Shown here piece by piece: positions 1 to 44,034 of a stretch of DNA of 44,034 bases (its first letter is position 1; each line of letters begins with the position of its first letter). Below the pieces are notes generated by a model. That model was given only the letters and a program-made list of their open reading frames with translations, ran no database searches and was not told the DNA's origin. The stretch comes from Chitinophagales bacterium 33-2. GTDB lineage: Bacteria > Bacteroidota > Bacteroidia > Chitinophagales > Chitinophagaceae. The stretch lies in the NCBI GenBank assembly GCA_002050435.1, contig MWYV01000064.1, forward strand, positions 1 through 44,034, in the 5' to 3' direction. The translations under genes and the position numbers were made by a program.

Positions 1-103
1 TATCAAGGGTATGCACTCAACACAATACATTTCTTTTGAAAGCTATAAAACTCAATACAATAATTTAAACGTATATACAATTAAACTCTTAAACAATTAT
101 AAA

Positions 104-1003
104 ATGAAAAAAATTCTTCTTGGGAAAATAAGCGCTGTGGCCTTTATTTCTCTTTCGCTTTTTGCATGTCAGAAAGATGTGTCTTCAGTTTCGGAAAACA
201 ATCAGGAGATTGCTTCGGCTTCATTTAAAAAAAGTCCAAATGAACCGAAAGGAATCATTTTTTATGCACTTGCAGGAAATACTTTAGATAAATACTCCAC
301 TACCAATCCTGAAACTATAATAAGTACTGCTACTATCACTGGATTGCAGATGGGTGAATCCATTTTAGGTATTGATTTTCGCCCAAAGACTGGGCAACTG
401 TATGCGCTTGGAAGTGATAGCCGGGTTTATATAATTAATCCAACTACCGGTGTAGCCACATTTGCTTTCTCGTTTATGACGACGGCAGGAATGACAGTAA
501 CACTTTCAGGAACTTCTTTTGGATTTGATTTTAATCCACAGGTTGATCGTTTAAGAATTATAAGTAATACTGGACAAAATCTTCGTATTGTTCCGAATAA
601 TGCAGCTACAGGTGTTGCAGGCACAACGTTTATAGACGGTTCTATCAATCCTATGGGCGCTTCTGTGAATGGAGTAGCTTATGATAATAATTTTGCTGGA
701 ACTGCGACTACTGAATTATATGCCCTGGATGTAACTACAGATTTATTATACGAGATCGATCCGCCAAATAATGGCACTTTGATTGACCCACTATCTGTAG
801 GCTTAAAATTAGAAGGTGAAGGTGGATTTGATATAGCGCCTAGAAATGCAAACGTTACAACAGATATTGGGCTTGCACTTTATGAAGTAAACAAGAAATC
901 AACTCTTTTTGTGATTGATGTTGAGACGGGAGATAAAAAGATACTTGCTAAGTATAAAAAAGATCTGATGTACACAGGTCTGGCAATTAGCCCTGCATTG
1001 TAA
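104..1003 (+). CDS. DUF4394-domain lipoprotein
   Basis: Predicted exported lipoprotein of 299 aa, function unknown. I chose the ATG at 104 because it gives a typical lipoprotein signal (MKKILL, hydrophobic stretch, then SLFAC-Q); the reading frame is open further upstream to 11, but those 31 residues are not signal-like. After the Cys comes a Ser/Asn-rich linker, then a DUF4394-type region (about residues 45-299) with repeating motifs of the kind ITGL-x-GE-x-ILGIDFRP, GQLYALG and GTSFGFDFNPQVDRLRI, which suggest a beta-propeller-like fold. Family members are secreted or surface proteins of unknown role. The gene stands alone, ends in a terminator at 1047, and converges on the next gene. The family call rests on motif recognition, not a search. 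Confidence 0.82.
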   Translation: MKKILLGKISAVAFISLSLFACQKDVSSVSENNQEIASASFKKSPNEPKGIIFYALAGNTLDKYSTTNPETIISTATITGLQMGESILGIDFRPKTGQLYALGSDSRVYIINPTTGVATFAFSFMTTAGMTVTLSGTSFGFDFNPQVDRLRIISNTGQNLRIVPNNAATGVAGTTFIDGSINPMGASVNGVAYDNNFAGTATTELYALDVTTDLLYEIDPPNNGTLIDPLSVGLKLEGEGGFDIAPRNANVTTDIGLALYEVNKKSTLFVIDVETGDKKILAKYKKDLMYTGLAISPAL

Positions 1004-1046
1004 ATCTACTGAACAGTCCTAAAAATAGATTGGCAGATTATTAATT

Positions 1047-1081
1047 GATCCCGGTTGCCTCAGGTAGCCGGGATCTTGTTT
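1047..1081 (+). terminator. Rho-independent terminator of the DUF4394 gene
   Basis: A 13-bp stem (GATCCCGG plus five further pairs, two of them G-T) closes on a TCA loop between 1047 and 1075 and is followed by TTGTTT. It lies 44 bp after the stop codon of the lipoprotein gene. Confidence 0.7.
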
Positions 1082-1146
1082 GACAGACCTGCACTGGAGT
1101 TTTATTTGTAAAGCCAGGTGTGGTTTTTTTCACCCTAATTAAAGCT

Positions 1147-1186
1147 AAAAACGAACTAGCCTGAGTTTCAAACTCAGGCTAGTTCG
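1147..1186 (-). terminator. Terminator of the DUF5602-like gene
   Basis: A perfect inverted repeat has 17-bp arms at 1152-1168 and 1170-1186 with a single central base. Read on the minus strand it is followed by TTTTT (1151-1147). It sits just past the stop codon of the minus-strand lipoprotein gene. Confidence 0.85.
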
Positions 1187-1204
1187 GTAAATGTCTTGTA
1201 TTAC

Positions 1205-2008
1205 TCAGCGTAGGACAAAGTTGCTTAAACTAATATAATGTTTCCCTCCATTTTTAGTGATATTGTACACTGTTGGATAATAGGTGTCGGTTTCGTGAAA
1301 CTGTGTTGGTTGGCCATACGGCATACTTACATCAGCACCAGTTTGCAGAAAAGCACGGGTAATCATTGGTTCTACAAAATTCATCTTGCCATTATACGAT
1401 CCATAGATCATGGTATGGGTGAATGAATTAGGCAATACCGGATTCACCACATCAGCCCAGTGTTTTCCCATACCAGCTTCGCCACCAGGTGTTGGTACAA
1501 ATCCTGCCGGCCGGAATGGCGCTGGTGGCAGTATATCATGCAGGCTGCCAGGCGTGTAATTAGGTATGGCCATGCGTTCAGCTGATGGCATCATCATAAA
1601 ATGAAAATCGAAATGAGGTACACCAAATAATGGAATGGGGGGATGTCCACCTTCATTCCAGCCAACATAGATATGATCAAATGCTGTGGCTTGAAGGGCT
1701 TTTTGATGCAATGGTAAAACAAATGTAAGATGATTTCCAAGGCCAGACATTGCTCCATCAGTCATTTCAATCCCGAGCTCTAATGGCGTTCTATCATGCG
1801 TCATACGTATATAGGACCTGGCTTTACCGTTACCTACCTGCACCTGGTGCCCATAAAAGGTATTCTCTTTTAACGCCTGGTTTACTTTCCCTTTCTGCGA
1901 TACTGCAGGAAGATCAGTTGCTTCTGCTTTAGGTTGAATTTCTTTTTTACAGGAAGAAAGGCCAGCCAATGTGGCAAATGCCATAAAAAATAAGTGTTGA
2001 GGTTTCAT
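1205..2008 (-). CDS. DUF5602/TTHB210-like lipoprotein
   Basis: A 267-aa predicted lipoprotein. It starts MKPQHLFF and has a signal ending LSSCKKE, so the mature protein would be lipidated at Cys20. The body carries a region rich in His and Pro: YVGWNEGGHPP, then GVPHFDFHFMMM, and later GKHWADVV. The HFDFHF motif and overall plan resemble DUF5602 (TTHB210-like) proteins, which have no firmly established function; the clustered histidines could bind metal, but that is inference. It is a single gene, convergent with the DUF4394 gene, with a strong terminator right after its stop. The family name is moderately certain; lipoprotein status is more certain. Confidence 0.75.
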   Translation of the reverse strand: MKPQHLFFMAFATLAGLSSCKKEIQPKAEATDLPAVSQKGKVNQALKENTFYGHQVQVGNGKARSYIRMTHDRTPLELGIEMTDGAMSGLGNHLTFVLPLHQKALQATAFDHIYVGWNEGGHPPIPLFGVPHFDFHFMMMPSAERMAIPNYTPGSLHDILPPAPFRPAGFVPTPGGEAGMGKHWADVVNPVLPNSFTHTMIYGSYNGKMNFVEPMITRAFLQTGADVSMPYGQPTQFHETDTYYPTVYNITKNGGKHYISLSNFVLR

Positions 2009-2206
2009 ATTTTGTTGTTTTAGGTTTTGACAATTACAAAGGCAGCAGCAATCAAATGAGTAAAGAAGAAATAAGAAGCTATCGAAGGGAAGGACCTGAG
2101 GTGAATGACTATTTAAATATAAATTTTATTATATGAATATAAAAAAAATTATCGCACAGAAATGGAATGCTCATTTTCGATAATACTCCTGTTGAGAACA
2201 GTATAA

Positions 2207-2264
2207 GTCCCATAGCAGGATTCAAACCTGCAACCCCCTCCTGATCTCAATCCGATGCGCCTCT
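2207..2264 (-). pseudogene. tRNA-like 3' fragment
   Basis: On the minus strand this segment has a good T arm (GCAGG, loop TTTGAAT, CCTGC), a stretch resembling an anticodon region, and a 3' end TATGGGAC. No matching acceptor strand, complete D arm or paired anticodon stem precedes it; the sequence upstream is the tRNA-Pro terminator. Its core aligns loosely with the neighbouring tRNA-Pro from GCGCA to AATCCTG. I read it as a decayed or truncated tRNA gene rather than a working one. Confidence 0.55.
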
Positions 2265-2278
2265 TCATTAAATAAAAC

Positions 2279-2307
2279 AAAAAAGCTCTGAGAATATTCT
2301 CAGAGCT
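2279..2307 (-). terminator. Terminator downstream of tRNA-Pro
   Basis: A perfect 24-bp palindrome (arms 2284-2295 and 2296-2307, sequence AGCTCTGAGAAT and its complement) is followed on the minus strand by a run of T (2284-2279). It begins 4 bp after the tRNA-Pro 3' end. Confidence 0.85.
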
Positions 2308-2311
2308 CTTG

Positions 2312-2385
2312 TCGGGAAGACAGGATTCGAACCTGCGACCCCCTGGTCCCAAACCAGGTGCGCTACCGGGCTGCGCTACTTCCCG
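2312..2385 (-). tRNA. tRNA-Pro (anticodon TGG)
   Basis: A complete 74-nt cloverleaf on the minus strand. The acceptor stem is CGGGAAG with CTTCCCG, the D stem GCGC with GCGC, the anticodon stem CCTGG with CCAGG around loop TTTGGGA (anticodon TGG), and the T stem GCAGG with CCTGT around TTCGAAT. The discriminator is A and no CCA is encoded. A strong terminator follows directly. Confidence 0.97.
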
Positions 2386-2482
2386 AAACAGAGTTCCGGT
2401 CCCTTTAAAGGGAGGCAAAGATAATGGCTATCAGCTTAAAATCTTAAGCTTTTTCAAAATTAAGGAGCATTTTTCTAACACG

Positions 2483-3295
2483 CTAGAAGCGGAAACCTGA
2501 TTGAATATAAAATCCGATCAGGGAAGTGGATAAAAAATACCAGCCCACTATGACTAAAATAGAAATCAACAAAGCGTATAAGTAGGAGAGAATGCCCTTT
2601 CTGCCCATGAACTGGTAATAAGCAATGGACCGGTACATTACTTCTGCTAAAAGAAAGAATTGGATTCCATACAGGTATGCCCCGCTGTTCCTGGTAATAA
2701 TTAAATATGGAGTGACCAGGAAAATAAAGATCAACCCTAAAAAGCCTACAAAATATAGGTTAGCTACTAAGTGTTCCGTATAATTATATTTTCGCCTGGA
2801 ATAGAACAGGAAAAAGATTCCTGCAATGATGGGCGTAAGGGCCATGTTCAGGTAGTTGCTGTTTTTCGAAGTGAAATTGATCGCCTTTTCCATCCGCGCT
2901 ACTTTTTCCAATCTTCTTTCCCTTTTTTCTCTTTCCGGAATCTGCATCACCGATTCTTTTAATTGATCCATATTTACTGCCTGCATGGGTTTAAAGGTGG
3001 TAAGTACAAAAACAAATAAACCAAGAACGATCAAAAAGAAATTCAGGGGGGTGAAATATAATTTTCTTCTTCCCTCAATATATTCCCTGGCAACTTTTCC
3101 TGGTTTTGTTGCCAGCATTTTTAATAAATAAAAAATGCCTTTATCAGCATGCGTAAAAAAATGAACGGTTTCATGAAGTAAATGACCAATGCTCAAACGA
3201 TGAACATGGATCTTTTGACTGCAGTGGGGACAGAAGTTAGAAGGGTTGAGAATGTTATTATGACAGTTAGTACAAATGGTCTCTGAAGCTTCCAT
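2483..3295 (-). CDS. DUF3667 membrane protein with N-terminal zinc ribbon
   Basis: A 270-aa protein starting at the ATG at 3295 (MEASETIC). The upstream in-frame extension to 3397 overlaps the divergent neighbour and lacks domain character. Residues 7-24 hold a zinc-ribbon signature, C-x2-C-x11-C-x2-C (CTNCHN and CPHCSQK). A conserved segment follows with HLLHETVHFF, then KPGKVAREYIEGRRKLYFTP, typical of DUF3667, and then about five hydrophobic segments. The family is Bacteroidota-rich and of unknown function. The ribbon could bind zinc in the cytoplasm while the rest spans the inner membrane. It is divergent from the SdiA-regulated-like gene with only 72 bp between the starts. Confidence 0.82.
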   Translation of the reverse strand: MEASETICTNCHNNILNPSNFCPHCSQKIHVHRLSIGHLLHETVHFFTHADKGIFYLLKMLATKPGKVAREYIEGRRKLYFTPLNFFLIVLGLFVFVLTTFKPMQAVNMDQLKESVMQIPEREKRERRLEKVARMEKAINFTSKNSNYLNMALTPIIAGIFFLFYSRRKYNYTEHLVANLYFVGFLGLIFIFLVTPYLIITRNSGAYLYGIQFFLLAEVMYRSIAYYQFMGRKGILSYLYALLISILVIVGWYFLSTSLIGFYIQSGFRF

Positions 3296-3367
3296 TCTGT
3301 AATGTAAAAAATATTTTATAAGCTTGCCTTTAAGCTTTACAATTGCATCAATTGGCAACAGTTTTGT

Positions 3368-4219
3368 ATGATCTTGTCCATGATGGATTTTTTGCATTCC
3401 AAAGCACGGACCAGTATTTTATTTTTCCTGTTGCTTCCTTTGCTCTCGAACTGCCAGTCAAGATCAGTTATAAGAAATTACGATCTGGATAATCCCGTGG
3501 TGCTTCAACTTGAAAAGGAGCTTCATGAAATTTCAGGAATCGAAATAGTGAATAACAACATTTATGCAGTAGGAGATGATAAAGGGGTGTTGTATGAGCT
3601 GGATATTAAAACCGGGAAAACGTTAAGGACATGGAATTTCGGCAGCCCCCGCGATTATGAAGGTCTTGCATTCTTCGACAACAGATTCTATGTGCTGAAC
3701 AGCAATGGCAACATATTTCAACTTGAAATTGGGGAGGGTAATGATGCTGTTGTAGCAGAATACAAATTTCCATTCGGCAAAGGAAATGAGTTTGAAGTTT
3801 TCTACTTCGATAAGAGCATAAATAAATTTATGTTGATCTGCAAGGAATGTAAGGACGACAATAAACAAATCGCTTCAGCATATACTTTTGATCCCTCTAC
3901 ACAGGTATATGAAAAGGCGGGTTTTGGCCTTGATGCAAAAGCTATAGCAGATCTCAGAGGTGCAAAAAAAGAAAGAATCAAAGCTTCCGGGGGAGCCATT
4001 CACCCTTTAACCGGTGAATTATATATTGTTTCCTCCATAAATAAAATGTTACTGGTTACGGATAAACAGGGAAGGGCTGTGGCTGTACATGATCTAAAGC
4101 GTTCCAATTTTGAGCAGCCGGAAGGTGTTGGATTCACACCCTCTGGTGATCTGTATATTTCCAATGAAAAAGGGAGTAAAAAAACAGCAACCATCGTGAT
4201 CTACAGATCAAATCAATAA
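3368..4219 (+). CDS. SdiA-regulated-like beta-propeller lipoprotein
   Basis: Up to 283 aa. A hydrophobic signal ends in LLSNCQ, giving a lipobox, so export to the envelope is likely. The body has repeated propeller-like blades: ELHEISGIE, YAVGDDKGVLYELD, RDYEGLAFFDNRFYVLNSNG, GGAIHPLTGELYIVSS and EQPEGVGFTPSGDLYISNE. This pattern fits the SdiA-regulated (YjiK-type) family, known mainly from its domain and of unclear function. Three in-frame ATGs (3368, 3380, 3383) could start it; all keep the lipobox, and I keep the outermost without strong evidence. A -7-like box (CAGTTTTG, one mismatch) ends at 3366, which would favour a start at 3380 or 3383 if it is used. No terminator is visible after it; the heptamer repeat array begins 38 bp on. 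Confidence 0.78.
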   Translation: MILSMMDFLHSKARTSILFFLLLPLLSNCQSRSVIRNYDLDNPVVLQLEKELHEISGIEIVNNNIYAVGDDKGVLYELDIKTGKTLRTWNFGSPRDYEGLAFFDNRFYVLNSNGNIFQLEIGEGNDAVVAEYKFPFGKGNEFEVFYFDKSINKFMLICKECKDDNKQIASAYTFDPSTQVYEKAGFGLDAKAIADLRGAKKERIKASGGAIHPLTGELYIVSSINKMLLVTDKQGRAVAVHDLKRSNFEQPEGVGFTPSGDLYISNEKGSKKTATIVIYRSNQ

Positions 4220-4257
4220 TGATTGTTATAGGGAGGCATTCCAAATTAAGTTTGAAC

Positions 4258-4325
4258 GGTCAAAGGGTCAATGGTCAATGGTCAATAGTCAATAGTCAAT
4301 GGTGAATGGGTCAATAGTCAATGGT
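4258..4325 (+). repeat. Degenerate heptamer array, left arm
   Basis: About nine units of GGTCAAT with variants AGTCAAT, GGGTCAAT and GGTGAAT. The same motif returns in inverted orientation at 4822-4900, so the two arrays bracket the gene-free segment between them. Short tandem heptamers of this general kind are known from intergenic regions of several bacteria; I cannot tell whether this exact unit is dispersed in the genome. Confidence 0.85.
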
Positions 4326-4821
4326 TGTCCGTGGAAAGTTTTATAGCTTCCAATCAGTCGCTGAAATTCAATGTGGGTTTGAAGGATGTTTTTTTAAAAC
4401 TTGAAGCCCCCTTATTTGGTTTGGAAGGAGATTCAATCACTATAGCTCAATTGATTTTGTTTGTTTTTAAGAATGCTCAGAGATTTCTCATACATCTTTT
4501 GGGTGGCTGCCACGCCTCATTGCTCCTGTTTGTAACTTGAAAATCATCATACCTAAGATGGAGCAATTCAGCGCCTCAGGACTTTTAAATAACCAGAGCG
4601 CGGGGTGTTGCACTTATCATACGGAGGGCGCTCTTGCGCAATCATCCGAAAGCAACTTGTCATACATACTGCTCCTCATTGATTGCGCTTGAATTTTTGC
4701 CTGCCCCCGAAGTGAAGCGCAGGGGGGCTCCACCTTTTTTTTCAAGGGTGGAAGAGGCATTTATAATAACGCTGCTCTCCGGCAAAGAAACTCCATTAGG
4801 TTATTGCAATTGCAAGTGGTG
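4326..4821. other. Gene-free segment between inverted heptamer arrays
   Basis: About 500 bp without a convincing gene. Short open frames on the plus strand have no conserved domain or family look. Local structure is present: AGAGCGC at 4595-4601 pairs with GCGCTCT at 4628-4634, and a GC-rich stretch near 4705-4730 is followed by a possible hairpin of TCCACC with GGTGGA around a T-run. It may be a dispersed non-coding repeat or a structured RNA; neither can be shown from this sequence alone. Confidence 0.5.
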
Positions 4822-4900
4822 ATTGACCATTCACTATAGACCATTGACAAACCATTGACCATTGACCATTGACCCATTGACCCATTGACCCTTCACCATT
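4822..4900 (-). repeat. Degenerate heptamer array, right arm (inverted)
   Basis: About ten units of ATTGACC with variants CATTGACC and ATTCACT, the reverse complement of the array at 4258-4325. The two arms could pair into a long imperfect stem around the 496-bp segment. Confidence 0.85.
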
Positions 4901-4941
4901 TCAGCTGCTTCATTAAGAAAGTGGCTTGATCAATAGTATAT

Positions 4942-4969
4942 AAAAAAAGGCTGCCTCAAGGAGACAGCC
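4942..4969 (-). terminator. Terminator of the beta-barrel gene
   Basis: On the minus strand a 9-bp stem (GGCTGTCTC with GAGGCAGCC, one G-T pair, loop CTT) is followed by seven T (4948-4942). It lies 21 bp after the stop codon of the gene at 4991. Confidence 0.88.
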
Positions 4970-4990
4970 CTTATATATTATGCCTTTAGA

Positions 4991-5638
4991 TTAAAATTTA
5001 TAACCCAGCGACAAACCAAATCCTGTGTTCTTCCATTTGCTCTGGTCATTACCCGGCATGGTCGGATTAATTTCTGCAAGTCCAAGTTGCGCATTGATCT
5101 GAAAAGAAAGTTTATTCAAAAACTCGTATCCTGCAAGTAAATTTGCGCCTGCATCAAATCTTTTAAATTGCGGGGCAGTATTGTTTGCATCAAAATCGCT
5201 GGTAAACTCCACATCAGTTGAATTGCTTCCGGGCCCATCCATTTTTCCATTGATACCAAAAGCCACGTAAGGTCCTGCACCCAGCAATAAACTACCGGTA
5301 CCCAAAGCTGGCTTGTAAATGAAATTCAAAGGAACTTCAATATAAGATAATTTGATCTTGGTATCATTCATAATTTCAGCACCTTTTAAACTATACAATA
5401 CACCTGGCTGCAAAACAAAGGATGGTCCTAGAGGGAGATCCGCAGTTAGACCTGCATGAAAACCTGTCATCATATCGTTCTTTAAATCATTTCCTGACAT
5501 GTCCTTGCCATTAATATTCTGAAAATTTACACCTGCCCTGATACCAAGGCCACCCGCAGGCGTAGTTGATATGGTTTGCGCTGTAACACCCGTGGCCAGA
5601 AAACCTGCCACCGCCATACTAAAAATAACTTTCTTCAT
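4991..5638 (-). CDS. Outer-membrane beta-barrel protein (PorT-like family)
   Basis: A 215-aa protein with a clear signal peptide (MKKVIFSMAVAGFLATGVTAQ). The mature part has alternating amphipathic strands: GIRAGVNFQNI, GFHAGLTADLPL, VLQPGVLYSLKG, LSYIEVPLNFIYKP, LLGAGPYVAFGI and a final LGYKF ending in an aromatic residue. This is the layout of the small Bacteroidota outer-membrane beta-barrel family (OMP_b-brl_2 / PorT-like). The substrate or role is unknown. It lies 32 bp after the OmpA lipoprotein gene on the same strand, so the two are probably co-transcribed, and a strong terminator follows. Confidence 0.85.
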   Translation of the reverse strand: MKKVIFSMAVAGFLATGVTAQTISTTPAGGLGIRAGVNFQNINGKDMSGNDLKNDMMTGFHAGLTADLPLGPSFVLQPGVLYSLKGAEIMNDTKIKLSYIEVPLNFIYKPALGTGSLLLGAGPYVAFGINGKMDGPGSNSTDVEFTSDFDANNTAPQFKRFDAGANLLAGYEFLNKLSFQINAQLGLAEINPTMPGNDQSKWKNTGFGLSLGYKF

Positions 5639-5670
5639 TTCTACTTTTTTATTGATTAGGATACTACTTT

Positions 5671-6342
5671 TTACTGGTTAGATTCACGCATTGATTCAGC
5701 CTTCATTTTTTCATTTGCAGTGATCACAAATTCAACACGACGGTTCATTGCACGCCCTTCGTCTGTATCATTGGTAGCGATGGGATCCAATTCACCCATT
5801 CCTTTAATTGCGATCCTGTTGTTGGCAATGCCGCTGCCATTTAAATACCCTGAAACTGAACGTGCACGGCGCTCTGACAAACTTAAGTTATAGTCTTCTG
5901 CACCCCTGCTGTCTGTATGTCCAATGATCTGAATATCTGTATCAGGATATTTTTTCAATACATTGGTCAGCTTATCAAGATTGACTTTTGCCTGTGTATT
6001 CAATTCAGATTTGTCATATGCAAATAATACCTGCTCTTTAAACACCACTACAATGCCTTCACCTTCTCTTCTTACTTCAGCATCTCCAAGAACTTCTTTC
6101 ATTTCTTCTGCCTGCTTATCCATTTTTCTTCCGATCACGGCTCCGGTTACACCACCAACAGCAGCACCAATAATGGCGCCCATAGCAGTATTGCCTGCAG
6201 CTTTTCCAACTACAGCTCCAACAGCTCCACCACCGGCAGTGCCTATAACAGCGCCTTTTTGAGATCTGCTCATAGATTTACAACCTGCGGCCATAACAGC
6301 AAATAAGGCCATCATAATACTAAATTGTCTTAATGTCTTCAT
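5671..6342 (-). CDS. OmpA-family lipoprotein with glycine zipper
   Basis: A 223-aa envelope protein. Residues 1-21 are a lipoprotein signal with Cys at 21 (VMAAGCKS). Residues 28-72 are a glycine-zipper segment made of G-x3-G repeats (GAVIGTAGGGAVGAVVGKAAG, then GAIIGAAVGG). Residues 105-210 are an OmpA-like peptidoglycan-binding domain, with IIGHTDSRG, LSERRARSV and EGRAMNRRVEF holding the usual Asp and Arg contacts. It probably anchors the outer membrane to the cell wall. It probably forms an operon with the beta-barrel gene downstream. The left breakpoint of the 2112-bp duplication falls inside this gene at 6112, but this copy is intact; a truncated copy lies at 8068-8454. Confidence 0.92.
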   Translation of the reverse strand: MKTLRQFSIMMALFAVMAAGCKSMSRSQKGAVIGTAGGGAVGAVVGKAAGNTAMGAIIGAAVGGVTGAVIGRKMDKQAEEMKEVLGDAEVRREGEGIVVVFKEQVLFAYDKSELNTQAKVNLDKLTNVLKKYPDTDIQIIGHTDSRGAEDYNLSLSERRARSVSGYLNGSGIANNRIAIKGMGELDPIATNDTDEGRAMNRRVEFVITANEKMKAESMRESNQ

Positions 6343-6412
6343 AGTAGATAATTTTGCTTCTAAATTTCAAATAACGTACCATCTCTTCATTCTAATTTCT
6401 TTAACAACCTCT

Positions 6413-6441
6413 AAAAAAAAGAGGCAACATGTGTTGCCTCT
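6413..6441 (-). terminator. Terminator of the 189-aa secreted-protein gene (copy 1)
   Basis: A 10-bp stem, AGAGGCAACA with TGTTGCCTCT, has a 2-base centre (6420-6441) and is followed on the minus strand by eight T. It lies 35 bp after the stop of the 189-aa gene and separates it from the OmpA gene. Confidence 0.88.
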
Positions 6442-6476
6442 AGTGGAATTTCATAAAAAATCTCATAAGAACGTAT

Positions 6477-7046
6477 CTATAAGGAACTTGTAACCTCATC
6501 TGCTTCTTTGACTCCGGTTGCCTTCGTTGCGGAATAAAACTGGATTTTAACCTTGGATTTTGCATTTGCAGATTTTGTTTTCACTTTTACTTCTGTACCA
6601 GCCTCTGTTACCGGTTCAGCAAGTGCAAAAACTGCAGTCGGGTTGGCATTATCAAATGCTTTTCCAATCGCGATCTGTAAAGTGTTGGTCTCCTGGTCTA
6701 AAAATAAAGTACCCTCAGCAAGCTGGGTTCCCTTACCGGTTTTTTGAGCCACAATCCTGTAGGTAGCAGGGGATTGCTTTAGATAAGCTTTAAATTTTCC
6801 TTGTGGCAGTCCTTCAACCCAAACAATGCCTTTACTCAGACTATCAATTGTAATAACCACTTCAGAAGGAGCATCCGAATTGTTCAATTGGTATGTACCA
6901 AGCACGGGGAAAGCTTTATCAATAGTAATCGCTTCAGGCATGGGTAGTTGCCTGTATTTGGCAGCGATAGAATCAACTGTAGACTGTGCATTTACTGATA
7001 ACGCAAAAGAAAAAGCAAAGACGAAGAGAAAAAAGGTGTTTTTCAT
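6477..7046 (-). CDS. Secreted protein of unknown function (copy 1)
   Basis: A 189-aa protein with a standard signal peptide (MKNTFFLFVFAFSFALSVNAQ). I do not recognise the family. The mature part looks like a beta-rich domain: FPVLGTYQLNN, SEVVITIDSLSKGIVWVEGLPQGKFKAYLKQ, TYRIVAQKTGKG and GTLFLDQETNTLQIAIGK, then a Lys/Ala-rich tail (VKVKTKSANAKSKVKIQFYS). The spacing of strands recalls small envelope beta-sandwich proteins, but this is not diagnostic. It is divergent from uvrA, has its own terminator at 6413, and is present twice because it lies wholly inside the duplicated unit; the second copy is at 8589-9158. Confidence 0.85.
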   Translation of the reverse strand: MKNTFFLFVFAFSFALSVNAQSTVDSIAAKYRQLPMPEAITIDKAFPVLGTYQLNNSDAPSEVVITIDSLSKGIVWVEGLPQGKFKAYLKQSPATYRIVAQKTGKGTQLAEGTLFLDQETNTLQIAIGKAFDNANPTAVFALAEPVTEAGTEVKVKTKSANAKSKVKIQFYSATKATGVKEADEVTSSL

Positions 7047-7200
7047 ATAATTAATTTATGTGGGGAATCATTCGGGCACATCTTACACAATACTGTGCCA
7101 AAATCCCCAAATGTTAGAAAATACTGCTGCTGCTGCTCCTTTGTTAAAAATTTTAGTAAAGGCTGCTGCTCCTTTATCTTCGCTGCCGGAAGGAATAAAT

Positions 7201-8418
7201 ATGAAAAAAACGGGTCGCCTGAAAACGCAAGAGGGACAATTAGAAACAATAGAAATATTTGGTGCACGCGAACACAACCTAAAAAATATTGATATTGTTA
7301 TTCCAAAAAATCAGCTTGTTGTTATAACCGGTATCAGTGGCAGTGGAAAGTCTTCGCTTGCATTTGATACAATCTATGCCGAGGGCCAGCGCAGGTATAT
7401 GGAAACATTTGGTGCCTATGCACGCCAGTTTATCGGTGAAATGGAAAGGCCCGATGTTGATAAGATCACGGGACTTTCACCTGTGATATCCATAGAGCAG
7501 AAAACAACTAACAAAAATCCACGATCAACAGTTGGAACAGTTACAGAAGTTTATGACTTCCTGCGTTTACTTTTCGCACGGGCCAGCGAGGCCTGGTCTT
7601 ACAATACCGGTAAAAAAATGGTGCGGTGGAGTGAAGATCAAATTGTTAATAATATTTACAAGCGTTTTGACGGGAATAAAATTACCATCCTTGCTCCCCT
7701 GATCCGTGGAAGAAAAGGTCATTACAGGGAACTTTTTGAAGAAGTAAGAAAGAAAGGATTTTTGAAAGTGCGCGTGGATGGTGAGGTAAAAGACCTGGTG
7801 CCGAAAATGCAGGTTGACCGCTACAAGATCCATGACATTGAACTGGTGATCGACAGGATGAAAGTGACCAAAGACATGCGCACCCGCATCAGCCAGAGTG
7901 TGCAACATGCGCTTAAGGCCGGGAAAGATTTAATGTTTCTTACCTATGAAGCTGATGCTGCTTCCGGTGTTGCTAAATATGGTGAAGTGGCTTACAGCAG
8001 GCTTTTGATGTGTGAGGCAACCGGGATCTCTTATGAAGAGCCATCACCCAATTCATTTTCTTTTAATTCACCTTATGGTGCCTGTCCTGCATGCAAAGGT
8101 CTTGGTCAGGTATATACAGTAGATATGGAAGCCATTATTCCTGATGATTCTAAAACAATCAATGAAGGTGGCATTGCACCTCTGGGTGGAGAAAGAGAAG
8201 CATATGTTTTCAGACAGGTGCAGCTGCTTATCCATTTTTCTTCCGATCACGGCTCCGGTTACACCACCAACAGCAGCACCAATAATGGCGCCCATAGCAG
8301 TATTGCCTGCAGCTTTTCCAACTACAGCTCCAACAGCTCCACCACCGGCAGTGCCTATAACAGCGCCTTTTTGAGATCTGCTCATAGATTTACAACCTGC
8401 GGCCATAACAGCAAATAA
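7201..8418 (+). pseudogene. Truncated uvrA copy fused to antisense OmpA sequence
   Basis: Codons 1-341 equal the start of the intact uvrA at 9313. At 8224 the frame crosses the duplication join and runs for 64 codons through sequence antisense to the OmpA lipoprotein gene before a stop. The first Walker A (GISGSGKS) is present, but the ABC signature, second ATPase half, and second zinc module are absent, so the product cannot be a working UvrA. It keeps the normal upstream region, so it may still be transcribed and could make a roughly 405-aa fusion. Confidence 0.88.
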
Positions 8419-8454
8419 GGCCATCATAATACTAAATTGTCTTAATGTCTTCAT
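8068..8454 (-). pseudogene. Truncated OmpA lipoprotein copy
   Basis: The first 77 residues equal the lipoprotein at 5671-6342: signal, lipid-accepting Cys and the whole glycine zipper. The frame then crosses the join at 8223 and continues 51 residues in sequence antisense to uvrA. The peptidoglycan-binding OmpA domain is missing. The intact upstream region means a zipper-only lipoprotein could be made. Confidence 0.88.
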
Positions 8455-8524
8455 AGTAGATAATTTTGCTTCTAAATTTCAAATAACGTACCATCTCTTC
8501 ATTCTAATTTCTTTAACAACCTCT

Positions 8525-8553
8525 AAAAAAAAGAGGCAACATGTGTTGCCTCT
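8525..8553 (-). terminator. Terminator of the 189-aa secreted-protein gene (copy 2)
   Basis: Same hairpin and T-run as at 6413-6441, shifted by 2112 bp. Confidence 0.87.
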
Positions 8554-8588
8554 AGTGGAATTTCATAAAAAATCTCATAAGAACGTAT

Positions 8589-9158
8589 CTATAAGGAACT
8601 TGTAACCTCATCTGCTTCTTTGACTCCGGTTGCCTTCGTTGCGGAATAAAACTGGATTTTAACCTTGGATTTTGCATTTGCAGATTTTGTTTTCACTTTT
8701 ACTTCTGTACCAGCCTCTGTTACCGGTTCAGCAAGTGCAAAAACTGCAGTCGGGTTGGCATTATCAAATGCTTTTCCAATCGCGATCTGTAAAGTGTTGG
8801 TCTCCTGGTCTAAAAATAAAGTACCCTCAGCAAGCTGGGTTCCCTTACCGGTTTTTTGAGCCACAATCCTGTAGGTAGCAGGGGATTGCTTTAGATAAGC
8901 TTTAAATTTTCCTTGTGGCAGTCCTTCAACCCAAACAATGCCTTTACTCAGACTATCAATTGTAATAACCACTTCAGAAGGAGCATCCGAATTGTTCAAT
9001 TGGTATGTACCAAGCACGGGGAAAGCTTTATCAATAGTAATCGCTTCAGGCATGGGTAGTTGCCTGTATTTGGCAGCGATAGAATCAACTGTAGACTGTG
9101 CATTTACTGATAACGCAAAAGAAAAAGCAAAGACGAAGAGAAAAAAGGTGTTTTTCAT
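8589..9158 (-). CDS. Secreted protein of unknown function (copy 2)
   Basis: Identical in sequence to the 189-aa protein at 6477-7046, with the same signal peptide, upstream region and terminator. It is the only gene fully contained in the duplicated unit, so its dosage would be doubled if the duplication is real. It is divergent from the intact uvrA. No family is recognised. Confidence 0.85.
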   Translation of the reverse strand: MKNTFFLFVFAFSFALSVNAQSTVDSIAAKYRQLPMPEAITIDKAFPVLGTYQLNNSDAPSEVVITIDSLSKGIVWVEGLPQGKFKAYLKQSPATYRIVAQKTGKGTQLAEGTLFLDQETNTLQIAIGKAFDNANPTAVFALAEPVTEAGTEVKVKTKSANAKSKVKIQFYSATKATGVKEADEVTSSL

Positions 9159-9312
9159 ATAATTAATTTATGTGGGGAATCATTCGGGCACATCTTACAC
9201 AATACTGTGCCAAAATCCCCAAATGTTAGAAAATACTGCTGCTGCTGCTCCTTTGTTAAAAATTTTAGTAAAGGCTGCTGCTCCTTTATCTTCGCTGCCG
9301 GAAGGAATAAAT

Positions 9313-12201
9313 ATGAAAAAAACGGGTCGCCTGAAAACGCAAGAGGGACAATTAGAAACAATAGAAATATTTGGTGCACGCGAACACAACCTAAAAAATA
9401 TTGATATTGTTATTCCAAAAAATCAGCTTGTTGTTATAACCGGTATCAGTGGCAGTGGAAAGTCTTCGCTTGCATTTGATACAATCTATGCCGAGGGCCA
9501 GCGCAGGTATATGGAAACATTTGGTGCCTATGCACGCCAGTTTATCGGTGAAATGGAAAGGCCCGATGTTGATAAGATCACGGGACTTTCACCTGTGATA
9601 TCCATAGAGCAGAAAACAACTAACAAAAATCCACGATCAACAGTTGGAACAGTTACAGAAGTTTATGACTTCCTGCGTTTACTTTTCGCACGGGCCAGCG
9701 AGGCCTGGTCTTACAATACCGGTAAAAAAATGGTGCGGTGGAGTGAAGATCAAATTGTTAATAATATTTACAAGCGTTTTGACGGGAATAAAATTACCAT
9801 CCTTGCTCCCCTGATCCGTGGAAGAAAAGGTCATTACAGGGAACTTTTTGAAGAAGTAAGAAAGAAAGGATTTTTGAAAGTGCGCGTGGATGGTGAGGTA
9901 AAAGACCTGGTGCCGAAAATGCAGGTTGACCGCTACAAGATCCATGACATTGAACTGGTGATCGACAGGATGAAAGTGACCAAAGACATGCGCACCCGCA
10001 TCAGCCAGAGTGTGCAACATGCGCTTAAGGCCGGGAAAGATTTAATGTTTCTTACCTATGAAGCTGATGCTGCTTCCGGTGTTGCTAAATATGGTGAAGT
10101 GGCTTACAGCAGGCTTTTGATGTGTGAGGCAACCGGGATCTCTTATGAAGAGCCATCACCCAATTCATTTTCTTTTAATTCACCTTATGGTGCCTGTCCT
10201 GCATGCAAAGGTCTTGGTCAGGTATATACAGTAGATATGGAAGCCATTATTCCTGATGATTCTAAAACAATCAATGAAGGTGGCATTGCACCTCTGGGTG
10301 GAGAAAGAGAAGCATATGTTTTCAGACAGGTGCAGGCACTTTCCAAAAAAAGCAGGTTCAGTCTTGATAAGCCCATAAAAGATCTTTCGCCAAAAGCTTT
10401 AAACCTGATACTTTTTGGAAAGGAAGATGCTGACGAAACAGGTGAATTAGCGTTTGATGATGAACAACTGGATGGGAATATTTATGAAGGAACATTTGAA
10501 GGCGTTGTACAACAGGTGAAGCGCTGGTTTGCTACAAGTACCAGTGAAGCCATACAGCGGTGGGCCGAAGGTTTTATGAAACTTACGGTTTGTAAATCAT
10601 GTGAGGGCGCGCGTCTTAAAAAAGAAAGTTTATGGTTTAAGGTAGACGAGAAAAATATTGCTGAATTAAGCAATATGGATCTTGTGCATTTGTTGGAATG
10701 GTTTGATGGAATTGAAAAGCAGCTCAATCAAAACCAAAAAATCATAGGCAGAGAGATCATTAAAGAGATCAGAGAAAGATTGCAGTTCCTGCTTGATGTA
10801 GGACTTACTTATCTCACATTGAATCGGCCAACCAGGACACTGAGTGGTGGCGAATCACAGAGAATTCGGCTGGCCACCCAGATCGGTTCACAGTTGCAGG
10901 GTATTACTTATGTTTTGGATGAGCCATCCATTGGATTACACCAACGCGATAACCAGCGCCTCATCTCCGCACTAAAAAACCTGCGCGACATTGGGAACAG
11001 TGTTTTGGTAGTGGAACATGATAAGGACATCATGCTTGCTGCAGATCACCTCATTGATGTGGGCCCCAAAGCAGGTTTTCATGGCGGAAAGATCATGGCG
11101 CAGGGTACACCTGCATTTGTACTGACACACGATACGCTCACCGCCCAATATTTAAATGGCCGGCGTACAATTGCTGTACCATCTGAAAGAAGAAAGGGTA
11201 ATGGAAAATCCATTGAGATCAAAGGCGCCAATGGCAATAATTTAAAGAACGTTTCTATTAAATTTCCATTAGGAAAACTGATCGTGGTTTCTGGTGTGAG
11301 CGGAAGCGGGAAATCTACACTAATCAACGAAACACTTTATCCATTGCTATCCAAACATTGTTATGGATCAAGAGCCAATGCACTGGAATATAAAAAAGTA
11401 TCAGGATTGGAACATATTGATAAAGTGATTGAGATCGATCAGTCGCCCATAGGGCGCACACCAAGAAGCAATCCTGCAACCTATTGCGGCTTCTTTACTG
11501 AAATCAGAACGCTTTACGCATCCATTCCTGAAGCAAAGATCCGTGGATATACAGCCGGCCGGTTTTCTTTCAATGTAAAAAGCGGAAGGTGCGAAGTGTG
11601 TGAAGGCAGCGGATTAAGAACCATTGAAATGAATTTTCTGCCTGACGTTTATGTGCATTGCGAAAAATGCAATGGTAAAAGGTACAGTCGCGAAACACTG
11701 GAGATCAGGTATAAGGGAAAATCAATTGCAGATGTGCTGAACATGACGGTTGAAGAAGCGGTTGAATTTTTTCAGAACATTCCATTTATTTACAGGAAGA
11801 TCAAAGTGCTGCAGGATGTTGGATTGGGCTATATCACCCTCGGGCAATCCGCTGTAACCCTCAGCGGGGGAGAGGCGCAACGCGTAAAACTTGCAACAGA
11901 ACTGGCAAAGCGGGATACAGGTAAAACGTTTTATATTCTGGATGAACCTACAACGGGTTTGCATTTTGAGGACATTCATCATTTGCTTGAAGTGATCAAT
12001 AAACTGGTGGACCGTGGTAATTCTGTTTTGGTGATTGAACACAATATGGATGTTATTAAAGTGGCAGATCATATTATTGATATTGGACCTGAAGGCGGCG
12101 ATGGGGGCGGAAGGGTTTTGTTTGAAGGTTTGCCCGAAGATTTGGTGAAGGTGAAGGGAAGTCATACAGGACGCTACCTTGCACCTGAATTGAAAGCATA
12201 A
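9313..12201 (+). CDS. uvrA: Excinuclease ABC subunit A
   Basis: UvrA, the damage-sensing ATPase of nucleotide excision repair, works as a dimer with UvrB in the cytoplasm. From the ATG at 9313 it is 962 aa, near the family's usual 940-960. An earlier frame start at 9172 would add 47 low-complexity residues and was rejected; GGAAGGA lies just before 9313. Visible elements are Walker A at residues 44-51 (GISGSGKS), first signature LSGGESQRIRLA, second Walker A GVSGSGKST, the paired CxxC zinc module (CEVC and CEKC), and second signature LSGGEAQRVKLA with Walker B FYILDEPTTGLH. The first zinc module is incomplete: CPACKG is present, but the upstream partner reads MCEATG with one Cys. The first 341 codons are duplicated upstream. 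Confidence 0.97.
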   Translation: MKKTGRLKTQEGQLETIEIFGAREHNLKNIDIVIPKNQLVVITGISGSGKSSLAFDTIYAEGQRRYMETFGAYARQFIGEMERPDVDKITGLSPVISIEQKTTNKNPRSTVGTVTEVYDFLRLLFARASEAWSYNTGKKMVRWSEDQIVNNIYKRFDGNKITILAPLIRGRKGHYRELFEEVRKKGFLKVRVDGEVKDLVPKMQVDRYKIHDIELVIDRMKVTKDMRTRISQSVQHALKAGKDLMFLTYEADAASGVAKYGEVAYSRLLMCEATGISYEEPSPNSFSFNSPYGACPACKGLGQVYTVDMEAIIPDDSKTINEGGIAPLGGEREAYVFRQVQALSKKSRFSLDKPIKDLSPKALNLILFGKEDADETGELAFDDEQLDGNIYEGTFEGVVQQVKRWFATSTSEAIQRWAEGFMKLTVCKSCEGARLKKESLWFKVDEKNIAELSNMDLVHLLEWFDGIEKQLNQNQKIIGREIIKEIRERLQFLLDVGLTYLTLNRPTRTLSGGESQRIRLATQIGSQLQGITYVLDEPSIGLHQRDNQRLISALKNLRDIGNSVLVVEHDKDIMLAADHLIDVGPKAGFHGGKIMAQGTPAFVLTHDTLTAQYLNGRRTIAVPSERRKGNGKSIEIKGANGNNLKNVSIKFPLGKLIVVSGVSGSGKSTLINETLYPLLSKHCYGSRANALEYKKVSGLEHIDKVIEIDQSPIGRTPRSNPATYCGFFTEIRTLYASIPEAKIRGYTAGRFSFNVKSGRCEVCEGSGLRTIEMNFLPDVYVHCEKCNGKRYSRETLEIRYKGKSIADVLNMTVEEAVEFFQNIPFIYRKIKVLQDVGLGYITLGQSAVTLSGGEAQRVKLATELAKRDTGKTFYILDEPTTGLHFEDIHHLLEVINKLVDRGNSVLVIEHNMDVIKVADHIIDIGPEGGDGGGRVLFEGLPEDLVKVKGSHTGRYLAPELKA

Positions 12202-12243
12202 TATGGTGCGGTTTGATCGACCGACGAAAATTTTATGGAATGA

Positions 12244-13737
<1,494 letters not shown>

Positions 13738-13787
13738 AATTGTTTTCTTAATTAAAAGATACAAACATCCTTGGCTTAATTATTAAA

Positions 13788-14945
13788 ATGCAATCATTGA
13801 AAAAAGGTCTTTTAATTATTCTCCAGGTATTTCTTTTTATCACGTTTGCAAAAGCGCAGGAACCCTGCGGACTGCGCATCACTTTATTAACCTGTGCACC
13901 AGGAAAGGAACTCTATTCCACCTTTGGCCATACTGCTTTACGCGTTCAGGATAGTATTTCAGGTGCCGATGATGTTTTCAATTACGGCACATTTGAATTT
14001 GAGCCCGGCTTCTATACAAAATTCATCAGGGGCAAATTATTGTACGCATTATCGGTTGAGCAGTTTGAAGATTTTCTTTATTCCTATCAATTGGAAAGCC
14101 GGCGTGTGGTGGAACAGGAACTTATTTTAAACTGCAGGCAGAAACAGGAATTACATACCGCACTACTTATTAATGCAAAGGAAGAAAACAGGTATTACCG
14201 CTATGATTTCCTGTTTGATAATTGCACCACAAGAGCCCGGGACATGGTAGAGAAACAGGCAGGCGTACAGGTTGGGTATCGGGATATTTTGAATGGTGCC
14301 CAACCAAGTTTTCGAGACTTGATCCATAATTATTTGAATGCGGGAAATCAGCACTGGAGTAAATTAGGCATTGATCTTTTGTTGGGCGCAAGGTTAGACA
14401 GGAAGGTTACAAATAAGGAAGCTATGTTCCTGCCGGATTATCTTCTAAAAGGTTTTAACCATGCGTTAGTAAATGGTTCAAGGCCACTGGTTACACCACC
14501 CGCTACGGTCCTTGATGTTCCATCTCCTCTTGAAAGGGATTTTGTTGTAAGGCCCGTGTTTGCATTTTCCCTGCTATTGATTTTTATTATGGCACTTTCA
14601 TTTTACAAAAATGATCGCACAGCACGCATCTTAACTGTTTTTGACAAATGTTTTTTTCTCCTTTTAGGGCTTGTCGGTTTTTTGTTATTGTTCATGTGGT
14701 TCGGAACGGACCATAGGATTGCAAAAGATAATTTTAATTTGCTTTGGGCCATCCCGTTCCATGTAATGGTTCCATTTCTTTCCCGGGCCAGGCATAACTG
14801 GGCCGCCGGGTATTTTCGTTTTACTTTTTTCATGAGCATCCTGCTCCTGGTTTGCTGGTTTTTTCTTCCACAGGAAATGAACCCAGGTTATCTGCCGCTT
14901 GTATTGATCGTTGTACTTAGGAGCTGGTTTCTTCAAAAAAAATAG
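13788..14945 (+). CDS. DUF4105 membrane protein (Lnb-like periplasmic domain)
   Basis: A 385-aa protein with an N-terminal signal (MQSLKKGLLIILQVFLFITFAKAQ). Residues 25-180 are a DUF4105 (Lnb N-terminal periplasmic) region, with LLTCAPGKELYSTFGHTALRV, DDVFNYGTFEF and YDFLFDNCTTRARDM; the conserved His, Asn and Cys of these motifs look like a papain-like or NlpC/P60-like catalytic set, which is inference. The C-terminal third has about five transmembrane segments (VFAFSLLLIFIMAL, FFLLLGLVGFLLLFM, LLVCWFFL). Function is unknown. It is followed after one base by the hydrolase gene, so they are almost certainly co-transcribed. Confidence 0.85.
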   Translation: MQSLKKGLLIILQVFLFITFAKAQEPCGLRITLLTCAPGKELYSTFGHTALRVQDSISGADDVFNYGTFEFEPGFYTKFIRGKLLYALSVEQFEDFLYSYQLESRRVVEQELILNCRQKQELHTALLINAKEENRYYRYDFLFDNCTTRARDMVEKQAGVQVGYRDILNGAQPSFRDLIHNYLNAGNQHWSKLGIDLLLGARLDRKVTNKEAMFLPDYLLKGFNHALVNGSRPLVTPPATVLDVPSPLERDFVVRPVFAFSLLLIFIMALSFYKNDRTARILTVFDKCFFLLLGLVGFLLLFMWFGTDHRIAKDNFNLLWAIPFHVMVPFLSRARHNWAAGYFRFTFFMSILLLVCWFFLPQEMNPGYLPLVLIVVLRSWFLQKK

Positions 14946-14946
14946 G

Positions 14947-15765
14947 ATGCAGGAAAAAAACATTCAGGTCAATCATAAAAACATTTTTCTACGCACATCA
15001 GGAACAGGTCCTGTTGTTGTTTTATTGCATGGGTTTGGAGAAGATGGAAGGGTATGGAAGCATCAATACAATTCCATCCCGGGATTCAGGTTTATTGTGC
15101 CGGACCTGCCGGGCAGTGGAAGGTCTGAAATGGTGGATGATACCAGCATGGAGGCTATGGCGGATCTGGTGAAGGCCATAATTGACCGGGAGGTTGGAAA
15201 AGATGAAAAACTTGTTGTGATCGGACATAGCATGGGTGGATATATTACCCTTGCATTTGCAGAAAAATACCAGGAAAGACTACTTGGATTTGGTCTTTTT
15301 CATTCCACTGCCTTTGCCGATTCTGATGAAAAAAAGATGACAAGGCAAAAAGGGATTCGATTTATAGAGGAGAATGGCCCGGAATCTTTTTTAAAAACCA
15401 TGATCCCAAATCTTTATGGGCCAATGACTAAACCGGAAAATGTAGAAAAGATACAATACCATCTTTCCCTTGCACACAACTTTTCCGGTGCAGCACTCGT
15501 TTCCTATTATATGTCAATGATGCAGCGCCCGGACCGAACATCAGTATTAAGAAATGCTGGTTTGCCTGTGATGATTTTAATGGGGCGGTTCGACCAGGCA
15601 ATTCCCATGGAAGAAAGCCTCAAATTGGCCTACATGGCTGATATATCGTATATTCATATGCTTGATAAATCAGGGCATATGGGGATGGTAGAGGAAGAAA
15701 GCCTTACCAATGACCTGTTGACCAACTATTTGACCAGAATGTTAAAGACCACCCAACCCGGATGA
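14947..15765 (+). CDS. Alpha/beta-fold hydrolase
   Basis: A 272-aa cytoplasmic-type hydrolase beginning MQEKNIQVNHKN; the ATG at 14947 follows the previous stop by one base. It has the oxyanion-region motif VVLLHGFGEDGRVW, the nucleophile elbow GHSMGG (Ser about residue 91), a cap region, an acid-strand segment PVMILMGRFDQAIPMEE and the catalytic His in DKSGHMGMVE. The catalytic triad is complete, but the substrate cannot be told from sequence; small esters or lactones are typical. The stop overlaps the next ATG (ATGA), so the three-gene run 13788-18434 is probably one operon. Confidence 0.92.
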   Translation: MQEKNIQVNHKNIFLRTSGTGPVVVLLHGFGEDGRVWKHQYNSIPGFRFIVPDLPGSGRSEMVDDTSMEAMADLVKAIIDREVGKDEKLVVIGHSMGGYITLAFAEKYQERLLGFGLFHSTAFADSDEKKMTRQKGIRFIEENGPESFLKTMIPNLYGPMTKPENVEKIQYHLSLAHNFSGAALVSYYMSMMQRPDRTSVLRNAGLPVMILMGRFDQAIPMEESLKLAYMADISYIHMLDKSGHMGMVEEESLTNDLLTNYLTRMLKTTQPG

Positions 15766-18434
15766 AGAAGCTAATTCTTTGCATTAGTATTGTTTTTTGT
15801 ACAATCCCTGCCCTGGCCGACCATTTAAAAGGTGGTTTTTTTACTTATGAATACCTCGGACCTGGAATAACAAATCCGAATAGTGTGCGCTACAGGGTTA
15901 GGCTGACCGTTTACATGGCCTGTAATCCAAGTTCAGGACAATTAAATACCTCTATCCCTTTTACATTTTTTGATGCCAATTCAAATGCCCAGGTGCAGAA
16001 TGTGATGGTGGGGATCAGTAACCAGTACAACCTGGTAAGATCAAAAGATGAAGAATGTATCACGGGTGATCAGCGTGGCTGTTACTATACAATAGTTGTT
16101 TATGAACTGGCAAGCATTGAGCTTCCTTCTAATGCTGCCGGATACACAGTTTCCTACCAGCGTTGCTGCCGGATCATTGGGATACAGAATATGATATCCA
16201 ATCCCGCCTCCAATTCTGTTGGCAATACTTATTCCATCACGATTCCCGGAAGCAGTGCACCGCAAAATGCGCAAACCAATAACAGTGCGCAATTCCTGGT
16301 GAATGATACTGCAGTTGTTTGTGGAGGAAGTTTTTTCCAGATTCCTTTTATTGCCACAGACAGCGATGGTGATAGTTTAAGTTATTCCTTTTGTGGTGCA
16401 TGGACAGGAGGTGGCCAGGGTGCGGGGTCAGGACCGGGATCATCCGTTCCGAATCCTGCTGCGCCTCCGCCTTACCAAAACATAAATTACGGGTCCGGGT
16501 TTAGCGGCTCCAGTCCGCTGGGAGATGGGGTGACAATAAATGCAGCTACAGGACTGATCAGTGGTGTTGCTCCTACTAGTTTTGGTGAATACGTGGTTAC
16601 GGTATGTGTGAATGAGTGGAGGCAGGGAGTTCTCATAGCATCTTCGCGAAAGGAATTACATCTTAAAGTAGGGGATTGCAATTCCATCCAGGCCAACATC
16701 AGCATCAACAACCAAATCATCATTCCGAGCAATCCCCAGTTCATAAATTGTAAAACTTATATTCTCAATTTTGCAAATCCTACTACCGGTGGTGTTACCA
16801 GCTATTTCTGGGATTTCGGTTTACCTGGCATCAGTTCAGACACTTCCAATCTCCCCAATCCAACCTTTTTATACCCGGATACAGGAACATATAATGTAAA
16901 ACTGATTGTGAATAGGGGGCAGGCATGTTCTGATTCCGCAACAGCTACAATTAAATTGTACCCCGGATTTTTTGCCGGGTTTACCTATGAAGGCATTTGC
17001 TTAAACAATCCTACCAATTTCACGGATACTACAAAAACTGCTTATGGAACGGTTAACGCCTGGCGGTGGGATTTTGGAGATATCAATACCAGTGCTGACA
17101 CTTCGGTTTTAAAAAATCCTTCTTACACATTCACCCAGGCGGGCATAAAGGATGTAAGGATGATCGTAAGAAGTTCATTTGGTTGTGTAGACACAGTGAT
17201 AAAATCTGTTGAGATTCTTGCCAAACCTCCATTGAGTGTTAGCTTTAAAGATACGTTGATCTGTACAGGCGATTCAGTAACATTAAATGCAATAGGTGTT
17301 GGAAATTTCAGTTGGACGCCTCCCAATAATATAATCAATGCAGGAACAGCTAATCCAGTTGTTTTTCCAAACACTACTACCAAATATGTTGTTGAATTAA
17401 ATCAGAATGGCTGTATCAATACCGATACGGTGCAGGTTAGGGTAGTTGGTTTCGTGACATTACAGGCTATGCCTGATACCACCATTTGTCTTACAGATTC
17501 TATTTCCTTATATGCTGCGGGAAATGGTTTGCAATACGCCTGGGTACCAGGTGGTGGCCTGGCGAATCCCAACAGCGCCATTACCAGGGCACTGCCGGCC
17601 GGCACAACTACTTACACCGTAACAGCTACCATTGGAAGTTGCAGTGCTTCTGAAGATGTAATAGTAAATGCGGTACCTTACCCGGTTGCTGATGCAGGCC
17701 CTGATGTCATTATTTGTTTTCGTTCAGACACACGTTTGAATGGTACTATAATAGGGAGCAGCTTTACCTGGTCCCCATCCGGATCCCTGGATAATCCTGG
17801 CATTTTAAATCCAGTGGCCAAACCTGTTAGTACTACTGCCTACGTCCTTTCAGCATTTGATGTATTAGGATGTCCAAAGCCAGGCAAGGACACTGTTTTA
17901 GTAACTGTACTGCCACGTATTATACCTTTTGCTGGAAATGACACTGCTGTTGTTGCTGGCCAGCCCTTGCAATTCAATGCTTCCGGAGGAACTGGCTATG
18001 TCTGGAGTCCTGGAACAGGTTTGTCCGGAACCACTATATTTAATCCAATAGGTTTATATACAGGGGACTTTGACAGCATCCGGTATAAAGTTGTTATTTC
18101 TGATGAAGCAGGATGTTCAGATTCCGCTTTTGTTGGCGTAAAAATCTTCAGGACGCAACCGCAGGTTTTTGTTCCTTCTGCATTTACTCCAAACCGGGAT
18201 GGAAAGAATGATCTTTTCAGGCCTATAGCTGTAGGCTTAACCCAAATTGAATATTTTAGGGTGTTTAACCGTTGGGGCCAGCTGGTATTCAGTACCAACC
18301 GAAACATGCAAGGCTGGGATGGCCGTATCAGTGGTAAAGAACAGGGAACAGGCACCTATGTGTGGCTGGTGAAAGGAATTGATTTTACCGGGAAGACCTT
18401 TTTTGCAAAAGGAACAGTAACACTCATCAAATAG
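15762..18434 (+). CDS. PKD-domain protein with T9SS type B C-terminal domain
   Basis: An 890-aa secreted protein. After the signal (MKKLILCISIVFCTIPALA) comes a Cys-containing N-terminal region (about 20-310) with DHLKGGFFTYEYLG and YQRCCRIIG. Two PKD-like modules follow (YFWDFG with LIVNRG, and WRWDFGD with MIVRSSFGC), then Ig-like repeats with the phrases PDTTICLTDSISL, GTTTYTVTA and PDVIICFRSDTRL. The last 85 residues are the CHU_C or gliding-motility-associated domain: VFVPSAFTPNRDGKNDLFRP, FRVFNRWGQLVF, GWDGRISG and GTYVWLVKG. That domain directs export by T9SS as a type B cargo. It is likely a surface adhesin or structural protein. It is coupled to the hydrolase by a 4-bp overlap. Confidence 0.93.
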   Translation: MKKLILCISIVFCTIPALADHLKGGFFTYEYLGPGITNPNSVRYRVRLTVYMACNPSSGQLNTSIPFTFFDANSNAQVQNVMVGISNQYNLVRSKDEECITGDQRGCYYTIVVYELASIELPSNAAGYTVSYQRCCRIIGIQNMISNPASNSVGNTYSITIPGSSAPQNAQTNNSAQFLVNDTAVVCGGSFFQIPFIATDSDGDSLSYSFCGAWTGGGQGAGSGPGSSVPNPAAPPPYQNINYGSGFSGSSPLGDGVTINAATGLISGVAPTSFGEYVVTVCVNEWRQGVLIASSRKELHLKVGDCNSIQANISINNQIIIPSNPQFINCKTYILNFANPTTGGVTSYFWDFGLPGISSDTSNLPNPTFLYPDTGTYNVKLIVNRGQACSDSATATIKLYPGFFAGFTYEGICLNNPTNFTDTTKTAYGTVNAWRWDFGDINTSADTSVLKNPSYTFTQAGIKDVRMIVRSSFGCVDTVIKSVEILAKPPLSVSFKDTLICTGDSVTLNAIGVGNFSWTPPNNIINAGTANPVVFPNTTTKYVVELNQNGCINTDTVQVRVVGFVTLQAMPDTTICLTDSISLYAAGNGLQYAWVPGGGLANPNSAITRALPAGTTTYTVTATIGSCSASEDVIVNAVPYPVADAGPDVIICFRSDTRLNGTIIGSSFTWSPSGSLDNPGILNPVAKPVSTTAYVLSAFDVLGCPKPGKDTVLVTVLPRIIPFAGNDTAVVAGQPLQFNASGGTGYVWSPGTGLSGTTIFNPIGLYTGDFDSIRYKVVISDEAGCSDSAFVGVKIFRTQPQVFVPSAFTPNRDGKNDLFRPIAVGLTQIEYFRVFNRWGQLVFSTNRNMQGWDGRISGKEQGTGTYVWLVKGIDFTGKTFFAKGTVTLIK

Positions 18435-18480
18435 CAGCAACCATAATAATTATTATTTTATTTTCCTGAATTGAATTGAG

Positions 18481-18509
18481 TCCTGGAAGTTGCATTGCTC
18501 CAGGATTTT
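18481..18509 (+). terminator. Probable terminator of the T9SS-cargo operon
   Basis: A 7-bp stem, TCCTGGA with TCCAGGA and an 11-base loop, is followed by TTTT. It lies 46 bp after the stop codon; the stem is short, so moderate confidence. Confidence 0.55.
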
Positions 18510-18582
18510 GTATCTGACCCTGAAAGCAACTCATTTTTATAATGATTCAAAGTATCATTCCTGGCACCATCAGGGAGCATAG

Positions 18583-18626
18583 AAAAAGGCTGCATTAAAA
18601 TGAGGGGAATTTTTAATGCAGCCTTT
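18583..18626. terminator. Bidirectional terminator
   Basis: Perfect 16-bp arms (18585-18600 and 18611-18626) with a 10-base loop have U-rich tails in both directions. It serves the response-regulator gene on the minus strand and catches read-through from the plus strand. Confidence 0.85.
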
Positions 18627-18661
18627 CTTTTAAAATAGTATGAGAAAAGAATGGGGTAGCG

Positions 18662-19327
18662 TTATGCCTGTTCAACGATACCTGCTTTCACAGCATACAT
18701 AACCAGTCCGGCCATGGATTTTACCCCTGTTTTTGTTTTAAGTTTATCTCTTATTGCTTCTACGGTGCGGGGACTGAGGTCTACCATATCAGCAATTTCC
18801 TTTGTGCTTTTTTCTTCACACATCAATTTAAGGATGGTGATCTCCTTGTCCGACAACTGCACATCGGGAACAGGAGATTCCTGTGGCTTTTTCATTCTAA
18901 GGCCATTTAATAAAGCCTTATTGGTAAGATCATTAAAAAAGAACTCCTGTTCGTAACAGGTACAAATAGCCTGGTAGATGGTTTCAGAATCTGATTCTTT
19001 GGTAAGGTATGAATTAGCACCGATTTCCATCATTTTTGTAATAATGGAAGGATCGTTATTCATAGACAGCATGATCACCTTTATCTGGGGATATAATTTT
19101 TTTATTTCAGGTAGGGTAGTGTAGCCATCCATAATGGGCATGTGTATATCCAGAAGCACCACATCCGGCTGAATATGTTTAAGAAGGTTCATGAGCTGCA
19201 TCCCGTTTTCAGCTTCAGCGATCATGTGAATGTCTTTCCGGGAAGATAGTGAGGTTTTTACGCCAGTACGGAATAGGGCATGGTCATCAGCTATGGCCAC
19301 TTTAATGACAGTGTCAGGATTCTTCAT
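18662..19327 (-). CDS. NarL/FixJ-family response regulator (orphan)
   Basis: A 221-aa two-component regulator. The receiver domain spans residues 8-125, with acidic pocket Asp14-Asp15, phospho-acceptor Asp60 (LLDIHMP), the switch Ser in MLSMNND and Lys in YLTKESD. The LuxR-type helix-turn-helix covers about 155-221 (LSDKEITILKLMCEEKSTKEIADMVDLSPRTVEAIRDKL). No kinase gene adjoins it: the next gene on its strand is unknown and its downstream neighbour is convergent. It is most like the regulator at 24504, sharing ADDH, MMEIGANSYLTKE and the TV-AIR recognition helix. A cluster of TACG/CGTA tetramers sits 90-182 bp upstream of its start. Confidence 0.94.
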   Translation of the reverse strand: MKNPDTVIKVAIADDHALFRTGVKTSLSSRKDIHMIAEAENGMQLMNLLKHIQPDVVLLDIHMPIMDGYTTLPEIKKLYPQIKVIMLSMNNDPSIITKMMEIGANSYLTKESDSETIYQAICTCYEQEFFFNDLTNKALLNGLRMKKPQESPVPDVQLSDKEITILKLMCEEKSTKEIADMVDLSPRTVEAIRDKLKTKTGVKSMAGLVMYAVKAGIVEQA

Positions 19328-19416
19328 AAGAAATTATTGATATTGGTGATCTGGTTAGCTTCAGCGTGCAAGTTGGAAAAAACCTGTTAAAAAAAGTATA
19401 GTATTACTACTTAATT

Positions 19417-19509
19417 TACGAATGCGGAAAGTACGATTCCCGGGGGAAAATACGCAGGCAGCCAAAAATTTAAGCGTAAACATATCTTTTAAAGGCAGGT
19501 AAAGTTACG
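19417..19509. promoter_or_regulatory. Cluster of TACG/CGTA tetramers upstream of a response regulator
   Basis: Five TACG or CGTA tetramers fall in 93 bp (19417, 19432, 19451, 19475, 19506), beside a CCCGGG at 19439. The same tetramer is concentrated in the 25.3-25.5 kb intergenic region next to another regulator. They may be binding sites for these NarL-type regulators; no binding evidence is available from sequence. Confidence 0.3.
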
Positions 19510-19540
19510 CTATTTGGAATACTTCGGCTGCAGTAAAAAA

Positions 19541-20608
19541 TTAGTTTTGCCATTGATTTTTTTCCACATCCGAAAGTTGTTCGGTGTTTACCAGCAGTTT
19601 GAGTCTTTCAAACAGGGTATTTAACCTCATTCCCAATGCATCGGATTGTTTGCTTTCGCTGTAAAGCAGTTCCAGTTCTTTTAAAGAGGCATCTGCCTGT
19701 TTTGAATTTATATTTTTCCCAAGCGATTTTGATTCCACCAGGATACTTCTGATCTGATGGTAGTTTTCCCCATACACTTTCTGATATTCCATAAACAGCT
19801 TTTGTAAAGTATAAGAAATGTCCTTTGCGTTTTTTAAAGCGTCTGATGGGAAATGTACAGCCATATCTTTATTGTTTACAAAGTGGTCATGGAGCCGGGT
19901 TTTTTCAAGATAGGTGAGGTAAAGATCTTCTGGGGAAATGGCTTTGAGATCCCCCCGCCTGACATTATATAATAACGTAATGATGTCGAGTAAAAATTCC
20001 TTTGTATCAAATTGTAATTCTACCATTTTTTGTGTCAGTTTACTCAGGTTCTGGTCAAACTGCATATTGGATTGATTGAGTTTCTGGTATTGAATAAAAT
20101 ATTTGGAAGTAGTCATAATAAAACTGTCAAGGTCGGATTTGGTGATCTTTTTTTCCTGTATGGTAAGGTTACCTACCATACTCATTAGGCTGGAAAACAT
20201 GGGGTTGATTCCGGATAAAATTGATTGCGAAAACGGGATCCTGTTTGGTGTTTGGATAAGAGAGGAAACAATCTGGGAAAATTTATTTGGGTCCACATTT
20301 TTTGCTTTGGCCAGCAGGGGTTTCAGCGCAGCATTGACTTCATGCTCCAGGCTAAAGCCGAGTTCTGTGGAAGTAGGGTTATTCAGGGAAATCACTTTAG
20401 TCCTGTAATTTTCTTTTTTTAAAAGGCTTTGGAATGAGTTGATGGAATTGATGGCAGCATCAAGAAAATCTGAGCAGGCGGTAAATTGTTTTATCAGTTT
20501 TTCGCGCCCGGCGTAAACAGAATCTCCGGGAAAATACTTAGCCGGCCGGCTATGACCGGAGCCAAGGCAAAGCCACAACAGAATGGTAATAATTGAGGTA
20601 CTGGTCAT
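19541..20608 (-). CDS. Predicted exported helical protein, unknown
   Basis: A 355-aa protein that I do not recognise. It begins with a hydrophobic stretch (SIITILLWLCLGSGHS), which may be a signal peptide or anchor. The rest is Lys/Gln/Ser/Leu-rich and likely mostly helical, with heptad-like runs (QNLSKLTQKMVELQF, SLGKNINSKQADASLKELELLYS) and no enzymatic motifs. It lies divergent from the first 7TM-kinase-regulator module with 188 bp between starts, and upstream of the orphan regulator on its own strand. That position makes a role connected with the signalling genes possible, but there is no direct evidence. Confidence 0.75.
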   Translation of the reverse strand: MTSTSIITILLWLCLGSGHSRPAKYFPGDSVYAGREKLIKQFTACSDFLDAAINSINSFQSLLKKENYRTKVISLNNPTSTELGFSLEHEVNAALKPLLAKAKNVDPNKFSQIVSSLIQTPNRIPFSQSILSGINPMFSSLMSMVGNLTIQEKKITKSDLDSFIMTTSKYFIQYQKLNQSNMQFDQNLSKLTQKMVELQFDTKEFLLDIITLLYNVRRGDLKAISPEDLYLTYLEKTRLHDHFVNNKDMAVHFPSDALKNAKDISYTLQKLFMEYQKVYGENYHQIRSILVESKSLGKNINSKQADASLKELELLYSESKQSDALGMRLNTLFERLKLLVNTEQLSDVEKNQWQN

Positions 20609-20758
20609 ATAAAAAAAATTGGATGATAAAGCTAGGGTGGGATTAAAGGGGATACAAGGTGATTCCCTCCATTCTATGTGCTAATTTTCTCCTGGAGGAT
20701 GGTTTTTAAGAGGAATGAGGTTATTGGGAAAAAAAACCGAAATACATGTGTTTTTCAC

Positions 20759-20789
20759 TTGACAACAGGGCAGATAGGCTATAGTTTAG
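20759..20789 (+). promoter_or_regulatory. Promoter of signalling module 1
   Basis: TTG at 20759-20761 is separated by 20 bp from TAGTTTAG at 20782-20789, one mismatch from TAnnTTTG. This is the Bacteroidota -33/-7 layout. The ATG follows seven bases later, so the leader would be very short. Confidence 0.5.
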
Positions 20790-20796
20790 CAGTTGA

Positions 20797-21495
20797 ATGG
20801 AATCATTAATCAAATATTTTGGAGGAAGTTACTATACATACCTTTTGGTGTTTTTAACCTCTTTAATTGCATTTGTCTTTTCATTAAAAAATGCAAATGG
20901 AAATTTTAAAATATTTCAGCTATATTTTTTCGTTTATTTATTTTGTCAAGTATTTTTTATTTCTGGAGACTTTGTGTATAAAACTAAGTGGTGGTTAAAT
21001 TATATGCCCTTACAATACACTGTCGATTTTATTTTTACCATTTTTGAATTTTTAATTTTTTCAATAGTATTTTATAAGTCTTTTCAAAGGTTTTATCGGA
21101 TTATATTATTAGTAATTGTTTCAATTTTTTTAGTTATATCATTTTATCTTCTATACTTTGATGAATTAGCTTTCGGTTTCCTTCAATTATCTACTGTAGA
21201 AAACCTTTTTTTGTGGCAATCATTTTTGCTTATCATTCCATGTTGCTTGTACTTTCATCAAGTTTTTAAGGTTCTATTACCTTTCCCTCTTATTTCTGAT
21301 CCAATTTTTTGGGTTGCATCAGGTTTGACATGCTTTCACTTAGCGACATTGCCTTTTACTTTGTTAATGAATTATTTAAGATCTACTGATTTTAGTTTGT
21401 ATACATCATTATATTCAATAGTATACATATTTTATATGTTATTATTCACTTCAATATTAAAAGCTATTTCATGCAGGCAGAAATTAGCCAGTTAA
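20797..21495 (+). CDS. 7TM integral membrane protein, putative sensor (module 1)
   Basis: A 232-aa protein with about seven hydrophobic segments (roughly residues 12-28, 40-60, 74-93, 102-121, 137-153, 164-190, 200-223) and only short loops. I recognise no named domain. It has the same size, topology and gene context as the protein at 25778: each is directly followed by a HisKA_3 kinase and a NarL-type regulator. A role as membrane-embedded sensor for the kinase is inferred from that. The gene overlaps the kinase start at 21471 by 25 bp, implying translational coupling. It is noticeably more AT-rich than its neighbours, partly from Phe, Leu and Ile codons. The 826-bp duplication begins at 21345 inside it, leaving it intact. 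Confidence 0.82.
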   Translation: MESLIKYFGGSYYTYLLVFLTSLIAFVFSLKNANGNFKIFQLYFFVYLFCQVFFISGDFVYKTKWWLNYMPLQYTVDFIFTIFEFLIFSIVFYKSFQRFYRIILLVIVSIFLVISFYLLYFDELAFGFLQLSTVENLFLWQSFLLIIPCCLYFHQVFKVLLPFPLISDPIFWVASGLTCFHLATLPFTLLMNYLRSTDFSLYTSLYSIVYIFYMLLFTSILKAISCRQKLAS

Positions 21496-22170
21496 TATTT
21501 TTTGTGACTATGACCACATTGATCATTTTCCTTTTTGCAGGATTTATTATCATGGTTTTATATCTCCATCAAAGGCGACTTTTGATTCATATGGAGTATA
21601 CAAAAAAGGTGATGCTGGATAATGAACGCAACCTGTTGCAGTCACAGGTGGAAACCCAGGAACAGACTTTTCATGATATTTCAAAAGAAATCCATGATAA
21701 CATCAGCCTCACCCTTACACTGGCCAAATTAAACCTGAACACCATTAACTGGAATGATACCGAACGAATAGCGGATACCGTTACCTCCACCGTTGAAGTT
21801 ATTTCCAATGCGATCTCAGAATTGAATAATCTTTCCAGGAGTATGAATTCAGATATTATTAAAAACCTGGGTTTACACAGAGCGATTAAAATGGAAATGG
21901 AAAGGCTTAAAAATTTTACCACTTTAGAAATTGAATTGAAAATCGAAGGGGAGCCTGTTTTTATAGATTGTGAAAAGGAACTTGTGCTATTCAGGATCTT
22001 TCAGGAGAGCTTTAATAATATTCTGAAACATGCCGAGGCAAAAAAGGTAGATCTGCTTTTAATTTACCATAAGGAGCATTTAGAGGTGCTGATTGAAGAT
22101 GATGGAGTGGGGTTCCCTATAAAACCTGTGGAGCATGCAAATTCAAAGGAAAAAATCAGGTCCGGAATGC
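21345..22170. repeat. Tandem duplication, copy 1 (826 bp)
   Basis: Repeated head to tail at 22171-22996. The unit runs from the last 151 bp of the 7TM gene through most of the kinase gene. The join shares two bases (GC) with the alternative sequence. I see two base differences: A21684/G22510 and C22163/T22989. Confidence 0.93.
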
Positions 22171-22193
22171 GACATTGCCTTTTACTTTGTTAA
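21471..22193 (+). pseudogene. Truncated histidine kinase copy
   Basis: Its first 233 codons correspond to the intact kinase at 22297, including the membrane segment, phospho-acceptor His75 and the ATPase N box (NNILKHAE) and D-G region (EDDGVGF). The frame crosses the duplication join at 22170 and ends seven codons later, so the last part of the ATPase domain, with the glycine-rich NMANRAKSIGGGL segment, is lost. It probably cannot autophosphorylate. It differs from the intact copy at codon 72 (Lys here, Glu there). It retains the native overlap with the 7TM gene and so should be the better-translated copy. Confidence 0.85.
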
Positions 22194-22321
22194 TGAATTA
22201 TTTAAGATCTACTGATTTTAGTTTGTATACATCATTATATTCAATAGTATACATATTTTATATGTTATTATTCACTTCAATATTAAAAGCTATTTCATGC
22301 AGGCAGAAATTAGCCAGTTAA
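22171..22321 (+). pseudogene. Remnant of the 7TM gene 3' end
   Basis: A 151-bp duplicate of the end of the gene at 20797 (equivalent to 21345-21495), without a start. It places the intact kinase gene behind a fragment that carries no ribosomes of its own. Confidence 0.85.
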
Positions 22322-22996
22322 TATTTTTTGTGACTATGACCACATTGATCATTTTCCTTTTTGCAGGATTTATTATCATGGTTTTATATCTCCATCAAAG
22401 GCGACTTTTGATTCATATGGAGTATACAAAAAAGGTGATGCTGGATAATGAACGCAACCTGTTGCAGTCACAGGTGGAAACCCAGGAACAGACTTTTCAT
22501 GATATTTCAGAAGAAATCCATGATAACATCAGCCTCACCCTTACACTGGCCAAATTAAACCTGAACACCATTAACTGGAATGATACCGAACGAATAGCGG
22601 ATACCGTTACCTCCACCGTTGAAGTTATTTCCAATGCGATCTCAGAATTGAATAATCTTTCCAGGAGTATGAATTCAGATATTATTAAAAACCTGGGTTT
22701 ACACAGAGCGATTAAAATGGAAATGGAAAGGCTTAAAAATTTTACCACTTTAGAAATTGAATTGAAAATCGAAGGGGAGCCTGTTTTTATAGATTGTGAA
22801 AAGGAACTTGTGCTATTCAGGATCTTTCAGGAGAGCTTTAATAATATTCTGAAACATGCCGAGGCAAAAAAGGTAGATCTGCTTTTAATTTACCATAAGG
22901 AGCATTTAGAGGTGCTGATTGAAGATGATGGAGTGGGGTTCCCTATAAAACCTGTGGAGCATGCAAATTCAAAGGAAAAAATCAGGTCTGGAATGC
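22171..22996. repeat. Tandem duplication, copy 2 (826 bp)
   Basis: The second copy of the 21345-22170 unit. It runs into the unique 3' end of the intact kinase gene. Confidence 0.93.
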
Positions 22997-23097
22997 TCAA
23001 TATGGCAAACCGTGCGAAATCCATTGGTGGTGGATTAACCATGGAAAGCATAATAAACAAGGGTACCTCTATTTCTTTATCAGTACCATACCAATAA
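22297..23097 (+). CDS. HisKA_3-type sensor histidine kinase (module 1, intact)
   Basis: A 266-aa kinase with one N-terminal membrane segment (about residues 8-32), a short coiled linker, a HisKA_3 dimerisation and phospho-acceptor region with His75 (EEIHDNISLTL), and a HATPase domain: N box NNILKHAE, EDDGVGF, and MANRAKSIGGGL. It has no periplasmic or PAS-type sensor domain, so signal input probably comes from a partner, plausibly the 7TM protein. Residue 72, three before the His, is Glu here and Lys in the truncated copy. The gene ends two bases before the regulator gene. The duplication has separated it from the intact 7TM gene, so it must now start translation independently. Confidence 0.93.
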   Translation: MQAEISQLIFFVTMTTLIIFLFAGFIIMVLYLHQRRLLIHMEYTKKVMLDNERNLLQSQVETQEQTFHDISEEIHDNISLTLTLAKLNLNTINWNDTERIADTVTSTVEVISNAISELNNLSRSMNSDIIKNLGLHRAIKMEMERLKNFTTLEIELKIEGEPVFIDCEKELVLFRIFQESFNNILKHAEAKKVDLLLIYHKEHLEVLIEDDGVGFPIKPVEHANSKEKIRSGMLNMANRAKSIGGGLTMESIINKGTSISLSVPYQ

Positions 23098-23099
23098 TA

Positions 23100-23756
23100 A
23101 TGGAAAAAATTAAAATTGCAATTGTAGACGATCACGTTTTATTAAGAAATGCCCTTGCCAGCCTGGTTAGCAGCTTTGAAAATACCAAAGTGGTTTATGA
23201 AGCAAAAAATGGACTGGATCTCATTGATAAAATAAAGATCAACCCCCTGCCGGATGTTGTTTTGCTTGACCTGAGTATGCCGGAGATGGATGGTTATGAT
23301 ACTGCTTTGTGGTTAAAGAAACATTACCCGGATGTACAGATTTTGATGCTTACGATGTATGATTCGGAACTCACACTGATCCGTCTTTTGCAGGCAGGTG
23401 TAAAAGGGTTTTTAAAGAAAGACATAGATCCAAGTGAACTCAAATTTGCAATCAATTCGGTCGTTAATTCAGGATACTATTATTCCACTCAAACTGCCGG
23501 ACGGCTTGCAAATCTTTTCAGAAACAGTTCAGTAGCAAATCCTAAAGTGCAGAATGCACTGATGACGGACCAGGAAATTAATTTTCTAAAAATGGCTTGT
23601 ACTGATAAAACATATAAGGAGATCGCGCAACATATGGGACTTACACCAAGGAGTGTTGACGCATTGAGGGATCATCTTTTTGTAAAGCTGGATGTAAAGA
23701 GCAGGGTAGGATTGGCAATGGTGGCCATAAAAAATGGTGTAGTATCTATGTCTTAA
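23100..23756 (+). CDS. NarL/FixJ-family response regulator (module 1)
   Basis: A 218-aa regulator. Receiver: acidic pocket Asp10-Asp11, phospho-acceptor Asp57 (LLDLSMP), switch Thr in MLTMYDS, Lys in FLKKDIDP. Output: LuxR-type helix-turn-helix from about 150 (MTDQEINFLKMACTDKTYKEIAQHMGLTPRSVDALRDHL). It begins two bases after the kinase stop and is the evident partner of that kinase. Its recognition helix (TPRSVDALRDHL) differs from the SPRTVE type of the other three regulators, suggesting a different target sequence. It is convergent with, and overlaps by 11 bp, the methyltransferase gene. Confidence 0.95.
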   Translation: MEKIKIAIVDDHVLLRNALASLVSSFENTKVVYEAKNGLDLIDKIKINPLPDVVLLDLSMPEMDGYDTALWLKKHYPDVQILMLTMYDSELTLIRLLQAGVKGFLKKDIDPSELKFAINSVVNSGYYYSTQTAGRLANLFRNSSVANPKVQNALMTDQEINFLKMACTDKTYKEIAQHMGLTPRSVDALRDHLFVKLDVKSRVGLAMVAIKNGVVSMS

Positions 23757-24504
23757 TTTTTTCGACTACTATATAAACCTGGGCATCCCCTAATTTGAAT
23801 GGTTTTTTTCTTGGTGTAGCGAATAATGAAGCAATTTTCAATCCCGCCAACCCTAACATATCACTGATTTCATTTAAAGAAAAAATATAGTCTACACCTT
23901 TTATGGTTTCAATCTTATTGTCTGGGGAAATGACATGTTGAATGGATTCTATCCTGCATGGATCAAAATAGTATTCATAATCAAGGAGGTATTTATAATC
24001 ATCCACATAATACCAATCCTTTGTTTTGAAATGTTTAATAGCGATTTCCGCGATCATCCACGAGTTGATAATGATTTTACCGGAAGTTTCCAAAAAGCCA
24101 GATAAATTTTGTAATAGCCTGTTGGCTTCTTCCTTATTAAAAAAAGAAAAACTGTTCCCCATGCAAATAATCGCATTAAATTTTTCAGAAGGCTGATATA
24201 AAAGAGCATGATCAAGAACTGGCTCAATAGGTAAAGAATTGTTTGATCCTTTGTTCCTGATCTCTTCAATATACTCCGGTTGATTATCAACTGCCTTAAC
24301 CTGATATCCTTTTTCTGCAAGTCCAATTGCATGCCTTCCATGCCCACACATGAGGTCAAGTACTTTATCCATTTCCTTAAGGTCACATATTTCAATAATG
24401 AATTCAATTTCCACCCCGGTTAAAGCAACAGGCATCATTTTTTTCCAGACCTTTTTGTAAACGCCATCAAAAAAAGAGTCGTTTATATTGGAAGGCGCCT
24501 CCAT
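23746..24504 (-). CDS. Class I SAM-dependent methyltransferase
   Basis: A 252-aa enzyme. Motif I is at residues 48-58 (VLDLMCGHGRH) and binds S-adenosylmethionine; an acidic residue follows in VKAVDNQ (motif II), and AIICMGNSFSFF fits motif III-IV. The substrate is not evident; the protein resembles broad class I small-molecule methyltransferases. Its ATG overlaps the stop of the upstream regulator gene (TAATG), so the two are translationally coupled, an unusual partner for a response regulator. Its 3' end overlaps the convergent module 1 regulator by 11 bp. Confidence 0.9.
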   Translation of the reverse strand: MEAPSNINDSFFDGVYKKVWKKMMPVALTGVEIEFIIEICDLKEMDKVLDLMCGHGRHAIGLAEKGYQVKAVDNQPEYIEEIRNKGSNNSLPIEPVLDHALLYQPSEKFNAIICMGNSFSFFNKEEANRLLQNLSGFLETSGKIIINSWMIAEIAIKHFKTKDWYYVDDYKYLLDYEYYFDPCRIESIQHVISPDNKIETIKGVDYIFSLNEISDMLGLAGLKIASLFATPRKKPFKLGDAQVYIVVEKIKT

Positions 24505-25160
24505 TATTCCAGGAGTTTATTTCTTGTAGCATACATCACCAGGCCGGCAATGGTTTTAGCTCCCACCTTTTGTTTCATTTGCTGTCGGATGGTTTCAATG
24601 GTGCGGGGACTTAAGAAAACCTCCTTGGAAATTTCCTCGGTGGTTTTGTCTTCAGCAATACATTTTAGAATTCTGATTTCTTTTTCAGAGAACTTTATGG
24701 GATTGGGATAATACTGCTTGATGGCTTTTTTGTGCTGTAATTTGAGCAACACGGCTTTGTTGACCAGATCATTAAAGTAAAAATCATCATTCATGCAGGT
24801 TAGTATGGCCTGGTAGATCTCGTCGGGTTCAGTTGTTTTTGTCAGGTAAGCATTGGCTCCCATTTCCATCATTTTCGTAATCATTTCCTGGTCATCATAC
24901 ATAGTCAGTACAATGATCTTCACTTCCTCATATTCCTTCCTTATCAATCCAATTGCATTGACCCCGTCGATTTCCGGCATTCTGATATCCATTAACAATA
25001 CATCAGGTTGTTTTAGTATCAACTTGTGCATGAGGTCTTTGCCATCTTCGGCCTCCCATAAAATTTTGAGGTATTCTCGGTCTTTCAGGGCCATTTTTAT
25101 TCCATCCCTGAAGATCTTGTGGTCATCAGCAATGGCCACCTTAATTATTTGGGCAGTCAT
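24504..25160 (-). CDS. NarL/FixJ-family response regulator coupled to methyltransferase
   Basis: A 218-aa regulator. Receiver: Asp12-Asp13, phospho-acceptor Asp58 (LLMDIRMP), Thr in VLTMYDD, Lys in AYLTKTTEP. Output helix-turn-helix from about 152 (FSEKEIRILKCIAEDKTTEEISKEVFLSPRTIETIRQQM). It has no adjacent kinase on its strand, so it may be served by the kinase of either flanking module. It is close in sequence to the orphan regulator at 18662. It is divergent from module 2, sharing a 617-bp intergenic region with two matching dyads, and forms a two-gene unit with the methyltransferase. Confidence 0.94.
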   Translation of the reverse strand: MTAQIIKVAIADDHKIFRDGIKMALKDREYLKILWEAEDGKDLMHKLILKQPDVLLMDIRMPEIDGVNAIGLIRKEYEEVKIIVLTMYDDQEMITKMMEMGANAYLTKTTEPDEIYQAILTCMNDDFYFNDLVNKAVLLKLQHKKAIKQYYPNPIKFSEKEIRILKCIAEDKTTEEISKEVFLSPRTIETIRQQMKQKVGAKTIAGLVMYATRNKLLE

Positions 25161-25200
25161 GGAAATTGGTTTTTAAAATTGGTTTATAAGCAGTAGAATT

Positions 25201-25208
25201 CAAAACTA
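25201..25208 (-). promoter_or_regulatory. -7 box of the 24504 regulator gene
   Basis: Minus-strand TAGTTTTG matches TAnnTTTG. It lies 40 bp before the ATG at 25160. No -33 TTG is clear at the expected distance. Confidence 0.45.
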
Positions 25209-25295
25209 ATTGATTTTTAGTGGCTAATCTGGCTTTTATTTAAAATTCCCGGTATTTGCAGCAAGTTTAAATAAACGTATTTACACGATATATGG

Positions 25296-25311
25296 CTCGT
25301 AAAAATACGTG
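25296..25311. promoter_or_regulatory. Dyad CTCGTA-N4-TACGTG
   Basis: An inverted repeat of 6-bp half sites with a 4-bp spacer (AAAA) and one mismatch. It has the same architecture as the perfect dyad at 25530-25545. Both lie in the divergent region between a response-regulator gene and module 2, making this a candidate regulator binding site. Confidence 0.45.
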
Positions 25312-25529
25312 GCCTTATCCTAAATTGCAACACTAAATAAAAATTTCCTGAAAGAGCTGTTTTTTCCTGGCTCACCAAATGCTATCTTGGATTCTGGCTG
25401 ATGATCATCTGATTATATTCCCTGCTCTCATAAAGAAAATGCGCTCCCAACCTGGTCACCTTTCCCTGTTTTTTTATTTTTGCCCCTAGTATTTTTACGA
25501 TTTTTATTTCGTAGTTTCACGTTTTATTT

Positions 25530-25545
25530 CTCGTAAGCTTACGAG
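25530..25545. promoter_or_regulatory. Perfect 16-bp palindrome CTCGTA-N4-TACGAG
   Basis: CTCGTAAGCTTACGAG is fully palindromic. Additional TACG or CGTA tetramers lie at 25276, 25496 and 25510. No T-run follows, so it is not a terminator. A candidate operator for one of the adjacent NarL-type regulators. Confidence 0.5.
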
Positions 25546-25671
25546 GAAAAACCCGGGAAAGCATTGAAAAACCTAGGTTATTATTAAAAATGTCCATTTG
25601 TGTTGATTTATACCTGTTGAAATCGATGTGGAAAGAACCAATTTTTACAGTTGTTAACAAAACTTACTGTC

Positions 25672-25737
25672 ATGACTAACAAAGTACAAAGAACCCGTCC
25701 AATTGTTGAAGACACAAATTGGTGGGAAGCTGAGTAA
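25672..25737 (+). CDS. Possible 21-aa peptide upstream of module 2
   Basis: A short frame, ATG at 25672 to TAA at 25737, encodes 21 residues starting MTNKVQRTR and ending NWWEAE. It has no signal peptide, membrane segment or Cys. It ends 40 bp before the module 2 7TM gene and is upstream of that gene's -7 box. I see no good ribosome-binding site. It might be a leader peptide, a peptide signal, or chance; the two adjacent Trp codons recall leader peptides but prove nothing. Confidence 0.3.
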   Translation: MTNKVQRTRPIVEDTNWWEAE

Positions 25738-25764
25738 TCATTTTTAATTTCTACATAGGTTTTC

Positions 25765-25772
25765 TATATTTG
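25765..25772 (+). promoter_or_regulatory. -7 box of signalling module 2
   Basis: TATATTTG matches TAnnTTTG exactly and ends five bases before the ATG at 25778. The transcript would be leaderless or almost so. Confidence 0.55.
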
Positions 25773-25777
25773 AGGCA

Positions 25778-26458
25778 ATGACCAAAACTATAGAAGACCT
25801 ATTTTTTTATGCGGTATTTGCTGCTGATCTAATTGTTATTCTCCAAATTATCTTCTTTTTTAAAATTACTGCCCTCAATAAGGTATTGTGGTCGATTTTA
25901 CTTTACTGTTTATTAAATAGCACAGTCAATATTCTCTCTTCAAATATTAATTCTATTTCCTCGCATTATATTTTGTTGGTGCTATTTACTTCATTGGAAT
26001 ATTTATTATTTTCTACTATTTTCTATTATAGCATTAAGTCTAATAAGTTTAAAAAACTTATTATAGTATTTAGTTTCTTGTTTTTGATTTTAATAACTAT
26101 AAACTTTTTATACGGCAAGCACAAAAATTATGACTCTTTATCTATAGGAGTAGAAACCATTCTTGTAATGGTTTATTGTTTTTATTACCTCTATGAACAA
26201 ATGAATGACCTCAGTACTTCCTTTATTTACCACAGGTATCATTTCTGGATCGCTATAGGAATACTGATCTACCTTGGGGGTAGTTTTTTCATTTATATTT
26301 TTGCAGATAAAGTGGACAACAGCATTCTGGATGACTATTGGTTTCTTACTTATGCATTCTACATTGTAAAAAATATATTCTTTTTAATTGGCATTGGGCA
26401 CCTAATCAGCCAAAGCAAACAATCTACCCTTTCCAGGGTTAAACCTTATACAAACTAA
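25778..26458 (+). CDS. 7TM integral membrane protein, putative sensor (module 2)
   Basis: A 226-aa protein with about seven hydrophobic segments (roughly residues 7-27, 36-53, 61-84, 91-110, 121-140, 151-172, 186-210). No named domain is recognised. It matches the protein at 20797 in size, topology and position before a kinase and regulator. Both have an aromatic Glu-containing third segment (TSLEYLLFSTIFYY here, FTIFEFLIFSIVFY there) and a final segment with IV-FYM or YIVKNIFFLI. They look like distant paralogues. A role as membrane-embedded sensor or sensor partner is inferred. The stop is one base before the kinase ATG. Confidence 0.82.
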   Translation: MTKTIEDLFFYAVFAADLIVILQIIFFFKITALNKVLWSILLYCLLNSTVNILSSNINSISSHYILLVLFTSLEYLLFSTIFYYSIKSNKFKKLIIVFSFLFLILITINFLYGKHKNYDSLSIGVETILVMVYCFYYLYEQMNDLSTSFIYHRYHFWIAIGILIYLGGSFFIYIFADKVDNSILDDYWFLTYAFYIVKNIFFLIGIGHLISQSKQSTLSRVKPYTN

Positions 26459-26459
26459 C

Positions 26460-27308
26460 ATGATGTTTTTCCTACAGGCCACCTCCCATTCAAGCATTTC
26501 CCTGGTTCTCTTCCTGGGAACGTTAGGTATGCTGGTGCTGACCATTGGCCTGATCCTGTTCATTATTTTTCACCAGAGAAAAGTGATCCGGTATCAGTTG
26601 AAACTGCAACACATGGAACATGAGCAACAAAAAATATTATTGAATGCTTCCATACGCTTGCAGGAAGAAGAAAGACAAAGACTCGCAGCAGATCTGCATG
26701 ACGATGCAGGACCTTTATTGGCCACCGCACGTTTATATTTAAGTGAAAACCTTGTCAACCAGGACAAAGCCACACAACTTCAATCTATTTTTCAGGCAAG
26801 ACAAATATTAGATGATACCATTCAGCTGATCCGGAATATCAGTCACAATCTTATGCCTCCGACATTAAAGAATTTTGGACTTGAATCTGCAACAAATGAC
26901 CTTTTTCAAAAAATCAGTGGATCGGGTGCTATAAATGCCAGCAGCAGGTTTCATGATTATAAGGAACGTTTAAAACCAGAAGTGGAACTCATCGTATTCC
27001 GTGTGATACAGGAATTGATCAATAATATTTTAAAGCACAGTAATTCCAGCTTTATCCACCTGACCCAGAATGTTCATGCAGGCATGTTTATTCTCAGAAT
27101 TCACCATGATGGGAGAGGAATCGTGCAGGCTGATTTTGAAAAGTTGAATAAAAGCAATGTAGGACTGGGTTTGAAAAATATCAGTAGCCGGCTGAGGGTT
27201 GCGCAGGGCAGTATTTATTTTGAAAAAGATCCTTCCCAAACTTATTATAAGGTTACTATGGAAATACCTAAAGAAGAACAATTAGAATCGATGGGTACAA
27301 AATCCTAA
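26460..27308 (+). CDS. HisKA_3-type sensor histidine kinase (module 2)
   Basis: A 282-aa kinase. One membrane segment (about residues 13-37) is followed by a coiled stretch, then the HisKA_3 box with phospho-acceptor His80 (RLAADLHDDAGPLLATA) and a HATPase domain with NNILKHSN, HHDGRGI and VGLGLKNISSRLR. No extracytoplasmic or PAS domain is present. It is a paralogue of the kinase at 22297 with the same short layout. The start could also be the second Met (26463). It lies one base after the 7TM gene and 21 bp before the regulator gene. Confidence 0.94.
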   Translation: MMFFLQATSHSSISLVLFLGTLGMLVLTIGLILFIIFHQRKVIRYQLKLQHMEHEQQKILLNASIRLQEEERQRLAADLHDDAGPLLATARLYLSENLVNQDKATQLQSIFQARQILDDTIQLIRNISHNLMPPTLKNFGLESATNDLFQKISGSGAINASSRFHDYKERLKPEVELIVFRVIQELINNILKHSNSSFIHLTQNVHAGMFILRIHHDGRGIVQADFEKLNKSNVGLGLKNISSRLRVAQGSIYFEKDPSQTYYKVTMEIPKEEQLESMGTKS

Positions 27309-27329
27309 TTTTATTCCGGAGTTCAGGTT

Positions 27330-27980
27330 ATGGATGTAATCAAAGTAGCAATTGCCGACGACCACAAAATATTCCGGAAAGGCGTAATCCTTTCTCTCCG
27401 GCCTTATACAAATATTAAATTTGTGTTGGAAGCAGAAAATGGAAACGACCTGCTCCTGGGCCTTCCGGCCACCGAACCTGATGTTGTACTGATGGATCTG
27501 CGCATGCCAGGTAAAGATGGAATAGAAACGACTAAACTGGTAAGTAAGCAATTTCCCAAAATTCATATCCTTGTGCTGAGCATGTATGAAGATGAACGTT
27601 TTGTTTCGCACCTGATGGAGAATGGCGCGAACGGATACCTGCTGAAAAATGCTGAACCTTCGGAAATCCGGAAAGCAATTATTGATGTCCATGAAAAAGG
27701 ATATTACCTTAATAGTTTTGTAAACCGCATCCTTCTTAAAAAAGCACATTCCAAACAAAAAGTTGTTCCCTCATTAAGCCGGGAGATTACCTTAAGCGAT
27801 AAGGAGCGGGATGTGCTGAAGTATATCTGCATGGAGTTTACCGCACAGGAAATTGCGCAAAAAATGGATATCAGTCCCAGGACAGTAGAAGCAATAAAAG
27901 ACAGGCTGATGGAAAGGTTTGGAAGTAAGAACACTGCCGGACTTGTATTTTTTGCAGTTAAAAACAACCTCGTAGATTAA
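27330..27980 (+). CDS. NarL/FixJ-family response regulator (module 2)
   Basis: A 216-aa regulator. Receiver: Asp10-Asp11, phospho-acceptor Asp56 (LMDLRMP), switch Ser in VLSMYED, Lys in YLLKNAEP. Output helix-turn-helix from about 150 (LSDKERDVLKYICMEFTAQEIAQKMDISPRTVEAIKDRL). It is the expected partner of the kinase immediately upstream. Its stop abuts the stop of the convergent dprA gene with no base between. Confidence 0.95.
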   Translation: MDVIKVAIADDHKIFRKGVILSLRPYTNIKFVLEAENGNDLLLGLPATEPDVVLMDLRMPGKDGIETTKLVSKQFPKIHILVLSMYEDERFVSHLMENGANGYLLKNAEPSEIRKAIIDVHEKGYYLNSFVNRILLKKAHSKQKVVPSLSREITLSDKERDVLKYICMEFTAQEIAQKMDISPRTVEAIKDRLMERFGSKNTAGLVFFAVKNNLVD

Positions 27981-29081
27981 TTAAACTAACCTGTACACTT
28001 TCCCGGGCAAACATTCAATCATCGCATGCAACTCCAGGTTTAATATAGCTGCCGCAGTTTGGCTACTACTCATTCCAGAAGTTAAATTGATCTCATCGAT
28101 TGATAATGGTCCTTTTTCTTCCAGTAACTGAAAAATGCTGGTTTCTTCCGATGAAAGTTCAACAAATAATTCTTTTTGCTTCTTGATTTTTTTATTTTTT
28201 TCTTTCCATCCCATTGCTGTTAAAAGGTCTTCCGCTTCCGTAATGAGTTGCGCCTTGTTATTTTTAACCAGGTAATTACAACCACTGCTTTTGTAGTCCG
28301 TTATTCTTCCCGGAACAGCAAATACATCCCTGTTATAAGAATCAGCAAGTTTCGCTGTTATCATGCTTCCGCCTTTGTAATGGGTTTCTATCACCAGGAT
28401 TGCATCGCACAAGCCGGCAACGATCCGGTTCCTTAATGGAAAATTGTGTTTCTCAGGTTTAGTGCCGCTAACAAATTCCGTCACCAAACAGCCTTTATTC
28501 TTAACCATCTCTTTTGCAAGGTGCGTATTGCTGTTGGGATATATGGTATGCAAACCATGTGCAACCACACCAACAGTAGTCAGGTTATGTTTTAAAGCAG
28601 CTTTGTGCGCGGTGGCATCTATGCCCAATGCCAGTCCGCTAATGATCATTACATCATGTGATGCAAGTGCTTCCACCATTTGGTCAGTGATATTTTTTCC
28701 ATATTCACTTGCACTCCGGGTGCCAACAATACCAACAATGCGTGCACTGTTTAATTCCGTATCGCCTTTAAGAAAAAGCAGTACAGGTGCATCATAACAA
28801 TGCAATAGCCTTCGGGGATAACCTGGATCAGTAATAAATAGTTTTTTGATCCCGAATTTGTCTAGAAACACAAGTTCCTTTTCGGCAATTGAAAAATCGT
28901 TGAAGGATTTTATTGACGCGGCCCTCACCGTGCCTATGCCTTCAATTTTTTCAAGAGTGGAATGTTTTGCTTTAAAAACGGAAGCGGCATCACCAAAATG
29001 CTGGATCAGCAGGCGGGTATGAACATCTCCAATGTTGGGTACCAAAGGAAGAGAGATCTGGTATATCAGTTCGTCATTCAA
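27981..29081 (-). CDS. dprA: DNA-processing protein DprA
   Basis: DprA binds incoming single-stranded DNA during natural transformation and loads RecA. The 366-aa protein has an N-terminal helix-hairpin-helix-like region (LVPNIGDVHTRLL, KIEGIGTVRA), the Rossmann-like DprA core from about residue 100 (IVGIVGTRSASEYG, VMIISGLALGIDATAHKAAL, VAHGLHTIYP, HNFPLRNRIVAGL, KGGSMITAKLA, VFAVPGR) and a C-terminal winged-helix region from about 300. All the core motifs are present, so it should be functional. It is convergent with the module 2 regulator, stop against stop, with no visible terminator. Confidence 0.97.
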   Translation of the reverse strand: MNDELIYQISLPLVPNIGDVHTRLLIQHFGDAASVFKAKHSTLEKIEGIGTVRAASIKSFNDFSIAEKELVFLDKFGIKKLFITDPGYPRRLLHCYDAPVLLFLKGDTELNSARIVGIVGTRSASEYGKNITDQMVEALASHDVMIISGLALGIDATAHKAALKHNLTTVGVVAHGLHTIYPNSNTHLAKEMVKNKGCLVTEFVSGTKPEKHNFPLRNRIVAGLCDAILVIETHYKGGSMITAKLADSYNRDVFAVPGRITDYKSSGCNYLVKNNKAQLITEAEDLLTAMGWKEKNKKIKKQKELFVELSSEETSIFQLLEEKGPLSIDEINLTSGMSSSQTAAAILNLELHAMIECLPGKVYRLV

Positions 29082-29161
29082 TGAAAAATAATAAAAGAAT
29101 TGTGCGGTAGTTGAGGGCCAAAATAAATTCAGCCCCTTTCATTTGCACTGATGATTTTCTT

Positions 29162-31075
29162 TTATTTGGATAGTATTTTTAACCCGGTTCTCCGGTTTAA
29201 TGCTCTTCCTTCTTCTGTGTTGTTGTCAGCCACTGGTTTTGTGGCGCCAAATCCTTTGGCAAGTAAGCGGTCGGCTTTTATTCCTTTAGAGATCAGGTAT
29301 TGAATTACCGAGCGCGCCCGGTTTTCCGATAGCTTTTGGTTATCAGCTGCATTACCCGCGTTGTCGGTATGGCCCTCAATTTGAATTTTTATGGTTGGAT
29401 TGTCTTTCAGCAACTGGATAACCTGGTCCAACTCCACCTGGCTTTCCGGTTTAAGGTCAAATTTGTTTACATCAAAGAAAACATTGTTTAATACGATAGC
29501 AGCATCAGCTTCGATCGGCTGCAGCGGAATGTTCTTTTCATAAGTTGCGTCAGGATCTTTCTCTTTCAACGAATAATGATCTGAATAAAATAAATAACCT
29601 CTCCTGCTTACATTAAATGCATAATCTTTTCCAACAGGAAGTGTGATAAGATAATTACCTGTTTCGTCTGTTTGTACCCGGGAAATCAGTTGTTTGGTTG
29701 CCAGGTCGATCAGTTCTACAGTGGAAGGCAAGCCAAGTTTTGTTTTATTGTCAAACACTTTTCCTTTCACCCAAAGAGTTTTCGCGGGGCGTATGGCATC
29801 TCTTATTTCAAATTGATAAATGTCAAGTCCTCCACGGCTATCACTCCGGTCGCTGGCATAGTAAGCCGTTCTTCCATTAGATTCAATAAAGATGGTGCCT
29901 TCGTGACTGATTGTATTGATGGGATAGCCCAGGTTTTCGGGCTTTCCAAAAGTTCCATCACTCTTTTTTCTTACTACAAATAGATCTTCTTCTCCATATC
30001 CGGGAAGACCTGTAGAAGCAAAATAAAGCGTCTGGTTGTCGGCATGTATAAATGGTGAGGATTCATCACCAGCGGTATTGATTTCCGGACCAAGGTTTTC
30101 GGGTGTGCTCCATTTTCCGTTAGCCTGCAACCGGGATACATAAAGATCACTTCCACCAAAACCACCAGGTCTGCGACTGGTAAAATAAAGATCTCTTTTA
30201 TCAGGCGAAAGACATGGTTGCGATTCCCACTGATCTGTATTGATATTTCTACCAAGGTTCATTGCTTCACTCCACCCATCATTTGTTAGGTAAGAAATAT
30301 AAAGATCGCAGCTTCCAAATCCATCCTGGCGGTTACAGCCTGTAAACACCAGCCAGTTCCCATCCTGGGAAATATTCTGTGCGCCTTCATTCATGGGTGT
30401 ATTGATACTCCCGTTTAACCTTACAGCCTGGTTCCACGTGTTTTCTTCTTTCCTGCTGCCAAAAAAGTCTTCATTAAAATTATTGAGTCTTCGGGTGAAA
30501 ATTAACTGGCTGCCATCAACAGGCATGGAAGGAAAATATTCTGATTCTGAAGAATTGATTGCATCACCAAGGTTGATGGGTGTAAATACATATTGTTGAT
30601 CCTTATGCTGCTTTTCATATGCTACTGCAAACTGAAACGTTTTTTTCCTGTATTCAGCAGCTTTTTTTGTATTGGGATGCAGGTTTTGTTTTGTAAGCAA
30701 TAACTCAATTTCATCCAGTGCTTTTTGAAACTGCCCCAGGCCTGCCAGATTGATTGCATACGGGAGTTTATAACCGAATGTATAATTCGCGTCAATTTTA
30801 AATGCATTTTCATATGTTGCAACGCTAGCCTGGTAATTTTTTAACTGGCCGAAAATGCCGCCGAGGGAAAGATAGGCATCCACATATTTTGCATCACGTC
30901 GTATGGCTTCTTCAAGTGCTTCAACCGCATCTTTATATTTTCCATCCTGCACTTTTTCAATGGCTTTATTATAAGATTCGATCGCTTTTTTGTTCACTTT
31001 TGATGCATCATACTGTCCGAAAGAAGTGATCGTGAACAGGATACCAGCCAACAGGAGCGGGACACGGTTAATCAT
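29162..31075 (-). CDS. TPR/PD40/OmpA outer-membrane protein (PorE-like)
   Basis: A 637-aa envelope protein with a signal peptide (MINRVPLLLAGILFTITSFG). Residues about 25-130 hold TPR repeats (AIESYNKAIEKVQDGKYKDAVEALEEAI, YLSLGGIFGQLKNYQAS). Residues about 170-430 hold PD40/WD40-like repeats (EYFPSMPVDGSQLIFTRR, QPCLSPDKRDLYFTSRRPGGFGGSDLY, SSPFIHADNQTLYFAS). A carboxypeptidase-regulatory-like domain spans about 435-510 (VKGKVFDNKTKLGLPSTVEL). An OmpA domain spans about 525-637 (FFDVNKFDLKPES, IEGHTDNAG, SENRARSVIQYL, ALNRRTGL). This order matches PorE of T9SS, which ties the apparatus to the peptidoglycan; paralogues outside T9SS also exist. Confidence 0.9.
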   Translation of the reverse strand: MINRVPLLLAGILFTITSFGQYDASKVNKKAIESYNKAIEKVQDGKYKDAVEALEEAIRRDAKYVDAYLSLGGIFGQLKNYQASVATYENAFKIDANYTFGYKLPYAINLAGLGQFQKALDEIELLLTKQNLHPNTKKAAEYRKKTFQFAVAYEKQHKDQQYVFTPINLGDAINSSESEYFPSMPVDGSQLIFTRRLNNFNEDFFGSRKEENTWNQAVRLNGSINTPMNEGAQNISQDGNWLVFTGCNRQDGFGSCDLYISYLTNDGWSEAMNLGRNINTDQWESQPCLSPDKRDLYFTSRRPGGFGGSDLYVSRLQANGKWSTPENLGPEINTAGDESSPFIHADNQTLYFASTGLPGYGEEDLFVVRKKSDGTFGKPENLGYPINTISHEGTIFIESNGRTAYYASDRSDSRGGLDIYQFEIRDAIRPAKTLWVKGKVFDNKTKLGLPSTVELIDLATKQLISRVQTDETGNYLITLPVGKDYAFNVSRRGYLFYSDHYSLKEKDPDATYEKNIPLQPIEADAAIVLNNVFFDVNKFDLKPESQVELDQVIQLLKDNPTIKIQIEGHTDNAGNAADNQKLSENRARSVIQYLISKGIKADRLLAKGFGATKPVADNNTEEGRALNRRTGLKILSK

Positions 31076-31162
31076 CTTATGAAGTTAAGCCGCAAAGAAA
31101 GTTTTTAATAGAAAATCATGAAGTTTTAACAAAATCGGGAAGGCAGTTTAACTTGCAGATTG

Positions 31163-31786
31163 TTAAGGAACATTTATGTATTTATGTACCTGGAGGCTTA
31201 ACTGCCATTGGGGATTTGACTTGATGTATTCAATGATCAAAGGGGTCATCTCAGCTGCCTTTTCCCATTCAGGCTGGAGAAAAAGCCGGCATTCAGTTGA
31301 TACAAGCGCAGCAAATTTTTCAGCCCATTGAAAATCGCTTTTATTAAAAACAACGACTTTCAATTCATGTGCGAAGGGAATGACTTCAGCTAATGGAGCT
31401 TTAAATTTTTTCGGGGACAAAGTGATCCAGTCGGGCTGTCCGGAAACAGGGGAACTACCTGAGGTTTCAATGTGTATTTTTTTACCAGCCAATTTTAGCA
31501 TTGAAATCAGTGGCTCAAGGTTGTGTAAAAAAGGTTCACCACCTGTAATCACAACGATCTCTCCAGGAAATTGCGCTGCTTGAGACACCAGCACTTCCAC
31601 GTTCCATAAAGGATGCTTGCCTGCATCCCAGCTTTCTTTTACATCGCACCATACACATCCCACATCGCATCCACCAAGCCTGATGAAATAAGCGGCCTTT
31701 CCCTGGTGCACACCTTCACCCTGGATCGTATAAAACTGTTCCATTACAGGCAGCGTGGTAATATCAGCAGGAGCGGAAATATGCAT
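31163..31786 (-). CDS. queE: 7-carboxy-7-deazaguanine synthase
   Basis: QueE is a radical SAM enzyme that converts 6-carboxytetrahydropterin to 7-carboxy-7-deazaguanine in queuosine synthesis. The 207-aa protein has FYTIQGEGVHQGKAAYFIRLGG and the [4Fe-4S] cluster Cys triad at residues 40, 44 and 47 (C-x3-C-x2-C), then VVITGGEPFLHNL and HIETSGSSPV. Length and motifs fit the Bacteroidota form. Its ATG overlaps the folD stop by one base (TGATG), so it is translationally coupled to folD; both relate to one-carbon or pterin-linked metabolism. Confidence 0.94.
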   Translation of the reverse strand: MHISAPADITTLPVMEQFYTIQGEGVHQGKAAYFIRLGGCDVGCVWCDVKESWDAGKHPLWNVEVLVSQAAQFPGEIVVITGGEPFLHNLEPLISMLKLAGKKIHIETSGSSPVSGQPDWITLSPKKFKAPLAEVIPFAHELKVVVFNKSDFQWAEKFAALVSTECRLFLQPEWEKAAEMTPLIIEYIKSNPQWQLSLQVHKYINVP

Positions 31787-32682
31787 CAGTTTTCCTTTTC
31801 GTCATAATAATGTTTCATCGCACAGGCTTTAAAAGTGTTCTTCATTAAAGCTGCAATGGTCATGGGCCCAACACCGCCAGGAACCGGAGTAATAAATGCC
31901 GCTTTTGGTGCCACATTTTCAAAATCAACATCACCACTGAGGCGGTAGCCCGATTTCCGGTTCTTGTCTTCAATGCGGGTGATGCCTACATCAATTACCA
32001 CAGCTCCCTTTTTTACCATGTGTGATTTAATAAATCCAGGCCTTCCCAATGCTGCAATAAGAATATCCGCTTCGCTGCAGATCGCTTCCAGGTTTTGTGT
32101 ATTGGAATGACAGATGGTCACCGTGCAGTTTCCCGGGTAACCACTACCACTTAACAAGATGCTCATAGGCCGGCCAACTATATTACTTCTGCCAACTACT
32201 ACGGCATGTTTACCTTTTGTTTCGATCTTGTAATGTTCCATTAAAAGAAGGATGCCATAAGGTGTGGCGGGAATAAAAGTTGGCTGACCTAAAACCATCC
32301 TGCCTACATTATTTGGATGAAATCCATCTACATCTTTTTCAGGTTCAATCGAATTGATCACTTCATCTGCTGAAATATGATTGGGTAAGGGAAGTTGAAC
32401 CAGAATGCCATCTACATCAGGATCAAGGTTCAGATCATTGATAACATCCAGCAATTTAAAACTAGAAATAGCTTCCTCCATACGAATGAGCGTTGATTTA
32501 AAACCTACTTCTTCACAGGCCTTTACTTTTGAAGCCACATAAGTTTCACTTGCCCCATTATTGCCCACAAGAATGGCAACCAGGTGAGGAACGCGCTCAC
32601 CCCTGGATGCCAGTTGTGCCATCTCTAGTTTAAGCGCATCTCTGATAGCCTGCGAAGCTTCCTTGCCGTTTAAAATCTGCAT
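31786..32682 (-). CDS. folD: Methylenetetrahydrofolate dehydrogenase/cyclohydrolase
   Basis: FolD is the bifunctional enzyme that interconverts methylene-, methenyl- and formyl-tetrahydrofolate in the cytoplasm. The 298-aa protein has the catalytic Tyr-x3-Lys in ETYVASKVKACEEVG, QLPLPNHI, PEKDVDGFHPNNVGR, the NADP site VVVGRSNIVGRPMS and the C-terminal PVPGGVGPMTIAALMKNT. It is the first gene of a folD-queE pair. A -7 box lies four bases upstream of its ATG. Confidence 0.98.
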   Translation of the reverse strand: MQILNGKEASQAIRDALKLEMAQLASRGERVPHLVAILVGNNGASETYVASKVKACEEVGFKSTLIRMEEAISSFKLLDVINDLNLDPDVDGILVQLPLPNHISADEVINSIEPEKDVDGFHPNNVGRMVLGQPTFIPATPYGILLLMEHYKIETKGKHAVVVGRSNIVGRPMSILLSGSGYPGNCTVTICHSNTQNLEAICSEADILIAALGRPGFIKSHMVKKGAVVIDVGITRIEDKNRKSGYRLSGDVDFENVAPKAAFITPVPGGVGPMTIAALMKNTFKACAMKHYYDEKEN

Positions 32683-32686
32683 TGCG

Positions 32687-32694
32687 CAAAAGTA
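32687..32694 (-). promoter_or_regulatory. -7 box of folD
   Basis: Minus-strand TACTTTTG matches TAnnTTTG and ends four bases before the folD ATG at 32682, which suggests a leaderless or near-leaderless transcript. No -33 TTG at a standard distance. Confidence 0.5.
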
Positions 32695-32822
32695 AGAAAG
32701 CGCTTTAGAGAATTATTAAAAAAATCCAACTGCAGTACAAACATTAGGTTTTGTACATAAAAATGAAGGGAAAAGATTTTTTTACGTGTGATTTACCCCA
32801 AGGCGCCGGCACATTCTGAAAC

Positions 32823-32830
32823 TAGCTTCG
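32823..32830 (+). promoter_or_regulatory. -7-like box of the PorV-like gene
   Basis: TAGCTTCG, one mismatch from TAnnTTTG, ends four bases before the ATG at 32835. A similar TTCG variant is seen upstream of prs (TATCTTCG). Confidence 0.4.
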
Positions 32831-32834
32831 AATC

Positions 32835-33644
32835 ATGAAGCAATTGACTTGCCTGTTTGCGATGATGATGGCGCTTGTTGCGGAAGCGCAGCAGGCAGGA
32901 TGGCCACAAGGACTGACGATGTTGCGCATTGCTACTTACGACAAACACCATACGGATGCATTTTCATTTGGTTTGAATCCTGCAGGTTTGGGAGGCATTA
33001 AAAAGTTTTCTGTGGGCATTGCAGGCGAAAGAAAATATTTTATGGAGGAGTTAAACGAAATGTTGGGTGTGATCGGTATACCAACCAGCAAATTGAATAT
33101 CGGGATGAGGTTCCTTAGGTTCGGAAATGCTGTTTACAATGAAAATCTTATTGGAATTGGTTTTGGTAAATCTGTATCGCCCCTCATAGATGTAGGAATT
33201 CAGTTCAATTATTTCTCAAGATCTGTTCAAAACTATGGAAGTGCAAGCGCGGTAAACGCTGAAGCCGGATTCGTGTTCCATATTTCAGATGTTTTCAGAA
33301 CAGGGATTCATATATACAATCCAACTGGTGTTAAGGTGGGAAAAACTTCCGAGCGGATGGCTTCAGTGTATACTGTGGGATTAGGGTTTGCGCCTTCGGA
33401 AAAATTTTTTCTTGCATTTGATATCCGGAAGGTAGAAGATCAGCCGGTGCATGTTCATTCAGGATTTCACTATTTTATTGTGGAAAGGGTTAGGTTAAGT
33501 GGGGGAATGACATCGGCTGCATCTTCTTTTTATGCAGGCTTTGCTTTTAAACTGAACAACCTGCATCTTTCCATTTATGGTGGAAACCATTCAGTATTGG
33601 GATGGACTCCGGGTCTTGCCCTAAATTATATTCATCAGCAATGA
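32835..33644 (+). CDS. Predicted outer-membrane beta-barrel protein (PorV/PorQ-like)
   Basis: A 269-aa protein with a signal peptide (MKQLTCLFAMMMALVAEA). After AFSFGLNPAGLGGIKKFSVGIAGERKYFMEELNE come many amphipathic strands (LIGIGFGKSVS, DVGIQFNYFSRSV, FRTGIHIYNPTG, YTVGLGFAPSEKFFLAFDIRK, YAGFAFKLNNLHLSIYGGN). The FGLNPAGLG element resembles the N-terminal region of PorV/PorQ-type barrels. It has no enzymatic motif. It overlaps the next gene by 4 bp (ATGA), so the two are made together; their products may act as a pair in the outer membrane. Family assignment is tentative. Confidence 0.75.
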   Translation: MKQLTCLFAMMMALVAEAQQAGWPQGLTMLRIATYDKHHTDAFSFGLNPAGLGGIKKFSVGIAGERKYFMEELNEMLGVIGIPTSKLNIGMRFLRFGNAVYNENLIGIGFGKSVSPLIDVGIQFNYFSRSVQNYGSASAVNAEAGFVFHISDVFRTGIHIYNPTGVKVGKTSERMASVYTVGLGFAPSEKFFLAFDIRKVEDQPVHVHSGFHYFIVERVRLSGGMTSAASSFYAGFAFKLNNLHLSIYGGNHSVLGWTPGLALNYIHQQ

Positions 33645-35647
33645 AATACTATTGTATTTGCATGTTATGCATCGTGCTGGGCATGCAAAGCAGTTCGCAG
33701 GATCTGCCTCCGCAATTGCAACAGCAGATGGAGGAACTGGCTGATGCCAATGAGGTTGAAAATTTGGAGGATGACCACCAGATTCAGCAACTTCAATATT
33801 ATAAAAAGCACCCCTTAAATATAAACCGTGCTTCGGGTGAAGAATTGAAGGCATTGTATTTCCTGAACGAACTCCAGGTATATCATATATTGAAATACCG
33901 GCAATTACTTGGAAATTTTATCAGCATCCAGGAATTGCAGGCCGTTCCTTACCTGGATCTGTTTACTATCAAAAAAATGCTTCCTTTCATCTCTTTAAAG
34001 CCTGATCTGAAAGCTGGTCAGCAATTATGGTCTGGTTTCAAATCGGGCGCCCATCAAATAATATTCCGATGGTCCTCGACTTTAGAAAAGTCCAGAGGAT
34101 TTGATAAAGATCTTCCTGTGCATTTTAAAGGCGACCGAAATCATTTGTTGATACAACACCGGTATCAGTGGGGTTCAAAAATTTTGTATGGCATGCTTGG
34201 GGAGAAGGATGCCGGTGAGCCATTTCCAACCCAAAAGCCAGGGGGTTTTGACTTTTATTCTGCGCATTTATTTATGCGGGATGTAGGAAAATTTAAAGCC
34301 ATCGCCATAGGAGATTTTACAGTCAACCTGGGCCAGGGACTGTTGCACTGGCAATCGCTTGCTTTTGGTAAGGGGACACAGGTCATGAATTTTAAAAGAC
34401 AATCTGCCGTGTTGGCGCCCTACCGTTCGGCTGGCGAGTATAATTTTTTACGGGGCATTGGAATGACCTACGGAAGTAATAGATATGTAATAACCGCTTT
34501 TGCTTCCTACAGAAATTTAAGCGCAAACTTTGATGATGGCACGGAAAGCTTCGGAAGCGTATTAACTTCTGGATACCACAGGACAGCCACAGAAATTGAG
34601 GGTAAGCATGCGCTTGCACTTTTCACTACGGGAGGAAATTTTCAACTTCGAAACAAACATTATAACATCGGTATCAATACAGTTCATCAACAATTTTCCG
34701 GAAATCTGAGTAAAAGGCCATTACCTTATAACTTTCTTCTGCCATCAGGAAACAGATTTTCATTTTTAAGCCTGGATTGGAGTGCGACGCTGAATAATAT
34801 GCATGTATTTGGAGAAGTGGCCATGAACGATTCAAGAAGGCAGGCATTGACCTCAGGATTGTACATGAGTGTGGATCCCCGGGTCGAACTTGGCTTTCTG
34901 ATCAGAACCATTTCGCCTCACTATTACTCTTTAACCGGAAATGCGTTTATGGAGAACAGTTCGGTGAATAATGAGAATGGATTTTTTATGGGTTGCAACA
35001 TAAGACCGGTAAAAGGGCTCACAATTACGGCATCATTTGACCGTTTTCATTTTCCTTGGTTAAAATTTCGTGTGGATGCTCCATCGAATGGAAATGAATA
35101 CCTGGTATTTTTAGAATATGTACCAACGAAAACCACCTCTTTTTCAGTTTTATACAAGGTAAAAGAAAAGCCTTTAAATTCAGGAGGGGATGCTTTCAAC
35201 GCACCAGTTCCTGTAAAAAAGCAATCTCTAAGAATGCATTTTTCCAGTCAGTTAAATAAGTTACTGCATTTGAGAGGAAGAGTAGAATGGGTGCGTTGGC
35301 AGGAAAAACTGGTAGAAGAAGGATTTTCAGTTTACCTGGAAAGTATTCTGAAAATTTTTAAAATTCATTCTTCATTGAGACTCCAGTTTTTTGAAACAGA
35401 TGGCTATAACAGCAGGATCTATAATTTTGAAAATGACGTACTCAACAGTAATTCATTGTATGCAGCATTTGATAAGGGTTTCAGGTACTATATTAATTTA
35501 AGGTATGAACCTTTTTCTCATCTTGGAATTCAGGTGCGTTTTGCACAGAGTTTATTTAAGGATAAAAATATAATAAGCTCAGGAGTAAACTCGATCCAGG
35601 GGAATCAGAAATCTGATATTCGGGTTCAGGTTGTTTATTCTTTTTAA
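33641..35647 (+). CDS. HhH-domain outer-membrane barrel protein
   Basis: A 668-aa protein with a signal peptide (MKYYCICMLCIVLGMQSSS). Residues about 57-120 align with a ComEA-type helix-hairpin-helix (HPLNINRASGEELKALYFLNELQVYHILKYR, then FISIQELQAVPYLD), but the Gly-containing hairpin that touches DNA backbones (usually PGIG) reads YFLN here. From about 130 to the end there are regularly alternating strands (YQWGSKILYGMLGEK, AIGDFTVNLGQGLLHWQS, VITAFASYRNLS), ending in VQVVYSF, which is a typical barrel terminus. Many Bacteroidota genomes encode such proteins of unknown function. I use the ATG at 33641 because it gives the signal peptide. Confidence 0.82.
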   Translation: MKYYCICMLCIVLGMQSSSQDLPPQLQQQMEELADANEVENLEDDHQIQQLQYYKKHPLNINRASGEELKALYFLNELQVYHILKYRQLLGNFISIQELQAVPYLDLFTIKKMLPFISLKPDLKAGQQLWSGFKSGAHQIIFRWSSTLEKSRGFDKDLPVHFKGDRNHLLIQHRYQWGSKILYGMLGEKDAGEPFPTQKPGGFDFYSAHLFMRDVGKFKAIAIGDFTVNLGQGLLHWQSLAFGKGTQVMNFKRQSAVLAPYRSAGEYNFLRGIGMTYGSNRYVITAFASYRNLSANFDDGTESFGSVLTSGYHRTATEIEGKHALALFTTGGNFQLRNKHYNIGINTVHQQFSGNLSKRPLPYNFLLPSGNRFSFLSLDWSATLNNMHVFGEVAMNDSRRQALTSGLYMSVDPRVELGFLIRTISPHYYSLTGNAFMENSSVNNENGFFMGCNIRPVKGLTITASFDRFHFPWLKFRVDAPSNGNEYLVFLEYVPTKTTSFSVLYKVKEKPLNSGGDAFNAPVPVKKQSLRMHFSSQLNKLLHLRGRVEWVRWQEKLVEEGFSVYLESILKIFKIHSSLRLQFFETDGYNSRIYNFENDVLNSNSLYAAFDKGFRYYINLRYEPFSHLGIQVRFAQSLFKDKNIISSGVNSIQGNQKSDIRVQVVYSF

Positions 35648-35696
35648 CTTTTTTATATTGTTTTGTTAATATTTTTTTAACTTGCTGCAGCTAATG

Positions 35697-35720
35697 ATGA
35701 AGAAGATCAGTCTTCATTTT
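35697..35720 (+). terminator. Possible weak terminator of the HhH-barrel gene
   Basis: A 7-bp stem (ATGAAGA with TCTTCAT, 7-base loop) is followed by TTT. It is AT-rich and the tail short, so this is weak. Confidence 0.3.
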
Positions 35721-35835
35721 CGTACCTGGTTAACTTTTCCAATACTAACGCTATTTATCAGAGCCAACTAACTCCGCTTATTAGAAAACCCTTAGGGTAT
35801 TCAGGCTTTATTTTTATTAACTACAAATCAAATTC

Positions 35836-38800
35836 ATGAGACAAATTTATTTATTGCTCTCAATGCTTTTGCTGTGCGCTATTACAGCATCTGCACAAAA
35901 CAGAACCGTTACTGGCCGTGTAACTGATGCACAGGGTAATCCGGTTCCTTTCGCCTCTGTTACAATTAAAGGAACCAATACAGGCGTAGCTGCGGACAGG
36001 ACTGGAAGTTTTACTCTCCAGGCTCCAGCCAATGCAACACTTATTTTTAGTGCCGCTGGTTTCCAGGAATCAGAAGTGAATATTGGAACCCAAACAACGA
36101 TCTCTGCAACATTGAGCAGCCAGGCCACATTAAACGAAGTGGTGGTTACAGCACTTGGTGTCCGCAGAACAAGGAACCAGGTACCTTATGCAGCCCAACA
36201 GGTAACTGGTGAAGAAGTTTCAAAAACAAGAACGAACAACTTTGTTCAAAACCTATCCGGAAAAGTTTCCGGTCTGGAGATTCGCCAGGGAAATACCCTG
36301 GGTGCTTCAACCAACATTGTCATTAGGGGAACCAAGACCATTAGCAGTGGCAATCAGCCCCTCTTTGTTGTTGATGGTGTTCCCATTGATAACTCCCAGG
36401 TAAGATCCAGTGCCAATCAAGCCCGTGGTATAGGCGGTTACGATTATGGTAGTGCAGCCACCGATATCAATCCTGATGATATTGAATCTTTAACCGTATT
36501 GAAAGGTGCAGCAGCCACATCCTTATATGGGTCCCGCGGTGGTAATGGTGTGATCCTGATCACCACTAAAAAAGGGGCAAGGGGTTTGGGCATCACCTTT
36601 AATTCAGGTTGGGGTATTGGTAAATATGATAAAAAAACGTTTATAGAATACCAGGATGAATATGGTGCTGGTTATGGGCCTTATTATGAAGATCCATCTG
36701 GTTTCTTTTTGTTTCGCGATATTAATGGAGATGGTGTGGATGATCTTGTTGTGCCAACAAGTGAGGATGCATCTTACGGTGCCAGGTTCAATCCAAACCT
36801 GATGGTTTACCATTGGGATGCTTTTGATCCCAACTCACCAAATTTTGGTAAAGCACGTCCCTGGGTAAATGCGGCAAACGGACCAGCTTCGTTCTTTCAG
36901 TCGGCTCTTTCTTCCAATCAGAGCATCATGATCAACAGCGGTACCGACAGGTCCAGTTTTAAATTGGGTTACACGCGTACCGATGACAGGGGTATTATGC
37001 CGAACAGTAATATCACCAAGAATATGGTGAACCTGGGCGGACAGTTTGATCTTTCTTCAACATTGAATATTGGCGCTTCTGCAAATTTTACAAATGTTGA
37101 TGCAAGAGGCCGTTATGGTACTGGTTATGATGGTGCCAGTGCTAGAAATCTGATGACAAATTTCCGCCAGTGGTGGCAAACAAATGTGGATATAAAAGAA
37201 CTGGAAACAGCCTATAATAATGAAAACAGGAATGTGACCTGGAACTGGGCGGATCCTTCTGATCTTGTTCCAATTTATTGGGATAATCCATACTTTACCA
37301 GGTTTGAAAATTTTACAACTGATGGTCGTAACCGTTTAATAGGAAATGTAAATGCAAATTATTCGCCGCTGCAATGGTTAAGTTTTCTTGGAAGGGTTTC
37401 TCATGATACTTATGATGAGATCCAGGAAGAACGCCAGGCACTGGGTAGCGTTGGTGTATCAGGATATGCACGAAACAATCGCACGTTCAGGGAAACCAAT
37501 TACGACCTGATGGCAAATCTTGACAGGAATATTACTACCGATATCAACCTTAAAGCACTGGCGGGAACCAACGTCAGGAAAACAAAATATGAAAGCATTT
37601 ATGCTTCTACAAACGGAGGACTGATCGTAGAAAGGATCTATGCGCTATCAAATTCCGCTAATCCTCCAAATGCTCCTTTTGAGGGTTATGGTGAAATTCA
37701 GGTACTCGGCCTGTTTTCCGGACTTACTTTTTCCTACAGGGATTTCCTAACGCTTGATGGAACCATTCGTAATGACAGGTTTTCTACATTGGAAGAAGGT
37801 AATAATTCCGATACCTATTATTCAGGTTCTGTAGGTTTTACTTTTTCAAGATTAATCCCCACAGCCACCTGGTTGAGTTATGGTAAGTTAAGAGCTAATA
37901 TAGCAACGGTTGGACAAGGTGCATCTACACCATATTCAACCAGGGATGTTTTCAATATTGGCAATCCATTTGGTACTGTTCCGCTGGTTTCAGTGGCTGG
38001 TTCATCAGCAAATCCGAACCTACAGATCGAGAAAACTGAAAGTAAAGAGATAGGTGTTGAACTTGCCTTTTTAAACAACCGTGCAGGTTTTGACCTTACT
38101 TATTACAATGCAAAAACGTTTAACCAGATCTTTGCAGTTCCTGTTTCTACTGCTACCGGGTATAATTCAAGATTTTTAAATGCTGGTAATATCCGCAATA
38201 AAGGGGTTGAATTAAGTGCATTTGGTACACCCATACAATCAAGGGATTTCTCCTGGACCATCAATCTTAACTGGACAAGAAACCGTAATACAGTTGAAGA
38301 ACTTTACCAGGATCCAAACAATCCAAACAATAAAATTGATGCGATCGTTCTGGGAACATTCCAGGGTGGAATTTCCATGGTAGCTGCGCTTGGACAGCCT
38401 TATGGCATCCTCAGGGGAACAGATTTTGTTTATCATGAAAATGGTCAGCCGATCATTAATCAAACTACAGGTCGTCCAATGAGAACGCCTACCTCCAACA
38501 ATAATATTGGTAATCCAAATGCAGACTGGATCGGAGGTATCAACAACAGCCTCAAATACAAGAATCTTTCTTTAAGCTGGCTGGTAGATGTGCGCAGTGG
38601 TGGAGACGTTTTCTCCCTTGATCTTTATTATGGTATGGCCACTGGCTTGTATCCTGAAACCGCTGGTTTGAACGACTTAGGAAATCCTAAAAGAGATCCT
38701 GTTGCGAGCGGAGGTGGTATTATTTTACCGGGTGTTGATCCTACTGGCAAACCAAATGCTAAAAGAGGAAGTGCTGTTCAGTTTGGTTTGCAGGGCTATC

Positions 38801-39078
38801 GTTATCAGCCCAACAGCAATTTTGTTTATGATGCCAGCTATGTGAAATTGAGAGAAGCGGTGTTAACCTATTCTTTTCCAACAAATTTGGTAAGTAAATT
38901 GCAACCTTTCCGTGGTATTGACCTGTCTTTGATCGGTAGAAATTTATGGATCATTCATAAGAATCTTCCTTATTCAGATCCTGAGGAATTTATTGGTGCC
39001 GGTAACCTCCAGGGATACCAGGTGGGTGCCTATCCAACCGTCAGGTCTTTCACTTTAAACTTAAGATTCAAATTCTAA
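35836..39078 (+). CDS. SusC/RagA-family TonB-linked outer-membrane receptor
   Basis: A 1080-aa TonB-dependent transporter. A signal peptide (MRQIYLLLSMLLLCAITASAQ) is followed by a carboxypeptidase-regulatory-like domain at about 22-100 (VTGRVTDAQGNPVPFASVTIKGT), a junction LNEVVVTALG near 103-112, the plug at about 115-230 (SGLEIRQGNTLGASTNIVIRG, QPLFVVDGVPIDN, GAAATSLYGSRGGNGVILITTKKG) and the 22-strand barrel to the terminal NLRFKF. SusC proteins import large ligands together with a SusD lipoprotein; here the partner follows 16 bp later. No glycoside hydrolase or sigma/anti-sigma gene lies nearby, so the ligand is unknown. Confidence 0.97.
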   Translation: MRQIYLLLSMLLLCAITASAQNRTVTGRVTDAQGNPVPFASVTIKGTNTGVAADRTGSFTLQAPANATLIFSAAGFQESEVNIGTQTTISATLSSQATLNEVVVTALGVRRTRNQVPYAAQQVTGEEVSKTRTNNFVQNLSGKVSGLEIRQGNTLGASTNIVIRGTKTISSGNQPLFVVDGVPIDNSQVRSSANQARGIGGYDYGSAATDINPDDIESLTVLKGAAATSLYGSRGGNGVILITTKKGARGLGITFNSGWGIGKYDKKTFIEYQDEYGAGYGPYYEDPSGFFLFRDINGDGVDDLVVPTSEDASYGARFNPNLMVYHWDAFDPNSPNFGKARPWVNAANGPASFFQSALSSNQSIMINSGTDRSSFKLGYTRTDDRGIMPNSNITKNMVNLGGQFDLSSTLNIGASANFTNVDARGRYGTGYDGASARNLMTNFRQWWQTNVDIKELETAYNNENRNVTWNWADPSDLVPIYWDNPYFTRFENFTTDGRNRLIGNVNANYSPLQWLSFLGRVSHDTYDEIQEERQALGSVGVSGYARNNRTFRETNYDLMANLDRNITTDINLKALAGTNVRKTKYESIYASTNGGLIVERIYALSNSANPPNAPFEGYGEIQVLGLFSGLTFSYRDFLTLDGTIRNDRFSTLEEGNNSDTYYSGSVGFTFSRLIPTATWLSYGKLRANIATVGQGASTPYSTRDVFNIGNPFGTVPLVSVAGSSANPNLQIEKTESKEIGVELAFLNNRAGFDLTYYNAKTFNQIFAVPVSTATGYNSRFLNAGNIRNKGVELSAFGTPIQSRDFSWTINLNWTRNRNTVEELYQDPNNPNNKIDAIVLGTFQGGISMVAALGQPYGILRGTDFVYHENGQPIINQTTGRPMRTPTSNNNIGNPNADWIGGINNSLKYKNLSLSWLVDVRSGGDVFSLDLYYGMATGLYPETAGLNDLGNPKRDPVASGGGIILPGVDPTGKPNAKRGSAVQFGLQGYRYQPNSNFVYDASYVKLREAVLTYSFPTNLVSKLQPFRGIDLSLIGRNLWIIHKNLPYSDPEEFIGAGNLQGYQVGAYPTVRSFTLNLRFKF

Positions 39079-39094
39079 AGTCAAACTAATTTTT

Positions 39095-40528
39095 ATGAAA
39101 AGAATACTCTTAATTGCCCTTCTGCCGCTCCTGATGTTTACGGCATGCAAGAAGGATATAACCAGCATCAATGTGGATCCCAAGAATCCTCAACAGGCAC
39201 CTTCTGCTGCATTTTTCTCGAATGCACAGAAGAACCTTTCCGATGCACTTACATCAACCAATGTAAACGATAACATTTTCAGATTGATTCTTCAGTACTG
39301 GCAGCAAACCACCTATATTGATGAAAGTAATTTTGATATTGTTACCCGCCAAAATCCGCGTCAGTTATGGAATTATCTATACCGCGATGTGATCAGGGAT
39401 CTCAGGGAAGCCAAGAGGCTCATACCTGAGCAGGTTCCGGCACAATCTGCCAATGTGCAAAAGAACCAGCAGGCAATGGCGGAAATTACCGAGATCATGG
39501 CCTGGTATTATCTCGTTACCACATTTGGTGATATTCCCTATAGCGAAGCACTTGATGTAGAAAACCCACAGCCGGTTTATGACAAGCAGCAGGTGATTTA
39601 TAATGACCTGTTAACCAGAATGGATGCAGCTATTGCGAACTTAAGTGCAACTGCAGGTGCTGGTATTTACAGAACTGCGGACCTTTTATATGGCGGTGAT
39701 ATGGCAAATTGGATGAAATTTGCCAACTCCTTCAAATTGAAAATGGGAATGACCATAGCTGATGTAGATAATGCAAGAGCAAAATCGACGGTTGAATCAG
39801 CAGTAGCTGCGGGTGTCTTCACTGCAAACGCAGACAATGCCGTTTTCCAATACCTTGGCGGACCACCCAATACAAATCCGGTCTGGGTTGACCTGGTACA
39901 AAGTGGTCGTAAAGATTTTGTGGCCAACAGCACCATCATTAACAGGATGAAGACCTTAAATGATCCAAGGATCGATGATTTCTTTACTAAGGATGCAACA
40001 GGTGGTTATTCAGGTGGCAACCCTGGCCAAAGCAGTAACTATGCTACTTTTTCAAAACCAAGTGAAGATCTTTCTGCGCCAGATTATCCTGCAGTTTTAT
40101 TGAGTTATGTTGAAGTGGAATTCTTCCTTGCTGAAGCAAAACAAAGGAATTACAATGTTCCCGGTACTGCACAGCAGCATTATGAAAATGCTGTAAGGGC
40201 TTCTATCCAGGAATGGGGTGGCACTACTGCAGAAGCCAATGCTTACCTGATGCAACCCGGTGTTGCTTACAGTGCTGCAAACTGGAAACAACTGATCGGG
40301 CTACAGAAATGGATCGCACTGTATAACCGCGGTTGGGATGAATGGATTGAATGGAGAAGACTGGACGAACCACAACTTACGGCGCCCGCCTCAGCGGCTT
40401 CCGTTATTCCAAAAAGGTTTACCTATCCCATTCCTGAACAAAACCTGAATCCTTTAAATTATACAGCAGCTGCTACTTCTGTTGGTGGTGATGTTGTAGC
40501 TACCAGGTTGTTTTGGGATGTTCAATAA
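39095..40528 (+). CDS. SusD/RagB-family surface lipoprotein
   Basis: A 477-aa lipoprotein, signal MKRILLIALLPLLMFTAC with Cys18 at the lipobox. The mature protein has TPR-like helices typical of the family (RQLWNYLYRDVIRDLREAKRLIP, EITEIMAWYYLVTTFGDIPYSEAL, YNDLLTRMDAAIANL) and the C-terminal elements (LSYVEVEFFLAEA, YNRGWDEWIEWRRL, KRFTYPIPEQNLNPLNY). It fits the SusD-like_2 type. It caps the SusC barrel and captures ligand at the cell surface. It is the second gene of the pair and ends in a strong terminator. Confidence 0.96.
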   Translation: MKRILLIALLPLLMFTACKKDITSINVDPKNPQQAPSAAFFSNAQKNLSDALTSTNVNDNIFRLILQYWQQTTYIDESNFDIVTRQNPRQLWNYLYRDVIRDLREAKRLIPEQVPAQSANVQKNQQAMAEITEIMAWYYLVTTFGDIPYSEALDVENPQPVYDKQQVIYNDLLTRMDAAIANLSATAGAGIYRTADLLYGGDMANWMKFANSFKLKMGMTIADVDNARAKSTVESAVAAGVFTANADNAVFQYLGGPPNTNPVWVDLVQSGRKDFVANSTIINRMKTLNDPRIDDFFTKDATGGYSGGNPGQSSNYATFSKPSEDLSAPDYPAVLLSYVEVEFFLAEAKQRNYNVPGTAQQHYENAVRASIQEWGGTTAEANAYLMQPGVAYSAANWKQLIGLQKWIALYNRGWDEWIEWRRLDEPQLTAPASAASVIPKRFTYPIPEQNLNPLNYTAAATSVGGDVVATRLFWDVQ

Positions 40529-40556
40529 TTTTCTTTTAAGAAATTAATATTTGAAA

Positions 40557-40581
40557 GGCTGTCTTCGGGCAGCCTTTTTTT
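40557..40581 (+). terminator. Terminator of susC-susD
   Basis: A 7-bp stem (GGCTGTC with GGCAGCC) closes on a stable TTCG tetraloop, followed by seven T. It is 28 bp after the susD stop. Confidence 0.92.
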
Positions 40582-40603
40582 AGGCAGGTCGCCTGATTAC
40601 TTC

Positions 40604-40611
40604 TAATTTTG
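40604..40611 (+). promoter_or_regulatory. -7 box of the DUF3467 gene
   Basis: TAATTTTG matches TAnnTTTG; 17 bases separate it from the ATG at 40629. Confidence 0.45.
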
Positions 40612-40628
40612 GCAGCTAATATTAAAGT

Positions 40629-40940
40629 ATGCAACAAGATCAACCACAGAACCAGATCAACATAGAAATAACAGAAGAAGTAGCAGAGGGTTCTTATGCA
40701 AATCTTGCCATTATCACCCATTCACACGCAGAATTTGTAATTGATTTTGTGAATGTAATGCCGGGCACTCCGAAAAGTAAAGTAAAATCCAGGATCATAT
40801 TTACTCCACAACATGCCAAACGCTTTATGAAAGCACTGATGGAAAATGTAACCCGTTACGAATCCACCAACGGTTCCATAAAAGATCTCGAAGAAATTCA
40901 GATTCCCCTGAGTTTTGGAGGACCTGCTGCACAAGCTTAG
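40629..40940 (+). CDS. DUF3467 protein
   Basis: A 103-aa cytoplasmic-type protein. The family is small and of unknown function. Characteristic features are visible: INIEITEEVAEGSYANLAIITHSHAEFVIDFVNVMPG, then KVKSRIIFTPQHAKRFMKALMENVTRYE, then a PLSFGGPAA tail. It has no signal or membrane segment. It stands alone between a terminator and the convergent radC gene, 14 bp from radC's stop. Confidence 0.93.
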   Translation: MQQDQPQNQINIEITEEVAEGSYANLAIITHSHAEFVIDFVNVMPGTPKSKVKSRIIFTPQHAKRFMKALMENVTRYESTNGSIKDLEEIQIPLSFGGPAAQA

Positions 40941-40954
40941 CTTTCCGGTAAGTT

Positions 40955-41647
40955 TCATAGTAAACCTTCATCTGCAAAACTGTAATAACCATCATCGCTC
41001 ACGATCAGGTGATCCATGATCCGGATATCAAAAAATTTTGCTGCTTCTTTGATCTTATAGGTTAGCTCTTCATCGGCCTTACTGGGTCTGAGGCTGCCGG
41101 AGGGATGATTATGACACAGGATCAAACTAACGGCATTTTCCTCCAGGGCCTTTTTTAAGATCACCCGCGGATCGGCAATCGTGCCGGTGATTCCTCCTTC
41201 ACTGATGATCTGGAAATGATTCACTTTGTTGGCGCGGTTAAGGAATACCACGGCAAAGACTTCGTGCTGGTAATCTTTCAACGACTGCTGAAGGTAAAAA
41301 GCCACATCTGTACTGGCGGTTATAACAGGTTTTTCCCTTGCCTGAACGCCCTGCCTCCGCCTGCCCAATTCCAGGGCCGCTACCAGTCCAATTGCCTTTG
41401 CAATCCCAATGCCCTTGATCTGCATCAGTTCACGCACATTGAGTTTGCCCAGTTCATTCAGGTTGTCTTTCCCTGCTTTCAATACCTCCTGTGCCAGTTC
41501 AATTGCTGATTTATTTCTTGTTCCATTGTTGATCAGGATGGCAAGGAGTTCAGAATTGCTCAGTGCAGCCTTTCCTTTTTCAAGTAGTTTTTCGCGGGGC
41601 CTGTCGTCTTTTGCCCATTGCTTAATTGAGTATTTCTGCTCTTGCAT
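40955..41647 (-). CDS. radC: RadC-family JAMM/MPN protein
   Basis: A 230-aa protein. The N-terminal helix-hairpin-helix region (LLEKGKAALSNSELLAILINNGT, MQIKGIGIAKAIGLVAALELGRR) is followed by the MPN+ domain with the JAMM motif H-x-H-x10-D (CHNHPSGSLRPSKADEEL). The name RadC is historical; a role in recombinational repair is doubtful and the metal site points to a hydrolase. It is convergent with the DUF3467 gene. Confidence 0.95.
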   Translation of the reverse strand: MQEQKYSIKQWAKDDRPREKLLEKGKAALSNSELLAILINNGTRNKSAIELAQEVLKAGKDNLNELGKLNVRELMQIKGIGIAKAIGLVAALELGRRRQGVQAREKPVITASTDVAFYLQQSLKDYQHEVFAVVFLNRANKVNHFQIISEGGITGTIADPRVILKKALEENAVSLILCHNHPSGSLRPSKADEELTYKIKEAAKFFDIRIMDHLIVSDDGYYSFADEGLL

Positions 41648-41707
41648 TTTTTAACGTTTGAAAATAATTTTAACCTCTAATCCTCTTAAAAACCAAAACC
41701 AATCCCT

Positions 41708-41911
41708 ATGAGACGCAATTCTACTTCATCGTTAGGTGCCTTTCATCCCATTCTTTTCTTTCTTTTCGTTTATGGCCTTTCACTGTTCCTGGCGCTTTTT
41801 GTATGCCGTACGGTTTATTATAGCCTGAATGACAACAATTCTGTCATCCCTGAACTGGAACAGTCGGCCCAATTGTCTGGTCCTGGTGCAGGTGCCACTG
41901 CATTTAGGTGA
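41708..41911 (+). CDS. Small single-pass membrane protein, unknown
   Basis: A 67-aa protein with one clear membrane segment (about residues 14-38, ILFFLFVYGLSLFLALFVCRTVYY) and short polar ends. I recognise no family. It is flanked by the divergent radC gene (60 bp) and a strong terminator 27 bp after its stop, which supports it being a real unit rather than chance. Confidence 0.65.
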   Translation: MRRNSTSSLGAFHPILFFLFVYGLSLFLALFVCRTVYYSLNDNNSVIPELEQSAQLSGPGAGATAFR

Positions 41912-41938
41912 AATACCTTATTGTTCGTTGATTATCAA

Positions 41939-41979
41939 TGGGTAAAAAACCGGTACTGCCGATTTTTTACCCATTTTTT
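41939..41979 (+). terminator. Terminator after the small membrane protein gene
   Basis: An 11-bp stem (TGGGTAAAAAA, 41939-41949, with 41963-41973) extends by a further three pairs around loop TACTG and is followed by six T. Confidence 0.88.
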
Positions 41980-42009
41980 GATCCCGGGGTTATTTATTTT
42001 TTTGGTTGA

Positions 42010-42040
42010 TTGTATCTGACCTTTGCCCTTCCTATCTTCG
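42010..42040 (+). promoter_or_regulatory. Promoter of prs
   Basis: TTG at 42010-42012, a 20-bp spacer, then TATCTTCG at 42033-42040, one mismatch from TAnnTTTG. The ATG at 42057 leaves a 16-base gap. Confidence 0.6.
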
Positions 42041-42056
42041 CCCCACATTTTTGGTC

Positions 42057-43007
42057 ATGAACCCTAACGCTAAAATCTTTGCCGGTACCGGCGCTCAATC
42101 CCTGGCAGAAAGAATCTGCAAAAGTTATGGATGCAAGCTTGGAAAGATCAACATCCAGAAATTCAGTGACGGGGAAATACAACCCATTTTTCTTGAAAGC
42201 ATCAGAGGCGATTTTGTTTTTCTTGTGCAAAGCACACATGCTCCTTCCGATAACCTGATGGAACTGTTGCTGATGATCGATGCTGCAAGAAGGGCATCTG
42301 CTTATAAGATTATTGTAGTGATTCCTTATTATGGATATGCACGGCAGGACCGGAAAGACCGTCCAAGGGTAGCTATTGGGAGTAAACTGGTAGCGAATAT
42401 GCTGGTTGCCGCCGGCGCCAACCGGGTCATCACCATGGATCTTCATGCTCCCCAGATCCAGGGCTTTTTTGATATCCCTGTAGATCACCTGGACAGTTCG
42501 GCAGTTTTTATACCTTATATAACACAACTGAAGCTCGAAAATCTTACTTTTGCCGCCCCTGATGTAGGCGCAAGTAACAGGATTCGTGAAATAGCCAGTT
42601 ATTTTGAGGCCGAAATGGTGATTTGTGATAAGCACCGGAAAAGAGCAAATGAAATTGCAAGTATGGTGGTGATTGGAGATGTAACAGATAAGGATATTGT
42701 GATCATTGATGATATTTGCGACACAGGCGGAACGCTTGCAAAAAGTGCAGCTCTATTAAAAGAAAAAGGCGCGCGAACCGTAAGGGCGCTCATCACACAC
42801 CCGGTTTTAAGTGGCAATGCTTATGCAACCATTGAAAACAGCGTGCTTGAAGAACTGGTGGTTTGTGATACCATTCCGCTGAAGCAGGAAACATCAAAGA
42901 TTATAGCTGTTACCACAGCCGAATTGTTTGCTGTGGCTATCAGGAATGCTTATGAAAACAAAAGCATCAGCAGTCTTTTCTTTCATTCAGCCGGAAGAGA
43001 CAAGTGA
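42057..43007 (+). CDS. prs: Ribose-phosphate pyrophosphokinase
   Basis: PRPP synthetase makes phosphoribosyl pyrophosphate from ribose-5-phosphate and ATP for nucleotide, His and Trp synthesis. From the ATG at 42057 (MNPNAKIFAG) it is 316 aa, standard length; an upstream non-ATG extension would overlap the promoter. Visible are KFSDGEIQPIFLESIRG, PYYGYARQDRKD, the catalytic flexible-loop region with DKHRKRAN, MDLHAPQIQGFF and the PRPP-binding IVIIDDICDTGGT. It heads a run with rplY and pth, a common Bacteroidota order. Confidence 0.98.
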   Translation: MNPNAKIFAGTGAQSLAERICKSYGCKLGKINIQKFSDGEIQPIFLESIRGDFVFLVQSTHAPSDNLMELLLMIDAARRASAYKIIVVIPYYGYARQDRKDRPRVAIGSKLVANMLVAAGANRVITMDLHAPQIQGFFDIPVDHLDSSAVFIPYITQLKLENLTFAAPDVGASNRIREIASYFEAEMVICDKHRKRANEIASMVVIGDVTDKDIVIIDDICDTGGTLAKSAALLKEKGARTVRALITHPVLSGNAYATIENSVLEELVVCDTIPLKQETSKIIAVTTAELFAVAIRNAYENKSISSLFFHSAGRDK

Positions 43008-43055
43008 TCATGAACAAGGGTTCATTAAAAAAGTCAATTTTAAACACTCATAAAA

Positions 43056-43655
43056 ATGAAGACAATTACAATCGAAGGACAACTGAGGACCGAACATGGC
43101 AAGTCAGCCACCCGCCAGCTTCGCTCTCAGGAACTTGTGCCTGGTGTAATTTACGGGGGTGCTCAGGAGATCAATTTTTCAGCTCCGGCAAAGGCATTTA
43201 AGCCCTTAGTTTATACACCAAACTTCCAGATAGCGGAAGTAAGCGTTGATGGTAAAACCTATCGCTGTATTTTAAAGGATCTGCAATTTCACAAAGTTTC
43301 CGATGAACTGATCCACGTGGATCTATTGGAACTGGTTGAAGACAAAAAAGTGATCGCTGCAATTCCACTTAAATATACAGGCGTTGCTGCTGGTGTGAAA
43401 GCCGGTGGTCGTATGGTTCCAAAAATGAAGACTCTGAAAGTAAAAACTTATCCAAAATATCTGAAAGAGCAGATCGAAGTTGGTGTGGATCACCTGGAGA
43501 TTGGAGACAACCTTCGGGTACAGGATGTTAAGGAAGACAATTATGAAGTCCTGAACTCACCGCGTATTCCGATTGTATCGGTGGTTACTACCCGTGCTTT
43601 ACGCCAGGAAGAAGCCTCAGCAACACCAGCAAAAGCTGCCGCTCCAAAAAAATAA
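43056..43655 (+). CDS. rplY: 50S ribosomal protein L25/general stress protein Ctc
   Basis: A 199-aa long-form L25 (Ctc), which binds 5S rRNA in the large subunit. The N-terminal domain (1-95) has IEGQLRTEHGKSATRQLRSQELVPGVIYGG and CILKDLQFHKVSDELIHVDLLEL; the C-terminal TL5-type domain (about 96-185) has IPLKYTGVAAGVKAGGRM, EQIEVGVDHLEIGDNLRV and NSPRIPIVSV. A short Ala/Lys-rich tail follows. It is 48 bp after prs and ends in a terminator. Confidence 0.97.
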   Translation: MKTITIEGQLRTEHGKSATRQLRSQELVPGVIYGGAQEINFSAPAKAFKPLVYTPNFQIAEVSVDGKTYRCILKDLQFHKVSDELIHVDLLELVEDKKVIAAIPLKYTGVAAGVKAGGRMVPKMKTLKVKTYPKYLKEQIEVGVDHLEIGDNLRVQDVKEDNYEVLNSPRIPIVSVVTTRALRQEEASATPAKAAAPKK

Positions 43656-43674
43656 GCTTCATCTTTTTAGTTAG

Positions 43675-43707
43675 ATCCCGGGTCCTGAAAACGATCCGGG
43701 ATTTTTT
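43675..43707 (+). terminator. Terminator of prs-rplY
   Basis: A 10-bp stem (ATCCCGG with CCGGGAT plus three further pairs, one G-T) has an 8-base loop and is followed by TTTTT. It separates rplY from pth. Confidence 0.88.
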
Positions 43708-43720
43708 ATTGCCCTAAAGC

Positions 43721-43728
43721 GATATTTG
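43721..43728 (+). promoter_or_regulatory. -7-like box of pth
   Basis: GATATTTG, one mismatch from TAnnTTTG, ends six bases before the pth ATG. No -33 TTG fits. Confidence 0.3.
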
Positions 43729-43734
43729 CAACTT

Positions 43735-44034
43735 ATGAAATATCTCATTGCAGGTTTGGGAAATGTTGGAAACGAATATGAACACACCAGGCATAACATA
43801 GGCTTCGATGTGTTGATGGCATTTGTAAAAAAGCATGGAGGAAGTTTGAAACAGGACAGGCTGGCTTTTGTTGCTGATGTAAAATGGAAAGGAAGAATGT
43901 TTGTCTGCATCTTTCCTACCACCTATATGAATCTTAGTGGTAAGGCTGTAAAATACTGGTTAGACAAATCAAAAACTGACCTTGAAAACCTGTTAGTGAT
44001 CGTTGATGAAGTGGCCCTTCCGATGAATAAGATC
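43735..44034 (+). CDS. pth: Peptidyl-tRNA hydrolase (5' part)
   Basis: Pth releases tRNA from stalled peptidyl-tRNA. The first 100 codons are in the window and run off its end. Characteristic motifs are present: MKYLIAGLGNVGNEYEHTRHNIGFDVLM with the catalytic His in TRHNIGF, and FPTTYMNLSGKAV. No defect is seen in the part present. It starts after the rplY terminator and probably has its own promoter. Confidence 0.97.
   Translation, partial: MKYLIAGLGNVGNEYEHTRHNIGFDVLMAFVKKHGGSLKQDRLAFVADVKWKGRMFVCIFPTTYMNLSGKAVKYWLDKSKTDLENLLVIVDEVALPMNKI

What the first reader, a model, noticed from the sequence alone, without database searches (positions are those of the whole stretch)
20797..27980. Two paralogous 7TM-protein / HisKA_3-kinase / NarL-regulator modules: a candidate split-sensor system
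Both modules have the same gene order and tight coupling: 25-bp overlap or 1-bp gap between 7TM gene and kinase, then 2 or 21 bp to the regulator. The kinases have one membrane segment and no sensor domain; the 7TM proteins have no kinase domain. This suggests that the 7TM protein senses and signals to a minimal kinase. Canonical 7TM-receptor kinases carry both parts in one chain. I do not recognise the 7TM family.
Basis: partly seen in the sequence, partly recalled or inferred. Interest (0 to 1): 0.75.

Follow-up and report, generated by a model that had tools for sequence, protein, structure and literature searches.

The report
Split 7TM receptor with peptide gene
A soil bacterium of the phylum Bacteroidota carries a fast-changing seven-helix membrane protein, a near-constant partner kinase and a tiny peptide gene side by side, a layout repeated across the phylum that looks like a bacterial peptide-and-receptor signalling system.

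Summary
Kinase A is present twice through an 826-bp tandem repeat, possibly an assembly artefact. A 21-aa peptide gene (25672-25737) sits just before 7TM-B. The 7TM proteins form one undescribed family: no Pfam or NCBIfam family fits, AlphaFold gives a seven-helix bundle (pLDDT 93.9), topology is N-out. A kinase gene follows in 76 of 80 B-type loci (3 of 4 others are contig ends) and 30 of 30 phylum loci (window included). No profile hit was fused. A small-protein gene usually precedes the 7TM gene; searching with one of its subfamilies led to a 7TM gene in 18 of 21 loci outside its training set. In B modules of Chitinophagaceae it is a 118-136-aa precursor-like protein with a variable Trp-rich tail, or only a 15-27-aa peptide. 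Peptide and 7TM form a hypervariable island between near-invariant kinase and regulators (one pair: kinase and both regulators identical, 7TM 43%, peptide 22%). Best reading: a ligand-receptor pair feeding a conserved minimal kinase, a split, agr-like system. Linkage, homology and variability are shown; binding and export are inferred. Ten literature searches found no description.

The parts
25672..25737 (+). 21-aa peptide ORF MTNKVQRTRPIVEDTNWWEAE just upstream of 7TM-B; candidate ligand or ligand precursor
   Evidence: same-position short ORFs in 32 of 45 loci (window included) vs 0.7 expected from shuffles, criterion set after seeing examples
25755..25802 (+). RNA hairpin (arms 25755-25768 / 25789-25802) followed by a T-run, overlapping the first codons of 7TM-B; holds TATATTTG (25765-25772), like the Bacteroidota -7 element (recalled)
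   Evidence: z -5.78; covariation 0.220 vs 0.126 shuffled; TANNTTTG in 72 of 75 loci vs 10.5 expected
25778..26458 (+). 7TM-B receptor-like protein (226 aa)
26460..27308 (+). minimal HisKA_3 kinase B (282 aa, one membrane helix)
27330..27980 (+). NarL/LuxR-type response regulator B
24504..25160 (-). divergent NarL-type regulator (RRx), conserved upstream of the peptide-7TM genes
   Evidence: 64 of 80 loci
20797..21495 (+). 7TM-A receptor-like protein (232 aa)
21471..22193 (+). kinase A, first copy, 3'-truncated by the tandem repeat (240 aa)
22297..23097 (+). kinase A, intact copy (266 aa)
21343..22994 (+). two head-to-tail copies of an 826-bp unit (21343-22168 / 22169-22994)
23100..23756 (+). 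NarL/LuxR-type response regulator A
18662..19327 (-). NarL-type regulator (RRy); related genes lie in the same direction upstream in several relatives

Best explanation
The module is a split receptor system. The 7TM protein is the sensing subunit. It passes its state through the membrane to a minimal kinase that has one membrane helix and no sensor domain of its own, and the kinase phosphorylates the NarL-type regulator. The small gene just upstream encodes the cognate ligand or its precursor: a small protein with a variable C-terminal tail in most of the family, shortened to a 15-27-aa peptide in the window's lineage. Splitting the receptor from the kinase lets ligand and receptor change together quickly while kinase and regulators stay constant. 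Shown: linkage, homology, predicted topology, the hypervariable island and co-divergence. Inferred: 7TM-kinase contact, ligand binding, export of the peptide, and its use for sensing kin or cell density.
For: Kinase next door: 76 of 80 B loci, 45 of 49 order-level 7TM ORFs, 30 of 30 phylum loci with three kinase classes; no fusion among the profile hits in 61 of 296 genomes, frames up to 318 aa. Small protein next door: three subfamilies align by profile; search from one of them gave 7TM directly downstream in 20 of 23 loci, 18 of 21 after dropping two that repeat training genes. Short ORF in 32 of 45 loci vs 0.7 expected. Over 90 locus pairs with kinase identity of at least 0.88, medians are kinase 0.92, RR 0.95, RRx 0.94, 7TM 0.39; in the five pairs compared along the DNA, identity drops most across peptide or leader tail and 7TM. 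7TM and leader distances correlate beyond kinase distance (partial r 0.52, 0 of 2000 permutations, 27 loci). N-out/C-in by the positive-inside rule, outer membrane halves less conserved than inner (0.27 vs 0.35), 15 of 44 small proteins with Sec- or lipoprotein-like N-termini.
Against: 29 of 44 small proteins show no export signal by my simple test, and no exporter or protease was recognised as part of the cassette. Module A of the window has no recognisable peptide gene. 13 of 45 B loci and 4 of 7 further loci fail the Trp-peptide criterion; of these L025, same genus, has the conserved upstream box and a similar peptide without Trp, L060 has one further upstream, L116 has a long protein. The criterion was chosen after seeing the data. 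Four of 49 order-level 7TM ORFs have no kinase directly downstream: two are the first of a tandem 7TM pair, L011 has only a regulator, L013 is a doubtful 343-aa member. Fold matches to rhodopsins and GPCRs are not significant by E-value (best 0.038). No complex was predicted. The intracellular loops of the 7TM are also variable (0.22). Hypervariability alone also fits a phage or toxin target.
Confidence: 0.6

Rival explanations
1. The 7TM protein processes or exports the small protein or peptide (an AgrB-like role), and something else activates the kinase.
For: The cassette has the same four roles as agr: precursor, membrane protein, kinase, regulator. Precursor and membrane protein co-diverge.
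Against: The kinase has one membrane helix near its start and no sensor domain, so it can hardly bind the ligand itself. None of the 16 positions conserved in at least 75% of 74 B-type rows is Cys, His or Ser. No Pfam match to a protease or transporter.
Confidence: 0.13
2. The short ORF is a leader peptide of an attenuator: translation over its Trp codons controls the hairpin and so 7TM expression. It is not a ligand.
For: Short ORF, Trp codons near its end, then a covarying hairpin plus T-run over the 7TM start.
Against: In 29 other loci the same place holds a whole protein with a Trp tail in most of them. Elsewhere it is a longer homologous protein, 15 of 44 with an export-like start. Many short ORFs have one Trp only. 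No tryptophan gene appears among the window proteins scanned.
Confidence: 0.12
3. The small protein is an intracellular or periplasmic modulator of the 7TM-kinase complex that responds to another cue, not a signal between cells.
For: 29 of 44 small proteins have no visible export signal; 10 look like lipoproteins that would stay on the cell.
Against: Hypervariable tail and 7TM with constant kinase are not expected of a generic modulator.
Confidence: 0.2
4. The 7TM protein diversifies because phages or bacteriocins use it as a target, not because it recognises a ligand.
For: Sharp hypervariable island; outer halves vary more.
Against: The small protein co-diverges with the 7TM, and the intracellular loops vary too.
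Confidence: 0.06

Closest known systems
agr (AgrBDCA) and ComCDE peptide-pheromone two-component systems of Gram-positives (recalled)
   Same: Precursor peptide, membrane protein, kinase and regulator in one locus; hypervariable ligand and receptor in a constant background.
   Different: Here receptor and kinase are separate chains; kinase is HisKA_3 and regulator NarL-type in the window, not HPK10 and LytTR; Gram-negative Bacteroidota; no AgrB or AgrD family match.
Sensory rhodopsin and its Htr transducer (recalled)
   Same: A seven-helix receptor that signals through a separate membrane-anchored transducer chain.
   Different: No Pfam rhodopsin match; partner is a histidine kinase, not a chemotaxis transducer; a small-protein gene is linked.
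HisKA_7TM receptor kinases (PF16927)
   Same: About 220-aa seven-helix input region coupled to a histidine kinase.
   Different: The nine PF16927 hits over cut-off lie in open frames of 579-954 aa, one chain; a tenth, weak hit is in a 134-aa frame; profile comparison with our family 5%.
BtsS, a LytS-type 7TM kinase that binds pyruvate (PMC10653868; title and start of abstract seen in the listing)
   Same: 7TM input for a histidine kinase.
   Different: One chain (recalled) and a small-molecule ligand; 7TM family not matched here.
LiaF-LiaS-LiaR (recalled)
   Same: Separate membrane protein, minimal HisKA_3 kinase and NarL-type regulator in one operon.
   Different: LiaF is another membrane protein family, and no hypervariable ligand gene belongs to that operon.

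Membership tests
HisKA_3 / NarL two-component system | HisKA_3 plus HATPase_c kinase with a receiver plus GerE regulator | tested here: met
   the HisKA_3 score of kinase A (22-23 bits) is just under the 24-bit cut-off, that of kinase B is above it
HisKA_7TM receptor kinase (PF16927) | sequence match of the 7TM region to PF16927 | tested here: not met
   not among the families matched by 38 members; none in G000; probability 5%
HisKA_7TM receptor kinase (PF16927) | 7TM region and kinase in one chain | tested here: not met
   window genes separate; 7TM open frames at most 318 aa among the hits; three weak single-sequence hits (E 0.0014-0.007) in frames of 326, 352 and 564 aa were not followed up except L013
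7TMR-DISM receptors | match to a Pfam 7TMR-DISM model | tested here: not met
   not among the 20 Pfam families matched by any of the 38 members at E<=1
Pyr4-like terpene cyclase (PF25129) | match to PF25129 | tested here: not met
   1 of 38 members at E 5.1e-6, but none of the 7TM loci matched in 12 genomes, G000 included
microbial rhodopsin / GPCR fold | significant structural match to a solved member | tested here: inconclusive
   the 50 hits listed are rhodopsins and GPCRs, probability 0.91-1.00, but best E 0.038 and TM-score by query length 0.36-0.62
microbial rhodopsin | retinal-binding Lys in helix 7 throughout the family | tested here: inconclusive
   K198 in helix 7 in 89% of the 74 rows of A3; I did not map the position in the rest of the family; retinal binding not testable here
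agr-type quorum sensing | AgrB, AgrD, HPK10 kinase and LytTR regulator families | tested here: not met
peptide-pheromone signalling (as a mode of action) | secreted peptide that activates the cognate receptor | not testable with these tools
   needs an experiment
peptide-pheromone signalling (as a mode of action) | hypervariable ligand and receptor next to a conserved kinase and regulator | tested here: met
   (that the two hypervariable parts are ligand and receptor is inferred)

The most novel reading that the evidence does not exclude
A phylum-wide, previously undescribed peptide-signalling system of Bacteroidota: hypervariable peptide ligands, ranging from 15-aa micropeptides to tails of small secreted proteins, are read by GPCR-like seven-helix receptors that are physically separate from a constant histidine kinase. 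Specificity is exchanged as a peptide-receptor cassette, giving pherotypes.
Probability: 0.4. Interest if true: 0.93.

Novelty: new variant of a known kind. Interest (0 to 1): 0.85.

Why it matters
Peptide pheromone circuits are, to my knowledge (recall), studied mainly in Gram-positives, and the listings of my ten literature searches showed no such circuit for Bacteroidota. If this reading holds, a large phylum of soil, water and gut bacteria has its own peptide language, read by seven-helix receptors detached from their kinases. It would also give concrete ligand candidates for orphan kinases, and a natural set of allele pairs for specificity-swap tests.

Tried and rejected
HisKA_7TM membership: rejected. 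Pyr4-like terpene cyclase: one member matched, the family does not. Solved relatives by sequence: no significant one for 7TM or small proteins (best E 0.34 and 0.059). Solved fold for the leader domain: none (best E 0.087). Peptide gene for module A in the short form: not found. An HMM count of small proteins next to 7TM genes (77 of 79 hits; 23 of 49 order-level and 22 of 31 phylum-level 7TM genes) is partly circular, because the models were built from many of those loci, and it counts loci with the short peptide as misses; I rely on the search with other loci instead, where several of the 7TM genes had already been seen. The tool's terminator scan did not report the 7TM-B hairpin (AT-rich stem, long loop), so 'terminator' is not claimed. 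Of the five covariation measures two are weak (pairs with changes on both sides, 43 of 500 shuffles as high; further pair types, 81 of 500). The codon-position test on the short ORFs (differences 102/115/156 at positions 1/2/3; 43 of 117 single-difference codons synonymous vs 20% expected) is weak support only: pairs overlap and the alignment was made on the protein.
Full report
What is in the window. Module A is 7TM-A 20797-21495, kinase 21471-22193 (truncated) and again 22297-23097 (intact), regulator 23100-23756. Module B is 7TM-B 25778-26458, kinase 26460-27308, regulator 27330-27980. Between them, on the other strand, are a methyltransferase (23746-24504) and a NarL-type regulator (24504-25160), here RRx. 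Each 7TM protein has seven hydrophobic segments and each kinase one. The kinases match HisKA_3 (kinase A just under cut-off) and HATPase_c and no sensor domain. The kinase duplication comes from an 826-bp head-to-tail repeat with two mismatches. The same contig has a second, perfect 2112-bp tandem repeat that truncates a uvrA copy. The window lies in a 76-contig genome, 90% complete. Two such repeats in 44 kb make me suspect the assembly, though real duplications are not excluded.

The 7TM proteins. Neither matches Pfam at E<=1 or NCBIfam at E<=0.1. Scanning 38 family members gives no Pfam family shared by more than two. A- and B-type profiles are homologous (99.5%). AlphaFold2 gives a confident seven-helix bundle for 7TM-B (pLDDT 93.9, pTM 0.90). 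The 50 Foldseek hits listed in the PDB (of 527 at E<=10) are rhodopsins and GPCRs with probability 0.91-1.00, but no E-value is below 0.001, so I call the fold GPCR-like in layout, not homologous. Positive charges sit in loops 1-2 and 3-4 and in the C-terminus (means 3.15, 2.70, 3.16 K/R against 0.82-1.32 on the other side, with loop 5-6 in between at 1.57), hence N-out, C-in. The family does not coincide with PF16927 hits and is unlike that profile.

Beside a kinase. At E<=0.01 and counting the own genome, relatives of 7TM-B were found in 60 of 248 genomes of the order and of 7TM-A in 20 of 248. Among the 49 7TM ORFs of the loci fetched there (window and repeat fetches left out), 45 have a kinase directly downstream; of the four others two are the first of a tandem 7TM pair, L011 has a regulator but no kinase, and L013 is a doubtful 343-aa member with two hydrophobic segments. 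The profile search found the family in 61 of 296 genomes of the phylum, with open frames up to 318 aa and no fusion to a kinase; about ten candidates per genome were scored, so this is a lower bound. Of the four without the 7TM gene, three start at a contig end and L060 has a broken frame. In 30 phylum loci (the window's module B and a few loci already seen among them) a kinase gene follows in all 30: 26, L143 and L157, L145 (PAS kinase) and L156 (LytS-type, PF06580, with another type of regulator). The kinase class changes while the 7TM stays, which fits a modular input unit. Some loci carry two or three 7TM genes in a row.

A small partner gene. In front of 7TM-B lies a 21-aa ORF, MTNKVQRTRPIVEDTNWWEAE. 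At the same place many Chitinophagaceae have 15-27-aa ORFs with a basic start and a Trp-acidic end; in 22 of the 32 counted below, the DNA just before the ATG reads GTTACTGTT or CTTACTGTC. With one criterion (set after seeing examples) 32 of 45 loci without a longer gene there have such an ORF; dinucleotide shuffles give 0.7 (6 loci too close to a contig start were left out). On seven further loci from the genome search, 3 of 7 fit; L025, same genus, has the box and a similar peptide without Trp. In 29 other loci the place holds a 118-136-aa protein: a conserved domain, then a variable tail, with Trp in most (A4). Mean pairwise identity is 0.25 in the tail, 0.31 in the first 14 residues and 0.53 and 0.45 in the two main parts of the domain. 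AlphaFold folds residues about 10-111 and leaves the tail disordered (mean pLDDT 74.8 for the best of five models, 55.4 for the worst).

One small-protein family. Elsewhere in the phylum the frame before the 7TM gene is 98-318 aa long, many with a G[IV]R-x-[YF] core and an end such as N-x-G-x-x-C-P-P-x-C or a Pro-rich variant. The three subfamilies align by profile: A4-A8 99.4%, A8-A9 97.4%. None of 44 members has a Pfam or NCBIfam match above a family cut-off or a Pfam E-value below 0.01. The own genome has a third copy, in the order kinase, small protein (114 aa), 7TM, on contig 58. Searching 296 genomes with A8 and dropping the seven training loci, a 7TM gene lies directly downstream in 20 of 23 loci; two of these (L201, L203) scored on training genes, so the fair count is 18 of 21. 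Of the three misses, two have a 204-221-aa multi-helix frame in the gap and one ends at the contig border. By a simple test 15 of 44 small proteins have Sec- or lipoprotein-like N-termini and 29 do not.

A hypervariable island. Over 74 B loci the mean pairwise identity is 0.28 for the 7TM, 0.75 for the kinase and 0.78 for the regulator (70 loci). Among the 90 pairs with kinase identity of at least 0.88 the medians are kinase 0.92, regulator 0.95, RRx 0.94, 7TM 0.39. L068 and L069 have identical kinase, regulator and RRx proteins (0 differences), but 43% 7TM and 22% peptide identity; L063 and L064 have an identical kinase, one difference in the regulator, 63% 7TM and 59% peptide identity. Other pairs are similar throughout (L085/L088, L122/L125), so the divergence is not uniform. 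At DNA level the identity falls to 0.55-0.66 across the 7TM gene of L068/L069 and returns to 0.92 at the kinase start, while the non-coding DNA upstream is at 0.74-0.95; four further pairs show the same shape, weakest for window/L054, where the flanks are more diverged. Leader and 7TM distances correlate after removing kinase distance (27 loci, partial r 0.52, 0 of 2000 permutations). This is the pattern known from ligand-receptor pairs of peptide pheromone systems (recall).

How it most likely works. The kinase has no sensing part, so the neighbouring 7TM protein is the natural input. The small gene is the natural ligand. The shrinkage from domain-plus-tail to tail-sized peptide in the window's lineage suggests that the tail carries the signal. 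Splitting receptor and kinase would let the recognition cassette change without touching the output. Contact, binding, export and the biological purpose are not shown. Against the reading: missing export signals, no exporter recognised in the cassette, no peptide gene for module A, and loci with other or no peptides.

A regulatory hairpin. The start of 7TM-B lies in a strong hairpin (-18.2 kcal/mol, z -5.78) followed by a T-run. The arms covary over 37 sequences that I picked from the 72 anchored ones (score 0.220 against 0.126 in shuffles, 0 of 500 as high, and at most 0.114 when slid; two of the five measures are weak). The anchor TANNTTTG lies near the 7TM start in 72 of 75 loci, 10.5 expected from shuffles, and resembles the Bacteroidota -7 promoter element (recalled). 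In 35 of 72 loci no ATG, GTG or TTG lies in the 7TM frame from about the motif to 30 nt after it; how those genes start is unexplained.

Print record. Ten full-text searches (listings and abstract beginnings seen only, no paper opened) showed no description of this 7TM family, small-protein family or cassette. The library lacks most subscription journals and holds no bioRxiv preprints, so this is not proof of absence.

Noticed in passing
6112-10335: Perfect 2112-bp head-to-tail repeat that leaves a truncated uvrA (7060-8418) before the full uvrA (9172-12201); with the 826-bp repeat it suggests an assembly artefact, or two recent duplications.
   Followed up: partly
25755-25802: Covarying hairpin plus T-run over the 7TM-B start, containing TATATTTG (TANNTTTG in 72 of 75 loci); could couple peptide transcript end, promoter and receptor start.
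   Followed up: partly
L054-L133, 7TM-B genes: 35 of 72 7TM-B genes have no ATG, GTG or TTG near the conserved N-terminus, though the frame is open; start of translation unexplained.
   Followed up: partly
L164:1670-3580 (own genome, contig 58): Third cassette in the same genome with permuted order: kinase, 114-aa small protein ending CPSTCPPPSVLNS, 7TM.
   Followed up: yes
L044, L046, L101, L109, L119, L126-L129, L131: Instead of the Trp peptide, other short ORFs at the same place, several of them hydrophobic (for example MNGIFDLAAAVVSIVKHLF in L044, the end of a longer ORF); perhaps other ligand classes, perhaps chance ORFs.
   Followed up: partly
L156:871-3600: 7TM and small protein paired with a LytS-type kinase (PF06580) and a regulator that is not of the usual type, so the input module is exchanged between kinase classes.
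   Followed up: partly
L010, L015, L146, L155 and genome G402: Two or three 7TM genes in tandem, in L010, L015 and L146 before one kinase.
   Followed up: no
24504-25160 and 18662-19327: Two further NarL-type regulators on the minus strand without a kinase beside them; RRx is conserved in 64 of 80 loci, hinting that one kinase may serve two regulators.
   Followed up: partly
19541-20608: 355-aa protein with a Sec-like start and no Pfam match at E<=1e-4, divergent from 7TM-A.
   Followed up: no
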